Shown one piece after another: positions 1 to 64,000 of a stretch of DNA of 64,000 nt. Location of the stretch: positions 19,344,329 to 19,408,328 of the forward strand of contig OX387189.1 in NCBI GenBank assembly GCA_947561395.2, written 5' to 3'. Both the position numbers and the translations under genes were made by a program. The notes under the pieces are model-generated. The model saw only the letters and a program-made list of their open reading frames with translations, ran no database searches and was not told where the DNA came from. Each line of letters begins with the position of its first letter. Positions within the stretch are counted from its first letter, which is position 1. This DNA comes from Buxus sempervirens (taxonomy: Eukaryota > Streptophyta > Magnoliopsida > Buxales > Buxaceae).

Positions 1-2669
1 GCCACCCTTGCTCACTTCCAGACCTCTTTAAGGCAACAGCTTTACCACTTGTTAAGATGTGAAGAATCTCAGCTCAGACAAAAGTCAAGGGTCCAATGGT
101 TGGCTGAAGGTGATAACAACTCCACTTTCTTTCATAATGCCTTGAAGTCAAGAAGAGCCCTTAACAATTTCTCTAGCATTTTTACTGAAGATGGCCACAA
201 GTTGATCAAGCAAAAGGATGTTTCGGATCACATTGTCAAGCATTTCCAAGACAGCTTGGGATCAGCTGAGAATTGCCATCTAAATGGCATGCCTTCCTTC
301 TCCACATGTCTTACCCAAGACCAGAAAAGCCAACTTGAGGAGGAGGTTACTCGTGAAGAAGTTAAAGCCACACTATTCTCATTAAAGGATGATAAGGCTC
401 CTGGCCCTGATGGCTTTACACCACACTTTTTCAAGAGGTGCTGGGATATTGTGGGGGAGGACACACTGGAAGCGGTTCTCAGCTTTTTCAAAGATGGATC
501 CTTACTGAAACAGTGGAACACCACAGCTATTTCCCTTGTGCCAAAATGCTCCACCCCAAGTAAGGTTTCTGACTATAGGCCTATCTCATGTGTCAATACC
601 CTTTACAAGTGCATTTCAAAAATCATTGCAAATAGGCTCAAAAGAATTGTTGGTGATATTGTTGGAAATTATCAATCAGCTTTCATACCAGGGAGAGGTA
701 TAGCTGAAAATGTGCTTCTTGCCCATGAATTACTACATAACTATCACCTGCATGGTCCTCATAGAAAATGTGCTCTCAAAGTGGACATTCGTAAAGCTTT
801 TGATTAGATCTCATGGGAGTGCATTAGAGAGATGTTGCATGCCTTACAATTCCCAAGTAAGTTTGTTAGCTGGATAATGGAGTGTGTAACTACTCCAACC
901 TTTTCAGTGATGATAAACGGTTCTCTCTGTGGTTTCTTTAAGGGAGCTAAAGGGCTACGGCAGGGTGATCCTATGTCTCCATACCTTTTTGTGCTGGTGA
1001 TGGAGATCTTTCATATGATATTGCAGCGGAACACTACACATGGTTTTATGTATCACTACAGATGTGAGGCCATAGGCCTCAAGTTGCTATGCTTCGCAGA
1101 TGATCTTTTTATCTTCTCTAAGGCTGACACTTCCTCCTTGTAGTGCATTCTCAACTCCCTTCACGAGTTCCAACAGCTCACGGGGTTACATTTAAACAAG
1201 CAGAAGAGTTCCATATATTTCAGTGGTGTGGACCATGCCATGAAAATTGAGCTTAGTACCTTCTCGGGAATTCCTCATGGAGATCTGCCAGTTAGGTATC
1301 TTGGACTCCCTCTCTTTACTGCCAAGCTATCAAGGAGAGATTGTGAGCCCCTCATTAACCAAGTTAAATCCAAGGCTCAATCTTGGAAAGGACGTTGTCT
1401 TTCCTATGCGGGTAAGCTTACTCTCATTAAAGCTGTCTTGTTCTCTATTAAGGTTCATTGGCTATCTTCTTTCATCATACCTAAAGGTGTTATTCTAGAG
1501 TTGGAAAAGATTTCCAGGAGGTTTCTATGGTCGGGACCTGACCTTAAACGGAAAATGAACCCTATTAGCTGGAAAATCATTTGTGCTCCAAAAAAGGAGG
1601 GTGGCCTTGGGTACTCCACTTAAATACATGGAACAAAGCAGCAATAATGAAGCACATATGGAAAATTCTGGTTGTTGGCAGCTCTCTTTGGGTTAGATGG
1701 GTACACAGGTATCTCTTGAAAGACCGAAATTTTTGGACTATAAATGTGCCTACTAACTCTTCATGGGCTTGGAGGAAGATTCTTAAGTTGCGGAATGGAA
1801 TGGCTCATCTAATCAAAAGGAAGATCTATAATGGTTTGAGCACCTCATTGTGGTATGATAACTGGCATCCGGAGGGGCCCCTTTTCAGTAAGTATGGTAA
1901 TCGGTTGATCTATGATTCTGGTCTCACACGACATGCCATGGTTAGCAGCATAGTCTCTGGTTATACATGGGACCCTCCTGTGGCTGCATCTCCAGATCTA
2001 ATTGAAGTCTGGGGTAGGCTTGATGAGCTGCCGCACCCATCACCTGGTCGAGAAGATGTAGTTGTGTGGACTCCTTCAAAATCAGGTATTTTTGACATTT
2101 CCAGTGCATATAAGCATATTGATACGCATAGGAGCCAAGTGGTATGGTATGGACTCATATGGTTCTCCAACCACATCCCTAAGCATGCTTTTATACTATG
2201 GCTGGCTGTGAATCAAAGGTTGCTAACCAAGGATCGGTTGCGTAATAAGGGTATTGTGGACAACCCTACGTGCGTGTTCTGTAGAGCACATGACGAGTCT
2301 CACTCACACCTATTCTTTGAGTGCACTTATAGTGCCCATGTGTGGAACCATGTTTTGGAGAATAATGGAGTCGCAAGACTACATCATTCTTGGGTGGATG
2401 TTGTGCAATGGGCTGCATCTTTGAAGCTTCGTAGCCCACATGCCAACCTCATTTTCAAGCTTTCTTTTGCAGCAAGTGTCTACCACATCTGGAGGGAAAG
2501 AAACAGAAGGGTATTCAGAAATTGTTATATGCCATGGGAAGATTTGGGGTTGCTAATTGCTTTGGATGTTAGAGGGAAAGCTAACTTGAAGCGTGTGGCT
2601 CTACCTGACTCCCCCCTCCACCGCCATCTTGTTCATAGGTGGGATTTAGAGTGGGAACTTGTAAGGTGA
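1..2669 (+). pseudogene. LINE ORF2 (RT and zf-RVT), copy A, broken
   Basis: ORF2 would nick target DNA and copy LINE RNA there. Only the part from the linker between endonuclease and RT is present (LLRCEESQLRQKSRVQWL, from about 48). RT starts near 394 with KAPGPDGFTP; the catalytic FADD is at 1093-1104. The C-terminal zf-RVT has C-x2-C and H-x4-C spacing around 2270-2330, followed by YHIWRERNRRVF. No RNase H follows. Lesions: TAG at 805-807 just after the RT motif KAFD, TAG at 1141-1143, and a frameshift near 1610 after GGLG. It is closest to copy O by its reading (KDDKAPGPDGFTP, FFKRCWDIVG) but does not share O's deletion. Surely non-functional. Confidence 0.9.
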
Positions 2670-2813
2670 TGATTGGGTAATTTGGTATCCTCTTGTGTTC
2701 TTGTCATGTGCCCTGATATATTAAGGAGCACATTGGGTTATTTTGTTTGACTTGTCATTGTACATATCTTTATTTTAATATATCACTTTGGACTTACCTT
2801 CCAAAAAAAAAAA
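1..2813 (+). mobile_element. L1-type LINE copy A, 3' part
   Basis: Non-LTR retrotransposon cut by the left window edge. It has ORF2 to 2669, a 3' UTR of about 130 bp, then the family 3' terminus GGACTTACCTTCC followed by A(11) at 2803-2813. Directly after the tail comes the interior of another LINE (copy B), so A most likely inserted into B, whose upstream part would lie left of the window. The upstream target duplication cannot be seen. Confidence 0.9.
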
Positions 2814-3855
2814 TGTATGGAACAAGGCAGCAACCATGAAGCTCCTATGGAAAATCTTGCAAAAGGGTGAGTCGATGTGGGTTAAATGGGTGCATAAGTA
2901 TCTTCTTAAGGATCGAAACTTGTGGACCCTTACCACACCAGCTACCTCTTCCTGGGCATGGAGGAAGATTCTTAAGCTTAGGCGGGACATGGCTCACCTG
3001 GTAAAGGTAAGAATTTTTAATGGCATGAGCACTTCGTTGTGGTATGACAATTGGCACCCGGATGGACCATTATTTGTTACATATGGATATCGGCTGATTT
3101 ATGATTCGGGGCTTCCAAGACAGGCTACAGTAAGCACTATAATCTCAGGTCATGAGTGGGACCCTCCGGTTGCAGCATCGCCGGATTTAATTCAAGTTTG
3201 GTCTAAACTTGCAACACTTAAGGACCCAGTACCGGACCGTGAAGATGTACTGATATGGATGCCATCAAAGTTAGGTATGTTCGATATTGCTAGTGCATAT
3301 AAGAGTTTGGATATTGGTAGAGACCGAGTGGAATGGAATGGGCTGGTCTGGTTTCCCAAGCATATACCCAAGCAAGCATTTACACTATGGCTAGCAGTGA
3401 ATCAAAGGCTTCTTACTCGTGACCGGTTGTGCAAGAGGAACATTACCACTCAGTCAACTTGTGTGTTATGCAGGCTTCACCATGAATCACATGCCCACCT
3501 GTTTTTTGAGTGTCAGTTTAGCTCCCAAATTTGGCAACCTATCCTTCAACGTACTAGTGTAACTAGAGTGAACCGCCCGTGGGTAGAATTTGTGCATTGG
3601 GCTTCGACTTTGAGCCTGGGTAGTCACCACGCCCAATTCATTTTCAGGTTGTCTCTTGCAGCTGCTGTATACCATATATGGAGAGAGAGGAACTGTCGGA
3701 TCTTCACGAACTCTTATGTGCCTTGGCAACTTGTTGAGGCCAGCATAGTTGCTGATGTTCAAGATAAAGCAAATCTCGATCGAGTGATGCTCCCAGATTC
3801 CCCACTACATCGTCACCTAGTCACTAGTTGGAACCTTCAGTGGGACCTTGTGTAA
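2814..3855 (+). pseudogene. LINE ORF2 C-terminal part, copy B
   Basis: About 347 codons open in one frame from WNKAATMKLLWKIL to the stop at 3853-3855. It holds the region downstream of RT and the zf-RVT domain (CVLCRLHHESHAHLFFEC, C-x2-C then H-x4-C, near 3460-3515), then YHIWRERNCRIF. Endonuclease and RT are missing, so this is a fragment. The frame is undamaged over more than 1 kb, so the copy is not very old. The lysine codons at its apparent start belong to the poly-A of copy A. It is near-identical in reading to the overlapping part of copy C, so B and C are one subfamily. Confidence 0.85.
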
Positions 3856-3997
3856 TGTTGGTTGTGTTCCATGCATGCATGTTGTGAGCCTCAATGTATA
3901 AGGGGCATGTTTTCCTTGGTTTTTTTTGTTTGAGCCATATCTTGTAAATATTTTCTCTATTAATATCACTTGGACTTACCTTCCAAAAAAAAAAAAA
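2814..3997 (+). mobile_element. L1-type LINE copy B, 3' part
   Basis: Starts abruptly inside ORF2 straight after the poly-A of copy A and ends with the family terminus CTTACCTTCC plus A(13) at 3985-3997. The next bases are the interior of copy C on the other strand, so B (carrying A) appears to have landed in C in antisense. The left half of B and the duplicated target lie outside the window or are lost. Confidence 0.85.
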
Positions 3998-5986
3998 CTT
4001 GAAGTAAATCCAGAGATGCTGCAACCGGAGGATCCCACTCATGGCCTGCGATTATAGTGCTCACTTTGGCCTGTCTTGGGAGACCCGAATCATAAATCAG
4101 CCGATACCCATATTTGGCAAATAATGGTCCATCCGGGTGCCAATTGTCATACCACAACGAGGTGCTCATGCCATTAAAAATCCTTACCTTGACCAGGTGA
4201 GCCATATCTCCCACCTAAGCTTAAGAATCTTCCTCCATGCCCATGAAGAGCTAACCGGTGTAGTAATGGTCCACAAGTTTCGATCCTTAAGAAGATACTT
4301 ATGCACCCATTTAACCCACATCGACTCACCCTTCATCAAGATTTTCCATAGGAGTTTCATGGTTGCTGCCTTGTTCCATACATGCAAGTTGAGAATGCCA
4401 AGCCCACCCTCATTCCTTGGAGTACATATAATTTTCCAACTGATAGGATTCATCTTGCGCTTGAGATCTGGCCCTGACCACAAGAACCTCCTGGATATCC
4501 TTTCCAATTCTAATATAACCCTTTTGGGGAGTACAAATGTAGATAGCCAGTAAACCTTAAGAGAGAATAAAACGGCTTTAATGAGAGTGAGCTTACCCGC
4601 ATAAGACAAACTCCTACCCTTCCATGATTGCGTCCTTGCCCTTACTTGGTTGATAAGTGGTTCACAGTCCTTCCATGATAGCTTTGATGTGAAAAGGGGA
4701 AGTCCAAGATACTTAACTGGCAAGTCTCCAATCGGAAACCCAGACAAGATGCTTAATTCGTCTTGCAAGCTGTGATCCACTCCACTAAGATACATAGCAC
4801 TCTTCCCCTTATTAATTTGTAGGCCTGTGAGCTGCTGGAATTCTTCAAGAGCTCTAAGAATACATTGAATTGAAGCCCTGTCTGCTTTAGAGAAAATGAA
4901 TAAGTCATCAACAAAACAAAGAAGCTTAAGACCCATAGCCTCACACCTGTGATGATAAGCGAAATTCCGGCTAGTATTTTGCTGCAGCACCATATGAAAG
5001 ATCTCCATCACCATGACAAAAAGGTAGGGCGACATGGGGTCACCTTGTCGTAACCCTTTTGCTCCTTTAAAGAACCCCACCAAATGGCCATTAAGCATCA
5101 CCGAATATGAAGGAGTGGTCACACATTCCATGATCCAAGATATAAGCCTATCTGGAAAATCCAAAGCAACCAACATTGCCCTTATGCTCCCACATGTAAC
5201 TGAATCATAGGCCTTCCGAATATCCACTTTAAGAGCACATTTCTGGGTGCCCCTCAAGTGGTAATTATGCAGTAATTCATGAGTAAGAAGCACGTTCTCT
5301 GCAGCTCCTCTGCCTGGGATGAAGGTTGACTGATAGCTACCAACGATTTCCCCCACAACACTCTTGAGCCGATTTGCAATTATTTTGGAGATGCACTTGT
5401 AAAGGGTATTGACACAAGATATAGGCCTAAAGTCAGACATCTTACTTGGATTCCGACACTTCGGCACCAAAGAGATTTCTGTAGTGTTCCATTGTTTAAG
5501 CAAGCTGCCATCTTTAAAGAAACTCAGGATTGCTTCCACTGTGTCTTCCCCTACAATATCCCAACATTTCTTGAAGAATAGGGGAGAGAAGCCATCAGGA
5601 CCTGGTGCTTTATCATCCTTTAAGGAGAAAAACGTGGTCTTAACCTCTTCATAGGTAACATCCGCCATCAAGATGGTTTTTTGGTCTTGAGATAGAGATC
5701 TTGAGAATGGGGGCATATCATGAGTCTGTTCTATCTCATCCTCTCCCAGTAATTTTGAAAATAATTCACAACATGACCTGTTACTTGCCTTTGGTCAGTC
5801 AACTTGGTGCCATCCTCAGTCATAATAGAAGAGATGTTGTTCACTACCATTCTTGAGGTCACCACCTTATGGAAAAAATTAGAATTGCTGTCACCCTCTT
5901 GTAGCCATTGGATTCTGGATTTCTACCTGATTTGGGACTCCTCACATCGCAACAAGGATGCAAGGGAAAGCCTGAGATCTGTCTGC
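3998..5986 (-). pseudogene. LINE ORF2 (RT core), copy C, broken
   Basis: Minus-strand ORF2 from the endonuclease-RT linker (LLRCEESQ, near 5940) through RT (KAPGPDGFSP near 5610; catalytic motif read as FVDD near 4905, instead of FADD) to AASLDLLQV at 3998, where copy B begins. One long frame covers 4184-5716; a frameshift near 4205 puts the rest in another frame, and another break plus a stop codon lie in 5717-5986. The alanine to valine change in the catalytic box suggests loss of activity. The 3' half should lie left of the window beyond A and B. Its 5' side stops where the poly-T of D1 begins. Confidence 0.85.
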
Positions 5987-6158
5987 TTTTTTTTTTTTTT
6001 GGAAGTTAAGAAAGTTCCATTAATGAGTAGAAAAGAAATATGTACAAGCAGCAAGTGGGCATACCCACTGAGCAGAGCAAGGAGCTAGCAACACCCTGCT
6101 AAAGAAATGAACATATGAAGACACCCAAAACCCCCAAGAGCAATGGTGATGCTAATCA

Positions 6159-9100
6159 CTAGATGAACCTACAGTGAAGGTCCCAATTCAACATAATCCG
6201 CCTATGGTGACTGTTGTCCTTAAGGACAAGTGGGGAGCCATTTACTCTGTACGTGATGTCTTGAGTGATAACCTTACAGATCTCATCTTCAGGTAGAGCT
6301 GCGTTTTTGAATACCCTGCGATTTCTCTCACACCAAATGTGGTACACAGCTGCAGACAGAGACAGGCGTCTTAAGAGGTGGAGAGGGGAAGTGGAGCACC
6401 AAGATCTAGCACCAGCCTCAACAATAAGGTTCCAGGGGGGGATGGGAGCCGAGACATTGAGCCCATTCATACCCAGAAGAAAGCTCCAGATGTGCTTGCT
6501 GTAATCACAATGGAAAAAAAGGTGGTGGACAGATTCATTGCAATTACGACAGAGAACACATACCGCACTTTGAATGGTGCCCCATCTCAGGAGTCTATCC
6601 TTGGTGAGGAGAGCGTTCCGTATTGCAAGCCATGTCACAAAGGCGTGCCTTGGAATGTTGAGAGAGAACCAAATAAGCCGAGCCCAAGGAACTGAGGACC
6701 GCGAAGCTTCCATAGCTTTGTAGGTTGCACTAGTGCTATAGTTACCAGACCGGGAGAGGGACCAAGTGATCCGGTCCTCTAGGTCTGAATTAGGCGTTGG
6801 GAGCTCTTGAATTCTTTCCCATACTTCAGCCAAGTCAAAGGAAGAGGCAATCGGAGTGTCCCAAGCATCACCATTTATAACATCTTGGACCAAAGCACTT
6901 TCAGGAAGACCCGAGTCATAAATTAGCCTCCTACCAAACGCTGGAGCTAGAGGGCCAAGTGGATGCCAATTATCATACCATAATGAAGTGCTTCTCCCAT
7001 TGTTAATCCGGTGTTTAGTGTATCTGGAAGCAACATCTCTCTGCTTAAGTATTTTCCTCCATACCCAAGAAGCAGTGGAGGGGATTTGCACAGCCCAAAA
7101 GCTTCTACCTCTAAGTAGGTTGGCATTAACCCAAGAGACCCATAGGTTGTTAGCCCTACTTCCAACAAGCCATGCTTGTCTTAAGATGGCACACTTATTC
7201 CATAGGTGGAGATCCAAGATCCCCAAACCACCTTGATCAGTGGGGGAGCAAACATGATCCCATTTGACCTTACATATCTTAGCCTCTTGGGAGGAACCAG
7301 CCCACAAGAATCGCCTGCATATGCTCTCCATCTTATAGATGACTTCCTTGGGCAAGATGTATATTGACATCCAATGGACTGCAATGGAGAATAGAACTGC
7401 TTTAACAAGTAATAGCCGGCCTGCATAAGATAAGTGTCTACCTTGCCAAGACTGCGTGCGGGTAGTAAGTTTTTGGATGAGGGGCTCACAATCCGTAGCT
7501 GTCAGTCGTGTAGAGATGAGAGGTAGACCCAGATACTTCACAGGAAGAAGTCCTTCCTTGAACCCCAAGACTTGTATGATTGCATCCTTCATACCGTCAG
7601 AAATGCCAGCCATGAACACAGCACTTTTCTCCTTATTGACAAGTAAACCTGATAATCGGCCAAAGAGATCAAGAGCAGAAGAGACACAGATAATAGAGTT
7701 GAGATCCCCATGAGAGAAGACGAAAAGGTCATCAGCGAAGCACAACTGCTTGATAGAAGGCTGGTGGCACTTGGGGTGAGATAGGAAATTCACGGCTGTC
7801 TTATCATTCAAGACCTTGTCAAATAGCTCCATAACAAGGACAAATAAGTACGGAGAGATAGGGTCGCCTTGCCTGAGGCCTTTCCCTCCCTTGAAGAATC
7901 CTTCCATGCTTCCATTAATCATAACGGAGAAAGATGTAGTAGTCACACACTCCATGACCCAAGAGATAAATCGTGGAGGAAACCTGAACCCTTTCAAGAC
8001 CTCCTCAATACAAAGCCAATCAATGGAATCAAATGCTTTCTTTAGATCAATCTTAAGAGCACATCTGGGTGTGCCCTTATTAAGGTGATAGCCCCTGAAC
8101 AACTCATGCGTTAACAAAATATTGTCTGCCATCCTTCTATCAGGGATAAAAGCTGACTGATGAGTGCCAACCAAGGACGCGATTACAACCTTAAACCTGT
8201 TGGCTAAAATCTTGGAGATGCATTTGTAAATTGTATTAACACATGAGATAGGTCTGAATTCTGAAATCGAAGAAGGTTTACCTTTCTTAGGAACCAGAGT
8301 GATGAGAGAGTGGTTAACCTGCTTGAGAAGCTTCCCAGAAGAGAAGAAAGAACTGATGGCAGCCGTGACATCATCCCCAACAAGAGCAAGAGCTAGGTTA
8401 TGAGGATCATCATGTAATAACTTCTGCACATTCTCAAGATTACGTCTCATATCATTAACCTGGAAGGAGAGTTGAGAGAAATTCATTTGTTTACTCCATT
8501 GCCTCAGTTTCATTTTTACTGCTTGCAACTTCTTTGAAACCCGGAACATTGGGGAACCACACACATTCAGCTGCCAAGCTTCACCAACTAGAGCCATGAA
8601 ATCAGGTTTGTACGTCCATAACTTGAAAAATCTAAATGGCTTCTTGCCTTGCTGCCACTGAGGGAATATTGAGATCACAAGAGGAGAATGATCAGATATA
8701 CCTGGATTGAGTACCTCCACTTCCGAAGGACTCATTGCATTAAGCCAAGGCAGATTAACCAGTGCACGGTCAAGAGTACATGATATTCTACTTTGCCCCA
8801 CACTCTGATTTGCCCATGTATGCACAAACCCCTTGGCCTTAAGCTCCTCCACTTCACATGCTTCTATACAATCATTAAAATCTGCTTACCTCCAACCTTC
8901 TCAGACGCCATACGTACACAATTGAAATCACCCATGATTAACCATGGATGTGAAGATACAAATCGAGGCAGCTGCCTCCACAAACTCCGACTCTCCATTG
9001 GATCATTTGACCCATAAACCACTATAAGAAAACAGATCTTTTGTAGACAGACAATATTCACATAACAATGGATAAGCTGGTCACTAGTATCAAGCTTCTG

Positions 9101-9343
9101 GATTATAACCTCTGCGGGGTTAAACAAAATCCAAATGCGACCCTTTAATGCACTATCATAGTTAGAAATCATCTCCCAATTGGGAGCAATCAAGTTTTTA
9201 ACAACTTGGGCATTGATGCTACGAACTTTCGTTTCCACTACTGCCAACACGCTAAGCTTCCTTGCACTGATCAAATTACACACCTCCATTTGTTTATCAG
9301 GACCATTTAGGCCCCGTATATTCCATAAAGCAAAATTAATCAT
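6159..9343 (-). pseudogene. LINE ORF2 with large internal deletion, copy D1
   Basis: Starts at ATG 9343 (MINFALWNIRGLNGPDKQ). The endonuclease domain is readable: NIRG, VETKV, GDFNCVR, then after a small deletion and frameshift near 8870 the second half with TWANQ, LDRALVN and SDHSP. The 6159-8852 frame is 897 codons with no stop. Near 8385 the reading jumps from LLHDDPHNLALAL to VGDDVTAAI, dropping the linker and the start of RT (the KAPGPDGF block), about 170 residues compared with D2, in frame. RT then continues to FADD (near 7730) and zf-RVT (CVLCRNCNESVHHLFFHC, near 6530). Without the RT N-terminal block the protein cannot be expected to polymerise. Confidence 0.88.
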
Positions 9344-9345
9344 GG

Positions 9346-9497
9346 AATGGTATTGCCCCCCCCCCCCCCCCCCCCAACCACTAGCAAGCCCTTCAAGCCC
9401 CATGACTACTGAAGAATTCTTTGCATGCTTCATAGCAATTTCATCTACAAGGATCTTTTTCTTCTTTCTATTCTTTTTACGGGATGAACATAGTTTA
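9346..9497 (-). pseudogene. LINE ORF1 C-terminal tail fused in frame to ORF2, copy D1
   Basis: Last part of an ORF1 protein: a basic run (KKNRKKKK), the conserved ILVDEIAMKHAK motif, then a glycine run coded by a G(20) tract (C on the plus strand, 9356-9375), continuing without a stop into the ORF2 start. In other copies ORF1 ends in an overlap with the ORF2 ATG. Here the homopolymer length joins the two frames. Whether this is a replication or sequencing slip or a real fusion cannot be told from sequence alone. Confidence 0.7.
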
Positions 9498-9857
9498 ACC
9501 ATGGCTGGACAGAAGAACATAGTTTAAGATCCCTCCATAATGCATTCCTTTGAACACTGTCAGCTTTCCTTTGTTTCAGTAACTTCAAGGTAACAGTGCA
9601 TATATTGATCAGAAGACGCCAACTTAAGTAACTTCACTTCGGTAGGGTCAAAGAGCACCCAAATTCGACCTTTCAAGGCCGCATTATAGTTGGTAAATAG
9701 CTATAAGATTCTTAATTACACCAGAATTCACTTCCCTTACTTTTGTCTCAACAAGGCAAATAACTTTAAGATTCTCAACTCTAATCAATTGCTTGACCTC
9801 GAGCTGCTTAGCAGGGTCATTTAGACCCCTTATATTCCATGAGGCGATGTTAAACAT
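9498..9857 (-). pseudogene. LINE ORF2 start (endonuclease N-terminus), copy G
   Basis: Opens at ATG 9857 (MFNIASWNIRGLNDPAKQ) with the endonuclease motifs NIRG and VETKV, interrupted near 9690-9710 by a short break, then LKGRIWVLFDP and, after another small deletion near 9565, QRNALWRDLKLC. It is cut at the D1 junction. ATG lies inside the ORF1 end, giving an 8-nt ATGTTTAA overlap. This is a fragment; the GDFN and SDH parts of the endonuclease are missing. Confidence 0.75.
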
Positions 9858-11214
9858 GGATTGGAGGTTCATCACCATCCCCGCAGACCACGTCTGAAGC
9901 ATACGACTTTCCCTCACCTCTAGCATGTTTCATTGCCAATTCATCGATTAAGATACCCTTCTTGGCTTTCCTTTTATGTTTCTTTGACTTCTTCCTCAAG
10001 GATAGAGCATTGGGATTATCTTGGTCAGCCTCCAAGCATTCAAATCTATTTGGACTCTCTACGTCCATGCTACTGGAGTTGATGGAGGAGAGCTTATCAT
10101 CGTCCATTCCCTCCACATGGTCATTGGAACACTCATCACGTCCCACACATGCTGCACTTGAAGAGTCCCCTTGAGCCGATTGGTTAGGTAAAACCATTTT
10201 TTGCTTTCCTTTTGATTTCACAGCCTCCCAGTTACTGTCTTGGAGTTCCAGGTTAACACATTCCTTAAGGGGGGCGATGATGTTTTCTTCCTGGGGTGGA
10301 AGATCATTATTGCCAGTCATCCGAACATTATTGGTATCTTCATTTTGATTCATAGATATCTCTACAATGTCTTCAAGGTTAACAATTCTGCCGGTGGGCA
10401 CCCATACTTTAGCATGCTCAAGGTTCTTGCAATTCGTTTCAGCATGGCCAAAAACCTTGCAATGCGAACATTTGGGAGGTTTCCAGGAGTATTCAATGTC
10501 AATTTGAAGAACTTCTTCCTCATCATCAATATTTCTGCTGTTTAAATAAAGAACTTGAGGATATGAACAATCAATGTCCACTTCAACACAAACTCTAGCA
10601 AAGCTAAGTTTGGATTTGTGCTCAGTCGCCTCATCAAGGAATAGGGGATTGCCAACACCACTTGCTAGGAAACTCAGGCCTGAGGGTGTCCAGAATTCCA
10701 TGGGAACCTTGAGAAGTTTAATCCAGATAGGGATTTTACTTAACTCAGATCTTTGGAGCTGCATATTGGAGTGCCATTCTTTGATAATAAACAACCTTCC
10801 AGCAAGGTGCCAAGGCCCTTCACGAAGAACTTTTTCTCTAATAGACAAGTCTTGAAAACGAAAGATAAAGAAGCCATTCCCCACTTCAGAGACCTGGATA
10901 GCACTCCCTTTACCCCATATACGAGCTGCCAAATTTTGGACAACAGGGAGAGGGAGTTTTTTGTCTAAGAAGTGCCCTACAAGGCTATCCTCCCATAGCT
11001 TTCTCCCTTCAATAACTACCTCGGGTGGAGGGGATATTACAATTCTTCCATCAACCACTTGTGGTGCATGATATTGCAATTTCGATTTGGTAGAAGGTTT
11101 TTGGCCAAATAAGGAAGTCCACATATTAAGCCCTGACTTGGCAGCAACATTACCAGCTGAGGGATGGCCTGAGTTGGTCAAAGAAGGCTGCTGTCCTGCA
11201 GCGACATCAGGCTA
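9850..11214 (-). pseudogene. LINE ORF1 (DUF4283-like, CCHC knuckle), copy G
   Basis: RNA-binding protein of a plant L1 LINE. Open from just after a TAG at about 11212-11214 to TAA at 9850, about 450 codons. Domains in order: a DUF4283-like fold (PPPEVVIEGRKLWEDSLVGH to LSFARVCVEVD, about 11050-10590), a zinc knuckle CSHCKVFGHAETNC (C-x2-C-x4-H-x4-C, near 10460), a variable acidic or polar stretch, then the basic run KKHKRKAKK and ILIDELAMKHA (near 9930-9995). There is no ATG between the upstream stop and the first domain, so the true N-terminus seems lost to that nonsense codon; the next methionine is inside (MWTSLFG). Confidence 0.85.
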
Positions 11215-11429
11215 CATACCTGTAGCACCAACAGTCTGCAAGCCTGTAGCAACAACGTCGGACCTGTGCTGTAATTCGTCAGTGGCAGCAAAATCAGGCC
11301 TTGCAGGAGGCTGCAATTCAGGAACGCCAACGTGGCTAAGGGGCGGGAAGTTCTCATTTGAGATGAGCCCAGGATCTGCCATAGGGTCAAGTGGAGACCA
11401 TGAAACAAACCGGAAACCACCTGACTCTT

Positions 11430-12660
11430 CAGATGCAAATCACTGAGAAGCAACACCGGAGAACCAAAGCAAATCACTGAGAAGTAGCACCGGAGAACCA
11501 ATGCAACCAGAAACCAAAGCTTAAATAAAACCCACGAACAGATCCACAAATACAACAACTCACAAACAGGTGGGATAATCCAGGAGCCACACGAACAATA
11601 GCAGAATAACACGAACAATAGCAGAATAATCCAGCAATAGGTGATAACTCACAAACAGGCGAGAAAATCCAATAATAATCCACGAACAATACCAGCATAG
11701 GATAATCCAGCACAGAATAATCCACGAGTACGCACAATCCGTTGATGATAATCCACGAATGAACCAGAATAATCCAAGAGCCACAAGAACAATAGCAGCA
11801 CAGGAATAATCCAGAATAATCCAAGAGCATATGATGATAATCCACGAACAATACCAGGTAGCTTTGCTCAATAACGAACCAGCTAGCCTTGCTTGCTCAA
11901 TAACGAACGATCAGCTAGCCTTACATGCTCAATAATGAACGAGCAGTCGCGAATCAGGAAGCCTTGCTCACGGAGCACGGATCACACACCAAGAACGGTC
12001 GGTAACAAGCCAAGAACAGTCACGAACCAGGAGCACGATCCAGCTAGCCTTGCGTGCTCAAGAACAGTCAATAACGAACCAAGAACAGTCACGAACCAGG
12101 AGCACGAATGGCAACGAACAGTCACGACACCGAGCAGACAATCACTACGAGTAGAACACCACGAGCAGATATCTCCAGCACAGATTCTTGGATGGCCACG
12201 TACAATCACGGACACCGATTCTTGGATGGCCACGTACAGTCACGGACAGAACACCACGAGCAGATATCTCCGGCGAACGCCTGCCGGAGATCCGAGGACA
12301 CCGGTGGAGCCGGCGGACGAGCAGCAAGCTTCACCACGAAACCCCACCACGAACCTTCACGACGAGCAGCAGATACCTTCACCACGAGCAGCCGATACCA
12401 TCACCAACACTCTAGCAACTTGATGCCACAAGAAAAACTTAGTCGCCGGCCAGCAACAGGTGGCCGGAGACGAAGCAGCAGGCACCGTCGGCGAGCGACG
12501 AGCAACCAGAGCCAACCACACCACGAACACACCTTCACGACCACCTCACGAGCACCACGAGCGCATCAGCACCACGAGCACCTCACCAGCACCACGAACA
12601 CACCAGCACCACGAGCATCTCACCAGCACCACGAGCACCTCACCAGCACCAAGAATTGGG
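11430..12660 (-). repeat. Repeat-built 5' region of LINE copy G
   Basis: Low-complexity tandem blocks: plus-strand ATAATCCACGAA-type units (11600-11870), CAAGAACAGTCACGAACC-type units (11990-12110), and ACCACGAGCACCTCACCAGC-type units (12540-12655). On the sense (minus) strand these read TTCGTGGATTAT, GGTTCGTGAC and GCTGGTGAGGTGCTCGTGGT. The same core (TTCGTG, GGTCGTG) appears in the 5' regions of D2, N and P. Long open frames here on both strands are a by-product of the repeats. Confidence 0.7.
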
Positions 12661-13408
12661 GCAATCCCTTGAAAAAAAAAGGAAAAAGAAAAAGAAACAA
12701 AAGCTGGGGCAAACCCCGAAAGCAAGAGTCAAAGATTGTGGTAAAGAACCCAAAAAAGAAAAAAAAAGAGAACAAAGATGGAAAAAGAAGAAAAGAAATA
12801 CAGAGCAAAGATGGAACCAAGGCCGAAGGAACAAAAGATGAAGCGAGCCTTAGCAGGAAAAATGGACAGAACATGGCCCTCACACCATTCATCAAATTTG
12901 AGCCTTCATATCATTTCTTTCGGACCCTGAACCCAGCCTACATTTCGTCCTATTATGAAGTCCTTTTTTATTACAGAGAATGTAACACTGAATCTCTGAC
13001 GAACTGGCAATGACAGAACCAAAAGGACAAAAGAACTTTGGCTAGACATAATGATTACCAATAAAATGAAGCTATATAGGGTTTGAGCCTGTTTATCCTT
13101 CATTTCTGAACACTGGAACCAAAGCCTACATTTTGTCCTACTGATAAGTCCTCTTTGATCGTTGGATCATGATCCGTGGAAATTGACAGGACTCTTAGAC
13201 TGGGGCAAGACACCGAACCTGAGAGAAGGAATCAAATGAGAGAAAAACCATTCCACAATCCTCAGACAAGGGTGGGGAAAGAAAAAACAAGAGAGGAAGG
13301 CAAAAGAGCTAGGGAAAGGGCATTGCCAAAGAAACCCCCTAGACCAAAACAATTCCCCTCATTTCAACCCGAGGCATGCTATTGAAGGCAAAAAATGTTG
13401 AGACCCTC
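12661..13408. other. Unassigned stretch, purine-rich then with a diverged direct repeat
   Basis: 12661-12840 is a plus-strand A/G-rich tract. Around 12905-12965 and 13098-13155 a diverged direct repeat is seen (shared core CCTACATTTTGTCCTA or CCTACATTTCGTCCTA, then AAGTCC), about 190 bp apart. No convincing coding frame. It may be the outermost 5' end of copy G or unrelated sequence. Confidence 0.4.
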
Positions 13409-13416
13409 GTAGGGAG

Positions 13417-14045
13417 TAGAGGTGGCAATTATGACCCATGACCCGCCAACCCGCCCAGTCTTAGGCGGGTTAGGGTTGACTGTTTCAACAAACGGGTTGG
13501 GTTAGGGTTTGACCCCTCAACCCGAAATGACCCGATTACAACCTGTTTATTTTTTGGTGTAATAGAAGTTTGGAAAATTATAATAACAATACTTGTGGTT
13601 ATTTAATCTTTCTTCTTTTAATATAAATAATGATAAAGGATAAAGTGAAGAAAGACTTTTTACGTATAAATATTTCAAATTTCTTAGCCTCTACTAATAT
13701 AAAATGACGTATTGATGGCAAGTAAAATCTTTTAAAACTTTATTAGTATGTTTTAGTTCTTTTCTTCATGTTATTTTAGTTATATCTTAATGATTGTTGT
13801 GTTATTATGCTTGTTAGGTGTCCTTTAATATTAAAATGAATTAAAAAATAGAATTTGTAGACTTTGATTTTAGAATGAATTAAAATTTTTAATTTTTAGT
13901 AGTAATTTAAATTATTTAAACGGGTTAGGGTTGGGATATTCCAACCCGTTTATTAAACGGGCGGGTTTGGGTTGAGCCTTGGCTTGTTAACCCCATACAT
14001 CAACCCGACCCGAACCCGCCCGAACCCGACCCATTGCCACCTCTA
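13417..14045. mobile_element. hAT-type MITE, 629 bp
   Basis: Perfect 13-bp terminal inverted repeats (TAGAGGTGGCAAT at 13417-13429, its complement at 14033-14045) flanked by an exact 8-bp duplication GTAGGGAG (13409-13416 and 14046-14053). Both subterminal regions are rich in GGGTT/AACCC words (GGGTTAGGGTT, CCCGACCCGAACCC), while the middle is A+T-rich with no coding frame. TIR start, 8-bp duplication and lack of a transposase fit a non-autonomous hAT element. Confidence 0.92.
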
Positions 14046-14118
14046 GTAGGGAGTGCCAGGAGGAACCACTTCACAAGTCTAAATGAGATTGTTGGGTGAC
14101 TTCATAAGTCTAAATGAG

Positions 14119-15164
14119 AGGAAGGCGAGCAAGGTTAAGTGGGAGCATGTCTGCGCTCCAAAAGGCCAAGGTGGTCTGGGGCTGTTGAACTTGCACTTGT
14201 GGAACAAATGTGCAACCTTGAGACAGACGTGGCTGGTGGCAAGTAGAGCCAATAACCTGTGGGTAGCATGGGTGAATAGAAACTTTTTTGGAAAATAAGT
14301 AAGTTCCATTAGAGATAATAAGAGAAAAATAGATAATGTACGACCGCAGCTAAAGCCCACAAGGAGATAAGACCATCCCCAACAACAACTCACAACGACC
14401 TACTTAACTATGCATCATAGATACAACAAACCAGCCCCCCAATAAGGCAACCCAATCCCATCCGGTAGATGCCCAAGCACCATGGGACTATACCTTAACA
14501 TTCCTCAACAAGGAACCCCAAAAGGAGCCCCTAACCCCATCATTCACATAAGAAGCGAAGGCAATGACTATAAGCGTGCATGAGTGCTAGGTGGTTTCCA
14601 CTTTATCCCCCAATAATGGAGGATTTGTCTTGTTCTGGTACTATCAGGGGGAGTGATACTAGCCATAGCAATCTTGTCCTTGATATCAGTTGTCACTAGC
14701 TTGTGAATTCTTTGCGCTGGAAGATAACTTGCTTTAAATATTCGTCTGTTCCTCTCCTTCCAAATATGGTAGACACTTGCTGCTAGTGATAGTCTAGCAA
14801 GGGTATTAGCTATCCTTGGCCCTATAAGCTCCCGTGATGCCCATTGAATGAGGTCCTCCCATGGGTGAATAGAAACTTGCTTAGAAGAAGAAACTTTTGG
14901 GTGGTTCAGATCCCTTCGGCTCCATCCTGGGTGTGGAGGAAGATTTTGAAGTCAAGGCTTGTGGCTAGTAGATTCATCAAGCACCAGATTAACAACGGGA
15001 GGGATACGTCATTGTGGTATAATAACTGGCATCTAGTGGGTCCGCTTGCTCAGATGTATGGTACACGGTTGATTTATGACTCCGGGCTTTCTGCGGCAGC
15101 TACAGTGAGTGATATTCGGGAGGGGGAAGAGTGGAACCTACCAGTGGCAGTGTCGGCAGACCTT
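14119..15164 (+). pseudogene. LINE ORF2 fragment, copy H, split by I
   Basis: Plus-strand ORF2 in two pieces: 14119-14285 (VKWEHVCAPKGQGGLG to WVNRNF) and 14879-15164 (LLRRRNFWVVQIPS to AVSADL). The reading joins smoothly across insertion I, with no stop in either piece. This is the region between RT and zf-RVT; both flanking domains are missing. Just before it, a near-repeat of TTCATAAGTCTAAATGAGA occurs twice (14068-14087 and 14099-14118). It ends where the poly-T of J starts. Confidence 0.8.
14286..14859 (-). mobile_element. 5'-truncated LINE copy I inserted antisense in H
   Basis: 574-bp LINE 3' end on the minus strand: a short T run then the complement of the family terminus at its left, and the last codons of an ORF2 (ASVYHIWKERNRRIF, DIKDKIAMASITPP) at about 14580-14855. 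It is flanked by a 19-bp exact duplication CATGGGTGAATAGAAACTT (14267-14285 and 14860-14878), proving target-primed insertion into copy H. Confidence 0.93.
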
Positions 15165-15375
15165 TTTTTTTTTGGAAATTAAGAAAGTTCCATTAATGAG
15201 TAAAAGAAAATGTACATCAACTGGCTTATCCAAGACACACCTCAACCAATTTGAGAACGAAGCTGCCCACTTTTACAAGAAACAAGGTGAGCATTCCACC
15301 TTAAAATGAAAATCTAAACAACAATAACAATAAAGCCAAAGCACAGTCCAAGGTTTTAGATATCATCACAAGTGC
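15165..15375 (-). mobile_element. 5'-truncated LINE 3' UTR fragment, copy J
   Basis: Starts with the complement of a poly-A and terminus (T run then GGAAATTAAGAAAGTTCC) in the middle of the copy H frame and continues about 210 bp as antisense 3' UTR-like sequence similar to the start of D1. No ORF2 codons are recognisable. The right edge is approximate, and copy H does not resume after it, so sequence was lost or rearranged. Confidence 0.65.
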
Positions 15376-15553
15376 TAAGGAACTAACACCAAAATCCTTT
15401 GCTTTGCGGATGATTTATTCCTCTTTGCCCATGGTGACCCCCATTATGTAGGATGCCTCACTTCAACATTGCAACAATTTGAGCTTATTACAGGTTTGCA
15501 AATTAACAAGGGAAAAAGCTGTATTTTTTTGAGTGGAGTTGATAACAGTGTGG
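15376..15553 (+). pseudogene. LINE ORF2 fragment, copy K left part (RT FADD box)
   Basis: Reads TKILCFADDLFLFAHGDP, then LQQFELITGLQINKGKSC and LSGVDNSVGN. This is the RT catalytic box and what follows. The reading continues in phase at 24428 (SLAQITGFQVASLPVKYLGL) beyond copy E, so K is the host that E landed in. A clear target duplication is not visible, only a weak CTCT match. Confidence 0.7.
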
Positions 15554-17505
15554 GAAACATCTCTGGCCAAAGATGTTTCGGATGAGGAAATCAAAGATGT
15601 GCTTTTCAGGCTTAAGGAGGACAAAGCTCCCGGTCCCGATGGTTTCACATCTAAATTCTTCAAGATTGCATGGAACATAGTTGGGAAGGATACAGTGGAC
15701 GCTATCAGAAGTTTCTTCTCCTCTGGTGCTATGTTGAAGCAATTAAATGCAACCCTCATTACTCTTGTGCCGAAGTGTGGGAACCCAACAGTGGTAGGTG
15801 ATTATAGACCAATCTCATGCGTGAATACTGTGTACAAATGCATTTCAAAGATTATTGCAAATAGGTTGAAGGTTTCTATTGCCGATATTGTTGGAGACCA
15901 CCAAAGCGCCTTCATCCCACAAAGGTCAATATCTGACAATATCATGCTTGTCCAAGAACTCGTCCATAACTATCACTTGAATAAAGGCAGTCCGAAGTGC
16001 ATCCTCAAAGCTGACATTATGAAGGCATTTGACTCAGTCAATTGGGAGATTATTCCAAGTATTCTGAAATCCATGAACTTCCCTCAAAGATTCATTCAGT
16101 GGGTGATGGCCTGCATATCAACGACCTCCTCTCTTATCATCAATGGTTGTTCTGTTGGATACTTTAAAGGAACTAGGGGTCTTCGCCAAGGTGACACTAT
16201 ATCACCTTACCTATTTGTCTTGGTAATGGAGCTCTTCCATGGTATTCTTAAGAACAGATCATCCGGTGGATTCATCTATCACTCCAAATGCAAGAGAGTG
16301 GACTTAAAAGCCTTGACATTTGCCGATGACCTCATGATCTTCATGAATGGAGGGTCTTCAAAAAAAGATCTTCATGAATGGAGACCATGGATCCATCTCT
16401 ACTGTGATCAATTGCTTGGAGGAGTTTGGAAGCTTGACAGGCCTTCATATGAACCCGACAAAAAGTGTGATGTTTGCAAGTGCTGTCCCCCAGCAGGTAC
16501 TTGATTTCGTCACTAACTCCTTGAAGATTCCAATTGGTAAGCTCCCTATTCGGTACCTTGGACTCCCTATCATCTCCACAAGGCTTTCAATAAGGGATTG
16601 TGAACCTATTCTTGCAAAAATTCAGACCAAAATTCAGTCATGGAAAGCCCGATTACTCTCATACGCAGGAAGGACGTTGCTGGTAAGAACTGTTCTTTTT
16701 TCCACCATGGTGCACTGGCTTTCTAATTTCATTCTTCCCAAGCAGGTTATCAATGAAATACAGAGGCTTTGCAGAAACTTTCTTTGGTCAGTGGTGGACA
16801 ACCAAAGAAAAATTGTCCCTGTGAAATGGGAAGTCGTGGTCACCCCAATTGAGGAAGGAGGCCTTGGGCTAATAGATATGAATCGGTGGAACAAAGCGGC
16901 AATTGTTAAGCACCTATGGAGGCTTGTCTCTTCGAACTCTTCACTTTGGGTTCATTGAACAAAGACTTACTTGCTCAGGGGAAGAAATGTGTGGCAGATC
17001 AACGCTCCACAATCAGCAACCTGGGTGTGGAGGAAAATCCTAAAGAGCCGTGATATTGCTGCGGATTTTATTAAGTATGAGATTGGGAATGGTATGCACA
17101 CCAGCCTTTGGTGGGATATCTGGCACCCCAAAGGTATTCTTCTCAAGGCATATGGTGAGAGAATAAGATACGATGCTGGGATCCCCCTAACTGCCCCTGT
17201 GGCTGCCATTATTTCTGGAAATGCATGGAGTCCTCCTATCGCACAAAGCCATGACTTGATTGAAGCTTGGGAGGACCTTCACAACCTCCCAAATCCCGAC
17301 CATGCCAGGACAGAAATGACAAGGTCATATGGAAGCTCAACTCTTCTGGTATGTTCTCTATCAAGTCCACTTACAATGCTATTAGAATACAAATGCAAAA
17401 GGTACCTTGGAAGAAGATTGTTTGGTTCAAAGGATGCATCCCCAAGCATGCTTTCATCCTTTGGCTCTCTATCCACCAGCGACTCTTGACCCAAGATAGA
17501 CTGTT
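15554..17505 (+). pseudogene. LINE ORF2 (RT), copy E, first part
   Basis: RT from SLAKDVSDEEIKDVLF and KAPGPDGFTSKFF (near 15625) to the region before zf-RVT. The catalytic box reads FADD at 16319-16330. Lesions: a 31-bp direct duplication (GATCTTCATGAATGGA at 16336 and again at 16367) that shifts the frame right after FADD, an in-frame TGA at 16956-16958, and a frameshift near 17320. The polypeptide then reaches HAFILWLSIHQRLL, where D2 interrupts it. Non-functional well before or after D2 arrived. Confidence 0.88.
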
Positions 17506-17681
17506 TTTTTTTTTTTTTTTTTTTGGAAAGTAAGAATATTTCCATTAATAAGAGAAAGAAAAGAAAAGACATATACAAGCAGATGGTGGGCATACCCACC
17601 AGACAGAGTAAGGGGCAATCAGCACCTTACTAGAGAACCATGATGAAAAGCGCAAATGAAGACTACCCCAACACTAAGAGG

Positions 17682-20600
17682 TTAAGAAAAGTTACAATTA
17701 AGCCCCCAATTCATGGCAATCTGCCTATGAAAAGCATTGTCCTTGAGAACAAAGGTTCGTCCAGTAAGCCTGTAGGAAATGTCCTGCATGATAAACTTAC
17801 ACAGTTCCTCTTCTGGTAATGCCGAGTTCTTGAAAACTCTACGGTTCCTCTCGCACCAGATGTGATACACAGCAGCAGATAAAGACAGCTTTCTTAAGAT
17901 ATGAACTATGGATTTAGTGCACCAAGAGGTTCCAGAGTCAACAATGAGATTCCACGGGGGAATAGGTTGGGAGGCGCTAAGTCCATTCTTGTGCAATAGA
18001 AATCTCCAAACACGAGAACTATAGGCACATTGGAAAAAAAGGTGTGGGTTTGATTCATTACCTTGACGGCAAAACACACATGCGGCATTCTGAATTGTAC
18101 CCCATTTTAGAAGTCTATCCATAGTAAGAAGCGCACTCCTTATGGCAAGCCATGTCACAAATGCATGCCTGGGAATATTGCATGGGAACCAGACTAATCC
18201 CGCCCAGGGACATGAAGGCCGAGTAGGTTCAAGGGCTTTATAAGTAGCCCTGATACTGAAGAGACCAGATTGGGTGAGAGACCAGATAATCCTGTCATCC
18301 ATATTTGGGTTAGGCCTAGGCAAGTCCTGGAGCCTTTCCCAGACACCTATCAGGTCAATGGATGTTGGAATTGGAGAGTCCCAAACGCCATTGATGATAA
18401 GATCATAGACCGATGCATCATCTGGAAGCCCTGAATCATAGATCAATCTCCTGCCAAATCTTGCAGCTAAAGGACCAAAAGGATGCCAATGGTCGTACCA
18501 TATAGAAGTTTTCCTCCCATTATTGATTATGTGCTTTGTATATCTGGAAACAATCTCTCTATGCTTAAGAGTTTTCCTCCAAACCCAAGAGGCCGAGGTA
18601 GGAATAGGGACACTCCAGAAATTTCTTCCACGAAGGAGGTTGCTATTAACCCAGGATACCCAAAGGTTGGCAGCCTTGCTACCCACAAGCCAAGTTTGCC
18701 TTAGCACAGCACACTTGTTCCAAAGGCGGATGTTCAATACCCCCAAACCTCCTTGTTCAATAGGCGAACAGACAAGGTCCCACTTGACCTTAGATTGCTT
18801 AGCATGTTGCCCATTTCCAGCCCATAAGAAATGCCTGCAGATTTTCTCCATCTTGTAGATTACTTCCTTAGGAAGAATGTAGACCGACATCCAAAAAACC
18901 GCCGTGGAAAACAAGACAGACTTAATAAGCAAAAGACGACCTGCATATGACAAATGTCTACCCTGCCAGGACTGGGTACGAGATGTAAGCTTTTGGAGAA
19001 GAGGCTCACAGTCCCTAGCCGACAGGCGAGACGAGATAAGAGGCAGCCCCAAATACTTCACCGGAATATGCCCTTCCATGAACCCCAGTGTCTGCAAGAT
19101 CTCACACTTAACCCTATCAGAAATTCCAGCCATAAATACTGCACTTTTATCCTTGTTAACATGAAGACCAGATACCCTGCCAAAAAATGCTAAAGCAGAA
19201 GAGACACAATTAATGGAGCTGGTGTCCCCATGGGAGAAAACAAACAAGTCATCAGCAAAACACAATTGCTTGATGGACGGCTCTGAGCATTTGGGATGAG
19301 GCCTGAAGTTTGCAGCTGTCTTATCCTTCAAAATCTTGTCAAACAGTTCCATAACAAGGACAAATAGGTAAGGAGAGATGGGATCACCTTGCCTAAGTCC
19401 CTTGCCTCCCTTGAAGAAGCCCTCCATGCTACCATTAATCATAACTGAAAACGATGTGGTAGAGACACATTCCAGTATCCAAGAGATGAACCTAGGAGGG
19501 AATTTGAAGCCTTTGAGAACCTCCTCTACACAATGCCAGTCAATGGAATCAAAGGCTTTTTTTATATCAATCTTGAGGGCACACCTGGGAGGACCCTTGT
19601 TGAGATGGTAGCTTCTGAAAAGCTCATGAGTAAGAAGTATATTGTCCACCATACTTCTATCCGGGATGAAAGCTGACTGATGCATACCAACCAACGGCCC
19701 AATAACAGCTTTGATCCTGTTTGCTAAGATCTTTGAAATACATTTGTATATAGTGTTAACACACGAAATAGGCCGATAGTCCGATATCAAAGAGGGCTTA
19801 CCTTTCTTGGGGACAAGGCTGATGATAGAATGATTCACCTGCTTCAGGAGCTTTCCTGAGAAAAAGAAGGATCTAATCGCATCAGTGACGTCTTTTCCCA
19901 CTAAATTCCATGCTTTCTTTAAAAATGCCGGGGTGAAGCCATCTGGGCCTGGAGCCTTTTCATCCTTAAGGGAGAACATTGTGGACTTGATCTCATCAAT
20001 AGTGACATCTGCTTGCAACCCTTGAATCTGGTCAAGACTAAGAAAGCGGTTAAAATTTAACTCAAACGGCTCAAGAGACCGATCCTTCTCACCCAACAAC
20101 TTGGAGAAGTGGGAAACAATATGTTGCCTTATTTGAGTCTGGTCAGTAAGCTCACTTCCAGAAGTGTCAGACAATCTAGATATGGAATTGTGGGAGCGTC
20201 TGAAAACTACAGAATTAAAGAAGAACTTAGTACACTGATCACCTTCTTTCATCCACTGTATTCTGGATTTCTGTCTGTATTGTGCTTCCTCAATTCGCAA
20301 GAGTTCTGCCAGGTCCTTTCTGAGCCTCCTTTCCAAAGAGGAAAGGTGAGAATCTAGTGGATTAGAATGCAAAGCCTTCTGACAAAGCTCAAGTTTCTCC
20401 CTATTATCAACCGCTTTGAAAGTTGCTTGGGCGAATTGCTTCTGCCTACTCCACTCCTTTAGTCTGAGTTTTAACCTTTTAAGCTTGGTATAAAGCTGGA
20501 ACATAGGCTTACCAGCAACCGGCATTTGCCAGACTTCAGCTACCAAGGGCAGAAAATCATCTGTGGTGGTCCAAAAGTTAAAGAACTTGAACGGTCTGTT

Positions 20601-21320
20601 ACTTTTCAGCATCTCTGGATCCACTGAGACAATAACAGGGCTGTGGTCAGAAATACCAGGAGGCAAGAAATCAATCTCAGAGTGATTGAATTGGCTGATC
20701 CATGCAATATTGACAAGAACCCGATCAAGCTTACAAGAAATGCGCCTTTGGCCAGAGCTCATATTGCTCCAAGTGTGCATGAATCCTTTATAATGCATCT
20801 CAATTAGAAAGCAGTCACTTATACAAGCATTGAAGTCATGAGTGGCGCTCGAATTTATTTTCTTACCTCCAAATTTTTCAGAATCCTTTCTAACACAATT
20901 AAAATCCCCAATCAGCAACCAAGGGCTGTCAACAGAGCATAAACGTAGGTCTCTCCAAAGATCTCTCCGAACCATGGCATCATTATCCCCGTAGACAAAG
21001 GTTATGTGAGATGATTTTCTAGAGGCCACAAATTCGACCCAGCAATGGATAAGCTGGTGAGAAGCAAACAATTTGGAAACAGAAATAACTGAAGGGTCAT
21101 AGCAAACCCAGATACGCCCTTTCAAAGCCTGATCGTAGTTCGTAATGCAGGTCCAAGTAGGACATAATAAGTTATGGACAAAATCTGCATTCACACTTCG
21201 AACCTTAGTCTCCACAAGACATAGCATCGTAAGCCGTTGGGATACAATCAAATTCATAACTTCTCTTTGCTTAGAGGGGTCGTTCAGACCCCTAATGTTC
21301 CATGTAGCCAGCTTAATCAT
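17682..21320 (-). CDS. LINE ORF2: endonuclease, reverse transcriptase, zf-RVT (D2)
   Basis: 1,212-residue ORF2 starting at ATG 21320 (MIKLATWNIRGLNDPSKQ), chosen because it matches all other copies and overlaps the ORF1 stop; the open frame extends 23 codons upstream but that lies in ORF1. Endonuclease (about 1-235): NIRG, VETKV, GDFNCVR, TWSN, LDRVLVN, SDHSP. RT (about 460-720): KAPGPDGFTPAF, RPISCVNTIYKC, KAFDSID, GLRQGDPISPYLF, FADDLFVFS. zf-RVT (about 1010-1090): CVFCRQGNESNPHLFFQC, then YHIWCERNRRVF. No RNase H. The protein nicks the target and reverse-transcribes the LINE RNA in the nucleus. All catalytic residues I can check are present and no stop interrupts it. Confidence 0.95.
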   Translation of the reverse strand: MIKLATWNIRGLNDPSKQREVMNLIVSQRLTMLCLVETKVRSVNADFVHNLLCPTWTCITNYDQALKGRIWVCYDPSVISVSKLFASHQLIHCWVEFVASRKSSHITFVYGDNDAMVRRDLWRDLRLCSVDSPWLLIGDFNCVRKDSEKFGGKKINSSATHDFNACISDCFLIEMHYKGFMHTWSNMSSGQRRISCKLDRVLVNIAWISQFNHSEIDFLPPGISDHSPVIVSVDPEMLKSNRPFKFFNFWTTTDDFLPLVAEVWQMPVAGKPMFQLYTKLKRLKLRLKEWSRQKQFAQATFKAVDNREKLELCQKALHSNPLDSHLSSLERRLRKDLAELLRIEEAQYRQKSRIQWMKEGDQCTKFFFNSVVFRRSHNSISRLSDTSGSELTDQTQIRQHIVSHFSKLLGEKDRSLEPFELNFNRFLSLDQIQGLQADVTIDEIKSTMFSLKDEKAPGPDGFTPAFLKKAWNLVGKDVTDAIRSFFFSGKLLKQVNHSIISLVPKKGKPSLISDYRPISCVNTIYKCISKILANRIKAVIGPLVGMHQSAFIPDRSMVDNILLTHELFRSYHLNKGPPRCALKIDIKKAFDSIDWHCVEEVLKGFKFPPRFISWILECVSTTSFSVMINGSMEGFFKGGKGLRQGDPISPYLFVLVMELFDKILKDKTAANFRPHPKCSEPSIKQLCFADDLFVFSHGDTSSINCVSSALAFFGRVSGLHVNKDKSAVFMAGISDRVKCEILQTLGFMEGHIPVKYLGLPLISSRLSARDCEPLLQKLTSRTQSWQGRHLSYAGRLLLIKSVLFSTAVFWMSVYILPKEVIYKMEKICRHFLWAGNGQHAKQSKVKWDLVCSPIEQGGLGVLNIRLWNKCAVLRQTWLVGSKAANLWVSWVNSNLLRGRNFWSVPIPTSASWVWRKTLKHREIVSRYTKHIINNGRKTSIWYDHWHPFGPLAARFGRRLIYDSGLPDDASVYDLIINGVWDSPIPTSIDLIGVWERLQDLPRPNPNMDDRIIWSLTQSGLFSIRATYKALEPTRPSCPWAGLVWFPCNIPRHAFVTWLAIRSALLTMDRLLKWGTIQNAACVFCRQGNESNPHLFFQCAYSSRVWRFLLHKNGLSASQPIPPWNLIVDSGTSWCTKSIVHILRKLSLSAAVYHIWCERNRRVFKNSALPEEELCKFIMQDISYRLTGRTFVLKDNAFHRQIAMNWGLNCNFS

Positions 21321-23007
21321 GAGGGTGATGAATAACAGAAGTATCACCACAGGGAGCTCCTGATTTAGAAGAAAGAACCAAACAAGCATTCTTAGCCTCC
21401 TTCATTGCAATCTCATCCACCAGTAGACGTTTCCTAGCCTTCTTACGCTGCTTCTTTGATTGAGAGCTGGAGCTCAAGCACGAAAATGGTAATTCATTGA
21501 GAAGGTCGAACTGGTTGGGACTCATCACAATACCAGCTTGGGATTGATCCACGTGTTCAAGAGATCTAGCTGCAGCATCAGTGGCCGAGTGATTAAGAGA
21601 ACTATCCCAACTACGCCCCACGGGTTTATCCGCCACATGCACAGGTTCTTCATGCTTATCACCAACATGCACAACTGTTCCAACATGAGCGTTGTCATCA
21701 GATTCAATCGCAACCGCCCTAACTGGCTCAATCTCAACAGTCTTGTCCATATACGCGAGCTCTACAGCCCCTACTGGCTCTGATTCAATACCCATTCCTG
21801 ATTCAACGACCTTGTCAACGTTCGCAGGCTCAACCTCCCCCACAAGCTCAGCCTCCCCCACATTCGGTTGATTGGACTCTATTCCATGATCAGAAGTATT
21901 ATTAAGATGCTCGGCCTGGTCCTGAGAGCTCCTTTCAACAGTAATTCCATCCGGAAGTTCTGATATATCCTGAATAGAGGAGAAACACCTTCCTGTTGGC
22001 CTCCACTGCCTAGCCCGAACCCGACTACATCTGGATTCAGAGTGTCCGAACACATCACAAATCTTGCATTTGATAGGTTTCCAACCATACTCAGTTCGAA
22101 TCACTGAAGTTGAGTTCTCAGGTCCATGCTGCACGTGAATTTTATCTGGGAAGGAACACTGGGTATCCACTTCAACACATACTCGAGCAAAGCTCAGCTT
22201 GGATCTCTTTTCTGTCATCTCATCTAGATACAACGGTTTACCAATGCCACTAGCAATGAAGCTTAGCCCCATAGGTGTCCAGAATTCCAGAGGAACGTTG
22301 AACAATTTCACCCATATTGGTACCTTAGCAAGCTGGGATTTTTCAAGTAAAAGATTTGGCTCCCATTCCTTGAAGACCATCAGTCGACCAGCCATGTACC
22401 AGGGCCCCTGGTGGAGGACCTTGTCTCTGACTGAGGAAGACGAGAATCTTAGGAGGAAGAAGGCGTTATCAATGCTAAAGATGTCAACCTTCCCCCACAT
22501 CTTAAGTGCCAGACTTTTGATAACATTCAGAGGGAGGCTTCTGTCCAAGAAATAACCAATAAGGCAGCCCTTCCAAACGTCAATACCTTGGTTAATGACC
22601 TCAGGAGGAGGAGTAACCATAACCTTGCCGTCAACAATCGATGGAGCATGAAACGATAATTTGACTTTATCTGAAATCTCAGCATGGAAAAGCTCAGACC
22701 AGGACTTTCCATTCTTAGCATGACTCGAGTTTGGAGCTACCTGATGTACAGAGAAGTCGCCCAAACTAGGACCTGGGCCACTGCAATGCGCCTGCAAGAC
22801 AGAGCCGAGCGGAGCAGCTGTGTTTCCGCTGGAACACTGTCCCGAGGCAGCGATAGCAGGCGAAGAGCCCAGAGGCGGGAACGAATTAAAAGATAGTCGG
22901 CGATCTAAGGCATCATCGCGCCGAGTAATTGGCTCGCCTGCCGGAATAGAAGCCAGTACACTAGCCGGCCCGGCAGGCTGCCCAGGCGAAGACAATGGAG
23001 AGACCAT
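21313..23007 (-). CDS. LINE ORF1: DUF4283-like and CCHC RNA-binding protein (D2)
   Basis: 564 residues from ATG 23007 (MVSPLSSPGQPAGP; copy N starts the same way) to TAA at 21313-21315. Order: a Pro/Ser/Ala-rich N-terminus (1-125), a DUF4283-like domain (about 126-295; PPPEVINQGIDVWKGCLIGY to LSFARVCVEVD), a zinc knuckle CKICDVFGHSESRC (C-x2-C-x4-H-x4-C, about 320), a long low-complexity stretch of Val/Glu-rich imperfect repeats (GAVELA, GEVEPANVDK), a basic run KKQRKKARKR and LLVDEIAMKEAKNA close to the end. By family knowledge it binds LINE RNA and forms the particle with ORF2. Its stop overlaps the ORF2 start by 8 nt. Confidence 0.93.
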   Translation of the reverse strand: MVSPLSSPGQPAGPASVLASIPAGEPITRRDDALDRRLSFNSFPPLGSSPAIAASGQCSSGNTAAPLGSVLQAHCSGPGPSLGDFSVHQVAPNSSHAKNGKSWSELFHAEISDKVKLSFHAPSIVDGKVMVTPPPEVINQGIDVWKGCLIGYFLDRSLPLNVIKSLALKMWGKVDIFSIDNAFFLLRFSSSSVRDKVLHQGPWYMAGRLMVFKEWEPNLLLEKSQLAKVPIWVKLFNVPLEFWTPMGLSFIASGIGKPLYLDEMTEKRSKLSFARVCVEVDTQCSFPDKIHVQHGPENSTSVIRTEYGWKPIKCKICDVFGHSESRCSRVRARQWRPTGRCFSSIQDISELPDGITVERSSQDQAEHLNNTSDHGIESNQPNVGEAELVGEVEPANVDKVVESGMGIESEPVGAVELAYMDKTVEIEPVRAVAIESDDNAHVGTVVHVGDKHEEPVHVADKPVGRSWDSSLNHSATDAAARSLEHVDQSQAGIVMSPNQFDLLNELPFSCLSSSSQSKKQRKKARKRLLVDEIAMKEAKNACLVLSSKSGAPCGDTSVIHHPHD

Positions 23008-23794
23008 CTCAGATAAGATACAGAGGCGCCATCAAGCCAACGACAGCGATCCAGGTCGATGGAAGACCAGGCAAGAAACACCACCCCCGACGATATTCTG
23101 CCCGACGATAGAAGACCAAAAAACGATAATCAGGACAACCCGGAATCAGAAAACTGCCAACGATAGACTTTCCCAGGCGATAATCTGTCCGACGATAACT
23201 GCCCGACGATAACTGTCCGACGAAACTGCCCGACGATAACTGTCCGACGAAACTGCCCGACGATAATCTGCCCAACGAATAATGTCCCAGACTGAGAACT
23301 GCCCGACGATAAACTGAATCAGAGCAGCCCCGGAGCAACAAGCTAAGCAGCCGCTAACAACGTCCAGAAGTAAGCCAGCAAAATCCCACAGCACGAACAG
23401 GAACTCGCATCCACGATAATAAGAAACGCGGCAACCGACTGATATAGGACAACCACAAACGGAAAGCCCCAACCACGAGAAACTGGAATCTCCGGCCACG
23501 CACAGAAACCCCGACCAAGCACAGAACTCACGGAAAACCAGAGCCACTGCAGACGACGACCACGAACCGCTATCCCTGGCCACGTACAGAGATGAAAGGC
23601 AGACCACACGCTGCCTTAGAAGACCACTGGTACCAGGTCCAAAGAGACACTGAATGCCGCCTGAGCCAGGCCGCCAGCACCAGCACCAACCCTTCGCCAC
23701 ACCAGCACCACACGACCACCAGCACCAGCACCACACGACCACCACTCGCCCAGCACCAGCACCAGCACCTCACGCACCAGCACCAGCACCACAC
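23008..23794 (-). repeat. Repeat-built 5' UTR of LINE D2
   Basis: Two repeat types. 23160-23310: plus-strand GCCCGACGATAACTG and TCCGACGAAACTG units in tandem, with a near-exact double copy. 23690-23790: CACCAGCACCAGCACC and CACACGACCACC units right up to the 5' end, read on the sense strand as GGTGCTGGTGCTGGTG. It lies where the internal promoter of a LINE would be. Promoter activity is an inference. Confidence 0.7.
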
Positions 23795-23812
23795 GACCCA
23801 AGATAGACTGTT

Positions 23813-24242
23813 GAAGTTGAACGTGAGTGCTATAAGTGCATCTAGATGTGTCTTATGCCAGAATAGCAATGAAGACTTGAACCACCTTTTTTTCCATTGT
23901 GAGTATTCTAAAGCCATATGGACAGCAATCATGACAAGGAATTGTGCCTTGGTGACCTTAAATCAATGGATTCTGGTCATCGAATGGGCTACCCGCCACT
24001 GGAAGGGGAAAAAACTCCAGCACCGTATTGGCAAATGTTCCTTGGCTGCGATGATCTACCATATTTGGAGGGAACGAAATGCAAGAATATTTCAAAACAA
24101 AGCAACTCCAGCTGATGCACTTCTTAATACAATCATTGCGGATATTAGAATGAGGTTCGGCCAACCACAAGAAGCTATGGAGGACAACAGCGCCAATAGA
24201 AGGTTCTTTGCAAATTGGGAGATTACCCCTACTTTTGTTTAA
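23813..24242 (+). pseudogene. LINE ORF2 zf-RVT end, copy E, second part
   Basis: Continues copy E after D2: CVLCQNSNEDLNHLFFHC (zf-RVT, C-x2-C and H-x4-C), then YHIWRERNARIF and the ORF2 stop at 24240-24242. The frame is open over this whole piece. An apparent longer frame beginning upstream at 23592 is made by D2's 5' repeats and is not part of this gene. Confidence 0.85.
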
Positions 24243-24427
24243 GTCATTTTGAGAGCCTTTTTTGTGTAAGGCATTTTGAGAGCTTATTGTTATTTTGCTT
24301 TGGTCTTTGTTCGTTGAGGCCATGTTTTGTTACCCCCTTTGTGCGTCACTCCAACGCTGTTTGAGCGATCATTGTACATATCTTTTTTTCTAATACATAT
24401 TTGGACTTACTTTCCAAAAAAAAAAAA

Positions 24428-24897
24428 GCTCTCTTGCTCAAATAACTGGGTTTCAGGTGGCCTCTTTACCTGTGAAGTACCTAGGGTTGCCATTAATATC
24501 CTCCAGGTTATCAAAGAGGGATTGTGAGCCACTCATCAACCATGTTAAGGCTAAGGCTCAAGCATGGAAAGGGAGATGCTTAACTTATGCGGGCAGATTA
24601 CTTCTTGTGAAATCTGTCCTCTTTTCGATCAAGGTTCACTGGCTAACAGCTTTTATACTTCCCAAGAGGGTGATCAAGGAGCTTGAAATAATTTGCAACA
24701 GATTCCTATGGGTAGGTCCTAACCTTAGTAAAAGAAAAATTATTCCAATTAGTTGGAATTCAGTGTGTGCCCCAAAAGATGAAGGGGGATTGGGCCTGCT
24801 TAACCTTAGGCTTTGGAATAAAAGTGCAGTTTTAAGATATATTTGGCTTATTGCTAATCAGACCACTAACTTGTGGGTTCGATGGGCTTCAAAACAC
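24428..24897 (+). pseudogene. LINE ORF2 fragment, copy K right part
   Basis: Continues copy K after E: SLPVKYLGLPLISSRL, AGRLLLVKSVLFSIKVHWL, GGLGLLNLRLWNKSA to LWVRWASKH, where the poly-T of L enters. One open frame, no stop. It is the connector between RT and zf-RVT; the rest of K would lie beyond L and M and is not seen. Confidence 0.8.
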
Positions 24898-25485
24898 TTT
24901 TTTTTTTTTTGGAAGGTAAGTCCAAAGTTTGTATTAATAAGACAAGAAATATACAATGAGACCGCACCACAGAAGAAACTACACTTGCCTCATAGACAGA
25001 AGAGGCTTACAAAAAAACACTAGTCACAATGGAAAAAGAAACTCAAATCAACCAAGATGGGTGGATACCCCAATTCTGGCAAATATCACGATGCCTAGGG
25101 GTGTCTTTTAGTGCCAAATCTTGTTTACAACACTTACCTTTGATGTCCCGATCAATCCGGTCAACTGTTTCCTCAACGGTAGACGCCTTGTTCTGGAAAG
25201 TTCTCATATTTCTTTCTCTCCATATGTAGTAAACCATTGCAGCAAAGGAGCATTTTCTTACAACAGATATGAGGTCCCTACCTCCAAGCACCTGTGTGGC
25301 CCACTCCGCCATGTCGTCCCAAGGACCAACACTCTTATTAACACAATTTTTCCTCATGATGTTTCTCCAAACTTTCTTTGAGTAGAGACACTGAAAGAAT
25401 AAGTGGTTTAGATCTTCAACGTGGCACTGGCACAAAACACATGTATTCATCTGAATAATTGAGCGCTGTACAAGCCAATCCTTAG
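24898..25485 (-). mobile_element. LINE copy L, 3' part, antisense in K
   Basis: Poly-T at its left edge then the complement of GGACTTACCTTCC. It carries the last 150 codons of an ORF2 (stop at 25043): zf-RVT CVLCQCHVEDLNHLFFQC near 25410, then YYIWRERNMRTF. It is cut at 25485 at LLTKDWL, where the tail of M starts. The frame is open. No target duplication could be paired because the 5' side is occupied by M. Confidence 0.82.
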
Positions 25486-26490
25486 TTTTTTTTTTGGAAG
25501 GTAAGTCCAAAGTGTATTAATGAAATAGAAATTTACAATGAGGTGCCATCTTGGTTTAAACCAACCAGTGCCTTAAAGCAAGACAGACAAATACAAGAGC
25601 CCAACCGTGGGTAGAAGCAAATGTGGTAGACAACAACACCTAATGAAAGCAAGTACGACTAGACTAGCTTAGTGAACCAGTTCCCATGCCAATCTCCAGT
25701 TGCTCACGAGCTGCCTATGGAAAGGTGTGTCTGGTAGTCGTACTCGATCCATATTGGCTTTTGCATGAATGTCAGAGATGATAGCGTTCTCAAGTACTTG
25801 CCATGGAAGATAGGAATTTTGGAAGATCCGCCTATTCCTTTCTCTCCAAATATGGTACACCGCGGCTGCCAATGAAAGATGGAGAAGTGAACGTGTTTTG
25901 GCATTTCCCACCCGAAGTGTTGCAATCCATTGCACAAGGTCTCTCCAAGGCTGGGTTGGACTGTGGACACAATTAAGTGACATGATACGACTCCAGATTT
26001 CCCTAGAGTAATCACAATCAAAAAATAGATGATCGTGAGATTCATCTCTTCGTCTACAGAAGACACACTTGGGCTGTTGCACAATTCCCATTCTATGAAG
26101 CCGATCACATGTGAGAAGCCTTTGGTTTATAGCCAGCCACAAAAGGAAAGCATGTTTTGGGATGTGGTTGTGGAACCATACCAAGTCATGCCACACAACT
26201 GATGCCCTTCGAACTTGTAAGCTTTGGTAGGCACTACTGATGCTAAAGAACCCTGTCTTTGAAGGTACCCAAAGCAAAACATCATCAATATCAGCTATTG
26301 GCTTGTGGTGTCAAGATCTTGAGCACTCAAGTCCAATATATGGCATCATTCATCTATGGAGCAAATGACATGTACCAAAGGAAAGCGCTATGGCATGATT
26401 TGAAGAGTATGATACCTGGATGTCCATGGATTGTAGCTGGGGACTTTAACTGTGTACGATGTTCTGGTGAGGGTAAGGAAGAGGCGTGAC
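25486..26490 (-). mobile_element. LINE copy M with inverted 5' segment (twin priming)
   Basis: Minus-strand 3' part (25486 to about 26300): poly-T, 3' UTR, ORF2 end with stop at 25669, zf-RVT CVFCRRRDESHDHLFFDC near 26060, YHIWRERNRRIF. Upstream of it on the same strand the next 190 bp (about 26300-26490) code on the opposite strand for endonuclease: QYMASFIYGAND then GDFNCVR. An inverted 5' piece joined to a sense 3' piece ending in poly-A is the classical product of twin priming. Confidence 0.8.
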
Positions 26491-27802
26491 ACCCTGTTCA
26501 TCCTTGCTTGCATTTCTTCTCTAGACCACCTTGGCCGTCCTGCAAACTGTGCTCCCTGACCAGTGTTTTGGTTTTCCCCTATTAGGTGCAGAGAAATGGA
26601 AAGGCTTGTTTTGCTGGACATAATTGATCGCCTTATCTTCTTTCTTCCTATCCATACCTTTTCCACCAACAAGGCTCCTTTTTGGCTCAGAAAAACCTGC
26701 CACTCTGCCGGACTTGACCCCATCCTCTATTCTGTCTGCCACCACCATGAGATCTGCGAAGCTTGCAGCACATTGCCCCAGTAGCAGTGTGTAGTACGGC
26801 TGCCCCAGTGTCGAGATAAACAATGTCACCATCTCTTTTTCCAGCACAGGGGGTTGGACCATCGCAGCCATTTCCCTCAATCTCTTTGCGTACTCACGGA
26901 TGTACTCGGTGCTCTTCTTAGACATTTTCTGTAATTCCATCCTAGTAGGTAAAACCTCAATGTTGAACTTGAAGTGTTCGAGGAATGTGCTTGCCAATCC
27001 CATGTCCTGATTTGGTTCCTGTCCAGACTAGCGAACCACTTTTGTGCCGATCCCATCAAGGAGCGTTGGAAGAATTGGATCATGATCCTTTCGTCGTATG
27101 CATACTGGCACATGTCGCCATAGTATGCTCTTAGGTGTGATAATGGGCACCCACTTCCATCAAACTTTACAAAGTCTGGGCACTTGAACTTTGGTGGAAG
27201 TTGCAGATTCGGGAAGAATCCCAGCCTATCCAGTGAGGCTTCTCTTGGAACGGGGCCTCGGTTCATGATCTGCACTTGTTCCTTCAGTTCTTGTAAATTC
27301 GCTTGCATCTAGGCTGTGACACCCGTCGCTTCCTGCCCTCGATACCATTCTTCTTCTTCATGCCCCATTCCTTGTGGCATTACTTGTTGCTTGTGGAATA
27401 GCAGGGGGTGCTGAAATCCTCAATTGTGGCTTTGGTTGGACTGGCAAAGGTTGAGGAATTTGCTACTCTGGTGGTTGCATATTTGGCTGTGGAAGAGCCC
27501 ATGGTGGCTGTTCTAGTGGTACTGGCAATGGTCGAGGAGCCTGTTGCTGTGGTTGTGGTGCCGGTGGTTGCAATGGAGGTACTAGCAACCATGGTGGACG
27601 TATCGGCAACTGCTGTTGTGGCTATACAAACTGTTGCGGTGCTTGCAGCCTCTCCATTTGTTGCATCATGGTCGCCATCATGGCTGACATGTTGGCCATT
27701 TGCTGGTTAAGGCCGGTGATTATTGGATGGTCTTCCAGGTTCTCCTGCTCTTGGGGTGGAGGTGGAGGTGGAGGTTGTGCTTGTCCTTCCGTAGGATCCA
27801 TC
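26491..27802 (-). pseudogene. Ty3-type gag, broken
   Basis: Gag of a minus-strand LTR retrotransposon. Likely start ATG at 27802 (MDPTEGQAQPPPPPP), a Pro/Gln-rich N-terminus, then a Met/Gln-rich helix (MANMSAMMATMMQQM), an in-frame TAG shortly after, then PPKFKCPDFVKFDGSGCPLSHL and GSAQKWFASL (retrotransposon gag domain) up to a frameshift near 27000, then LEHFKFNIEVLPTRMELQKM and IREYAKRLREMAA to the junction with copy M. It lies downstream of LTR1 on the same strand, consistent with LTR - leader - gag. The zinc knuckle and pol are absent here, probably lost at the M junction. Confidence 0.82.
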
Positions 27803-28853
27803 TAAAGACTTCTTCTGGAACGCAGGAGGTATGGGCTATGATTTGCAATCTTGGAACCTTGGTAAAATTAAAAGGGGAAACAAGTTAGCACAAAGAATTC
27901 ATATTGCATTGAGATATAATGCATGTCAATGCAGATTATTTGTGATCTTTTTTATTTCCATATTTGATTGGGATGTGGAAACTCGAAGAGTTGATTTCTA
28001 GAGGATTGGTTTGGGAAGCTTAGAGAATTGGTTAAAGGTTTGGAGTTGTGTAAACGCAAAGTGTTGATTTCCACATTGAGCTCTGGAAATGCAAACCGTT
28101 GATTTCCAGAGGGTTTTCAATTTCCTAAAAGTTTAGAATTGTGGAAACGCGAAGCGTTGATTTCCACAACGAGCTCTGGAAACGCAAAACGTTGATTTCC
28201 AGAGGGTTTGGGATTTTTGGGAAACTCAAAGCGTTGATTTCCATAGGGCTGGGGATTTTGGGAAACGTAAAGCGTTGATTTCCCTAAGCAGTGGAAACTC
28301 GAAGAGTTGATTTCCACTAGGTTTGGGTTTGTGGAAACGCGAAGCGTTGATTTCCACATTGTGCTTTGAAAACACGAAGGGTTGATTTCTAGAGGGTCTG
28401 AGATTGGAACCAGAAGTTGATTTCTAAGAATGGCATTTTGACTTATTTGACCTTTCTTTTGATTTGAAGTCTTTTTTCCTTCTCTTTTTTTTCTTTTTGA
28501 TTTTTAGTTCGACTGATGACCATCAATTAGGAACAAACTCATCCTTGATTTTCCTGATTTATTATTTTGGCTGAGTCGTAACCAATTGTTTTTGCTAAGA
28601 ATTGCCCCTTCTTGATTAGGCTGAAGCTGGCTGAGACACAAAGAATTGAAGCCATTCATTGCCCCGAGGCAAGCTCGATGCACACCCGGAGGCAATTTTG
28701 ATTTTGGGAATCTTTTGTGCATTTCTTTGAAAACGACTTGACAAGATATGCTCATGCGGACGATCTTAAAGTGTGTGCACATGATGCATGAAAAGATGTA
28801 CATGATTAGAGCAATGGTTAAATGATATTACCATTTGGCAAATTTGTGTCAAC
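27803..28853 (-). other. 5' leader of Ty3-type element between LTR1 and gag
   Basis: About 1 kb without a credible coding frame. Its centre is the hairpin minisatellite described separately. 28430-28850 shows no repeats I can recognise. A standard PBS next to LTR1 is not evident (the sequence after the presumed LTR end reads GTTGACACAAATTTGCC on the minus strand), so the exact LTR1 edge is uncertain. Confidence 0.6.
27975..28425 (-). repeat. Hairpin minisatellite in retrotransposon leader
   Basis: Eleven units of about 27 bp, spaced 27-50 bp, starting at 27975, 28048, 28081, 28141, 28174, 28217, 28260, 28291, 28331, 28363 and 28406. Each is built as outer arm, inner arm, a 3-5 nt A-rich or GAA loop, inner arm complement, GATT, outer arm complement. 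Outer pairs vary together: GTGGA with TCCAC, CTCTGGA with TCCAGAG, GGGA with TCCC. Inner pairs vary too: AACGC with GCGTT, AACTC with GAGTT. Unit 1 and the last two are decayed. Confidence 0.9.
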
Positions 28854-30706
28854 TGTGGTCACCTAAATCTGGCCTAGATCGCACACGGGGCGCACGTGGA
28901 GGTTCGTACGTGCCTCGGGACATTCGGAGTCGCCACTGCCTGAGAAGTGCAGGCAAACATGGTGTTTGCCTTATCCGGGTCTAAGTCTGGTCTGCGGCTT
29001 TTCAGAGTTCTAGCTAAGTCCTCGGTTACGTCCGGGAAAGTCCAAAGACACCCCGGCCCGCCCCGTCGGTTTGACGGGTCCCTCGGGTCTCCCTGGTTTT
29101 GAGTCAATTTTCACCCTTCCTAGGCCAGCATGCCACTTTGTTTGGTCTGGCGGGACCCTCTGGTGGTGTGGACCCCTTTTTATTTTATCTTTTTATTTAG
29201 GTGAGATGGGTCGGGTACGGGTCCCGTTGGAAGACCCGTGGGTTGCCAAGGTTGGGCTTGGGGCCCAGTAGGGTTATTGGGTAACCCCTTTTGGTTTATT
29301 ATTTAAATTATTTACAGACGCCATGGGCTTAATGGGCTTGGAGTTGGCCCATTAGCCAAAGGTCAAGGGGCCTGGGCCTGTTTATTGAAAACAGGCCTAG
29401 TATAGGCCAGTCAAAATGTGGGCCACACATGTGGGCCCGGGGTGTCTTGGTGGGCCCGTTTAAGCCCACGATCTAAAAGGGACTCAAAGAAGTCCAAATT
29501 ACTTAAGAGGCTAGTTCAGGCCGGTTCAGGTCGGGTTTGGATCCAACCGGATAAAAAAATTTACTTTTTAGTCATTTTGAAGGATATGACCGCACTTGCT
29601 CTGCGGTTTGGTCTGAACCGCAGATGCAGTGCGGTTTAGACCGGACCGCAGATCAATTGCGGTCATGTGCCGACCGCTCTGAGTATGCGGTTTTTGCTTG
29701 TTTTCGCCGTTTTGCTCCGATTCCGGCTGGGATCACTCCGACAGGTCCTTTAGGAGGTCTGGTGACATCCGTTGGGGTTCCAGCATCTTTAAGGTGCTCC
29801 ATTTGCTTTATTTGGCCTAAAAGGCCTTTTTCTCTCCTCTCTTGCATTCTTTGGAGATTTGAGATTTTGTTTTAATCACTTGTTGTCAATCTCAAGAAGG
29901 AAAGGGAAGGGATAACTGTCTCATGTATGGGATACATGAGACAGTTCAAAGGGATAATTGCCTTCTTTAGAAATGTCATGGAATGGGTTTCTTTTTACCC
30001 ATTTTTGCTAAAGGCTCTCTTTTTCCACCTTTTGAATGAGTTCTTCCCCTTGTCATGGGGAACTCATCATCATGCCACAGAGAGGAAACAGGTGAGAAGT
30101 AGTAAAAAAAATAAGAAGAGAAATCAACTTAACAAAGAACTGAATTTATTGAAATTTACCCAAAAGCATTCCTTTAGTGTTACCTTTCACTTCTGTTGTG
30201 TTTTGGATTTCCCGAGTAATTTGAGCAGCGCTTCCGCTCCTCCTTTGATTTTCCGAATTGGGTTTGAAAAGGGGTTCTTTTATTTTTAGATTGGAAGGAG
30301 ATTGAAGGTGAGGAGAAGGGGCATGGTCTTGTGATTTTTCAGAGAGATTTTGGCAGCACTTCCGCGCTCCCGTTCATTCTCCGAAATGGGGTTGAAAGGG
30401 GGTTCTCCTAGAATTTTGGCAGCGCTTCTGCGTCTCTGCCGGTTTTCTAAATTGGTTTTGGCAGGGGTTCGATGGGTTATCTACGCTTACAAGGTGGAAA
30501 AGCAGAGTTTGGGCATGGTTTGGGGGTAGCCTAAGGGTATTTTGGGGTTTGGGTATTGAGGGAGATGTAAATTGGGTAAAGCTTGGACGTGGTAAAAGAC
30601 CAAGAAGAAGAGGGGAGGAGCTGTAGGAGAGAGCAAGAGGGGGAGAAGGAAAGGGGATTTCTTGATGGATTGAAATTGGGGGGGGGGGGGGGGGGGGGTG
30701 GCCCCC

Positions 30707-30715
30707 CTTTTATAG
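30707..30715 (-). promoter_or_regulatory. TATA box of LTR1
   Basis: Minus-strand CTATAAAAG, next to a G-rich run (G21 on the plus strand, 30678-30698) just downstream. The position matches TATA boxes in LTR2, LTR3 and LTR7. Confidence 0.6.
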
Positions 30716-30869
30716 TTGAAAATGACCTGAAACTGAATTTTAATCACCTTTTTTGACTGAATTTTAATTTCTTGTTTGACATAACTAAAACGTAAATATT
30801 TTTTATTCTTATCTCTCCACATCATCTTATCCTACGAATGTGGTTAGTATTTTTTCTTTATTTTAATCT

Positions 30870-32031
30870 TGAAAGAGTAGGAGACTATTCTACAGGTCCT
30901 CGATCTACAACAATTTTGATCTTAACAATACGGAAACATACACACAGAATTTATACGAGGAAACCTGAATCCAGATCCAGGAAAAACCTCGAGTCTATAT
31001 GAGGCGACTAACCCTTAGAATCTCCACTATTAAATGAAAAGCAATTACAAAGGAAAACACACTTAACCTTTACAATTGAACTCACTCAACAGCAATCCAC
31101 AGCTCGAATCCACGAACTGTAACACAACTTGAATCCACAAGCTGCAATTCACGATCAATCCAGATCGTAACAATCACCTCAGAGCCCACTGAGATGATCC
31201 AATGCAATAGGAATCCACCTATGCATCCATAGCTCGATCACCAATCCAGGAGATCATACGATCATGTGAAGTTCCGAAATGAAGAAGAATCCTCAAACTT
31301 CAATTCCAGGAGATCTCTCTCAGATCTCCCCCTCACTCGATCACCGACTCTCTAAAGATGAATTGATTGAATCTCGAACACCTCAAGATCCAAATCGAAT
31401 TGATCAAAAGAAAAAGTCCTTTCTAAAAAATACAGCTCGTCTATTTAAAGAAGAAAAACTCAGATCGCATCGAGCGCTGGTGGCGTCGCCTTGCGATCGG
31501 GGTAGACGGCTGGAAGCGAACTCAAGTCCCGCTCAAATCCAAATTGACCCAGTTAAGGGCGCGCTGCCAGCGTGCTGCTAGCGGGAGGGAACGCGGCATG
31601 TGCACAACTGATTTTTAGATTCTTCAATCTTGCTCTGCGCTACCAGCGGCGTGTCGGCGTCGTCTTACGACGCAGGTGTGCGTTCTTTACTTTCAAAGCA
31701 CTGCATGACTCATGCGCTATCAGCGGCGTATCAGCGTCGCCTTACGACACAGGTGCGCGTTCTTTATTTTCAATGCGCTATTTCACTTATGCGCTGCCAG
31801 CGGAGTGGTAGCGGCGTTGTTCCTCGCAAGTGCCTTTACGAAATATTCTTTATTTAGAAAACCTTACATTTCCTTGAGCTACCAGCGAAGTGGTAGCTGT
31901 GTGGCAGCATCACCTTCCTCTTTACTAAATTCACAGAACTTACATTTTGATTCTGCACATCTTGAAGATTATTAGAAGATATAATTTGTCAAACATTTGC
32001 CATATAAGGAGTGTGAGTTTTCACACTTACA
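30870..32031 (-). mobile_element. Copia-like solo LTR, 1,162 bp, inside LTR1
   Basis: Minus-strand LTR with TG...CA ends (TGTAAGTGTGAAAAC at 32031, ending CTACTCTTTCA at 30870) and an exact 5-bp duplication AATCT (30865-30869 and 32032-32036). The 3' part contains the sequence style of plant Copia R-U5 (GAGGTTTTTCCTGGATC, TTTCCTCGTATAAATTC). There is no internal region and no PBS or PPT next to it, so it is a solo LTR left by LTR-LTR recombination. It carries the tandem array at 31637-31913. Confidence 0.9.
31637..31913 (-). repeat. About 80-bp tandem array with short hairpins in Copia-like LTR
   Basis: Units begin at 31637, 31712, 31791 and 31875 with GCGCTACCAGCGGCG, GCGCTATCAGCGGCG, GCGCTGCCAGCGGAG and GAGCTACCAGCGAAG. 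Several contain inverted arms (AGCTACCA with TGGTAGCT in the last, TCGTCTTACGACG in the first). The arrangement lies in U3 of the solo LTR. Function unknown. Confidence 0.75.
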
Positions 32032-32219
32032 AATCTTAAGATTCTTTAAGTTTTAATATTATTTTATTCTTTAAGATTGGTTTGTTAGAAGACACATGTC
32101 TTTTCTATTTTCTATTTTATTTTTGATTTAGTTTAATTGTTAAATATTTACAAAATATTATTATTTTATTCTTAGATTTCATTTTTATTTTTATTTTTTT
32201 TGTCCTTTCTTCAATTTTG

Positions 32220-32700
32220 CCACATGGGCAGATTTTTTGAGATTTTTGACTACTCATAACTTTTTCATTTGATATCCGATTTCAGCAAACTTAGTGGCGT
32301 TGGAATCAGATTAAAATCTTCTATCTACTGAGCTAGAGTTTGGCAACAAATTCGGGCTTTTTAGCAGAAGTGCAAAGTCGCGTCCCGGAGCCAGTTTTGC
32401 TCATATCTCCTTATCCGGGACTTCGATTCCAGCAAACTCAATTGCGTTGGAGTCGTGTCGATGCGCTCTTTCTGCTGATGTCCAATTGAGCAGCTAATTT
32501 GGAGTTTTGTAGAAAGTCGATTTCTGCTATTTCCAGACTTGACCAGCCCATAACTTCTTTATCTGGACTCCGATTTGAGCAAACTCAGTTGCGTTAGAAT
32601 CGTATCGAAGTCCTCTTTCCAATGGTATAAAGTTTAGTGGTCAATTTGTACCCGAACAAAAAGTCAAATTTTTGACCCCTTAGGTTTGACTTTTAATTTG
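32220..32700 (-). repeat. U3 tandem repeats of LTR1
   Basis: Three to four degenerate units of about 120-140 bp, each marked by GCAAACTTAGTGGCG / GCAAACTCAATTGCGTT / GCAAACTCAGTTGCGTT and TCGATTTCTGC-like blocks. The same unit type occurs near the start of LTR2, LTR3 and LTR7. Confidence 0.7.
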
Positions 32701-32747
32701 ACTTTTTATTTTCTTCATTTCAGGGGTGCAAAAATCAAGTGTCTACA

Positions 32748-34110
32748 TCAACAAATGAATGTCAAAAGCACAACAAAGAAGTGTGTGCACAATCCTAAAA
32801 AAGGTTGGTGTCCCGTGGGGCACAACTCTTAGACATACTTGTGTACGGAAGCACGTCTGAGTCCTGATCAACCCTTTGTCTTTCATTTGTTCTTTCATCT
32901 GCTCTTGCTGTTGGGCCACAGCAAAAAATTACAACTTGTCATCGAGGGCGAAATTTACATATTATTTACAAAATCTACAAAAGATTTGCCTTTAGGGCTG
33001 TCGAGAGCCCAAAAGGAGGGTACAAATTTGCTTCAAAGCAGGTAGGCTGAATTCCTAGACCTAGGGTTTTATGCCCCTATTATGATATGGCCCACTTCTG
33101 TCTGACCGTCTGATCTGACCGGCTTTCATCTGCTTAAAAGGCCAATCTAGACCCAGGGTGCTCCCAGAGGACTCAATGGGTCAAGGCCCATGGCTCACGT
33201 GACTCAATGCATGGATCTGGGGTGGCTCCCCTGATCAAACTTTGGTTGGCTTCCTAAATTAGGGCTAAGACAGCCCATGATCTAGGGTTTACTCAATTTG
33301 ATGCAAAAGGCGGGGGTTGTTGCCCCTGATGGACTCTTGGGTTTTAAATTGATTTTACTTTTATTATTTCCAAAATTCACATTCTCATTCACAAAATCCC
33401 GGTTTATTTAGAAACAATAGGTAGGAAAGGGGTACCTAGCTTGAGGCATCCGCTTACAAGGGTCTAAGCAAAGCACTAGACCCTCGCGTACCACGGCAAG
33501 AAACCAGTGGCGCTAAGAAATCCAGAAACCTGGGGAGATGGGTTTACCCTGCTTTCCTCGGCAAGCCACGGGAGCGTGGGACTAATACCATCCCAAGGAC
33601 AAGTTCATAGGAATCATAAGGGTGACTGCTAGAGAGGTCTAAGTTTTGGTGAAGAAGAGCACCATTCCTTCCATTTATTTAGAATCGGATCATCCATGCA
33701 ATCCCCCTCATGCATGTCACCCCATGTAGTAATTAAAGCCAGATAAAACTCAACCACGGTGTGGTGGGTGCCTGTGTGTGCAGTTGGGCTGAGTGCTGTG
33801 TCTAATTAGGTGAGTTTTGATTTGGATATTTTATTGATAAAGGGTTCCTTGCTGTCTTTTTATAGTGAAGTGCAAAATTGGCACGCAATACAATGTTCTG
33901 GGAGAGTCCCTAAGTAAGTGGAGGGGTCACAGCGGTCGCACTTAAAATCCACAAGCCTTAGGCAATTATCTTGTCATTTGTGAAAGGACTCCCTAGAACA
34001 CGTAGTTACGCGTATTCTACATTTCACTAAAGAAAAACAAGTAGTTACTAAACCAATTTATACCCACCTAAGCTGACTCTTTTAAACCAGGGTCTGGCGG
34101 TGTTGAGAGA
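32748..34110 (-). other. Leader of the element primed at 34111, non-coding
   Basis: About 1.36 kb between LTR1's start and the PBS next to LTR2. No credible frame, no clear repeat. In the minus direction it follows LTR2 and the PBS and so is the untranslated leader of that element, cut by LTR1. The sequence before LTR1 is not a polypurine tract, so LTR1 is not the 3' LTR of LTR2's element. Confidence 0.6.
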
Positions 34111-34128
34111 TCCCCAGCGGAGTCGCCA
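34111..34128 (-). other. Primer binding site
   Basis: Minus strand TGGCGACTCCGCTGGGGA, 3 nt after the end of LTR2 (...GCGCACA, AGC, PBS). It starts TGG as expected for pairing with a tRNA CCA end. This PBS type is the one I associate with Tat/Ogre elements (tRNA-Arg); the tRNA identity is from memory of the family, not tested here. Confidence 0.8.
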
Positions 34129-34731
34129 AGCTGTGCGCATGGACTCTCGCACGAGCAGGGCACACGTGGAGTGCGTGTCTCGGGGGATTAGGAGTCGCCA
34201 CTGCCTGATTGGGTGCAGGCAGACACCAAGGTGCCTGGTCATGTCTATTTAAGTGGTCTGCGACTTTTTGGAGATTCCGACCAAGTTCTTGGTTATGGTC
34301 CGGGGAAGTCCCAGGACACCACGGTTCGCCCTGTCGGTTGACGGGTCCCTCGGGTTTCCCTGGTTCAAGTCAACTAAATCTAACCCTATTTCCTGGGCCA
34401 AACATGCACAGTTTAAGTCTGAGTGGAGACCACCAAAGGTGTGGGTCCCCTTCTTTTTATTTAATTTTATCTTTTAATCCCTTAGTGAAATGGGTCTGAT
34501 ATGGGCCCCGTTGGAAGGCCCATTGGATTCCATGTTGGGCTTAAGTCAAGCCCAAGGGCCATCTAGGGTTACGTCGGATAACCCCATTAGTTGGATTTGG
34601 TTGTTTGGTTTGGAGGTTAATTAAATATACAAAAATTGGTGAGTTCAAGATTTTTAAGGCCCATTGGGCTTGGGAGATGGTCCAAGAAATTAATCAAATC
34701 GCCCTTGGTGCTCGTCGTTGAAATGGTCCTT

Positions 34732-35126
34732 TTTTTTTTTTTGCAAAGTAAGTAAATAATATATAAAAAAGGGAAGAATATACAACATAAGAGCTTCACC
34801 CCACCCTGTGGCGCAAGCTACCAGAGCCAAAGCTCACAATTACAGAAACACAACCCCCCCCCCAACCTACACGAAATCACATAATCACACCTTACACATT
34901 CCAATTTCTCACCACCTGCTGCTCCAAAGGGGTGGCCTTTAGTCGCACCCTCGCTGTGATGATCTTGTCCCTGACATCATGAATAATGTGGTTAAGAACC
35001 ACTTGATGTGGTAGGAAACTATTGTTGAACGTTCTCCTGTTCCTTTCCCTCCATATATGATAAATTGTTGCTGTAAAGGATAGCTTCATTACTACGTGGC
35101 GAAAGGATAGCTTCATTGCTATGAGG
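34732..35126 (-). mobile_element. 5'-truncated LINE (copy Q) inside LTR2
   Basis: 395-bp LINE 3' end, minus strand, with poly-T at its left and an exact 16-bp duplication CGTTGAAATGGTCCTT (34716-34731 and 35127-35142). It codes for the last residues of ORF2 (TIYHIWRERNRRTF, stop near 34895). At its 5' end AAAGGATAGCTTCATT is present twice (about 35077 and 35102), a small junction duplication. Confidence 0.93.
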
Positions 35127-35852
35127 CGTTGAAATGGTCCTTGGTTTGGGCTGGACGAGATGTGGGCCCCGTTGGAAGGCCCACAAAGCTTTGTTGGGCC
35201 CGAGTGGGCCCAAGTCTCACAAAAGAGGGCCCGGGTTGACCTAGAGGCCCTAAGGGATCTTATTAACATGATTTGGGTTGAAACACGTGGGCCAAGACCC
35301 AAAGAAACGAAAATTGGGGGTTGACTAGGTCTGTCCGCACATATAGTGCGGACAGGCTTGGTCCGCACTATATCAGGGGATCCAGCTCAAATCCCCAAGA
35401 ATTCCGAAACTACAGGGGGGGCTATGGTCGCCCACCTCCCAAGGATATTTGCAAACTGCTGTGGGTCTCTGAGCAGACCCACAGTGGCTTCAATGATACA
35501 CTTTTGGCCAAAACACCACTTTTCAAGCTGGGTTTTCGAAGGAAAAGAAGTGGAGAAGCTTGGGGCTTCTCCCACCTCCCGGAATCGACGCTCAAGGTCT
35601 GTTGTAGGGGCCCTAGAAGCCCCCATTTCTGGTGCTAATGGGTATCTTCCTTCTCCTCCATGAGGAGAGAAGAAACAAGGCCCAATCGGCCTCGATCACA
35701 AAAAGAAGAAAAGAAGAAGAGAAGTTCAAGGGGTATTTTGGGTATAAAGGGAAGGTTGGGAGGTGAGGGAATGGCTTCAGGTGGTTAATGGACGTGGGGG
35801 ACCAGTAGGGACAAAGGGTAGAACAAGCCTCTTGCAATGGAGGATGTGGGCC

Positions 35853-35862
35853 CTATTTATAG
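35853..35862 (-). promoter_or_regulatory. TATA box of LTR2
   Basis: Minus-strand CTATAAATAG followed by GGGCCCAC, the same arrangement as in LTR7 (CTATAAATAGGGGCCCAC). Palindromic words flank it at 35905-36045 and 35335-35385. Confidence 0.7.
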
Positions 35863-36169
35863 AGAAAGACAAGCCAAATCTGCAGATAGTAAATGGATTG
35901 GCCCTGTCCACATACTAAGTGCGGACGGATTTTGCATGTGCGCTATCGCGGCGAAATCTGCCATGTGGCATTGTGGATAACGATGGATCCACATAGTATG
36001 TGTGGACGAGGTGCATCCGCACATACTATGTGGACAACACCTTTTAAATGGGCGAATATCAAATCTTATCCCATTTTTGAGAATTTTATCCTTTTTTTTT
36101 ATTTATTTTAAATATAAAAATCGAGATATTTTTATAAAAATTAATATTTTATTTGTTTTGTTCTTTTCT

Positions 36170-36650
36170 GCTCTTTTGCCACGGGGCAGTTTTTCTGAAA
36201 CTTTGACCTACCATAACTCTTTCATCCGATGTCCGATTTTAGCAAACTTAGTGGCATTAGAATCAGGTCGAGATTCCCTATCCACTAAGCTAGAGTATGG
36301 CAGCAAATTCTGGTTTTTAGGAGAAGTGCAAAACTGCGTCCCGGAATCCAGTTTTGCTTATATTTCCTTCTTCGGGACTCCGATTTCGGCAAACTCAGTT
36401 GCGCCGGAATTGTGTCGGGATCCTCTATCTACTGGGGTCAGTTTGGGCAGCTGAATTAGGCTTGAGTAGAAAGGCAATTTCTGCTCCTTTAAGTTTGACC
36501 AGCCCATAACTTCTTTATTCATACCCCGATTTGAGCAAACTCAGTTGCATTAGAATCGTGTCGGAATTCTTTATTCAATGGGAAGAAGTATGGCAGCAGA
36601 TTTGCACCAGATCAAAAAGTCAACTTTTGGCCCCTCAGGGTTTTGACTTT
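36170..36650 (-). repeat. U3 tandem repeats of LTR2
   Basis: Three units of about 120-140 bp on the model of LTR1: plus-strand TTTAGCAAACTTAGTGGC, GGCAAACTCAGTTGCGCC, GAGCAAACTCAGTTGC mark the units, each followed by a GTCGGGATCCTCTAT-like block. Confidence 0.7.
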
Positions 36651-36712
36651 TTGCTTAGGGTTTTCGTTTTCTACATTTCTTGGAGGTGCAAAAATGAGGT
36701 GTTGACAAATAT

Positions 36713-36994
36713 ATCAAAACAGCAAGTGGAAGTAGGTGAATGTGTGTTAGAGACATTTATCATGTGAGGAGGCAATATGAACACATTTAAAGAAAAGGGA
36801 ATGGGGGATTTAAGGGTACAATGGATGCATAAAATAGGGGAACATGCTCCCCTCAAAATAGACACACAAATGACCCATTAGCATGGCTTTTCGACCATCA
36901 AAATGATGCCACTCTCCTCCCATTCAAACCAATGATCTCCCCTTACTATGGAAGTCTTAAGGAGGCCAAGAAATGAAGAGGAAAAGGTGAGGAA
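36713..36994 (-). mobile_element. Piece of LTR3 left of LINE N
   Basis: About 280 bp between LTR2's presumed duplication and the LINE N target. It is non-coding and probably the R-U5 side of LTR3, because LINE N split one sequence here (ACAGCAGAAATAACAT occurs at 36995-37010 and 48381-48396). Its further 3' part was displaced by LTR2. Confidence 0.55.
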
Positions 36995-37183
36995 ACAGCA
37001 GAAATAACATTTTTTTTTTTTGGAAAGTAAGAAAGATTCCATTCAAGAAGAAAAAGCAAGAGAAGAGTATGTACAAGCAATGAGTGGGCATACCCACCGA
37101 ACAATGTAAGGAGCAATCAGCACTTTACTAGTAAACATGATACATGATACCGTCAAGCCAACTAAAGAAGTCAAAACCCAGCA

Positions 37184-39090
37184 TTAAATGAAGGTACATT
37201 TAAGGTTCCAGTTCAGGATGATCTGCCTATGATAAGCATTGTCACTGAGGACAAATTGACGACCAGCAAGTCTGTATGAGATGTCCTGTGTAATAAACTT
37301 ACACACCTCTTCTTCGGGCAAGGCCGAGTTCTTAAAGACTCTTCGATTCCTCTCACACCATATGTGGTACACAGCAGCAGACAAAGAAAGCCTTCGTAAG
37401 AGGTGGAGAGTGGATTTGGTACACCATGACGTACCAGCATCAACAATGAGGTTCCAAGGAGGGATGAGGGTAGAGGCAGCAAGACCATTCTTGTTCAAGA
37501 GAAACCTCCAAATATGAGAGCTGTAGTCGCATTGGAAGAAAAGATGGGAGATTGATTCGTTACCTTTACGGCAAAGCACACCCACCGCATTTTGAATGGT
37601 ACCCCAGCTGAGAAGTCTATCCTTAGTGAGGAGCGCACTCCTTATGGCAAGCCATATCACAAACGCATGCCTGGGAATATTGCAGGAAAACCAGACTAAC
37701 CTGGCCGAAGGCAGAGATGGTCGGCTAGCTTCTAAAGCTTTGTAGGTGGCACTGATACTGAACAGTCCAGAATGGGAGAGGGTCCAAATGACCCTGTCTT
37801 CAATGTCTGGATTAGGCTTTGGCAGATCCTGAAGCCTTGCCCAAACGTCAATCAGGTCCAAGGAAGTAGCAATGGGGGAATCCCATTCATCGTTGTTGAT
37901 AAGGTCTTGAACCAAAGCATCGTCTGGATACCCTGAATCATAGATCAATCTCCTGCCAAATCTAGCAGCTAAAGGACCAAGAGGATGCCAATGATCATAC
38001 CAGATTGATGTATTTCTCCCGTTGTTGATTATGTGCTTTGTATACCTGGAGACAGTATCCCTTTGCTTCAGAGTTTTTCTCCACACCCAAGAGGCCGTGG
38101 AGGGGATTGGTACAGTCCAAAAGTTTCTTCCACGGAGAAGATTGCTATTAACCCAGGAAACCCAAAGATTGGCAGCCTTGCTTCCCACAAGCCATGCTTG
38201 TCTTAACACGGCACACTTATTCCATAGGTGAAGATTGAAGACCCCCAAACCTCCTTGGTCAATAGGCGAACAGACATGATCCCATCTAACCTTAGAGATC
38301 TTAGCATCTTGGGCAGTTCCAGACCATAAGAAGTGCCTACAAATTTTCTCCATCTTGTAGATTACTTCCTTGGGAAGAATGAAGACAGACATCCAATAAA
38401 CCGCAATGGAAAACAGGACTGACTTAACCAGCAGTAGGCGCCCTGCATATGACAAATGCCTACCTTGCCAGGACTGAGTACGGGTTGTAAGCTTTTGGAG
38501 AAGAAGCTCACAATCACTAGCAGTCAAACGAGTAAAGATGAGAGGCAACCCCAAATACTTTACAGGTATATGGCCTTCCTTGAAACCCAGAATCTGCAAA
38601 ATTCTACACTTTACACTGTCAGTAATGCCTGCCATGAACACAGCACTTTTCTCCTTATTAACAATCAAGCCTGATAACCTGCCAAATAGGGTAAGAGTCG
38701 TGGAGACACAATTAATGGAGTTAATGTCCCCATGAGAGAATATGAACAGGTCGTCAGCGAAACACAGCTGCTTGATAGATGGTTCGATGCATTTGGGATG
38801 GGGTCGGAAATTCACAGCAGTCTTATCCTTCAAAACCTTGTCAAACAGCTCCATAACAAGGACAAATAAGTATGGAGAAATAGGGTCACCTTGTCTGAGG
38901 CCTTTTCCCCCCTTGAAGAAACCTTCCATACTACCATTAATCATAACCGAAAAGGAAGCTGTAGAGACACATTCCATGACCCAAGAGATGAACTGAGGGG
39001 GAAACTTGAATCCTTTGAGGACCACTTCAACACAATGCCAGTCAATAGAATCAAAGGCTTTCTTTAATATCAATCTTGAGGGTGCACCTG
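37184..39090 (-). pseudogene. LINE ORF2 second half (RT and zf-RVT), copy N
   Basis: Open without a stop from the O junction (KKAFDSIDWHCVEVVLKGF) to the stop at 37184. RT: GLRQGDPISPYLF, FADDLFIFS (near 38755). zf-RVT: GVLCRKGNESISHLFFQC near 37560, where the first cysteine of the usual C-x2-C is glycine; then YHIWCERNRRVF. It joins in reading to the half at 44140. The gene is disrupted only by O, apart from the cysteine change. Confidence 0.88.
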
Positions 39091-40543
39091 ATCCCGCTGA
39101 CCCCATTACTTGTGACGCTGAGATGGACAGCTCTTCTCAACATATTTTGGGCAATGTTCAGCTTGCTCAGACTTCGGTCCAGCCAAATATGGCATGGTCC
39201 TCTTTGTTCTCATCAGCTAATCGTGTTCAAACAAGATTGGCTTTCCACAAGCCAGTAATAAGTGAAGGCAAAATCACTGTTAAGCCCCCACCTGAAATTG
39301 CTGCTGAGGGTGCCAAGCTATGGTCTGAATGCCTTGTGGGGCATTTTTTGGACAAAAAACTTCCTGTTGCAGTGGTTAGAAGTTTAGCTAGCCGATTGTG
39401 GGGTAAGTTAGGCCAGGTCCAGACGATTGAACTTGGTGAGGGCTTCTTCATCTTCACTTTCTCCAATTCTCAAGTTCGTGAAAGGGTGCTTCAGTCTGCT
39501 CCATGGCACTTTGGAGGGAAATTGCTTATTCTCAGAAATTGGGAGCCCAACTTACAAATGGTCAAAGCTCAATTGCAGAAGGTACCCATTTGGGTTAAGC
39601 TCTTTGATGTGCCTATTGAGTATTGGACCCCATCAGGGCTAAGCTACATTGCCAGTGGTGTGGGACATCCCCTTTCATTGGATGAAACAACTGAAAAAAG
39701 AACGAAGCTTCACTTTGCTCGGGTTTGTGTGGAAATTGATGCGGCTTGCCAATTCCCTAGCTCTATCTCTTTGGACACTGGTGTGGAAATCCTGGAAATT
39801 AATGTTGAATATGCATGGAAGCCCCACAAGTGTAGTTCATGTGACACTTTCGGCCACTCTGATGCTAACTGTCCAAAGACCACTAAGAAGTGGGTACCAA
39901 CGGGGAGAGTGTTACAAGATGTTTTCGCAAACGATGATGCTTGCCAATGGGGAGAGTGTTACAAGATGTTTTCGCAAACGATGATGCTTGCCACCAAACC
40001 CATGAAGTTGTTGATGCTACTCGTGCAGGTGACACTAGTGATATCCAAGCTCAAGCCCAGCAGTGGCATTGCATCAATAGCAAAGGTAAGGAGGTCATTT
40101 GTAATGAAGGTGGAGAAGCAAGTAACACCTTGGACACTGAACCATCGTCGCTGCCAATGGAGCAAGACCAGCAGGTTGTAGGGGCTGACTATATGGTCTC
40201 AAATGATGAGCAAGACCAGCACGCTGTTGTGGCTAACAATTGGGTATCAAATGTTGAACAATGCGATACATGTCAAGCAAGCATAACCCCGGAATCTGTG
40301 GAGCGTCATAATTCTTCATCTTCACCTGTGCAGCAAGGTTCAATCTCCATTACTCCTAATAGGTTTGAACTTCCTGATATCGACAATCAAGTCCAGCATG
40401 TGTCTTCATCTTCGTCCTCATCTCGAAAGAAGAATAAGAGGAAGAAGAAGATACTCGTCGATGAGGTCGCCATGAAGTTTGCTAATAGACAACCTGTTAC
40501 AAAGGTTCGGGGTAATGGTAGTAATGCTCACTCCCATCCATGA
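39091..40543 (+). pseudogene. LINE ORF1, copy O, with 47-bp tandem duplication
   Basis: First methionine inside the element is at 39123. DUF4283-like domain (PPPEIAAEGAKLWSECLVGH to LHFARVCVEID, about 39285-39740), zinc knuckle CSSCDTFGHSDANC (near 39835). At 39902-39948 and 39949-39995 a 47-bp segment is present twice, which shifts the frame; the downstream frame then runs through a polar region to KKNKRKKKILVDEVAMK (40425-40477) and ends at TGA 40541-40543, overlapping the ORF2 ATG by 4 nt. The frame before the duplication reads on to 40181 in the wrong phase. Confidence 0.87.
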
Positions 40544-43500
40544 TCAAGTTTGCGATGTGGAACATTCGGGGCCTTAATGGACCCGAAAAGCAAATGGAAG
40601 TGCGTAATCTGATCAGTTTGAATAAACTATGTTTGCTAGCTATTGTGGAAACCAAAGTTAGACAAATCAATGCTCGTTTTGTGAAGGATATGATTGCTCC
40701 AACTTGGGAACTTGTAACAAATTATGATAGTGCACTGAAGGGGCGTATTTGGTTAGTGTTTAATCCTGCCGAAATCAGACTAAGGAAGGTTGACAGTAAC
40801 GACCAGTTTGTGCATTGCTTTGTTGAAATGTTGACCAAGCAAGAGTCTTGCTATCTAACTGTTGTGTATGGTGCGAATGCTGCTGCTGAGCGGAGGCTAT
40901 TGTGGAGACAGCTTCCCTTGCTTGTTCCTGTGCAACCATGGATAATCATGGGTGACTTTAACTGTGTTCGTGACGCTTCAGAAAAGTTAGGTGGTAAACA
41001 CATTATCCGTGGTATTACAGATGAGTTTAATGAATGCATTGATGCATGTGGAGTTGTGGAACTCAAATCTAAAGGCTTGTTTTATACATGGGCGAATCAA
41101 AGTGAGGGGCAAAGGCGAATCTCATGTAGGCTGGACCGTGTTCTTGTCAATCTACCATGGCATCATGCCATGTGCCCATCCGAAGTACAAGTCCTAAATC
41201 CGGGCATATCCGACCACTCACCACTTCTGGTATCAATTTTCTCTGATTGGAAGCAAGGTAAGAAACCGTTTAGATTTTTTAACTTTTGGGCTCAACAACC
41301 GGACTTTCTACCCCTTGTTGATGAGGCTTGGAAAACTGAAGTGATAGGCACTCCAATGTTCCGGATTTCTAAGAAGCTTTATGCAGTCAAGCTTAAGCTT
41401 AAGGAATGGAGTGCTCGATTGAAATTTGCCCAAGTTTCTTCTTAACTCCACCATGTAAGGCTAAATCTGGAACAGGTACAGAAGCAATTGCATGATGATC
41501 CCCAGAATAACACCCTTGCTCAACACCAAAGTTCCCTAAGGCAACAACTTTATCACTTACTTAGGTGTGAAGAGTCCCAGCTCAGGCAAAAGTCAAGGGT
41601 TCAATGGCTTGCAGAAGGTGACAGCAATTCCACTTTCTTTCACAATGCTTTGAAATCAAGAAGAGCTCTCAATAATTTCTCCAGTATCTTTACTGAAGAA
41701 GGCCTCAAGTTAACTGAGCAAAGGGATGTATCGGACCACATAGTCAAGCATTATCAGGACATCCTGGGCTCGGCTGAGAATTGCAACATGGACGGCATGC
41801 CCTCATTCACTACATTACTTTCCCAAGATCAGAAAAGTCAGCTAGTGGAGGAGGTTACATATGAAGAGGTCAAAGCCACGCTCTTCTCACTAAAGGACGA
41901 TAAGGCTCCTGGTCCTGATGGCTTCACTCCTCTCTTTTTCAAGAGGTGCTGGGATATTGTGGGCCAAGACACATTAGAGGCAATTGTAAGCTTTTTCAAA
42001 GATGGATCCTTGCTGAAGCAGTGGAACACCACAGCTATTTCCCTTGTGCCGAAATGCCCCAACCCAAGTAAGGTTTCTGACTATAGGCCTATTTCTTGTG
42101 TTAACACCCTATACAAGTGCATATCTAAAATCATTGCAAATAGGCTCAAAAGAGTTATCGGGGATGTTGTTGGAAGTTATCAATCAGCTTTCATCTCAGG
42201 GAGAGGTATTTCTGAAAATGTGCTTCTTGCCCACGAATTATTGCATAACTATCACTTGCATGGACCCCATAAAAAGTGTGCACTCAAAGTTGACATCCGT
42301 AAAGCCTTTGACTCTGTATCGTGGGATTGCATAAGGGAGATGTTGCATGCACTACAATTCCCAAGCAAGTTTGTCAGTTGGATTTTAGCGTGTGTGACTA
42401 CTCCAACTTTCTCAGTGATGATTAATGGCACTCTTTGTGGTTTTTTTAAGGGAGCCAAAGGGTTACGGCAGGGTGATCCTATGTCTCCTTACCTCTTTGT
42501 GCTGGTGATGGAGACTTTTCACAGGATATTACAGCGGAACACTATTCAGGGGTTTGCATATCACCACAGATGTGAGGCCATAGGCCTTAAGTTGCTATGC
42601 TTCGCAGATGATTTATTTATTTTCTCTAAGGCTGACATTGATTCCTTGCAGTGCATTCTTAAGGCCCTTAACGAATTCCAACAGCTTACGGGTCTTAACC
42701 TCAACAAACAGAAGAGTTTCATGTATCTCAGTGGTGTGGGCTATGATCTCTATTAAGGTTCATTGGCTATCCACTTTTATCATTCCTAAAGGAGTCATAT
42801 CAGAATTGGAAAAGATTTCTAGGAGATTTCTTTGGTCGGGACCTGATCTTAAACAGAAAATGTATCCCATAAGCTGGAAAATCATATGTGCTCCAAAAAA
42901 GGAGGGTGGCCTCGGGTTACTTAACTTGTGCACATGGAATAAAGCGGCAACAATGAAGCATATATGGAAAATTCTGGTCATGGACAGCTCCCTTTGGGTT
43001 AGATGGGTTCACAATTATCTCATTAAAGACCGGAACTTCTGGACTTTAAGTGTGCCCACAAATTCATCATGGTCATGGAGAAAGATTCTTAAGTTACGGT
43101 ATGGAATGGCTCACCTAATAAAAAGGAAGATTTACAATGGTTACAGCACCTCCTTGTGGTACGATAATTGGCATCCTGAGGGACCCCTTTTCAGTAAGTA
43201 TGGTAATCGCTTGATCTATGATTCTGGTCTCACATCTCATGCCATGGTTAACAGCATAATATCCGGTTACTCATGGGATCCTCCTATAGCGGCATCTCCA
43301 GATTTAATTGAAGTCTGGAGTAGACTCCAAGAGCTGCCAAACCCGTCACCTGATCATGATGATATAGTGGTGTGGACCCCCACAAAATCAGGTATCTTTG
43401 ACATTTCTAGTGCTTACAAGCACCTTCATACCCATGGGAGCCAAATCACTTGGTATGGTCTCGTTTGGTTCTCCAAGCACATCCCTAAGCATGCTTTTAT

Positions 43501-43975
43501 ACTGTGGGTTGCAGTAAACCAAAGGTTACTAACCAAAGACCGGTTGCACAAAAGGGGCATTGTTAACAATACTTCTTGTGTGCTTTGTAGAGCTCATGAC
43601 GAATCCCACTCGCATTTGTTTTTTGAGTGCTCTTATAGTACCCATGTGTGGAGCAATGTTTTGGCTCGTAATGGAGTGACAAGGACACATCGTTCATGGG
43701 CGGACATTGTGCAATGGGCTGCATCTCTGAACCTTGGTAGCCCCCAAGCCATCCTCATATTCAAGCTCTCTCTTGCAGCAAGTGTTTACCACATATGGCG
43801 GGAAAGAAACAGAAGGGTGTTTCGGAATTCATATTTGCTGTGGGAACAGTTGGTATCACTTATCGCTCTTGATGTTAGAGGCAAGGCTAACTTGAAGCGT
43901 GTGACTGTCCCAGATTCCCCTCTCCATCGCCATCTTGTTGATAGTTGGGATTTAGACTGGGATCTTGTAAGGTGA
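40540..43975 (+). pseudogene. LINE ORF2, copy O, nonsense codon and deletion
   Basis: Starts at ATG 40540 (MIKFAMWNIRGLNGPEKQ). Endonuclease is complete: NIRG, VETKV, GDFNCVR, TWANQ, LDRVLVN, SDHSP. TAA at 41443-41445 interrupts the linker, with the reading continuing in the same frame. RT 41900-42640: KAPGPDGFTP, KAFDSVSW, GLRQGDPMSPYLF, FADDLFIFS (near 42603). Near 42750 about 75 residues between SGVGYDL and KVHWLSTF are deleted, changing frame. zf-RVT follows (CVLCRAHDESHSHLFFEC), then YHIWRERNRRVF and the stop at 43973-43975. Confidence 0.9.
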
Positions 43976-44139
43976 CGATTGGGTATTTTTGCAATCTCTA
44001 GTGTCCATGTCATGTGCCCTGATTCTTTAAGGAGCACATTGGGTTGCCTTGTTTGACCTCTCATTGTACAAATCATTATTTATATACTACTTTGGACTTA
44101 CCTTCCAAAAAAAAAAAATATATCTTGAGGGTGCACCTG

Positions 44140-45872
44140 GGAGAGCCTTTATTGAGATGGTAATTTCTGAATAACTCATGGGTTAACAAGATATTGTCCG
44201 CCATCCTTCTATCGGGAATGAAGGCCGACTGGTGCATGCCAACCAAGGGAGCAATTACAGATTTCATCCTGTTAGCTAAGATCTTTGAAATGCATTTGTA
44301 GATGGTGTTAACACATGAAATAGGCCGATAATCAGAGATCGATGCAGGCTTACCCTTCTTAGGAACGAGACTAATAATGGAGTGATTCACCTGCTTCAGA
44401 AGCCTTCCTGAGAAGAAGAAGGATTTAATGGCATCTGTGACATCTTTCCCAACAAGGTCCCAAGCTTTCTTGAAGAATGCAGGGGTGAAGCCATCAGGGC
44501 CAGGGGCCTTCTCATCCTTAAGTGAGAACATTGTAGTCTTGATCTCATCGTCCGTAGCGACAGCCTGCAACATTTGAATCTGATCATGGCAAAGAAACCG
44601 GTCAAAATTAGCCTCAAAGGGCTCAAGGGACCCATCCTTCTCACCCAACAAACTGGAAAAATGAGATACAATGTGCTGCCTTATCTGAGCTTGGTCAGTA
44701 ATCTCCCTTACAGTATTGTCCATCAGTTTGGATATGGAGTTGTAGGAACGTCTGAAGATAACAGAATTAAAGAAAAACTTAGTACTCTGATCACCTTCTT
44801 TCAACCACTGAATTCTGGATTTCTGCCTGTATTGTGCTTCCTCAACTCGCAAGAGACCTGCCAGGTCCTTTCTGAGCTTCCCTTCCAAAGAGGAGAGGTG
44901 AGAATCTGAAGGGTTAGTATGCAAAGCCTTCTGACAAAGCTCAAGTTTGCCCCGAACATCCGCAACTTTGATTGAAGCTTGGGCAAATTGTTTCTGTCTG
45001 CTCCATTCTTTCAATCTGAGTTTTAACTTCTTAAGTTTGGAGCTAAGTTGAAACATGGGCTTACCAGCTACCGGCATTCTCCATACGTCAGCAACCAAAG
45101 GTAGGAAGTCATCATTGGAGGTCCAGAAGTTAAAGAACTTGAAAGGTCTATTGCTTTTCAGCATGAGTGGATCAACTGAAACAAGAACAGGACTGTGGTC
45201 AGAGATCCCAGGAGGTAAAAAATCAATCTCAGAGTGGTTGAATTGATTGATCCAAGCAATATTGACGAGCACACGATCCAATTTGCAAGAAATACGCCTT
45301 TGACCGGCACTCATGTTGCTCCAAGTGTGCACGAAGCCTTTGTAATTCATTTCAATCAGAAAGCAGTCACTGATGCAAGATTTGAAGTCCTGAGTAGCAA
45401 GCATGTTTATTTTGTTACCTCCAACTTTTTCAGAAGTCTTTCTAACACAATTAAAATCCCCAATCAGTAACCAAGGACTATCCACAGAGCAGAGGCGCAA
45501 GCTTCGCCAAAGATCCCTCCGAACCATGGCATCATTATCCCCATAGACGAAGGATAAGTAAGAAGTTTTGCCAGTGGCCACGAACTCAACCCAGCAATGA
45601 ATAAGTTGGTGTGAGTCAAAAACTTTCCGAACAGAGACAGCCAAGGGGTCATAGCAAAGCCAAATACGACCTTTCAGTGCATGATCATAGTTTGTGATAC
45701 AGGTCCAAGTTGGGCATATTAACCTTTGAACATAGTCAGCATTGATTCTTTGAACTTTCGTCTCCACAAGACATAGCATGTTAAGCCTTTGAGAAGCTAA
45801 GAGATTAATAACTTCTCGTTGCTTAGATGGATCATTAAGACCCCTAATGTTCCATGTTGCGAACTTGATCAT
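44140..45872 (-). pseudogene. LINE ORF2 first half (endonuclease, RT start), copy N
   Basis: From ATG 45872 (MIKFATWNIRGLNDPSKQ) open to the O insertion at about residue 578. Endonuclease: NIRG, VETKV, GDFNCVR, TWSN, LDRVLVN, SDHSP, all present. RT block: KAPGPDGFTPAF, RPISCVNTIYKC, ending at SPRCTLKI, continued at 39090. No stop in this half. The few extra codons reading past 44139 belong to the duplicated target and tail of O. Confidence 0.9.
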
Positions 45873-47485
45873 GGGGGGGGGGGGGGGGGGGGGGGGGGCA
45901 GAAGAGTGTTGGAGCTACTACAGGAAACACCTGATTTGGAGGAGAGGGACAAGGATGGGTTTGCGTTCTTGGCCTCCTTCATTGCAATCTCGTCCACCAG
46001 CAGTAGCTTCTTAGCTTTCTTACGCTGCTTCTTTGATAGAGAATTAGGGCTCATGTACAGATTTGGCATCTCGTTCAGGAGTTCAAACTGGTTGGGACTC
46101 ATCCCAATACCAGCTTGTTGGGCCTGGGTCGCATGATCCAAAGTTGCATGCATCGGAATAGCGAGCTCAACAGCCCCAACTTGCTCAACGGATTCAACAC
46201 CCGCACCTGATTCAACATTCACGAGCTGAACAGCCCCAACTTGCTCTACAGCCTTGTCAACATTCACGAGCTGAACCGTCCCAACATGCTCATTCTCAAC
46301 GGGTTTCTCCAATTGCGATAGGTTGCTATCAATACCATGATCAGAAGGTAGGTTGCTATCAACATTCATGGCCTGCTCCTGAGTGTTCCCTTCAACGATA
46401 ATTCCATCCGGAAGTTCTGAGATATCAAGAATAGATGAGAAACGTCTTCCTGTTGGCCTCCACTCCCTAGCCCTTACCTGAGAGCATCTAGATTCAGAGT
46501 GTCCAAAGACATCACAAACCTTGCACTTGATAGGTTTCCAACCAAACTCAGTACGAATGACTGAGGTTGAATTCTGAAATCCATGTTGCACGTATATTTT
46601 ATCTGGAAAGGTGCACTGGGTATCCACTTCGACACAGACGCGAGCGAAGCTCAGCTTGGAGCGTTTTTCTGTCATCTCATCAAGATACAGCGGTTTACCA
46701 ATGCCGCTAGCAATGAAGCTTAATCCCGTAGGTGTCCAAAATTCAAGAGGAACGTTAAACAACTTCACCCAAATTGGAACCTTAGAGAGTTGGGATTTTT
46801 CGAGTAAGAGATTTGGCTCCCATTCTTTGAATACCATCAGACGGCCAGCCATGTACCAAGGACCCTGGTGGAGAACCTTGTCTCTGACTGAGGATGACGA
46901 AAATCTCAGGACGTAGAAGCCATTATCGATGCTAAAGATGTCCACTTTCCCCCACATCTTAAAAGCCAAGCTTTTGATAACATTCAGAGGAAGGTTTCTG
47001 TCCAAGAAATACCCAATAAGACAGCCCTTCCAAACGTCAATACCTTGATTAATAACCTCGAGTGGAGGAGAAACCAATACTTTGCCGTCAACAATCCTTG
47101 GGGCAAAAAACGATAATTTGGCTTTATCAGAAATCTCAGAATGGAAAAGTTCAGACCAAGACTTTCCTTTCTTAGCTTGGCTCGAATACGGTGCTACAAG
47201 ATGAACAGATGTGTCGCCCAAACAAGGATCTGGGACACTGCAATGCTCCTGCAAGACAGAGCCGGGCTGAACAGCTGAGGTTCCGCTGGAACACTGTCCC
47301 AAGTCAGCGCTGGCAGGAGAAGAATACAGTGGCGGGAACATATCAAAAGAGGATCGGCGATCAGAAGCATGGCTAAAGATCTGCTCGTCAACAACGTGCC
47401 GATTAAATGACATGCCTGCCGGAGCAGACGCCGGCACACTAGTCGGCTCGGCAGGCCGACCAGAAGGAGGCAGCGGAGAAACCAT
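45869..47485 (-). CDS. LINE ORF1: DUF4283-like and CCHC protein (N), poly-Pro end
   Basis: 538 residues from ATG 47485 (MVSPLPPSGRPAEP, as in D2) to TGA 45869-45871. Pro/Ser-rich N-terminus; DUF4283-like domain (PPLEVINQGIDVWKGCLIGY to LSFARVCVEVD); zinc knuckle CKVCDVFGHSESRC; imperfect repeats EQVGAVQLVNV and EQVGAVELAI; basic KKQRKKAKK then LLVDEIAMKEAKNA; then a polyproline end coded by a C(26) run (G on the plus strand at 45873-45898). The stop overlaps the ORF2 ATG (ATGA). The polyproline end is not in D2 and depends on the homopolymer length, so the final codons and even the overlap phase should be treated with care. Confidence 0.88.
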   Translation of the reverse strand: MVSPLPPSGRPAEPTSVPASAPAGMSFNRHVVDEQIFSHASDRRSSFDMFPPLYSSPASADLGQCSSGTSAVQPGSVLQEHCSVPDPCLGDTSVHLVAPYSSQAKKGKSWSELFHSEISDKAKLSFFAPRIVDGKVLVSPPLEVINQGIDVWKGCLIGYFLDRNLPLNVIKSLAFKMWGKVDIFSIDNGFYVLRFSSSSVRDKVLHQGPWYMAGRLMVFKEWEPNLLLEKSQLSKVPIWVKLFNVPLEFWTPTGLSFIASGIGKPLYLDEMTEKRSKLSFARVCVEVDTQCTFPDKIYVQHGFQNSTSVIRTEFGWKPIKCKVCDVFGHSESRCSQVRAREWRPTGRRFSSILDISELPDGIIVEGNTQEQAMNVDSNLPSDHGIDSNLSQLEKPVENEHVGTVQLVNVDKAVEQVGAVQLVNVESGAGVESVEQVGAVELAIPMHATLDHATQAQQAGIGMSPNQFELLNEMPNLYMSPNSLSKKQRKKAKKLLLVDEIAMKEAKNANPSLSLSSKSGVSCSSSNTLLPPPPPPPPP

Positions 47486-48380
47486 CTCAGATAAGGTTCA
47501 GAAACGCCATCGACCCAACCACGACCAATACGATCACAGAAGCACCCACAACCCAACCACGAGCAAGAAGCTTTTCAAAATAGCCTCCACAAATGGATAA
47601 CCTTCCCAGAACGATAATCTGCCAAACTAAAGAACAATAATCTGCAAAGCTTCACGAAACAATAATCTGCCAAAACGAAAACAGCCCACACGAAAACTGT
47701 CCAACGATAATCTGTCCAAACAATAATCTGTCCAAACGATAAATAGCCCAACGATAACTGCCCAACGAATCTGGCCAAGCTTCACGAAACGTACGCCAAC
47801 TCGAACACAGACCACACGGAACGGAGACTCCGCACGCAGGCAGAACTCCTAAACGAAGCAAGCAACCACGATACTGGCAACCGCGAACAGAGCCCAAAGC
47901 TTGCACAATCCGAACAAACCACCTGCCAAACTAAAGCCAAAACGCAGACCAGCTAGAGCCGACGCTTCCCGATAATCAGAGTGGCATGCAACCAGGGGCG
48001 GAACCATGCAACTGCGAACAGAAGCCCACGCCGCGAACAGAACTCACTACAGCTGAACGGAAGCTAGCGGCCACGAACAGAAACCCACAGCCACGGATAG
48101 AGCCCCACAGCAACAGGAGCTCACTACTGCGGAAAGCTCACATCCACGAACTGAAGCTCACTACTACGGAAAACTCACGACCACAACCACGTATTGAAAC
48201 CACAGCCCAAATGAACCCTCCACGAACAGGGTCCCCAGGCCACAAGCAGATCCTAGATGCGAGATGGAAATGGCAGAAAAAGGAGGTTCAGGCGAGATGG
48301 GGTTTAGGAGAGATGGGGATGAGGTTCAGGCGAGATGGGGTTCAGGCGAGATGGGGTTCTGGATATTTTAACATGTTTGT
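47486..48380 (-). repeat. Repeat-built 5' UTR of LINE N
   Basis: 47600-47770: plus-strand ACGATAATCTGCC, CAATAATCTGCC and AACGATAACTGCC units, shared with D2. 47990-48230: CCACGAACAGAA-, CCACGAAC- and CTCACTAC-type units. 48270-48360: GGCGAGATGGGGTTCA units, three or four copies, at the extreme 5' end. No coding frame believable. Confidence 0.7.
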
Positions 48381-48396
48381 ACAGCAGAAATAACAT

Positions 48397-49719
48397 GCTC
48401 AAAGTGGTGAAAAAGATGTGCTCACAATACTTTGATTTTCACATATATTAAACCAAACACCAAGAGGAACTCACCTTGGGGCTTTAAGTCCTTCTTGAGG
48501 TGTAGTTGAGGCCCTTGAAGTGAGAAACAGCAAGTGGGAGCACTTCCTCCAAGCTCCACAACACCTCCTTGGTGCTCTTCTTTGCTCAATATGGAGAAGA
48601 AGAGGGGTAGGAAGGGGTTGAGGGAGGTTTAGAAAGGGTTTAATGGGTTAAGAGGGTGTTGGGGTGGTAGAGAGGGAAGTTTCGTACAGGAGGGTAAGGG
48701 GGGAGAAGAGCCAAGACCAACCAACCCAGCCAAATGAGCTGCTGTTAGTATTTATAAACGAACTTAATGTATCCGACAACTTAGGTCGGATACATTAAGT
48801 AACATGTATATCCGAAAATACATTTCGAATATACATCATTTTGTTTGTATCCGAAATACAATTTCGGATACAAATAAGTCCCATCAAAAATCATTTTTTC
48901 GCAAAAAATCTGTCAGAATATCCTGACAAAAGATTGAAAAATCTTTTTGTATTCGAAATATATTTTCGGATCATTTTAGTAAATTACAATTTTACCCCTG
49001 ATTTGACCTTGATTTTGATTTGACTGGATTCTCTCTTGATGAGAGAATCCGGATTTTCTGATTTTTTATTTAATTTAATTTATAAAATCAAGATATTTTC
49101 TTAAAAACTAATATATTTATTCTAGATGTTTTGTTGGTTGTCCTTTCCGTCCTTTTCTCGCCACGTGGCAGGGTTTTGTACACCTGCCACATGGCAGCTT
49201 TTGGCAATTCTGCCTAGATCTTAAACTGCTCACAGATCCTTCATTTGGGCCCCGATTTTGGCAAACTCAGTTGCGTTAGAACCGGGTCGAGATCCTCTAT
49301 CCATTGAGATAAGGTTTTGCAAAGAATTCAAGTTTTGAGCAGAAAGCCGAAGTCGCGTCCGGAATCTTAATTCATTCATAACTTCCTGATCTAGATCCCG
49401 ATTCTGACAAATTCAATTGCATCGAAATCGTGTCAGAATCTTCTTTCTTTTGAGATGAAGATAGCAGTTAATCTGGGTTTAAGCAGAAAGTCAATTTCTA
49501 CTCCCCCGAGGCTTGTTCTGCCCATAAATCCTTCATCTGGACTCCGATTCTGGCAAGCTTAGTTGCATTGGAACCGTGTCGAGATTTCCCATCCATTGTG
49601 ATGAAGTATGGCAATCAATCTGGGTTTGGGTAGAAAGTCAATTTCTACTCCCTAGGGTTTTGACCTGTTTTGTTGTTTTTAGCACATTTTTTGGTTTGAT
49701 CAAAATTTGGGTGCTTACA
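48397..49719 (-). mobile_element. Tat/Ogre-like LTR (LTR3), U3 and R part
   Basis: Minus-strand LTR beginning TGTAAGCACCCAAATTTTG at 49719, with a likely duplication base set TTAGG at 49720-49724. U3 tandem repeats at about 49140-49680, palindromic words GTATCCGAAA/TTTCGGATAC at 48765-48990, TATA at 48749-48756, then R. It is interrupted by LINE N at 48396 and continues at 36994. The U5 end was lost. Confidence 0.75.
48749..48756 (-). promoter_or_regulatory. TATA box of LTR3
   Basis: Minus-strand TATAAATA, immediately followed upstream by the GTATCC palindromes. Confidence 0.55.
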
Positions 49720-49724
49720 TTAGG

Positions 49725-50781
49725 ACAATGTTCTTTTTTTGTTTAACAGATAGGGGTTGGCAGAGAGGGAGGAAGTGAGAAGGAAGGAAGGAGGAGAAGG
49801 TTGGAGCTGTTTGGTACCTCAAGGGATCTCGCACACCCGTCCTACTCTATTTACAAAAGTGTGAAATCTCAAAATTACAAAAGGGGCTAACTCGCCCAGC
49901 AGTTCTTCATTCTGCCTTCTTCTTTGTGTCTTGCAGGGTTCGCCGCTTTTCTCTTCTATAGGGGACTGTCTCTTAACGGAGTCTTGAATCTTCTTTGCAA
50001 GGCTTTCTTTGCCGGGGAAGGCAGGATCTGGTCTTTGTTCTAGCTCTCCTGGGAGAAAGTCTTCTGCACTCCTGGATTTTTTGGGCCGTATATTCTTACT
50101 CACTCGTGTATCGGTTGAGTTCTTCCATTGGGTGTTGAAAACCTGACCGATAGCAACTAGTCCACCTGTAAATCGGTTAGGTTGCATATTGGCATAGCTT
50201 GTCGATTCTCTATTTTCTATTTCATGAGTCCTGCAAGACTTATCGTGAATGCTTATTTTTGAGATTTGATTGTTGGATTAATCTGATTATTCGTTTGCAT
50301 ATTTAGAACTATATAAATGTTTTTTTTCTACATGGCTACTTGCTGAGATTTTATTATCTCACATTGTTTTATCGGATTTGTTTTCAGATTATCTTGGTGA
50401 GGACATTGCGGAACCTGATTCGCAATGGGACTATTCTGACTAAAGAGAAGAAGACTACTTCATTGTGTAGGATTAGGGAACAATATTATTTTATGTTTCA
50501 GTTGAGTAGGAAGTTTATAGTAGTTGTTCATGGGTTATTTTAGAGTACTGTAGTTAAACCCATACCAGACATTTTTATTTGATGGTTACTATTGATTGTT
50601 GGAATTATTGGATACTTTGATTTATGTAATCCACACTTTTGTTTAAATTTCATATTTTTCTTCCGCACTTTGATTATGAATAAAGTTCAATTTTAATTAT
50701 TATCTGGTTTAGTATGTTTTTGGGCCATTGTTATTTTAACACTCAGAGTTTGGATACAAGATCCGGATTTGGGGCGTTACA
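49725..50781 (+). mobile_element. Ty3-type LTR (LTR4), 3' part
   Basis: Plus-strand LTR of a family different from the Tat-like ones: ends GGATTTGGGGCGTTACA at 50781. It has a TATA-like TATATAAAT (50310-50318). The stretch 50130-50375 is over 90 percent alike (by eye) to the complement of 56768-57010. The 5' edge is not visible; LTR3's element inserted upstream. Confidence 0.65.
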
Positions 50782-50785
50782 GAGA

Positions 50786-50796
50786 TGGTATCAGAG
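50786..50796 (+). other. Primer binding site, initiator-Met type
   Basis: TGGTATCAGAG, 4 nt after the LTR4 end. TGGTATCAGAGC is the standard PBS matching plant initiator tRNA-Met in many Ty3 and Copia elements. The following base here is A, so 11 nt match. Confidence 0.75.
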
Positions 50797-51433
50797 AAAA
50801 TAGGATCCCAACCTTAGGTAGAAGACCTTAGGTTGATATGGGAATGTGTGAAATGCTTGATAGCACCCTTAAATAGGAAATCTAAGTTGAGAATTCCTTC
50901 TAAGAATTTTGGTTGCAGTTGGTACTGCTAAAGGTATGTTTCTTACTCATCTATTATATAATTAGCTGTTATGATATGGTTTGCTAATTGTAGTGTAGAG
51001 TTTTCTTATTAATATTGCATGATTAGAGTAAAATTATTAAAGTAGAATTCATAAGGTAATTGAAGATCTTGAGAAGCAGCTGATTCTACGATAAACAGTA
51101 AGATGAACGTTTGAGGTTTGCAATACAATTTTAATTGCTTAATGCTCAAGTTTGAAGTGGAAAATTGATGATTGTTGATTAAGCATGTAAGGTATAGCTT
51201 GCTTATTGGATATTGAGGACAAGGAATTGTAAGTGATTAAATTTTGGAGGTTATTGAGCATGGATTGTTAATTTGGAAAAGTAATGAAAACGCAATGGAA
51301 ACGTAATGGTTTTGGAAGTTAAAGGATGAAAGCCGAGTCTGATCATCTTGAATTGCTTAGGGATTTAATAGTTTTGAGCTTTGGGGATTTTGATATTATA
51401 TTGGAGGTATTTTATTTATTCATGCTAGATCTG
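50797..51433 (+). other. Decayed internal region of LTR4 element
   Basis: About 640 bp after the PBS, A+T-rich, no gag frame left. A short reading near 51330-51410 (DLIVLSFGDFDIILEV) resembles the Ty3 protease end DFDVILGMDW, suggesting scrambled or deleted gag-pol sequence. Confidence 0.4.
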
Positions 51434-51466
51434 CAGTATGTTTATTTGATTTTGGAGCATCTAGAT

Positions 51467-51510
51467 CTTTTATTTCTCCTACATGTGCACACATGTAGGA
51501 GAAATAAAAG
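51467..51510. repeat. 44-bp perfect inverted repeat
   Basis: Arms of 21 bp (51467-51487 and 51490-51510) around a 2-bp centre CA. The right arm is an inverted copy of the protease target just left of the SINE. A 15-bp direct repeat AGCATCTAGATCTTT also flanks it (51456-51470, 51509-51523), helped by the ATCTAGAT palindrome. Confidence 0.9.
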
Positions 51511-51523
51511 CATCTAGATCTTT

Positions 51524-51637
51524 GGCCTGGTAATTACCCGGTTTGTGTGGGACGGGGGGACTGCACAAGCCCTTGGGGATTAGTCGTGGTGCGCGCAAGC
51601 TGGCCCGGATACCCCAAGTTTCAAAAAAAAAAAAAAA
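51524..51637 (+). mobile_element. Au-like SINE, 3' part
   Basis: About 98 bp plus A(15) at 51623-51637. It has the body I know from Au SINEs (CTGGTAATTACCCGG, GGGACTGCACAAGCCC, GGGGATTAGTCGTGG, GCGCGCAAGCTGGCCCGG). The 5' end with the tRNA-like promoter is missing. It sits in the protease fragment. No clean target duplication; instead an inverted duplicate of flanking sequence is at its 5' end. Confidence 0.75.
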
Positions 51638-51890
51638 CATATTGGTCTTATACTTACTGTCTTGGATTCCATGTTATCTGTGCACACACCATTGGGTGAA
51701 ACTACCGTAGTCCAGATCATTTATGGAGATTGCATGATAAGGATTAATCAAATAGAATTACCAGGAGACTTGATAGAATTAGAATTTTCTAGATTTGATG
51801 TTATTTTGGGAATAGACTGGTTGTATAGGCATCACGTGACCATAGACTGTTATAAAGGGACAGTCATCATTAACAAGCCAAAGCCTTATT

Positions 51891-52821
51891 TCGCCCAAAA
51901 TGGCGAAATCTCGAGCGGCACCTCACCTTATTTGGTGAGGTGCCGAGCGCACGCACCTAGCATGTGGTGAGGTGCCGAGCGCACGCACCTAGCACGTGCG
52001 CTAATTAGTAACCCCAGCATTTCGCTAGGGAGCCTTTTCAACCCCCTTTTTTGTGCCGCTAAAGGGTCGAGAAGCGAAATTTCGGCGGCACCTCACGAGG
52101 TGGATGCCAAAATGTCAAACATTGGGTAGGACTTCATGTACTTAAGTAGCATGCTCCCTCTTCTCCATTTCCATGATCTCCCCACTTTAGCTACAGTTTA
52201 GAAGGCCTTGCATGATCCCCTCCCCCCTTCATGTGCACCAAGCATAGCACATGCCTAGCCCCACCTAGAAAGCATGTTTAGACTTCCCCCCTTTAGTCTC
52301 ATCTCCTTTGTATGCAAGCATGAGCACATGCACACACACTTCTATCTATTGTTTTATAGCATGCTTCTTCTCTTGTTTAAGGCATGGATTGATGGCTTGT
52401 TGGGATGCATGAGTGGTTTGGCCAATTGGACTCAAGCATGGGCCAACCGGGCCACTTGCCCTCCTCCTCATGGAGGGAAGAGAGATGCTTTGAACACCAA
52501 AACAGGGACATCAAAGGTCCCTGTTTATCCTTGAGTTTCAACTCAAGAAGAGGGAGGGGAGCCCCAAGCCTCAACCTCCTTCTTATATGATTTCAAAAAA
52601 AGCCATGAAAGTGACCAAAAGAGGGCTTTCCCCTCATTTCTAAGCCACTGTGAGCCCACCGAGGGGCCCACACAGTGCTTGGGCATCCCCAGAGACCCAA
52701 GAAACCAAAGCCCCTTGAAAAATGCCAAAATTGGTTTTTTTGTGTTTGCCCGAAAACTCAGTTCGGGCAAACCTTTTTCTGTGTGTAACTGAAATAATAT
52801 TTCGATTACACTTGATTAGAG
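51891..52821 (+). mobile_element. Tat/Ogre-like LTR (LTR6), left part
   Basis: Plus-strand LTR lacking most of U3. 51891-52105 is packed with palindromic words (GGCACCTCACC with GGTGAGGTGCC, and GCGAAATTTCG); a 33-bp unit GTGAGGTGCCGAGCGC... is tandemly doubled at about 51936-52000. 52130-52740 matches the R-U5 style of LTR7 (TAGCACATGCCTA, AAAACAGGGACA then AAGGTCCCTGTT). It is split by LTR7 at the 5-bp duplication TAGAG and continues at 56063. Confidence 0.7.
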
Positions 52822-52859
52822 TGTAAGCACCTCATTTTTGCACCTTCCGGAAGTGCAAG

Positions 52860-53400
52860 AAGTGGAAACCCTAAACGATAGCTCAAAGCCCTAACGGGCA
52901 GAAATAGACTTTCTGATCAAACTCAAGATGGCTACCATGCCCTATCCCGATGAATAGGAAAATTCCGACACAATTCCAAGGCAATTGAGTTTGTTAGAAT
53001 CAGGGTCCAGATGAAGGAATTATGGGCGAGTCAAGCCCCGGGGGAGCAGAAATTGACTTTCTGCTCGGACCAAGTTAACTGCCATATCCTATCTCGACGG
53101 ATAAAGATTTCCGGCACGGTTCCAATGCAATCTAGTTTGCTGGAATCGGGGCCCAAACGGAGAAGATATGAGCAGATTAAGATTCCGAGCGCGGTTTCGG
53201 TCTTTCTGCTCAAAACTTGAATTTATGGCAATACTCTGTCCCAGTGGATAGAGAATGCCGACCCTGTTCCAACGCAACTGAGTTTGCCAAAATCGGGGCC
53301 GAGATGAAGAATTTGTTAACAGTTCAAAATCTAGGGCAAAACTGCAGAAAACTGCCCACGTGGCGGATGCGCAGAAATCCGCTAAGTGTCGGAAAAAGGA
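52860..53400 (+). repeat. U3 tandem repeats of LTR7
   Basis: Three clear units of about 130 bp marked by GAGTTTGTTAGAATC, TAGTTTGCTGGAATCGGG and GAGTTTGCCAAAATCGGG, each followed by AGATGAAGGAATTATG-like or AGAAGATATGAGC-like words and GCAGAAATTGACTTTCTGC. Counterparts exist in LTR1-3 on the other strand. Confidence 0.75.
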
Positions 53401-53840
53401 CAAGAGGAATAAAATAAGGTTTTTTACAAAATATCTTGATTTTACTAATTAAATTAAATAAAAAATCCAATTTTTAGATTCTTTCATCATGAGAGAGAAT
53501 CCGTCAAATCAATCAATCAAATTGAAGAGAGAGAAAATTTGCCCACACAGTATGTACGGACACGCCTTGTCCGTATATACTATGCGGGCAAAATCTTATC
53601 CAGAATCTAAGAAAATTTGGGAAATCTCAAAATCCGTACATACAATGCAAGTGAGGCAAAATTGAACTAAATTTGACTTGTTCGCACTTCCTATGCGGGC
53701 AAAAGAGATTTCCCCAAAATCTTATCCTCTGCGCGAATCGTCCACGTGGACGATTCGCAATGATTGCAGAGAAGGTGTCCCGTCCGCACATAATGTGCGG
53801 GCAAGGCTTGCCCGCACATTATGTGTAGACAGAACATTTT

Positions 53841-53851
53841 TCTATAAATAG
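53841..53851 (+). promoter_or_regulatory. TATA box of LTR7
   Basis: TCTATAAATAG followed by GGGCCCACAG, preceded immediately by the palindromic words. Transcription would start about 30 bp downstream. A splice-donor-like AAGGTAAG lies near 54121. Confidence 0.7.
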
Positions 53852-56062
53852 GGGCCCACAGCCCCTTGGCTCAAGGTTGGCTGCTTCCCCTTCTTCCCCA
53901 AAGGAATCCCTCGAACTGTGGTCCCTCCTAGCCTTCCTCCCCCACCACCAAGCCCCAAAAATCCCCAAAATACCCCCCAACTCTCTCAAAAGCTCTCTCT
54001 CTCTCATTCTCACCAACAAGAAGACAAAAGGAGGAGTTTTGGTGAAGCAAAAAGGAGACTCCAGTTGATGTCTCTACCTCAAGAGGCTCTCATACACGTC
54101 CAAGGAGGTCTTGCTATCCCAAGGTAAGCTCCTAGGTGACTTTTGTTTCATATATGTGAAAATGGGCACCATGTGAACATGTATTTTTCATATGCTATTT
54201 TCCTTCCTTGGAGCATGCTTTTTTTTTTCCTTTGTCTTTCTTTTCTTCTTCAAAAGAAGGTATTTCCATGGTAAGGGGAAGCTCATGCACGAAATAAGGG
54301 AGGAGAGACCATGTCTTGGCCTAGGGTCATGTGCAAAAGTTCACATCCTTGTTTCCCTCCATTTCCTTCCATTTCTTGCTATTTAAAGGAGGGTATTCCC
54401 TCCTCTCCCCCTCCAATGTACCCCAAATCCCTTCTTTAATGGTTTCTTTTTTTGTTATTATCTTGCTAGCCTATCTTTGCTCTCCTTCTTTTTTTACCAT
54501 GAAGTAATACTTGTATGATGTGGTTGGTTTTCACGCATGCAAGTGACATGTTCCCCCCCCCCCCCCCCCCCCCCCCCGCTTTTTGCCATGACATTTCTCC
54601 TTTTTAGCTACTGTTTTAGGGTATTTTTGCATGCTCCCTTTTTCACGCACACTAGCACATAGCACATGCCTAACACCTAGAGAGAATGTTTAGGCTCCAC
54701 TCTTTAATTCTGCTCTTCTTGTATGCATGATAACATGAGTAAATTCACACACTTATAGTCACTCTTTATAGCATATTTCATCTCTTGCTCAATGTTGATT
54801 GCTTGCATGCTTAAATGAATGGATGGTTTGGCCGATGGACTATGGCTTGGACCTACCAGGTCACTCCTCTTTTTTTTACTCATGGGAGGAAGGAAGAGGC
54901 CTTCAGCACTAAAACAGGGACACCTAAGGTCCCTGTTGAAACTGAGTTTCAACTCATAAGCATGCGAGGGAGAGGCCGCAAGCCTTTTCCCTCATCCCTT
55001 CCTTGGATTAGAAGTAGGAAATTATGATTTTAGCTAGAAATGGAAGTTGGATAGCCACTGTGGGTCAACACAGTGACCCACAAACACATGCAAACCCACT
55101 AGAGAAGGGGCCTCCCGGTTCCCCCACCCCCCCCCCCCCCACCAAAAAAATTGTTTTTTAGCTCCCTGGGTTCTACCCGTATACACAGGGTGGATAGGCC
55201 TTGTCCGCACCCAATGTGCAGGCAGCACACAGTAAGTGCAAAAGTATGATTTTTTAGGGTTTAAGCAACCTTAGCCCCACCTAATCAATCAACCCTAATC
55301 CATCTGCTCCTCTGACCAATCAAGGCCTTTCTTGGGACTTGGGCCCACCCTGGCCTAATAAGATCTCCATGATGGGCCTTCCAACGGGACCCACACCCGT
55401 CTTGCCCAATTCAAGCCCATTCCAATGGTGGGCTTCAAGGGAAATTTGGATAAAAGCCTTTGGGCCTCCTTCAAAGCCCTATAGGTCTGTTCTAAAAATC
55501 TTAACTCACTTAACCCTTATGCATGCTTAATCAACCTCAAAATCAAATAAACCAATCCCAAAAGGGGTTTATCCAACATAATCCCAAACGGGACTCAGAC
55601 TTGACTTAAGCCCAACTTGGCATCCGATGGGCCTTTCAAGGGGACCCACCCCAGACCCACATCACCTTAAACAACAAAGATAAAAATCAAAATAAAAGAA
55701 GGACCCACACCATTTAGGTGGTCCCTGCAAGACTTAAAAGGATTGCATATCTGGCATAGGAATTGGGTGAGAAGACCAAAGATAAGTTGACTTTAGACCA
55801 GGGAAATCCGTGGGACCTGTCACCCGACAGGGCGGATCGGAATGTCTACAGACTTCCCCGGACCGTAACCGAGACCCTATCATGAATCTCAAAGCCGTAG
55901 ACCGCCTAATAGATAAACCTTAGGCACCCAGGTGTCTGCCTGCACCCCATCAGGCAGTGGCGACTCCGAAACCCCGATTTACCTCGAAAGTAGAGGCACG
56001 CACCCCCTGTGCGCCTCAAGTCAGATGTGTGATCCCCGCAGATCAGACGTGCGCACATAGAG

Positions 56063-56740
56063 CATGACTGAAATTTTATTTCGGTCATGCCTAATTAAAG
56101 TGTAGTCAAAATGCAATGTCCGCTACACTCCATAAACCCTAACATTAGCTTTTTAGCCCCTTTGTCATTTTTCAACCCATTTCTAATCAAACCAAGTCAT
56201 CCAGTAGGGTTTCTGGGTCAACCAAAAACCCAACGTGGGCCTTGGACCCAGTGAGGTCTAACTTGAGTACCTGTGGGCCTTCAAATGGGGCCCACCCAGC
56301 CTGATTAACATGCTTTAACTAAAATCAAACAAAACAAACTTAATTAGATGGGCCACACCACTTGAAGCCCAATTGACAGCATGCTGGTTAGATTAGGTGT
56401 GGTTTGGCCGTGACTTGATCATGTGCCTATCGGGCCCTATCTCTTTCTTCAAAGAGGGCCCACTCACTCAAAGAAGGGAAGGGATCCAAAGCCCTAACTT
56501 ACCAAGCCTTGGGCTTTTAAGCCTAAGCCTAGGACATGGGCCTCGAGCCCATTCCAAGCCCAATTGGAGATAAATTTAAACAAAGATAACAAAATCTTAA
56601 GGCAACTCTTGTGAGGTCCACCCAATGGGCCCACAGACCATCACCGTCCCACCAAATAAAACTTAAGCTAATTTTTTGCTAAAACCCTAAATAAAAGCAA
56701 TCAAATTAACCAAACCCTAAAGGGCTTTTCTAGAAAAGAA
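56063..56740 (+). mobile_element. LTR6, right part
   Basis: Continues LTR6 after LTR7. It opens with another CGAAAT-type word (GACTGAAATTTTATTTCGGTC), then U5-like text rich in GGGCCCAC/TGGGCC motifs as in LTR7. The true end is not recognised; 56740 is where unlike sequence begins. Confidence 0.5.
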
Positions 56741-57924
56741 AAGCGTTCATAGAAAAGAAACATTTATACAATGTGAGATAATAAAATCTCAGCAAGTAGC
56801 CATGTAGAAAAGAAACATTTATACAGTTCTAAATATGCAAACGAATAATCAGATTAATCCAGCAATTCAAATCTCAAAAATAATCATTTACAATAAGTCT
56901 TGCAGGACTCATAGAATAGAGAATAGAGAAACGATAAACTATGCCAACATGCTACTTAACGATTAACAGGAGGACCAGTTGCTACCGGTCAGGTTATTTA
57001 ACACCCAACGGAGAAACTCAACCGATACCGGAGTGAGTTAGCAAGTACAGCCCAACCAATCCAGGAGTGGCTAACATAGCAACCAACCAATCCAGGAGCG
57101 GTACCATCCTTGAGATGATGGAATGCCTATGACCCAAAACCTAAACTCTAATAACATTTCACTTACTAGGTACTCTATAGATTCATGTAAGAGCTAAGTC
57201 CACTCAACAATGGCAAACCAAAAACAATCAATTTAGATACCGGAAACAACATTAGTAATCTACTGTAACAACCCAAATCCAGTTCAACAACCGAATCCGA
57301 GATGCTACTGGGCCCATCTCCGAACAATCACCAACAATTATCCAGACTTAAGAATCAAATAAACCATTCATTAATAACTATCAGAGTGTGGAAACATAAT
57401 GTGCGGAAGTATAATGCCTATCATCACCATAAATATAAAATAAATAACACCATCCAATTCAAATAAATCAACTTTGGTATCAAAAGGGTTACTAAAACTC
57501 TCAATCTCTCAGATACATCAAAACCAAATAAATAGAATAAACTGTCAAATAGTCTCATAAAAATCATCTCTCCTCAACCTCAGATCAAATCTGGGTAATA
57601 GTACTCCTCCGACGAAAAATCAGTCAAATCTGCTAAGAAATCCCCAATATGATCCCCCTCTCGCGTATCAGCTGAAAAATAAGATAAAGAGGTAGGGTGA
57701 GATACGAATATCTCAGTAGGTAACACATGCATGCTATAACAGTTATATATGAAAATAATCATTCATGCACGGTTAAGCAGTCACGGATAAACATGCTCAA
57801 TTAAACATTCATAGTGAACTTGAAAAATAAATCATCAATTAAACAATTTTAAATATCATAGAACAGTAGCATTTATAATAAGAAACAAGATTCAGAATTA
57901 AATAGCATAATCCAAATAATATAG
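56741..57924 (-). mobile_element. Decayed Ty3 LTR sequence, inverted relative to LTR4
   Basis: 56768-57010 is the complement of LTR4's 50130-50375. 57267-57700 reads on the minus strand like an LTR 3' end (CTTCCGCACATTATG, then GGATTTGGGTTGTTACA at 57267). The order of the two segments is opposite to that in LTR4, so at least two relics or a rearrangement are involved. A 20-bp word AGAAAAGAAACATTTATACA is doubled near 56750 and 56806. No gene seen. The right part to 57924 is unassigned A+T-rich sequence. Confidence 0.5.
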
Positions 57925-57934
57925 ACAACTCTTG

Positions 57935-58940
57935 TGTTTCTGGTGGCAGTGAGCAGGTTGGTCGTGAGTTTCTGGTGGTCGCGAGCAGGTCGTCGTGGTC
58001 GTGAGCAGGTGGTCGCGAGCAGGTAGGAGGCAAGTTGTTGGCAGTGAGCAGGTGGTCGTGAGTTTCTGGTGGTCGTGAGCAGGTCGTCGTGGTCGTGAGC
58101 AGGTGGTCGCGAGCAGGTGGTCGTGAGCTGGTGGTTGTGAGTTCCTGGCTCGTGAGCTGGTGGTAGTGTGCTGGTGGTCGTGTGCTGGGGGTCGTGAGTT
58201 CCTGGTTCGTGAGCTGCTGGTAGTGTGCTGGTGGTCGTGTGCTGGTGGTCGTGAGTTTCTGGTTCGTGAGCTGGTGGTCATAAGCTGTGGCAGTGAAGGA
58301 GCTTTGGTTCGTGAGCAAGGAGTTTCTGCTTGTGTGCACGGGATCGTGAGCAAGCAAGGTCCTGGATTTGTGGGAAGGTGCTTCTGGTTTGTGTTGTCGT
58401 TGGGAACAGCACACAGTTTCTGGTTCGAGGTCGTGACACGGTAGTCGGGTGCTGTGATTGGTGTCGTGTGCCGCGGTAGTTGGGACTGCAGTATCTGGTT
58501 TGTGTGAAGTTGCTACTGGTTCGTGCTGTGACAGTGATGGTGTTTCTGGTGCGGGGCGGCGCTTCTGGTTTGTGAGTAGGTGTTGTGAGCAAGGAGTTTT
58601 GTGTGTGTGCACAAGGTTCGTAGGTTGCTGGTCGTGTGCTGTGCACAAGGAGCTTCTGGTGTGTGGCAGTGAAGGCTTCTGGTTTGTGCATAAGGAGCTT
58701 CTGGGCTGTCTCCTGGTGCGTGTGCAAGACTCGCGGGCAGTCGGGTGCGCAGAACTCGTGGGCTGTCGGGAGTGTGCGCAACTATCCGGTTTGTGCGCAT
58801 TGGTTGTGAGCAAGGCCTGTGTGAGCAAGGCCTGTGGGCGCAACTCAGCAAGCTTCACAACTATCCGGTTTGAGGTCGTGAGCATCATCTGGGTTACTGG
58901 AGCTGGGTCTGCGTGCTGGTTCGATGTGCTACTTTTGCTG
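57935..58940 (+). repeat. Repeat-built 5' UTR of LINE P
   Basis: About 1 kb of degenerate units based on GTGGTCGTGAGC, GAGCAGGTGGTCGCGAG, GTTTCTGGTTCGTGAGC and GTGTGCTGGTGGTCGTG, with a long near-exact double copy around 57955-58020 and 58045-58110. Units become looser towards ORF1 (GCTTCTGGTTTGTG, GTGAGCAAGG). G-rich on the sense strand. Confidence 0.85.
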
Positions 58941-58956
58941 ACGGTTGGGGGGCTCG

Positions 58957-60372
58957 ATGGATACAGCTTTTCCCCCACTGTTGTCGGGCGAAGCAGGTGG
59001 GTTTGCTTGTCTGCAGGATCGACAGCCCGACCCGAATGACCCGACTTTGAAATCAAGTTCAAATCTGAATAATTCTGGGCAAGCGTGGTCAGCGCTTTTT
59101 ACTGGATCGGCCTATCAAAGGACCAGGCTTTCCTATTTTGTGCCTGCGGTAAGTGATGGCAGGACTGTTATCAGTCCGCCTCCTGAGGTTGCTGCGGAAG
59201 GATGCAGCGCCTAGCAATGCTGTCTGGTAGGTCACCTGCTGGATAAGAAGCTACCTTATTCAGTGGTTAAGTCCTTCGTGGACAGGTGGTGGAGCAGGTT
59301 TGGACAGGTTCAGGTTTCGGCAAATGAAACAGGCTTTTTCTTCTTTCGGTTTTCTTCCATGCAAGCTTTAGATAAGGTGAGGGACGCTGGACCATGGCAT
59401 GTAGCAGGTCGCGTTCTGGTTCTTCGGGAGTGGGAGCCGAACATGAGTCTGAAGCCGCAGGATTTGGAGAGAATTCCTATATGGATCAAGCTCTACAATA
59501 TCCCAACTGGATACTGGACGGTTATGGGGATGAGCTATGTGGCTATTGGGGTGGGGAGGCCCTTGTTCATGGATGAGGCGACTGAAAAGCAGACCAGACT
59601 ATCTTATGCGCGTGTTTGTGTGGAGGTCGATGCCCACTGTAAGTTCCCGAATTCCCTCACGTTGGACTTGGGAGTAAGGCTTGAAGAGATTAGAGTTGAG
59701 TACGCATGGCGACCGGTGGTGTGTGGTGCTTGCATGGTGTTTGGTCACTCAGCCTCTCGCTGTCCTAAGAAGGTTGCTATGCAGTGGAGACCCACGGGCA
59801 AACAATTTGAACATTACCCATCGGCTGTTGATAACCAAGAACGAATTCAAGGACGAATAGGGGGTGATGTTGTGCCCATTGGTAATGAAAGGAATAATGA
59901 ATTGAATGAGGAATTTTCGTCCCATGAAGAGGCCAGGGAGGAGGAACCATGGCAATTGGTAAGGCATAAGAATCAGGGACATGTACTTGATTTGGGTTCG
60001 ACCCAAGGACCAACCCAGGATCCCGGTTTGAATGAAGAGGCCAGGGAGGTGGGTTTGAATGATGAAGAACCAATTGTCTCTGCTGGTGGCTCCACAGATG
60101 GGACAGATCAATTAGTTGCTGCAGCTGTGGATCCTTGTTCTAGCCCGTTGGTTCAGAGGGGGGTGGATGTGAGTGAAGGGGTACAGCATTCCAACTCATT
60201 TAGTATGCTTTCTGATATTGACGAGGGGCAGTCTAGCATGTCATGGTCAAGGAAAAAGAAAAACAAGAGGCGTGAGAGGCGGATACTTGTCGATGAGATT
60301 GCTATGAAGCGGGATAGAGGGCATGTGAATGGCACTCTCATGGGTTCAAAACACTCCTCATCTTCCCAATGA
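58957..60372 (+). pseudogene. LINE ORF1 (P), one nonsense codon
   Basis: From ATG 58957 (MDTAFPPLLSGEAGGF). An open frame runs a few codons further upstream but has no ATG. DUF4283-like domain: PPPEVAAEGCSA, then TAG at 59212-59214 at the place of a conserved tryptophan (SLW/KLW in other copies), then CCLVGHLLDKKLPYSVV to LSYARVCVEVD. Zinc knuckle CGACMVFGHSASRC (near 59735). A polar, Asn/Glu-rich stretch, then the basic KKKNKRRERR and ILVDEIAMKRDRG (60250-60318), ending SSSQ. TGA 60370-60372 overlaps the ORF2 ATG by 4 nt. A single base change makes this gene non-coding for full length. Confidence 0.88.
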
Positions 60373-63300
60373 TCAAAGTGGGTGCGTGGAACATCAGGGG
60401 TCTCAATGACCCCTCTAAACAGCAAGAAGTCAAGCATTTAATTCACGATCAAGGACTAAGTTTACTGTGTTTGGTGGAAACTAAGGTTAGGGAAGTGAAT
60501 TCTTACACTGTCAAGAATTTGATTTGTCCGAGTTGGGACCTCGTATCCAATTATGCAAAGGCACTTAAAGGGAGGATCTGGATACTTTTAACAGCGATGT
60601 GATGATGGTTAGCCCGATTGCCATATCTGATCAATTTATCCACTGTTCAGTGCATGTGATTAGTTCCAATCAGAGGGCGGTTGTCTCCTTTGTGTATGCG
60701 TCAAATGAACAGGTTGAACGACGATTTCTGTGGAGTGAGTTACAAGCTTACAAGACAAATCTGCCTTGGATGATGTTGGGAGATTTTAATTGTGTTCGGA
60801 ACTCCACAGAAAAACAGGGAGGAAGACACATTAATGTGCAGGCAACAAATGAGTTCAACATGTTTATTGATAAATGTGAGTGTTTGGAGATGAACTTTAA
60901 GGGCCAAATTCTTTCTTGGAGCAACAGGTGCCATGGGAGTCACAGGATTGCATGTAAATTGGATCGTGTGATGGTTAACATGGGTTGGTTACATGAGTTT
61001 ACAGCTTCCGAAGTTGAGTTCTCACCACCTACTATCTCGGACCACAGCCCAATGATAGTATCATTGTACCCTCCAAGAGTCGGCAAGGGAAAACCGTTTA
61101 GGTTTTTTAACTTCTGGGCGGAAAATGAAAAGTTCATGCACATCGTGGACCAGGCATGGAATACCCACATATCCGGATCTCCTATGTTCGTAGTGGTTCA
61201 GAAGTTGAAGAGAGTTAATGAGGCGCTTAAGGGCTGGAGTAAGAGTGAGCAGTACGCTGCAATTTCATCCAAGATTAGGGCCATCCGGGATGAATTGAAG
61301 GAGTGTCAGAAGTTGTTACAGTCAAGAAGGGATGATGAGGGGCTGGGGCAGCAGGAGAAACATCTTCAAGACACGTTATCGAATGCTCTTAGAATTGAAG
61401 AAGCACAGCTTAGACAGAAATCTAGAATTCAATGGCTTAAGGCAGGAGATCAAAACTCAGGTTTTTTCCATAATACAATAGCCTCCAGACGGTCTCAGAA
61501 CAATATTTTTAGCATTGATGATGAACATGGTAGGAGGGTGACGGACCCGGAATTGGTTCAAAGCACAATTCTAAAGTACTTCAAGAACTCAATGGGAGTA
61601 ACAGATCAGGTGGGGGGGGGGGGCAGATGCCGGAATTTGATCGGAAGTTAAGTGACGAGCAAGCAGATGCCATGATTGATGTAGTTAATGAAGGAGAAAT
61701 AAGGGATACATTATTTGATTTGAAGGCTGATAAAGCTCCTGGCCCGGATGGGTTTACCCCTTTGTTCTTTAAAAAAGCCTGGAGCATCGTTGGTGGTGAT
61801 GTGGTGAAAGCTATTCAAACCTTCTTCATGAGTGGGAGAATGCTAAAGCAGATTAATTGCACATCAATCTCACTCATTCCTAAGTGCAGAAACCCATCTA
61901 AGGTAACTGATTTTAGACCGATCTCATGCGTCAACACTATATATAAATGCATTGCTAAAATCATAGCTAACCGAATGAAGAGGGTGATTGGGAATCTGGT
62001 GGGTGAATACCAATCAGCATTTGTGCCAGGAAGGAATATAGTGGACAATATATTGTTATCGCATGAGTTACTTCACAATTATCATGTTCCAAGCAATAAA
62101 GAGAAGGTGGCTGTCAAGGTTGACTTAAGGAAAGCTTTCGACACAGTCTCATGGAGATGTATTCTTTCAATCCTTCGAGGTATGAATTTTCCGAGCATTT
62201 TTATTAACTGGATTGAACAGTGTATTTCTACACCCCGATTCTCTCTGATAATCAATGGGAGTATGGTTGGATTCTTCCCTAGTGCCAGGGGGGTCCGCCA
62301 AGGAGATCCAATCTCTCCATACTTGTTTGTGCTAACAATGGAGTTGTTCAACATGCTCATCAAAGAGGAGACGAGAGTAGGGTTTACTCATCATGATAGA
62401 TGCGAGCAACAGGATATAAAGCATCTGTGCTTCGCGGATGACCTGATTATGTTTGCACATGCTGATGCTTCTTCAGTCCATTGTCTCCTTACAGCATTAC
62501 AAAGGTTAAATAGTTTGGCAGGCCTCCAGGTAAATAGTGAGAAGAGCAGTATTTTTGTTAGTGGAGTGGAGGAGGAGAAGAAGCATGCGATTGCCACCCA
62601 GATGGGATTTCAGTTAGAGCAGCTACCAGTACGATATTTGGGACTTCCTCTTATTTCCACCAGATTATCAGCGCATGACTGTGAACCGCTGATTAATAAT
62701 GTCAGGTCGAAGACACAATCGTGGAAAGGAAGGGCGTTATCTTATGCAGGGCGGATGACTTTGGTGAAGGCAGTGTTGTTTGGCATTCAAGTTTACTGGC
62801 TTTCGGTCTTCAGCATACCCAAGAAGGTGATCTATGAGCTGGAGAAAATATGCAGAGACTTCTTATGGGCAGGGCCTGATATGAAGAGGAAGGTCATTCC
62901 TGTGAGTTGGGATGTGGTATGCACGCCAAAGGAAGAGGGTGGTTTGGGGTTCGTGAAGTTACATGTGTGGAATAAAAGTGCCATTTTGAGACTCATATGG
63001 TTAGTGTTGAAATGGGTGAGATCGTACCTTGTCAAGGACAGGAACTTCTGGGAGTTAAAAATTCCAGCTAGAGGGTCATGGGTGTGGCGGAAAATGTTAA
63101 AACTCAGAAATATTGCGGCTCCTCTTATTAGAAAAAGAATCAATAATGGAAGGGATACGTCATTGTGGTTTGATAATTGGCATCCTATGGGCCCACTTTT
63201 CAGGAGGTTTGGAAGTAGAGTGAGCTATGACTCGGGCATACCACTCAATGCCACTGTTTGTAGCATTGTTACAAATACGGATTGGGATGTGCCACCATCA

Positions 63301-63996
63301 GTGACTATGGACCTCATGGAAATTTGGGGACGACTTCAGGAGCTACCAAAGCCTAACACCCATAACGATGATCAAACCATTTGGGTTCCAGCGCAATCAG
63401 GAGCATTTGATATTAAGAGTGCATATAAAGCCCTTAGTGGGAGTGGACAGCTGATTAAGTGGAGCAAACTCATATGGCATAGCATGGCAATCCCACGACA
63501 TTCTTTCATCTCATGGATGTCGATCAGAGGTAGGCTCTTAACCAAGAATCAACTCTTCGAATGGGGGGTTATACAAACGGCTACATGTATCTTATGTAGG
63601 CAGCAGATTGAAACACAGCACCACCTTTTCTTCGAGTGTGAGTATAGTGAGGTAATTTGGCATGGACTGCTTCACTTGAATGGAATCCCACAGGTTACTA
63701 GATCATGGGATAGTAATATTGAATGGCTTGGGAACACGTGCACTGGGACATCTCTTAGACAGGTACTTGTGAAGTTATCCTTTGCAGCTGCTATCTACAA
63801 CATCTGGATCGAAAGGAACCGGAGAACCTTCAAAAATAGTTACCTCCCTCACCATGTGGTACTCAAGCATATTGTGCAGGACATCAGACAGAGGATGAAG
63901 CATAGCAAGGTTCATGTCCAGAATAACCCACGTGATCATCATCTCCTCCACAATTGGGATCTGTTGGTTTTAGCGCCTACGGCGTCACGAGGGTAG
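60369..63996 (+). pseudogene. LINE ORF2 (P): endonuclease, RT, zf-RVT, two frameshifts
   Basis: ATG 60369 (MIKVGAWNIRGLNDPSKQ). Endonuclease: NIRG, VETKV, a 1-bp loss near 60590 in a T run, GDFNCVR, SWSN, LDRVMVN, SDHSP. The linker (LRIEEAQLRQKSRIQWL) runs into a G(12) run at 61612-61623 where the frame changes. Then 61627-63996 is open: KAPGPDGFTPLF, RPISCVNTIYKC, KAFDTVSW, GVRQGDPISPYLF, FADDLIMFA (near 62430), zf-RVT CILCRQQIETQHHLFFEC (near 63590), YNIWIERNRRTF, stop 63994-63996. About eight residues are missing near 63005 (IWLVLKWV). Both frameshifts are in homopolymers. Confidence 0.9.
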
Positions 63997-64000
63997 CATC

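Follow-up and report, generated by a model that had tools for sequence, protein, structure and literature searches.

Retroviral packaging signals are located just before gag, in the region that extends from the primer site to gag. Among plant LTR elements, BARE of barley belongs to copia, a superfamily other than gypsy. For this element conserved dimerisation and packaging signals have been described (PMC3735527). Short repeats are known from other noncoding parts of large elements: in the largest non-chromovirus elements the noncoding regions are expanded and often include tandem arrays (PMC6317226), tandem arrays of unknown function are found between pol and the 3' LTR (PMC11963269), and the Ogre elements carry tandem arrays in the 3' UTR (PMC7004042).

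The locus described here is an array of small hairpin units in a 64-kb stretch of the Buxus sempervirens genome (the window), in which many LINE frames and LTR sequence are present. The gag-like frames of the host element are found on the minus strand, so that the element RNA corresponds to the strand opposite to the one read in an earlier first-pass annotation. The element may be a Tat/Ogre-like gypsy, a tentative label that is based on gag and primer-binding-site features; Tat-clade elements carry an additional, archaeal-type RNase H domain (PMC6317226). Its parts were assigned as follows.

26521–27801, minus strand: gag, frame broken in the window copy, start codon at 27801–27799 (sequence, Pfam).
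27802–27974, minus strand: stretch of about 170 nt that separates the array from gag (sequence, copy comparison).
27975–28425, minus strand: unit array (anchors, folding and pattern matches; arrays at 38 further places in the assembly).
28426–28853, minus strand: leader part B, about 0.43 kb (copy comparison).
28854–32747, minus strand: inserted segment TG...CA with a 5-bp duplication, TCAAC (sequence, copy comparison).
32748–34108, minus strand: leader part A, about 1.34 kb (copy comparison).
34109–34128, minus strand: primer-binding-site-like sequence TGGCGACTCCGCTGGGGATC, read by eye, 3 nt from the LTR end.
34132–36707, minus strand: LTR upstream of the leader, approximate ends (self-comparison, similarity to the inserted segment).

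Wherever these parts co-occur, their RNA-sense order is LTR, primer-site-like sequence, part A, part B, array, the stretch of about 170 nt and gag. Sequence matching 27806–27975 was seen in 34 of the 39 places with arrays, the window's own counted. A Retrotrans_gag domain (PF03732) is present downstream of the leader, as judged from copy L035 (E 1.3e-10, 41.8 bits, cut-off 24.1); one of the window fragments gave E 0.0012 and 19.4 bits, below this cut-off, and the other no match.

The inserted segment (3.9 kb) starts with TG and ends with CA on the plus strand, and copies of TCAAC flank it at 28849–28853 and 32748–32752. Because both its ends resemble the two ends of the host LTR (28888–29259 and 34158–34542, 71.6% alike; 32189–32742 and 36147–36702, 77% alike), we interpret it as a related family's solo LTR that landed in the leader. 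Parts A and B abut in nine of the 19 other copies fetched with 8–9 kb (L032, L033, L034, L037, L038, L039, L040, L042 and L048), their matches overlapping by three to five bases. In copy L037, sequence related to the inserted segment is found at the leader end in the opposite orientation. The array had initially been placed between the first LTR and gag; the position upstream of gag holds, but the host LTR ends at about 34132 and the insert splits the leader. A primer site at 28938–28926 was considered and rejected, the sequence falling inside the inserted segment. For the primer-site-like sequence at 34109–34128, one place in the genome fits a tRNA-like pattern, but ARAGORN does not predict a tRNA at that place. 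Self-comparisons of parts of the window revealed no second LTR of the host element.

Other repeats were recorded in the window. The first frame of one LINE (45869–47485) ends in a run of 26 C on the coding strand (45873–45898), directly 5' of the ATG of the second frame (45872), and another LINE has 20 G on the coding strand at 9375–9356, a short distance 5' of where its second frame starts; these runs are possibly slippage or restart sites, or due to chance. Two similar tandem arrays, at 23178–23316 and 47608–47768 with units like CGATAACTGCCCGA and AAACGATAATCTGTCC, each lie 120–180 bp upstream of a LINE first-frame start on the minus strand. At 57940–58296, inside a 407-codon minus-strand frame, there is a dense minisatellite whose periods include 14, 57 and 94 bp.

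The array itself consists of eleven hairpin units, mostly spaced by 32–42 bp. The anchor TTGATTTC was found for eleven units (27987–28424), and the pattern GGAAA-N4-AA-N3-TTGATTTCC, with at most two mismatches, was matched by ten of them. By chance, the window should contain 0.21 matches of this 23-letter pattern. The eleven-unit leader array of the first-pass annotation is borne out. An eleventh window match of the pattern is located at 15586 (minus strand), outside the array. The units are listed below.

27977–27999, minus strand: unit 1 core, GGAAA...TTTCT (pattern match; folds weakly).
28050–28072, minus strand: unit 2 core, GTAAA...TTTCC (pattern match; alternative fold).
28085–28107, minus strand: unit 3 core, outer arms CTCT/AGAG (pattern match, folding).
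28143–28165, minus strand: unit 4 core, outer TGT/ACA, inner CGC/GCG (pattern match, folding).
28178–28200, minus strand: unit 5 core, outer arms CTCT/AGAG (pattern match, folding).
28220–28242, minus strand: unit 6 core, inner arms broken (pattern match, folding).
28261–28283, minus strand: unit 7 core, outer pair G-C (pattern match, folding).
28293–28315, minus strand: unit 8 core, inner CTC/GAG, outer AGT/ACT (pattern match, folding).
28333–28355, minus strand: unit 9 core, inner CGC/GCG, outer TGT/ACA (pattern match, folding).
28368–28390, minus strand: unit 10 core, degenerate (pattern match, folding).
28406–28425, minus strand: unit 11, degenerate, inner part of 6 nt (anchor, unit finder).

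The outer and inner arm pairs named earlier are present in the sequence. Each unit had also been said to fold on itself, which is so for several units but not for all: in the RNA sense, those anchored at 28234 and 28275 gave −5.6 and −7.2 kcal/mol, those anchored at 27991, 28382 and 28417 are weak folders (−2.3, −3.9 and −3.4 kcal/mol), and the unit anchored at 28064 takes an alternative fold. Unit types are copied in blocks, one of 93 bp within the window array, and the eleven units are therefore not eleven independent cases but represent fewer types. A minus-strand frame through the array was rejected as a gene, because the unit spacings vary and no single frame is kept.

The unit hairpin is composed of three to four variable base pairs, the GGAAA/TTTCC pairs and three inner base pairs, with a TTGA bulge (UCAA in the RNA). 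The inner arms had been given as AACGC/GCGTT with an unpaired GATT, a register that was not borne out by 599 units. Against the TTTCC side, the fourth base of GGAAA forms A-T in 561 units and G-C in 31, with seven exceptions; against the T beside the inner arm it would form A-T in 558 and G.T in 35. As the fourth base co-varies with the TTTCC side and not with the inner-arm T, the register is shifted and TTGA takes the place of GATT as the bulge. The units differ in their loop, which starts with G on the plus strand in 353 of the 599.

Further copies were sought in the genome (676.5 Mb, 247 contigs). The array search gave at least 108 matches, with 40 of the 125 candidates scored; the matches were grouped by eye into 39 places, all of which were fetched. 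In two pairs of places (L036/L055 and L050/L066) the array pieces lie 4–7 kb apart, one with the leader and the other with the gag flank; by their sequence, these pairs look like halves of single arrays split by insertion, and the number of elements would then be perhaps about 37 and not 39. In all, 667 units were recovered, with a median of 16 per place and a range of 4 to 40; a few of these rows are not true units, such as a match with a 10-nt inner part at position 4570 of the window copy. The unit finder, which dropped chains of fewer than three hits, requires GGAAA and TTGATTTCC and tolerates no more than two mismatches, which inflates the conservation of these parts. After removal of 59 units whose inner segment is not 9 nt long, 608 were kept, and nine duplicates were further removed to give the 599 units of the tree tests. 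In arrays L063 and L068, some neighbouring units share an arm and are spaced by 22–25 bp, the TTTCC/TTTCT side running directly into the next AGAAA side.

Spacing patterns recur among the places, for example 41-32-40-35, a block of about 148 bp with four unit types that occurs in many copies. In the 340 nt on the gag side, the identity between places is 35–93% with a median of 75% (578 pairs, 35 places), the lowest values including stretches that are probably not homologous; this divergence suggests that the array copies are old and most probably dead. Among the 40 best of 2706 gag candidates, 13 (the window's own counted) lie within 10 kb of the arrays found, and for the other 27 no array match was found within that distance by a non-exhaustive search. 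Since the search was of this kind and the arrays diverge, the gag counts neither show nor exclude that much of the gag family is without the array, which may not be general there.

Covariation was tested against a null in which the changes of each column, kept in number and kind, were placed randomly on the tree of 599 units. The top four of the 990 column pairs by covariation (i1, o2, g3 and o1) are all stem pairs. Taken alone, i1 was the only one significant (family-wise p 0.028, with 0.36 for o2, 0.68 for g3 and 0.74 for o1), and by pairing excess no single pair was significant family-wise (0.44 for i1). Summed over the 12 stem pairs, the pairing excess amounted to 1.41, above all 600 tree nulls (mean 0.08, sd 0.20, maximum 0.95). 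Because the stem pairs had been named from the window units, a simpler pairing test was repeated without the window copy: the 589 distinct units from 38 places formed 8.72 of 11 pairs, whereas 200 re-dealings of left and right halves, a control which does not keep relatedness, gave 7.32 (sd 0.04, maximum 7.42).

Consensus folding with RNAalifold, the window copy excluded, depended on the number of units. With 10 units the whole hairpin was among the commonest answers, with 20–40 the outer stem was often obtained alone, with 80 often nothing, and with 150 no structure was returned for either strand. The energy was below that of re-dealt halves in 17–20 of 20 draws at 10–40 units, and in 13 and 16 of 20 at 80 units.

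Units were also clustered by their spacers only, which gave 22 types of at least five members that hold 496 of the 608 units, the other 112 being dropped. Across these types, 50 of 72 outer pairs are Watson-Crick, compared with 31.7 (sd 3.4) when permuted, and none of 20,000 permutations reached the observed value; at a coarser spacer cut the figures were 43 of 60 and 26.5 (sd 3.1). In their commonest forms, the second inner pair is split evenly between G-C and T-A (11 types each), the first core pair is G-C in 20 types and A-T in two, and the fourth core pair A-T in 18 and G-C in four; at the third inner position, 18 types have C-G and the other four no pair.

On the unit tree, the changes that start from a Watson-Crick pair were one-sided in 578 cases (148 on internal and 430 on terminal branches) and paired in 25 (counted over the 12 stem pairs, 15 of them on internal and 10 on terminal branches). 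The 15 internal double changes are divided into seven in the four outer, five in the five core and three in the three inner pairs; control sets of six pairs each (four slid sets and distal pairs) showed 0 to 2. One-sided changes as frequent as paired ones had been proposed as grounds to give up selection on structure, and taken literally the counts are of that kind; however, the one-sided predominance would be expected if most copies are dead, and 430 of the 578 fall on terminal branches, as in decay. That rule does not separate decay from evolution in a living lineage. The share of one-sided changes that break the pair is alike inside the tree (40 of 148) and at its tips (123 of 430), and by itself gives no support for purifying selection.

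A second ground, amplification of one dimer unit, is in part true, as unit types have spread in the blocks of 93 bp and about 148 bp. In most places of a tree made from the flanks only (35 places), the gag-nearest unit has the inside CTC/GAG or a decayed form of it, and in the supported clade of L050 and L056, together with L035 and L043, it has CGC/GCG or a decayed form; the unit next to it also differs between clades. These between-clade differences are paired two-sided changes, but conversion by a neighbouring unit would give the same in one step, so that the independent origins of each pair are few. They would accordingly suit an account without selection, in which templated mutation in imperfect palindromes made the arms complementary and tandem copying spread them: the paired variants occur in repeated blocks which switch as blocks between clades, and few origin events are needed per pair. 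Terminal pair-to-pair changes are rare (10 vs 430 one-sided), which indicates little templated correction after insertion. Moreover, templated correction would tend to erase the bulge, the conservation of which this account leaves unexplained.

This conservation was seen in a simple test that separates selection on the living element from decay of dead copies. Within each unit type, variants found in one place (private) were compared with those found in at least three places (shared), changes from C to T and from G to A being excluded and unit classes of fewer than 15 members dropped. Non-deamination variants of the bulge were private in 18 cases, one occurred in two places and none was shared by at least three, compared with 91 private and 85 shared for the spacers (p 2e-5); deamination-type bulge variants were three private and one shared. 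Variants of the core arms were 39 private and four shared and those of the inner arms 30 and 13 (p 0.04), whereas those of the loop (16 and 11) and of the outer arms (46 and 45) were not different from the spacers. On the tree, the bulge had no internal changes (at least three tips) and 32 terminal ones, against about 379 and 530 for the spacers (p 7e-8). Because the finder tolerates up to two mismatches in core and bulge, a shared change of the bulge could have been picked up, although some bias against it remains. Non-deamination bulge variants that are private and not shared by at least three places argue for selection that acted while the element was alive.

In the corresponding test of pairing, the cells of which count units and not events, pairing was retained in 190 of 424 shared and 11 of 109 private variants (p 1.5e-12). 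The effect came from the inner arms (118 of 156 shared, 4 of 31 private). For the outer arms the difference was not significant (64 of 254 and 5 of 37, p 0.15), while an outer control slid by −1 gave 58 of 123 and 0 of 8 (p 0.009), the other three slid controls not being significant; since the outer arms fail where a slid control passes, the test is informative about the inner arms and not about the outer ones. The first-pass claim that the units reflect selected structure and not tandem copying is thus partly supported, by the summed covariation, the spacer-typed arms and the private/shared tests, and is weakened by the block copying and the failure of the outer-arm test. On balance, selection on the structure appears highly probable, and its origin by templated mutation and copying without selection very unlikely.

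With respect to the strand on which the structure forms, isolated units fold alike on both (−7.8 and −7.9 kcal/mol, 200 sampled), with a gain of 0.82 kcal/mol for the RNA sense over its own shuffles (200 units), and the wobbles indicate no RNA-sense preference (internal 45 vs 63). In context the RNA sense folds better, with a stem pair probability of 0.453 against 0.264 for the complement, and is the higher one in 144 of 194 sampled units and in 36 of the 39 places; with DNA parameters the sense strand gives 0.473 and the complement 0.388. The spacers in the RNA sense contain A 33%, C 37%, G 9% and U 20%. The in-context folding is moderate evidence for the RNA form, and the structure has probably been selected at the RNA level.

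The sequence GCGAAGC is an extremely stable DNA mini-hairpin, and was correctly noted in the units at 28141 and 28331 as read on the plus strand, which is, however, the complement of the RNA. Its presence there, the equal folding of isolated units on both strands and the contiguous conserved GGAAATCAA, which could be a DNA motif, would agree with a function in DNA, either as an array of palindromic double-stranded binding sites (enhancer-like) or as a cDNA hairpin in reverse transcription. Against this, the outer arms vary like spacers and yet pair between types, unlike independent half-sites, and the complement folds less well in context even with DNA parameters; a function in DNA is considered distinctly unlikely.

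An effect on translation has also to be weighed. The leader upstream of the array contains 23–40 AUGs in the RNA sense in the six copies with a continuous-looking leader, and no open frame of more than 110 codons was found in them (AUG counts and frames of at least 80 codons were checked). The array is close to the gag start, and by a shunt or by internal entry ribosomes might skip the AUG-rich leader and arrive at gag, which lies about 170 nt further on. Shunt leaders are marked by a short upstream frame that stops just ahead of a strong structure. Nevertheless, AUGs are not specially depleted in the arrays themselves, with 279 in 32,268 bases in the RNA sense against 337 expected, and are more depleted on the other strand (287 vs 493 expected); in addition, a shunt would have no obvious need for a fixed bulge sequence. 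Such a role in translation seems unlikely.

The comparison of the copies supports the pairing, the covariation, the register, the conservation of the bulge, the location and the better predicted folding of the RNA sense. A fixed bulge, nearly fixed adjoining pairs and outer pairs that are free but paired form the pattern of an RNA hairpin read by a protein, the repetition and the G-poor linkers suggest many candidate binding sites per RNA, and the position just before gag, where retroviral packaging signals lie, favours a reading in which Gag packages the RNA. In the untranslated leader of this gag-bearing LTR retrotransposon, the array may therefore act as a multivalent RNA element, with hairpins that were selected and are probably read by a protein, a proposal to which we give slightly less than even confidence. 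In the genomic RNA, each unit would fold into a hairpin with three to four free base pairs and five mostly constant GGAAA/UUUCC pairs. The bases UCAA would bulge out on one side, three inner pairs would close a loop of three bases, and A/C-rich, G-poor linkers would lie between the hairpins. The living lineage would have kept the bulge sequence and the stem pairing while the stem letters drifted and the units were copied. A protein would read the bulge and the neighbouring stem; the element's own Gag would be the most likely reader, the repeated hairpins serving to pick full-length RNA for particles. The role of Gag in packaging, proposed from the position alone, is tentative. More doubtful is the further suggestion of a packaging or Gag-nucleating signal turned minisatellite, in which one RNA would carry as many as about 40 copies of the same protein-binding bulged hairpin, these would evolve by unit copying and paired drift, and their number would tune Gag recruitment and let families compete for particles.

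No Rfam family matched the window at gathering scores, nor the interval 27800–28860 at E values up to 1. A search of viral contigs with one unit pattern gave no exact match, the set possibly leaving outside it records near the genome of the window. No report of a hairpin minisatellite in a leader was found in the literature searched, outside which most subscription papers fall.

Compared with the described systems, the array resembles the 3' UTR repeats of the Tat, Ogre and Retand elements, as far as these are described in the passages concerned, in being a short, length-variable tandem array in a noncoding part of a large gypsy element. The arrays in the relevant passages of PMC7004042 and PMC11963269, the main texts of which do not contain the word "hairpin", lie downstream of the coding region, whereas the array here is located between the primer-site-like sequence and gag; wherever both are seen, it is on the upstream side of gag and not between pol and the 3' LTR. 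With BARE it shares the setting of a plant LTR element with dimerisation or packaging signals, which the passages of PMC3735527 concerned do not describe as tandem hairpins.

The packaging signals (psi) of retroviruses and retrotransposons are alike in their position just upstream of gag and in forming hairpins whose stems are paired while certain unpaired bases are conserved; such signals bind Gag and are needed for packaging. The location agrees, the array lying between primer-site-like sequence and gag. A conserved structure with conserved unpaired bases is likewise indicated by the comparison of copies, the one-sided changes, the outer-arm test and the RNAalifold result at 150 units being the counter-results. 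In contrast to psi, one small hairpin, known here from the comparison of copies, is repeated as a minisatellite with 4 to 40 units per place. The comparison yields a concrete prediction for the array, a bulged hairpin with the bulge fixed and the stem free but paired.
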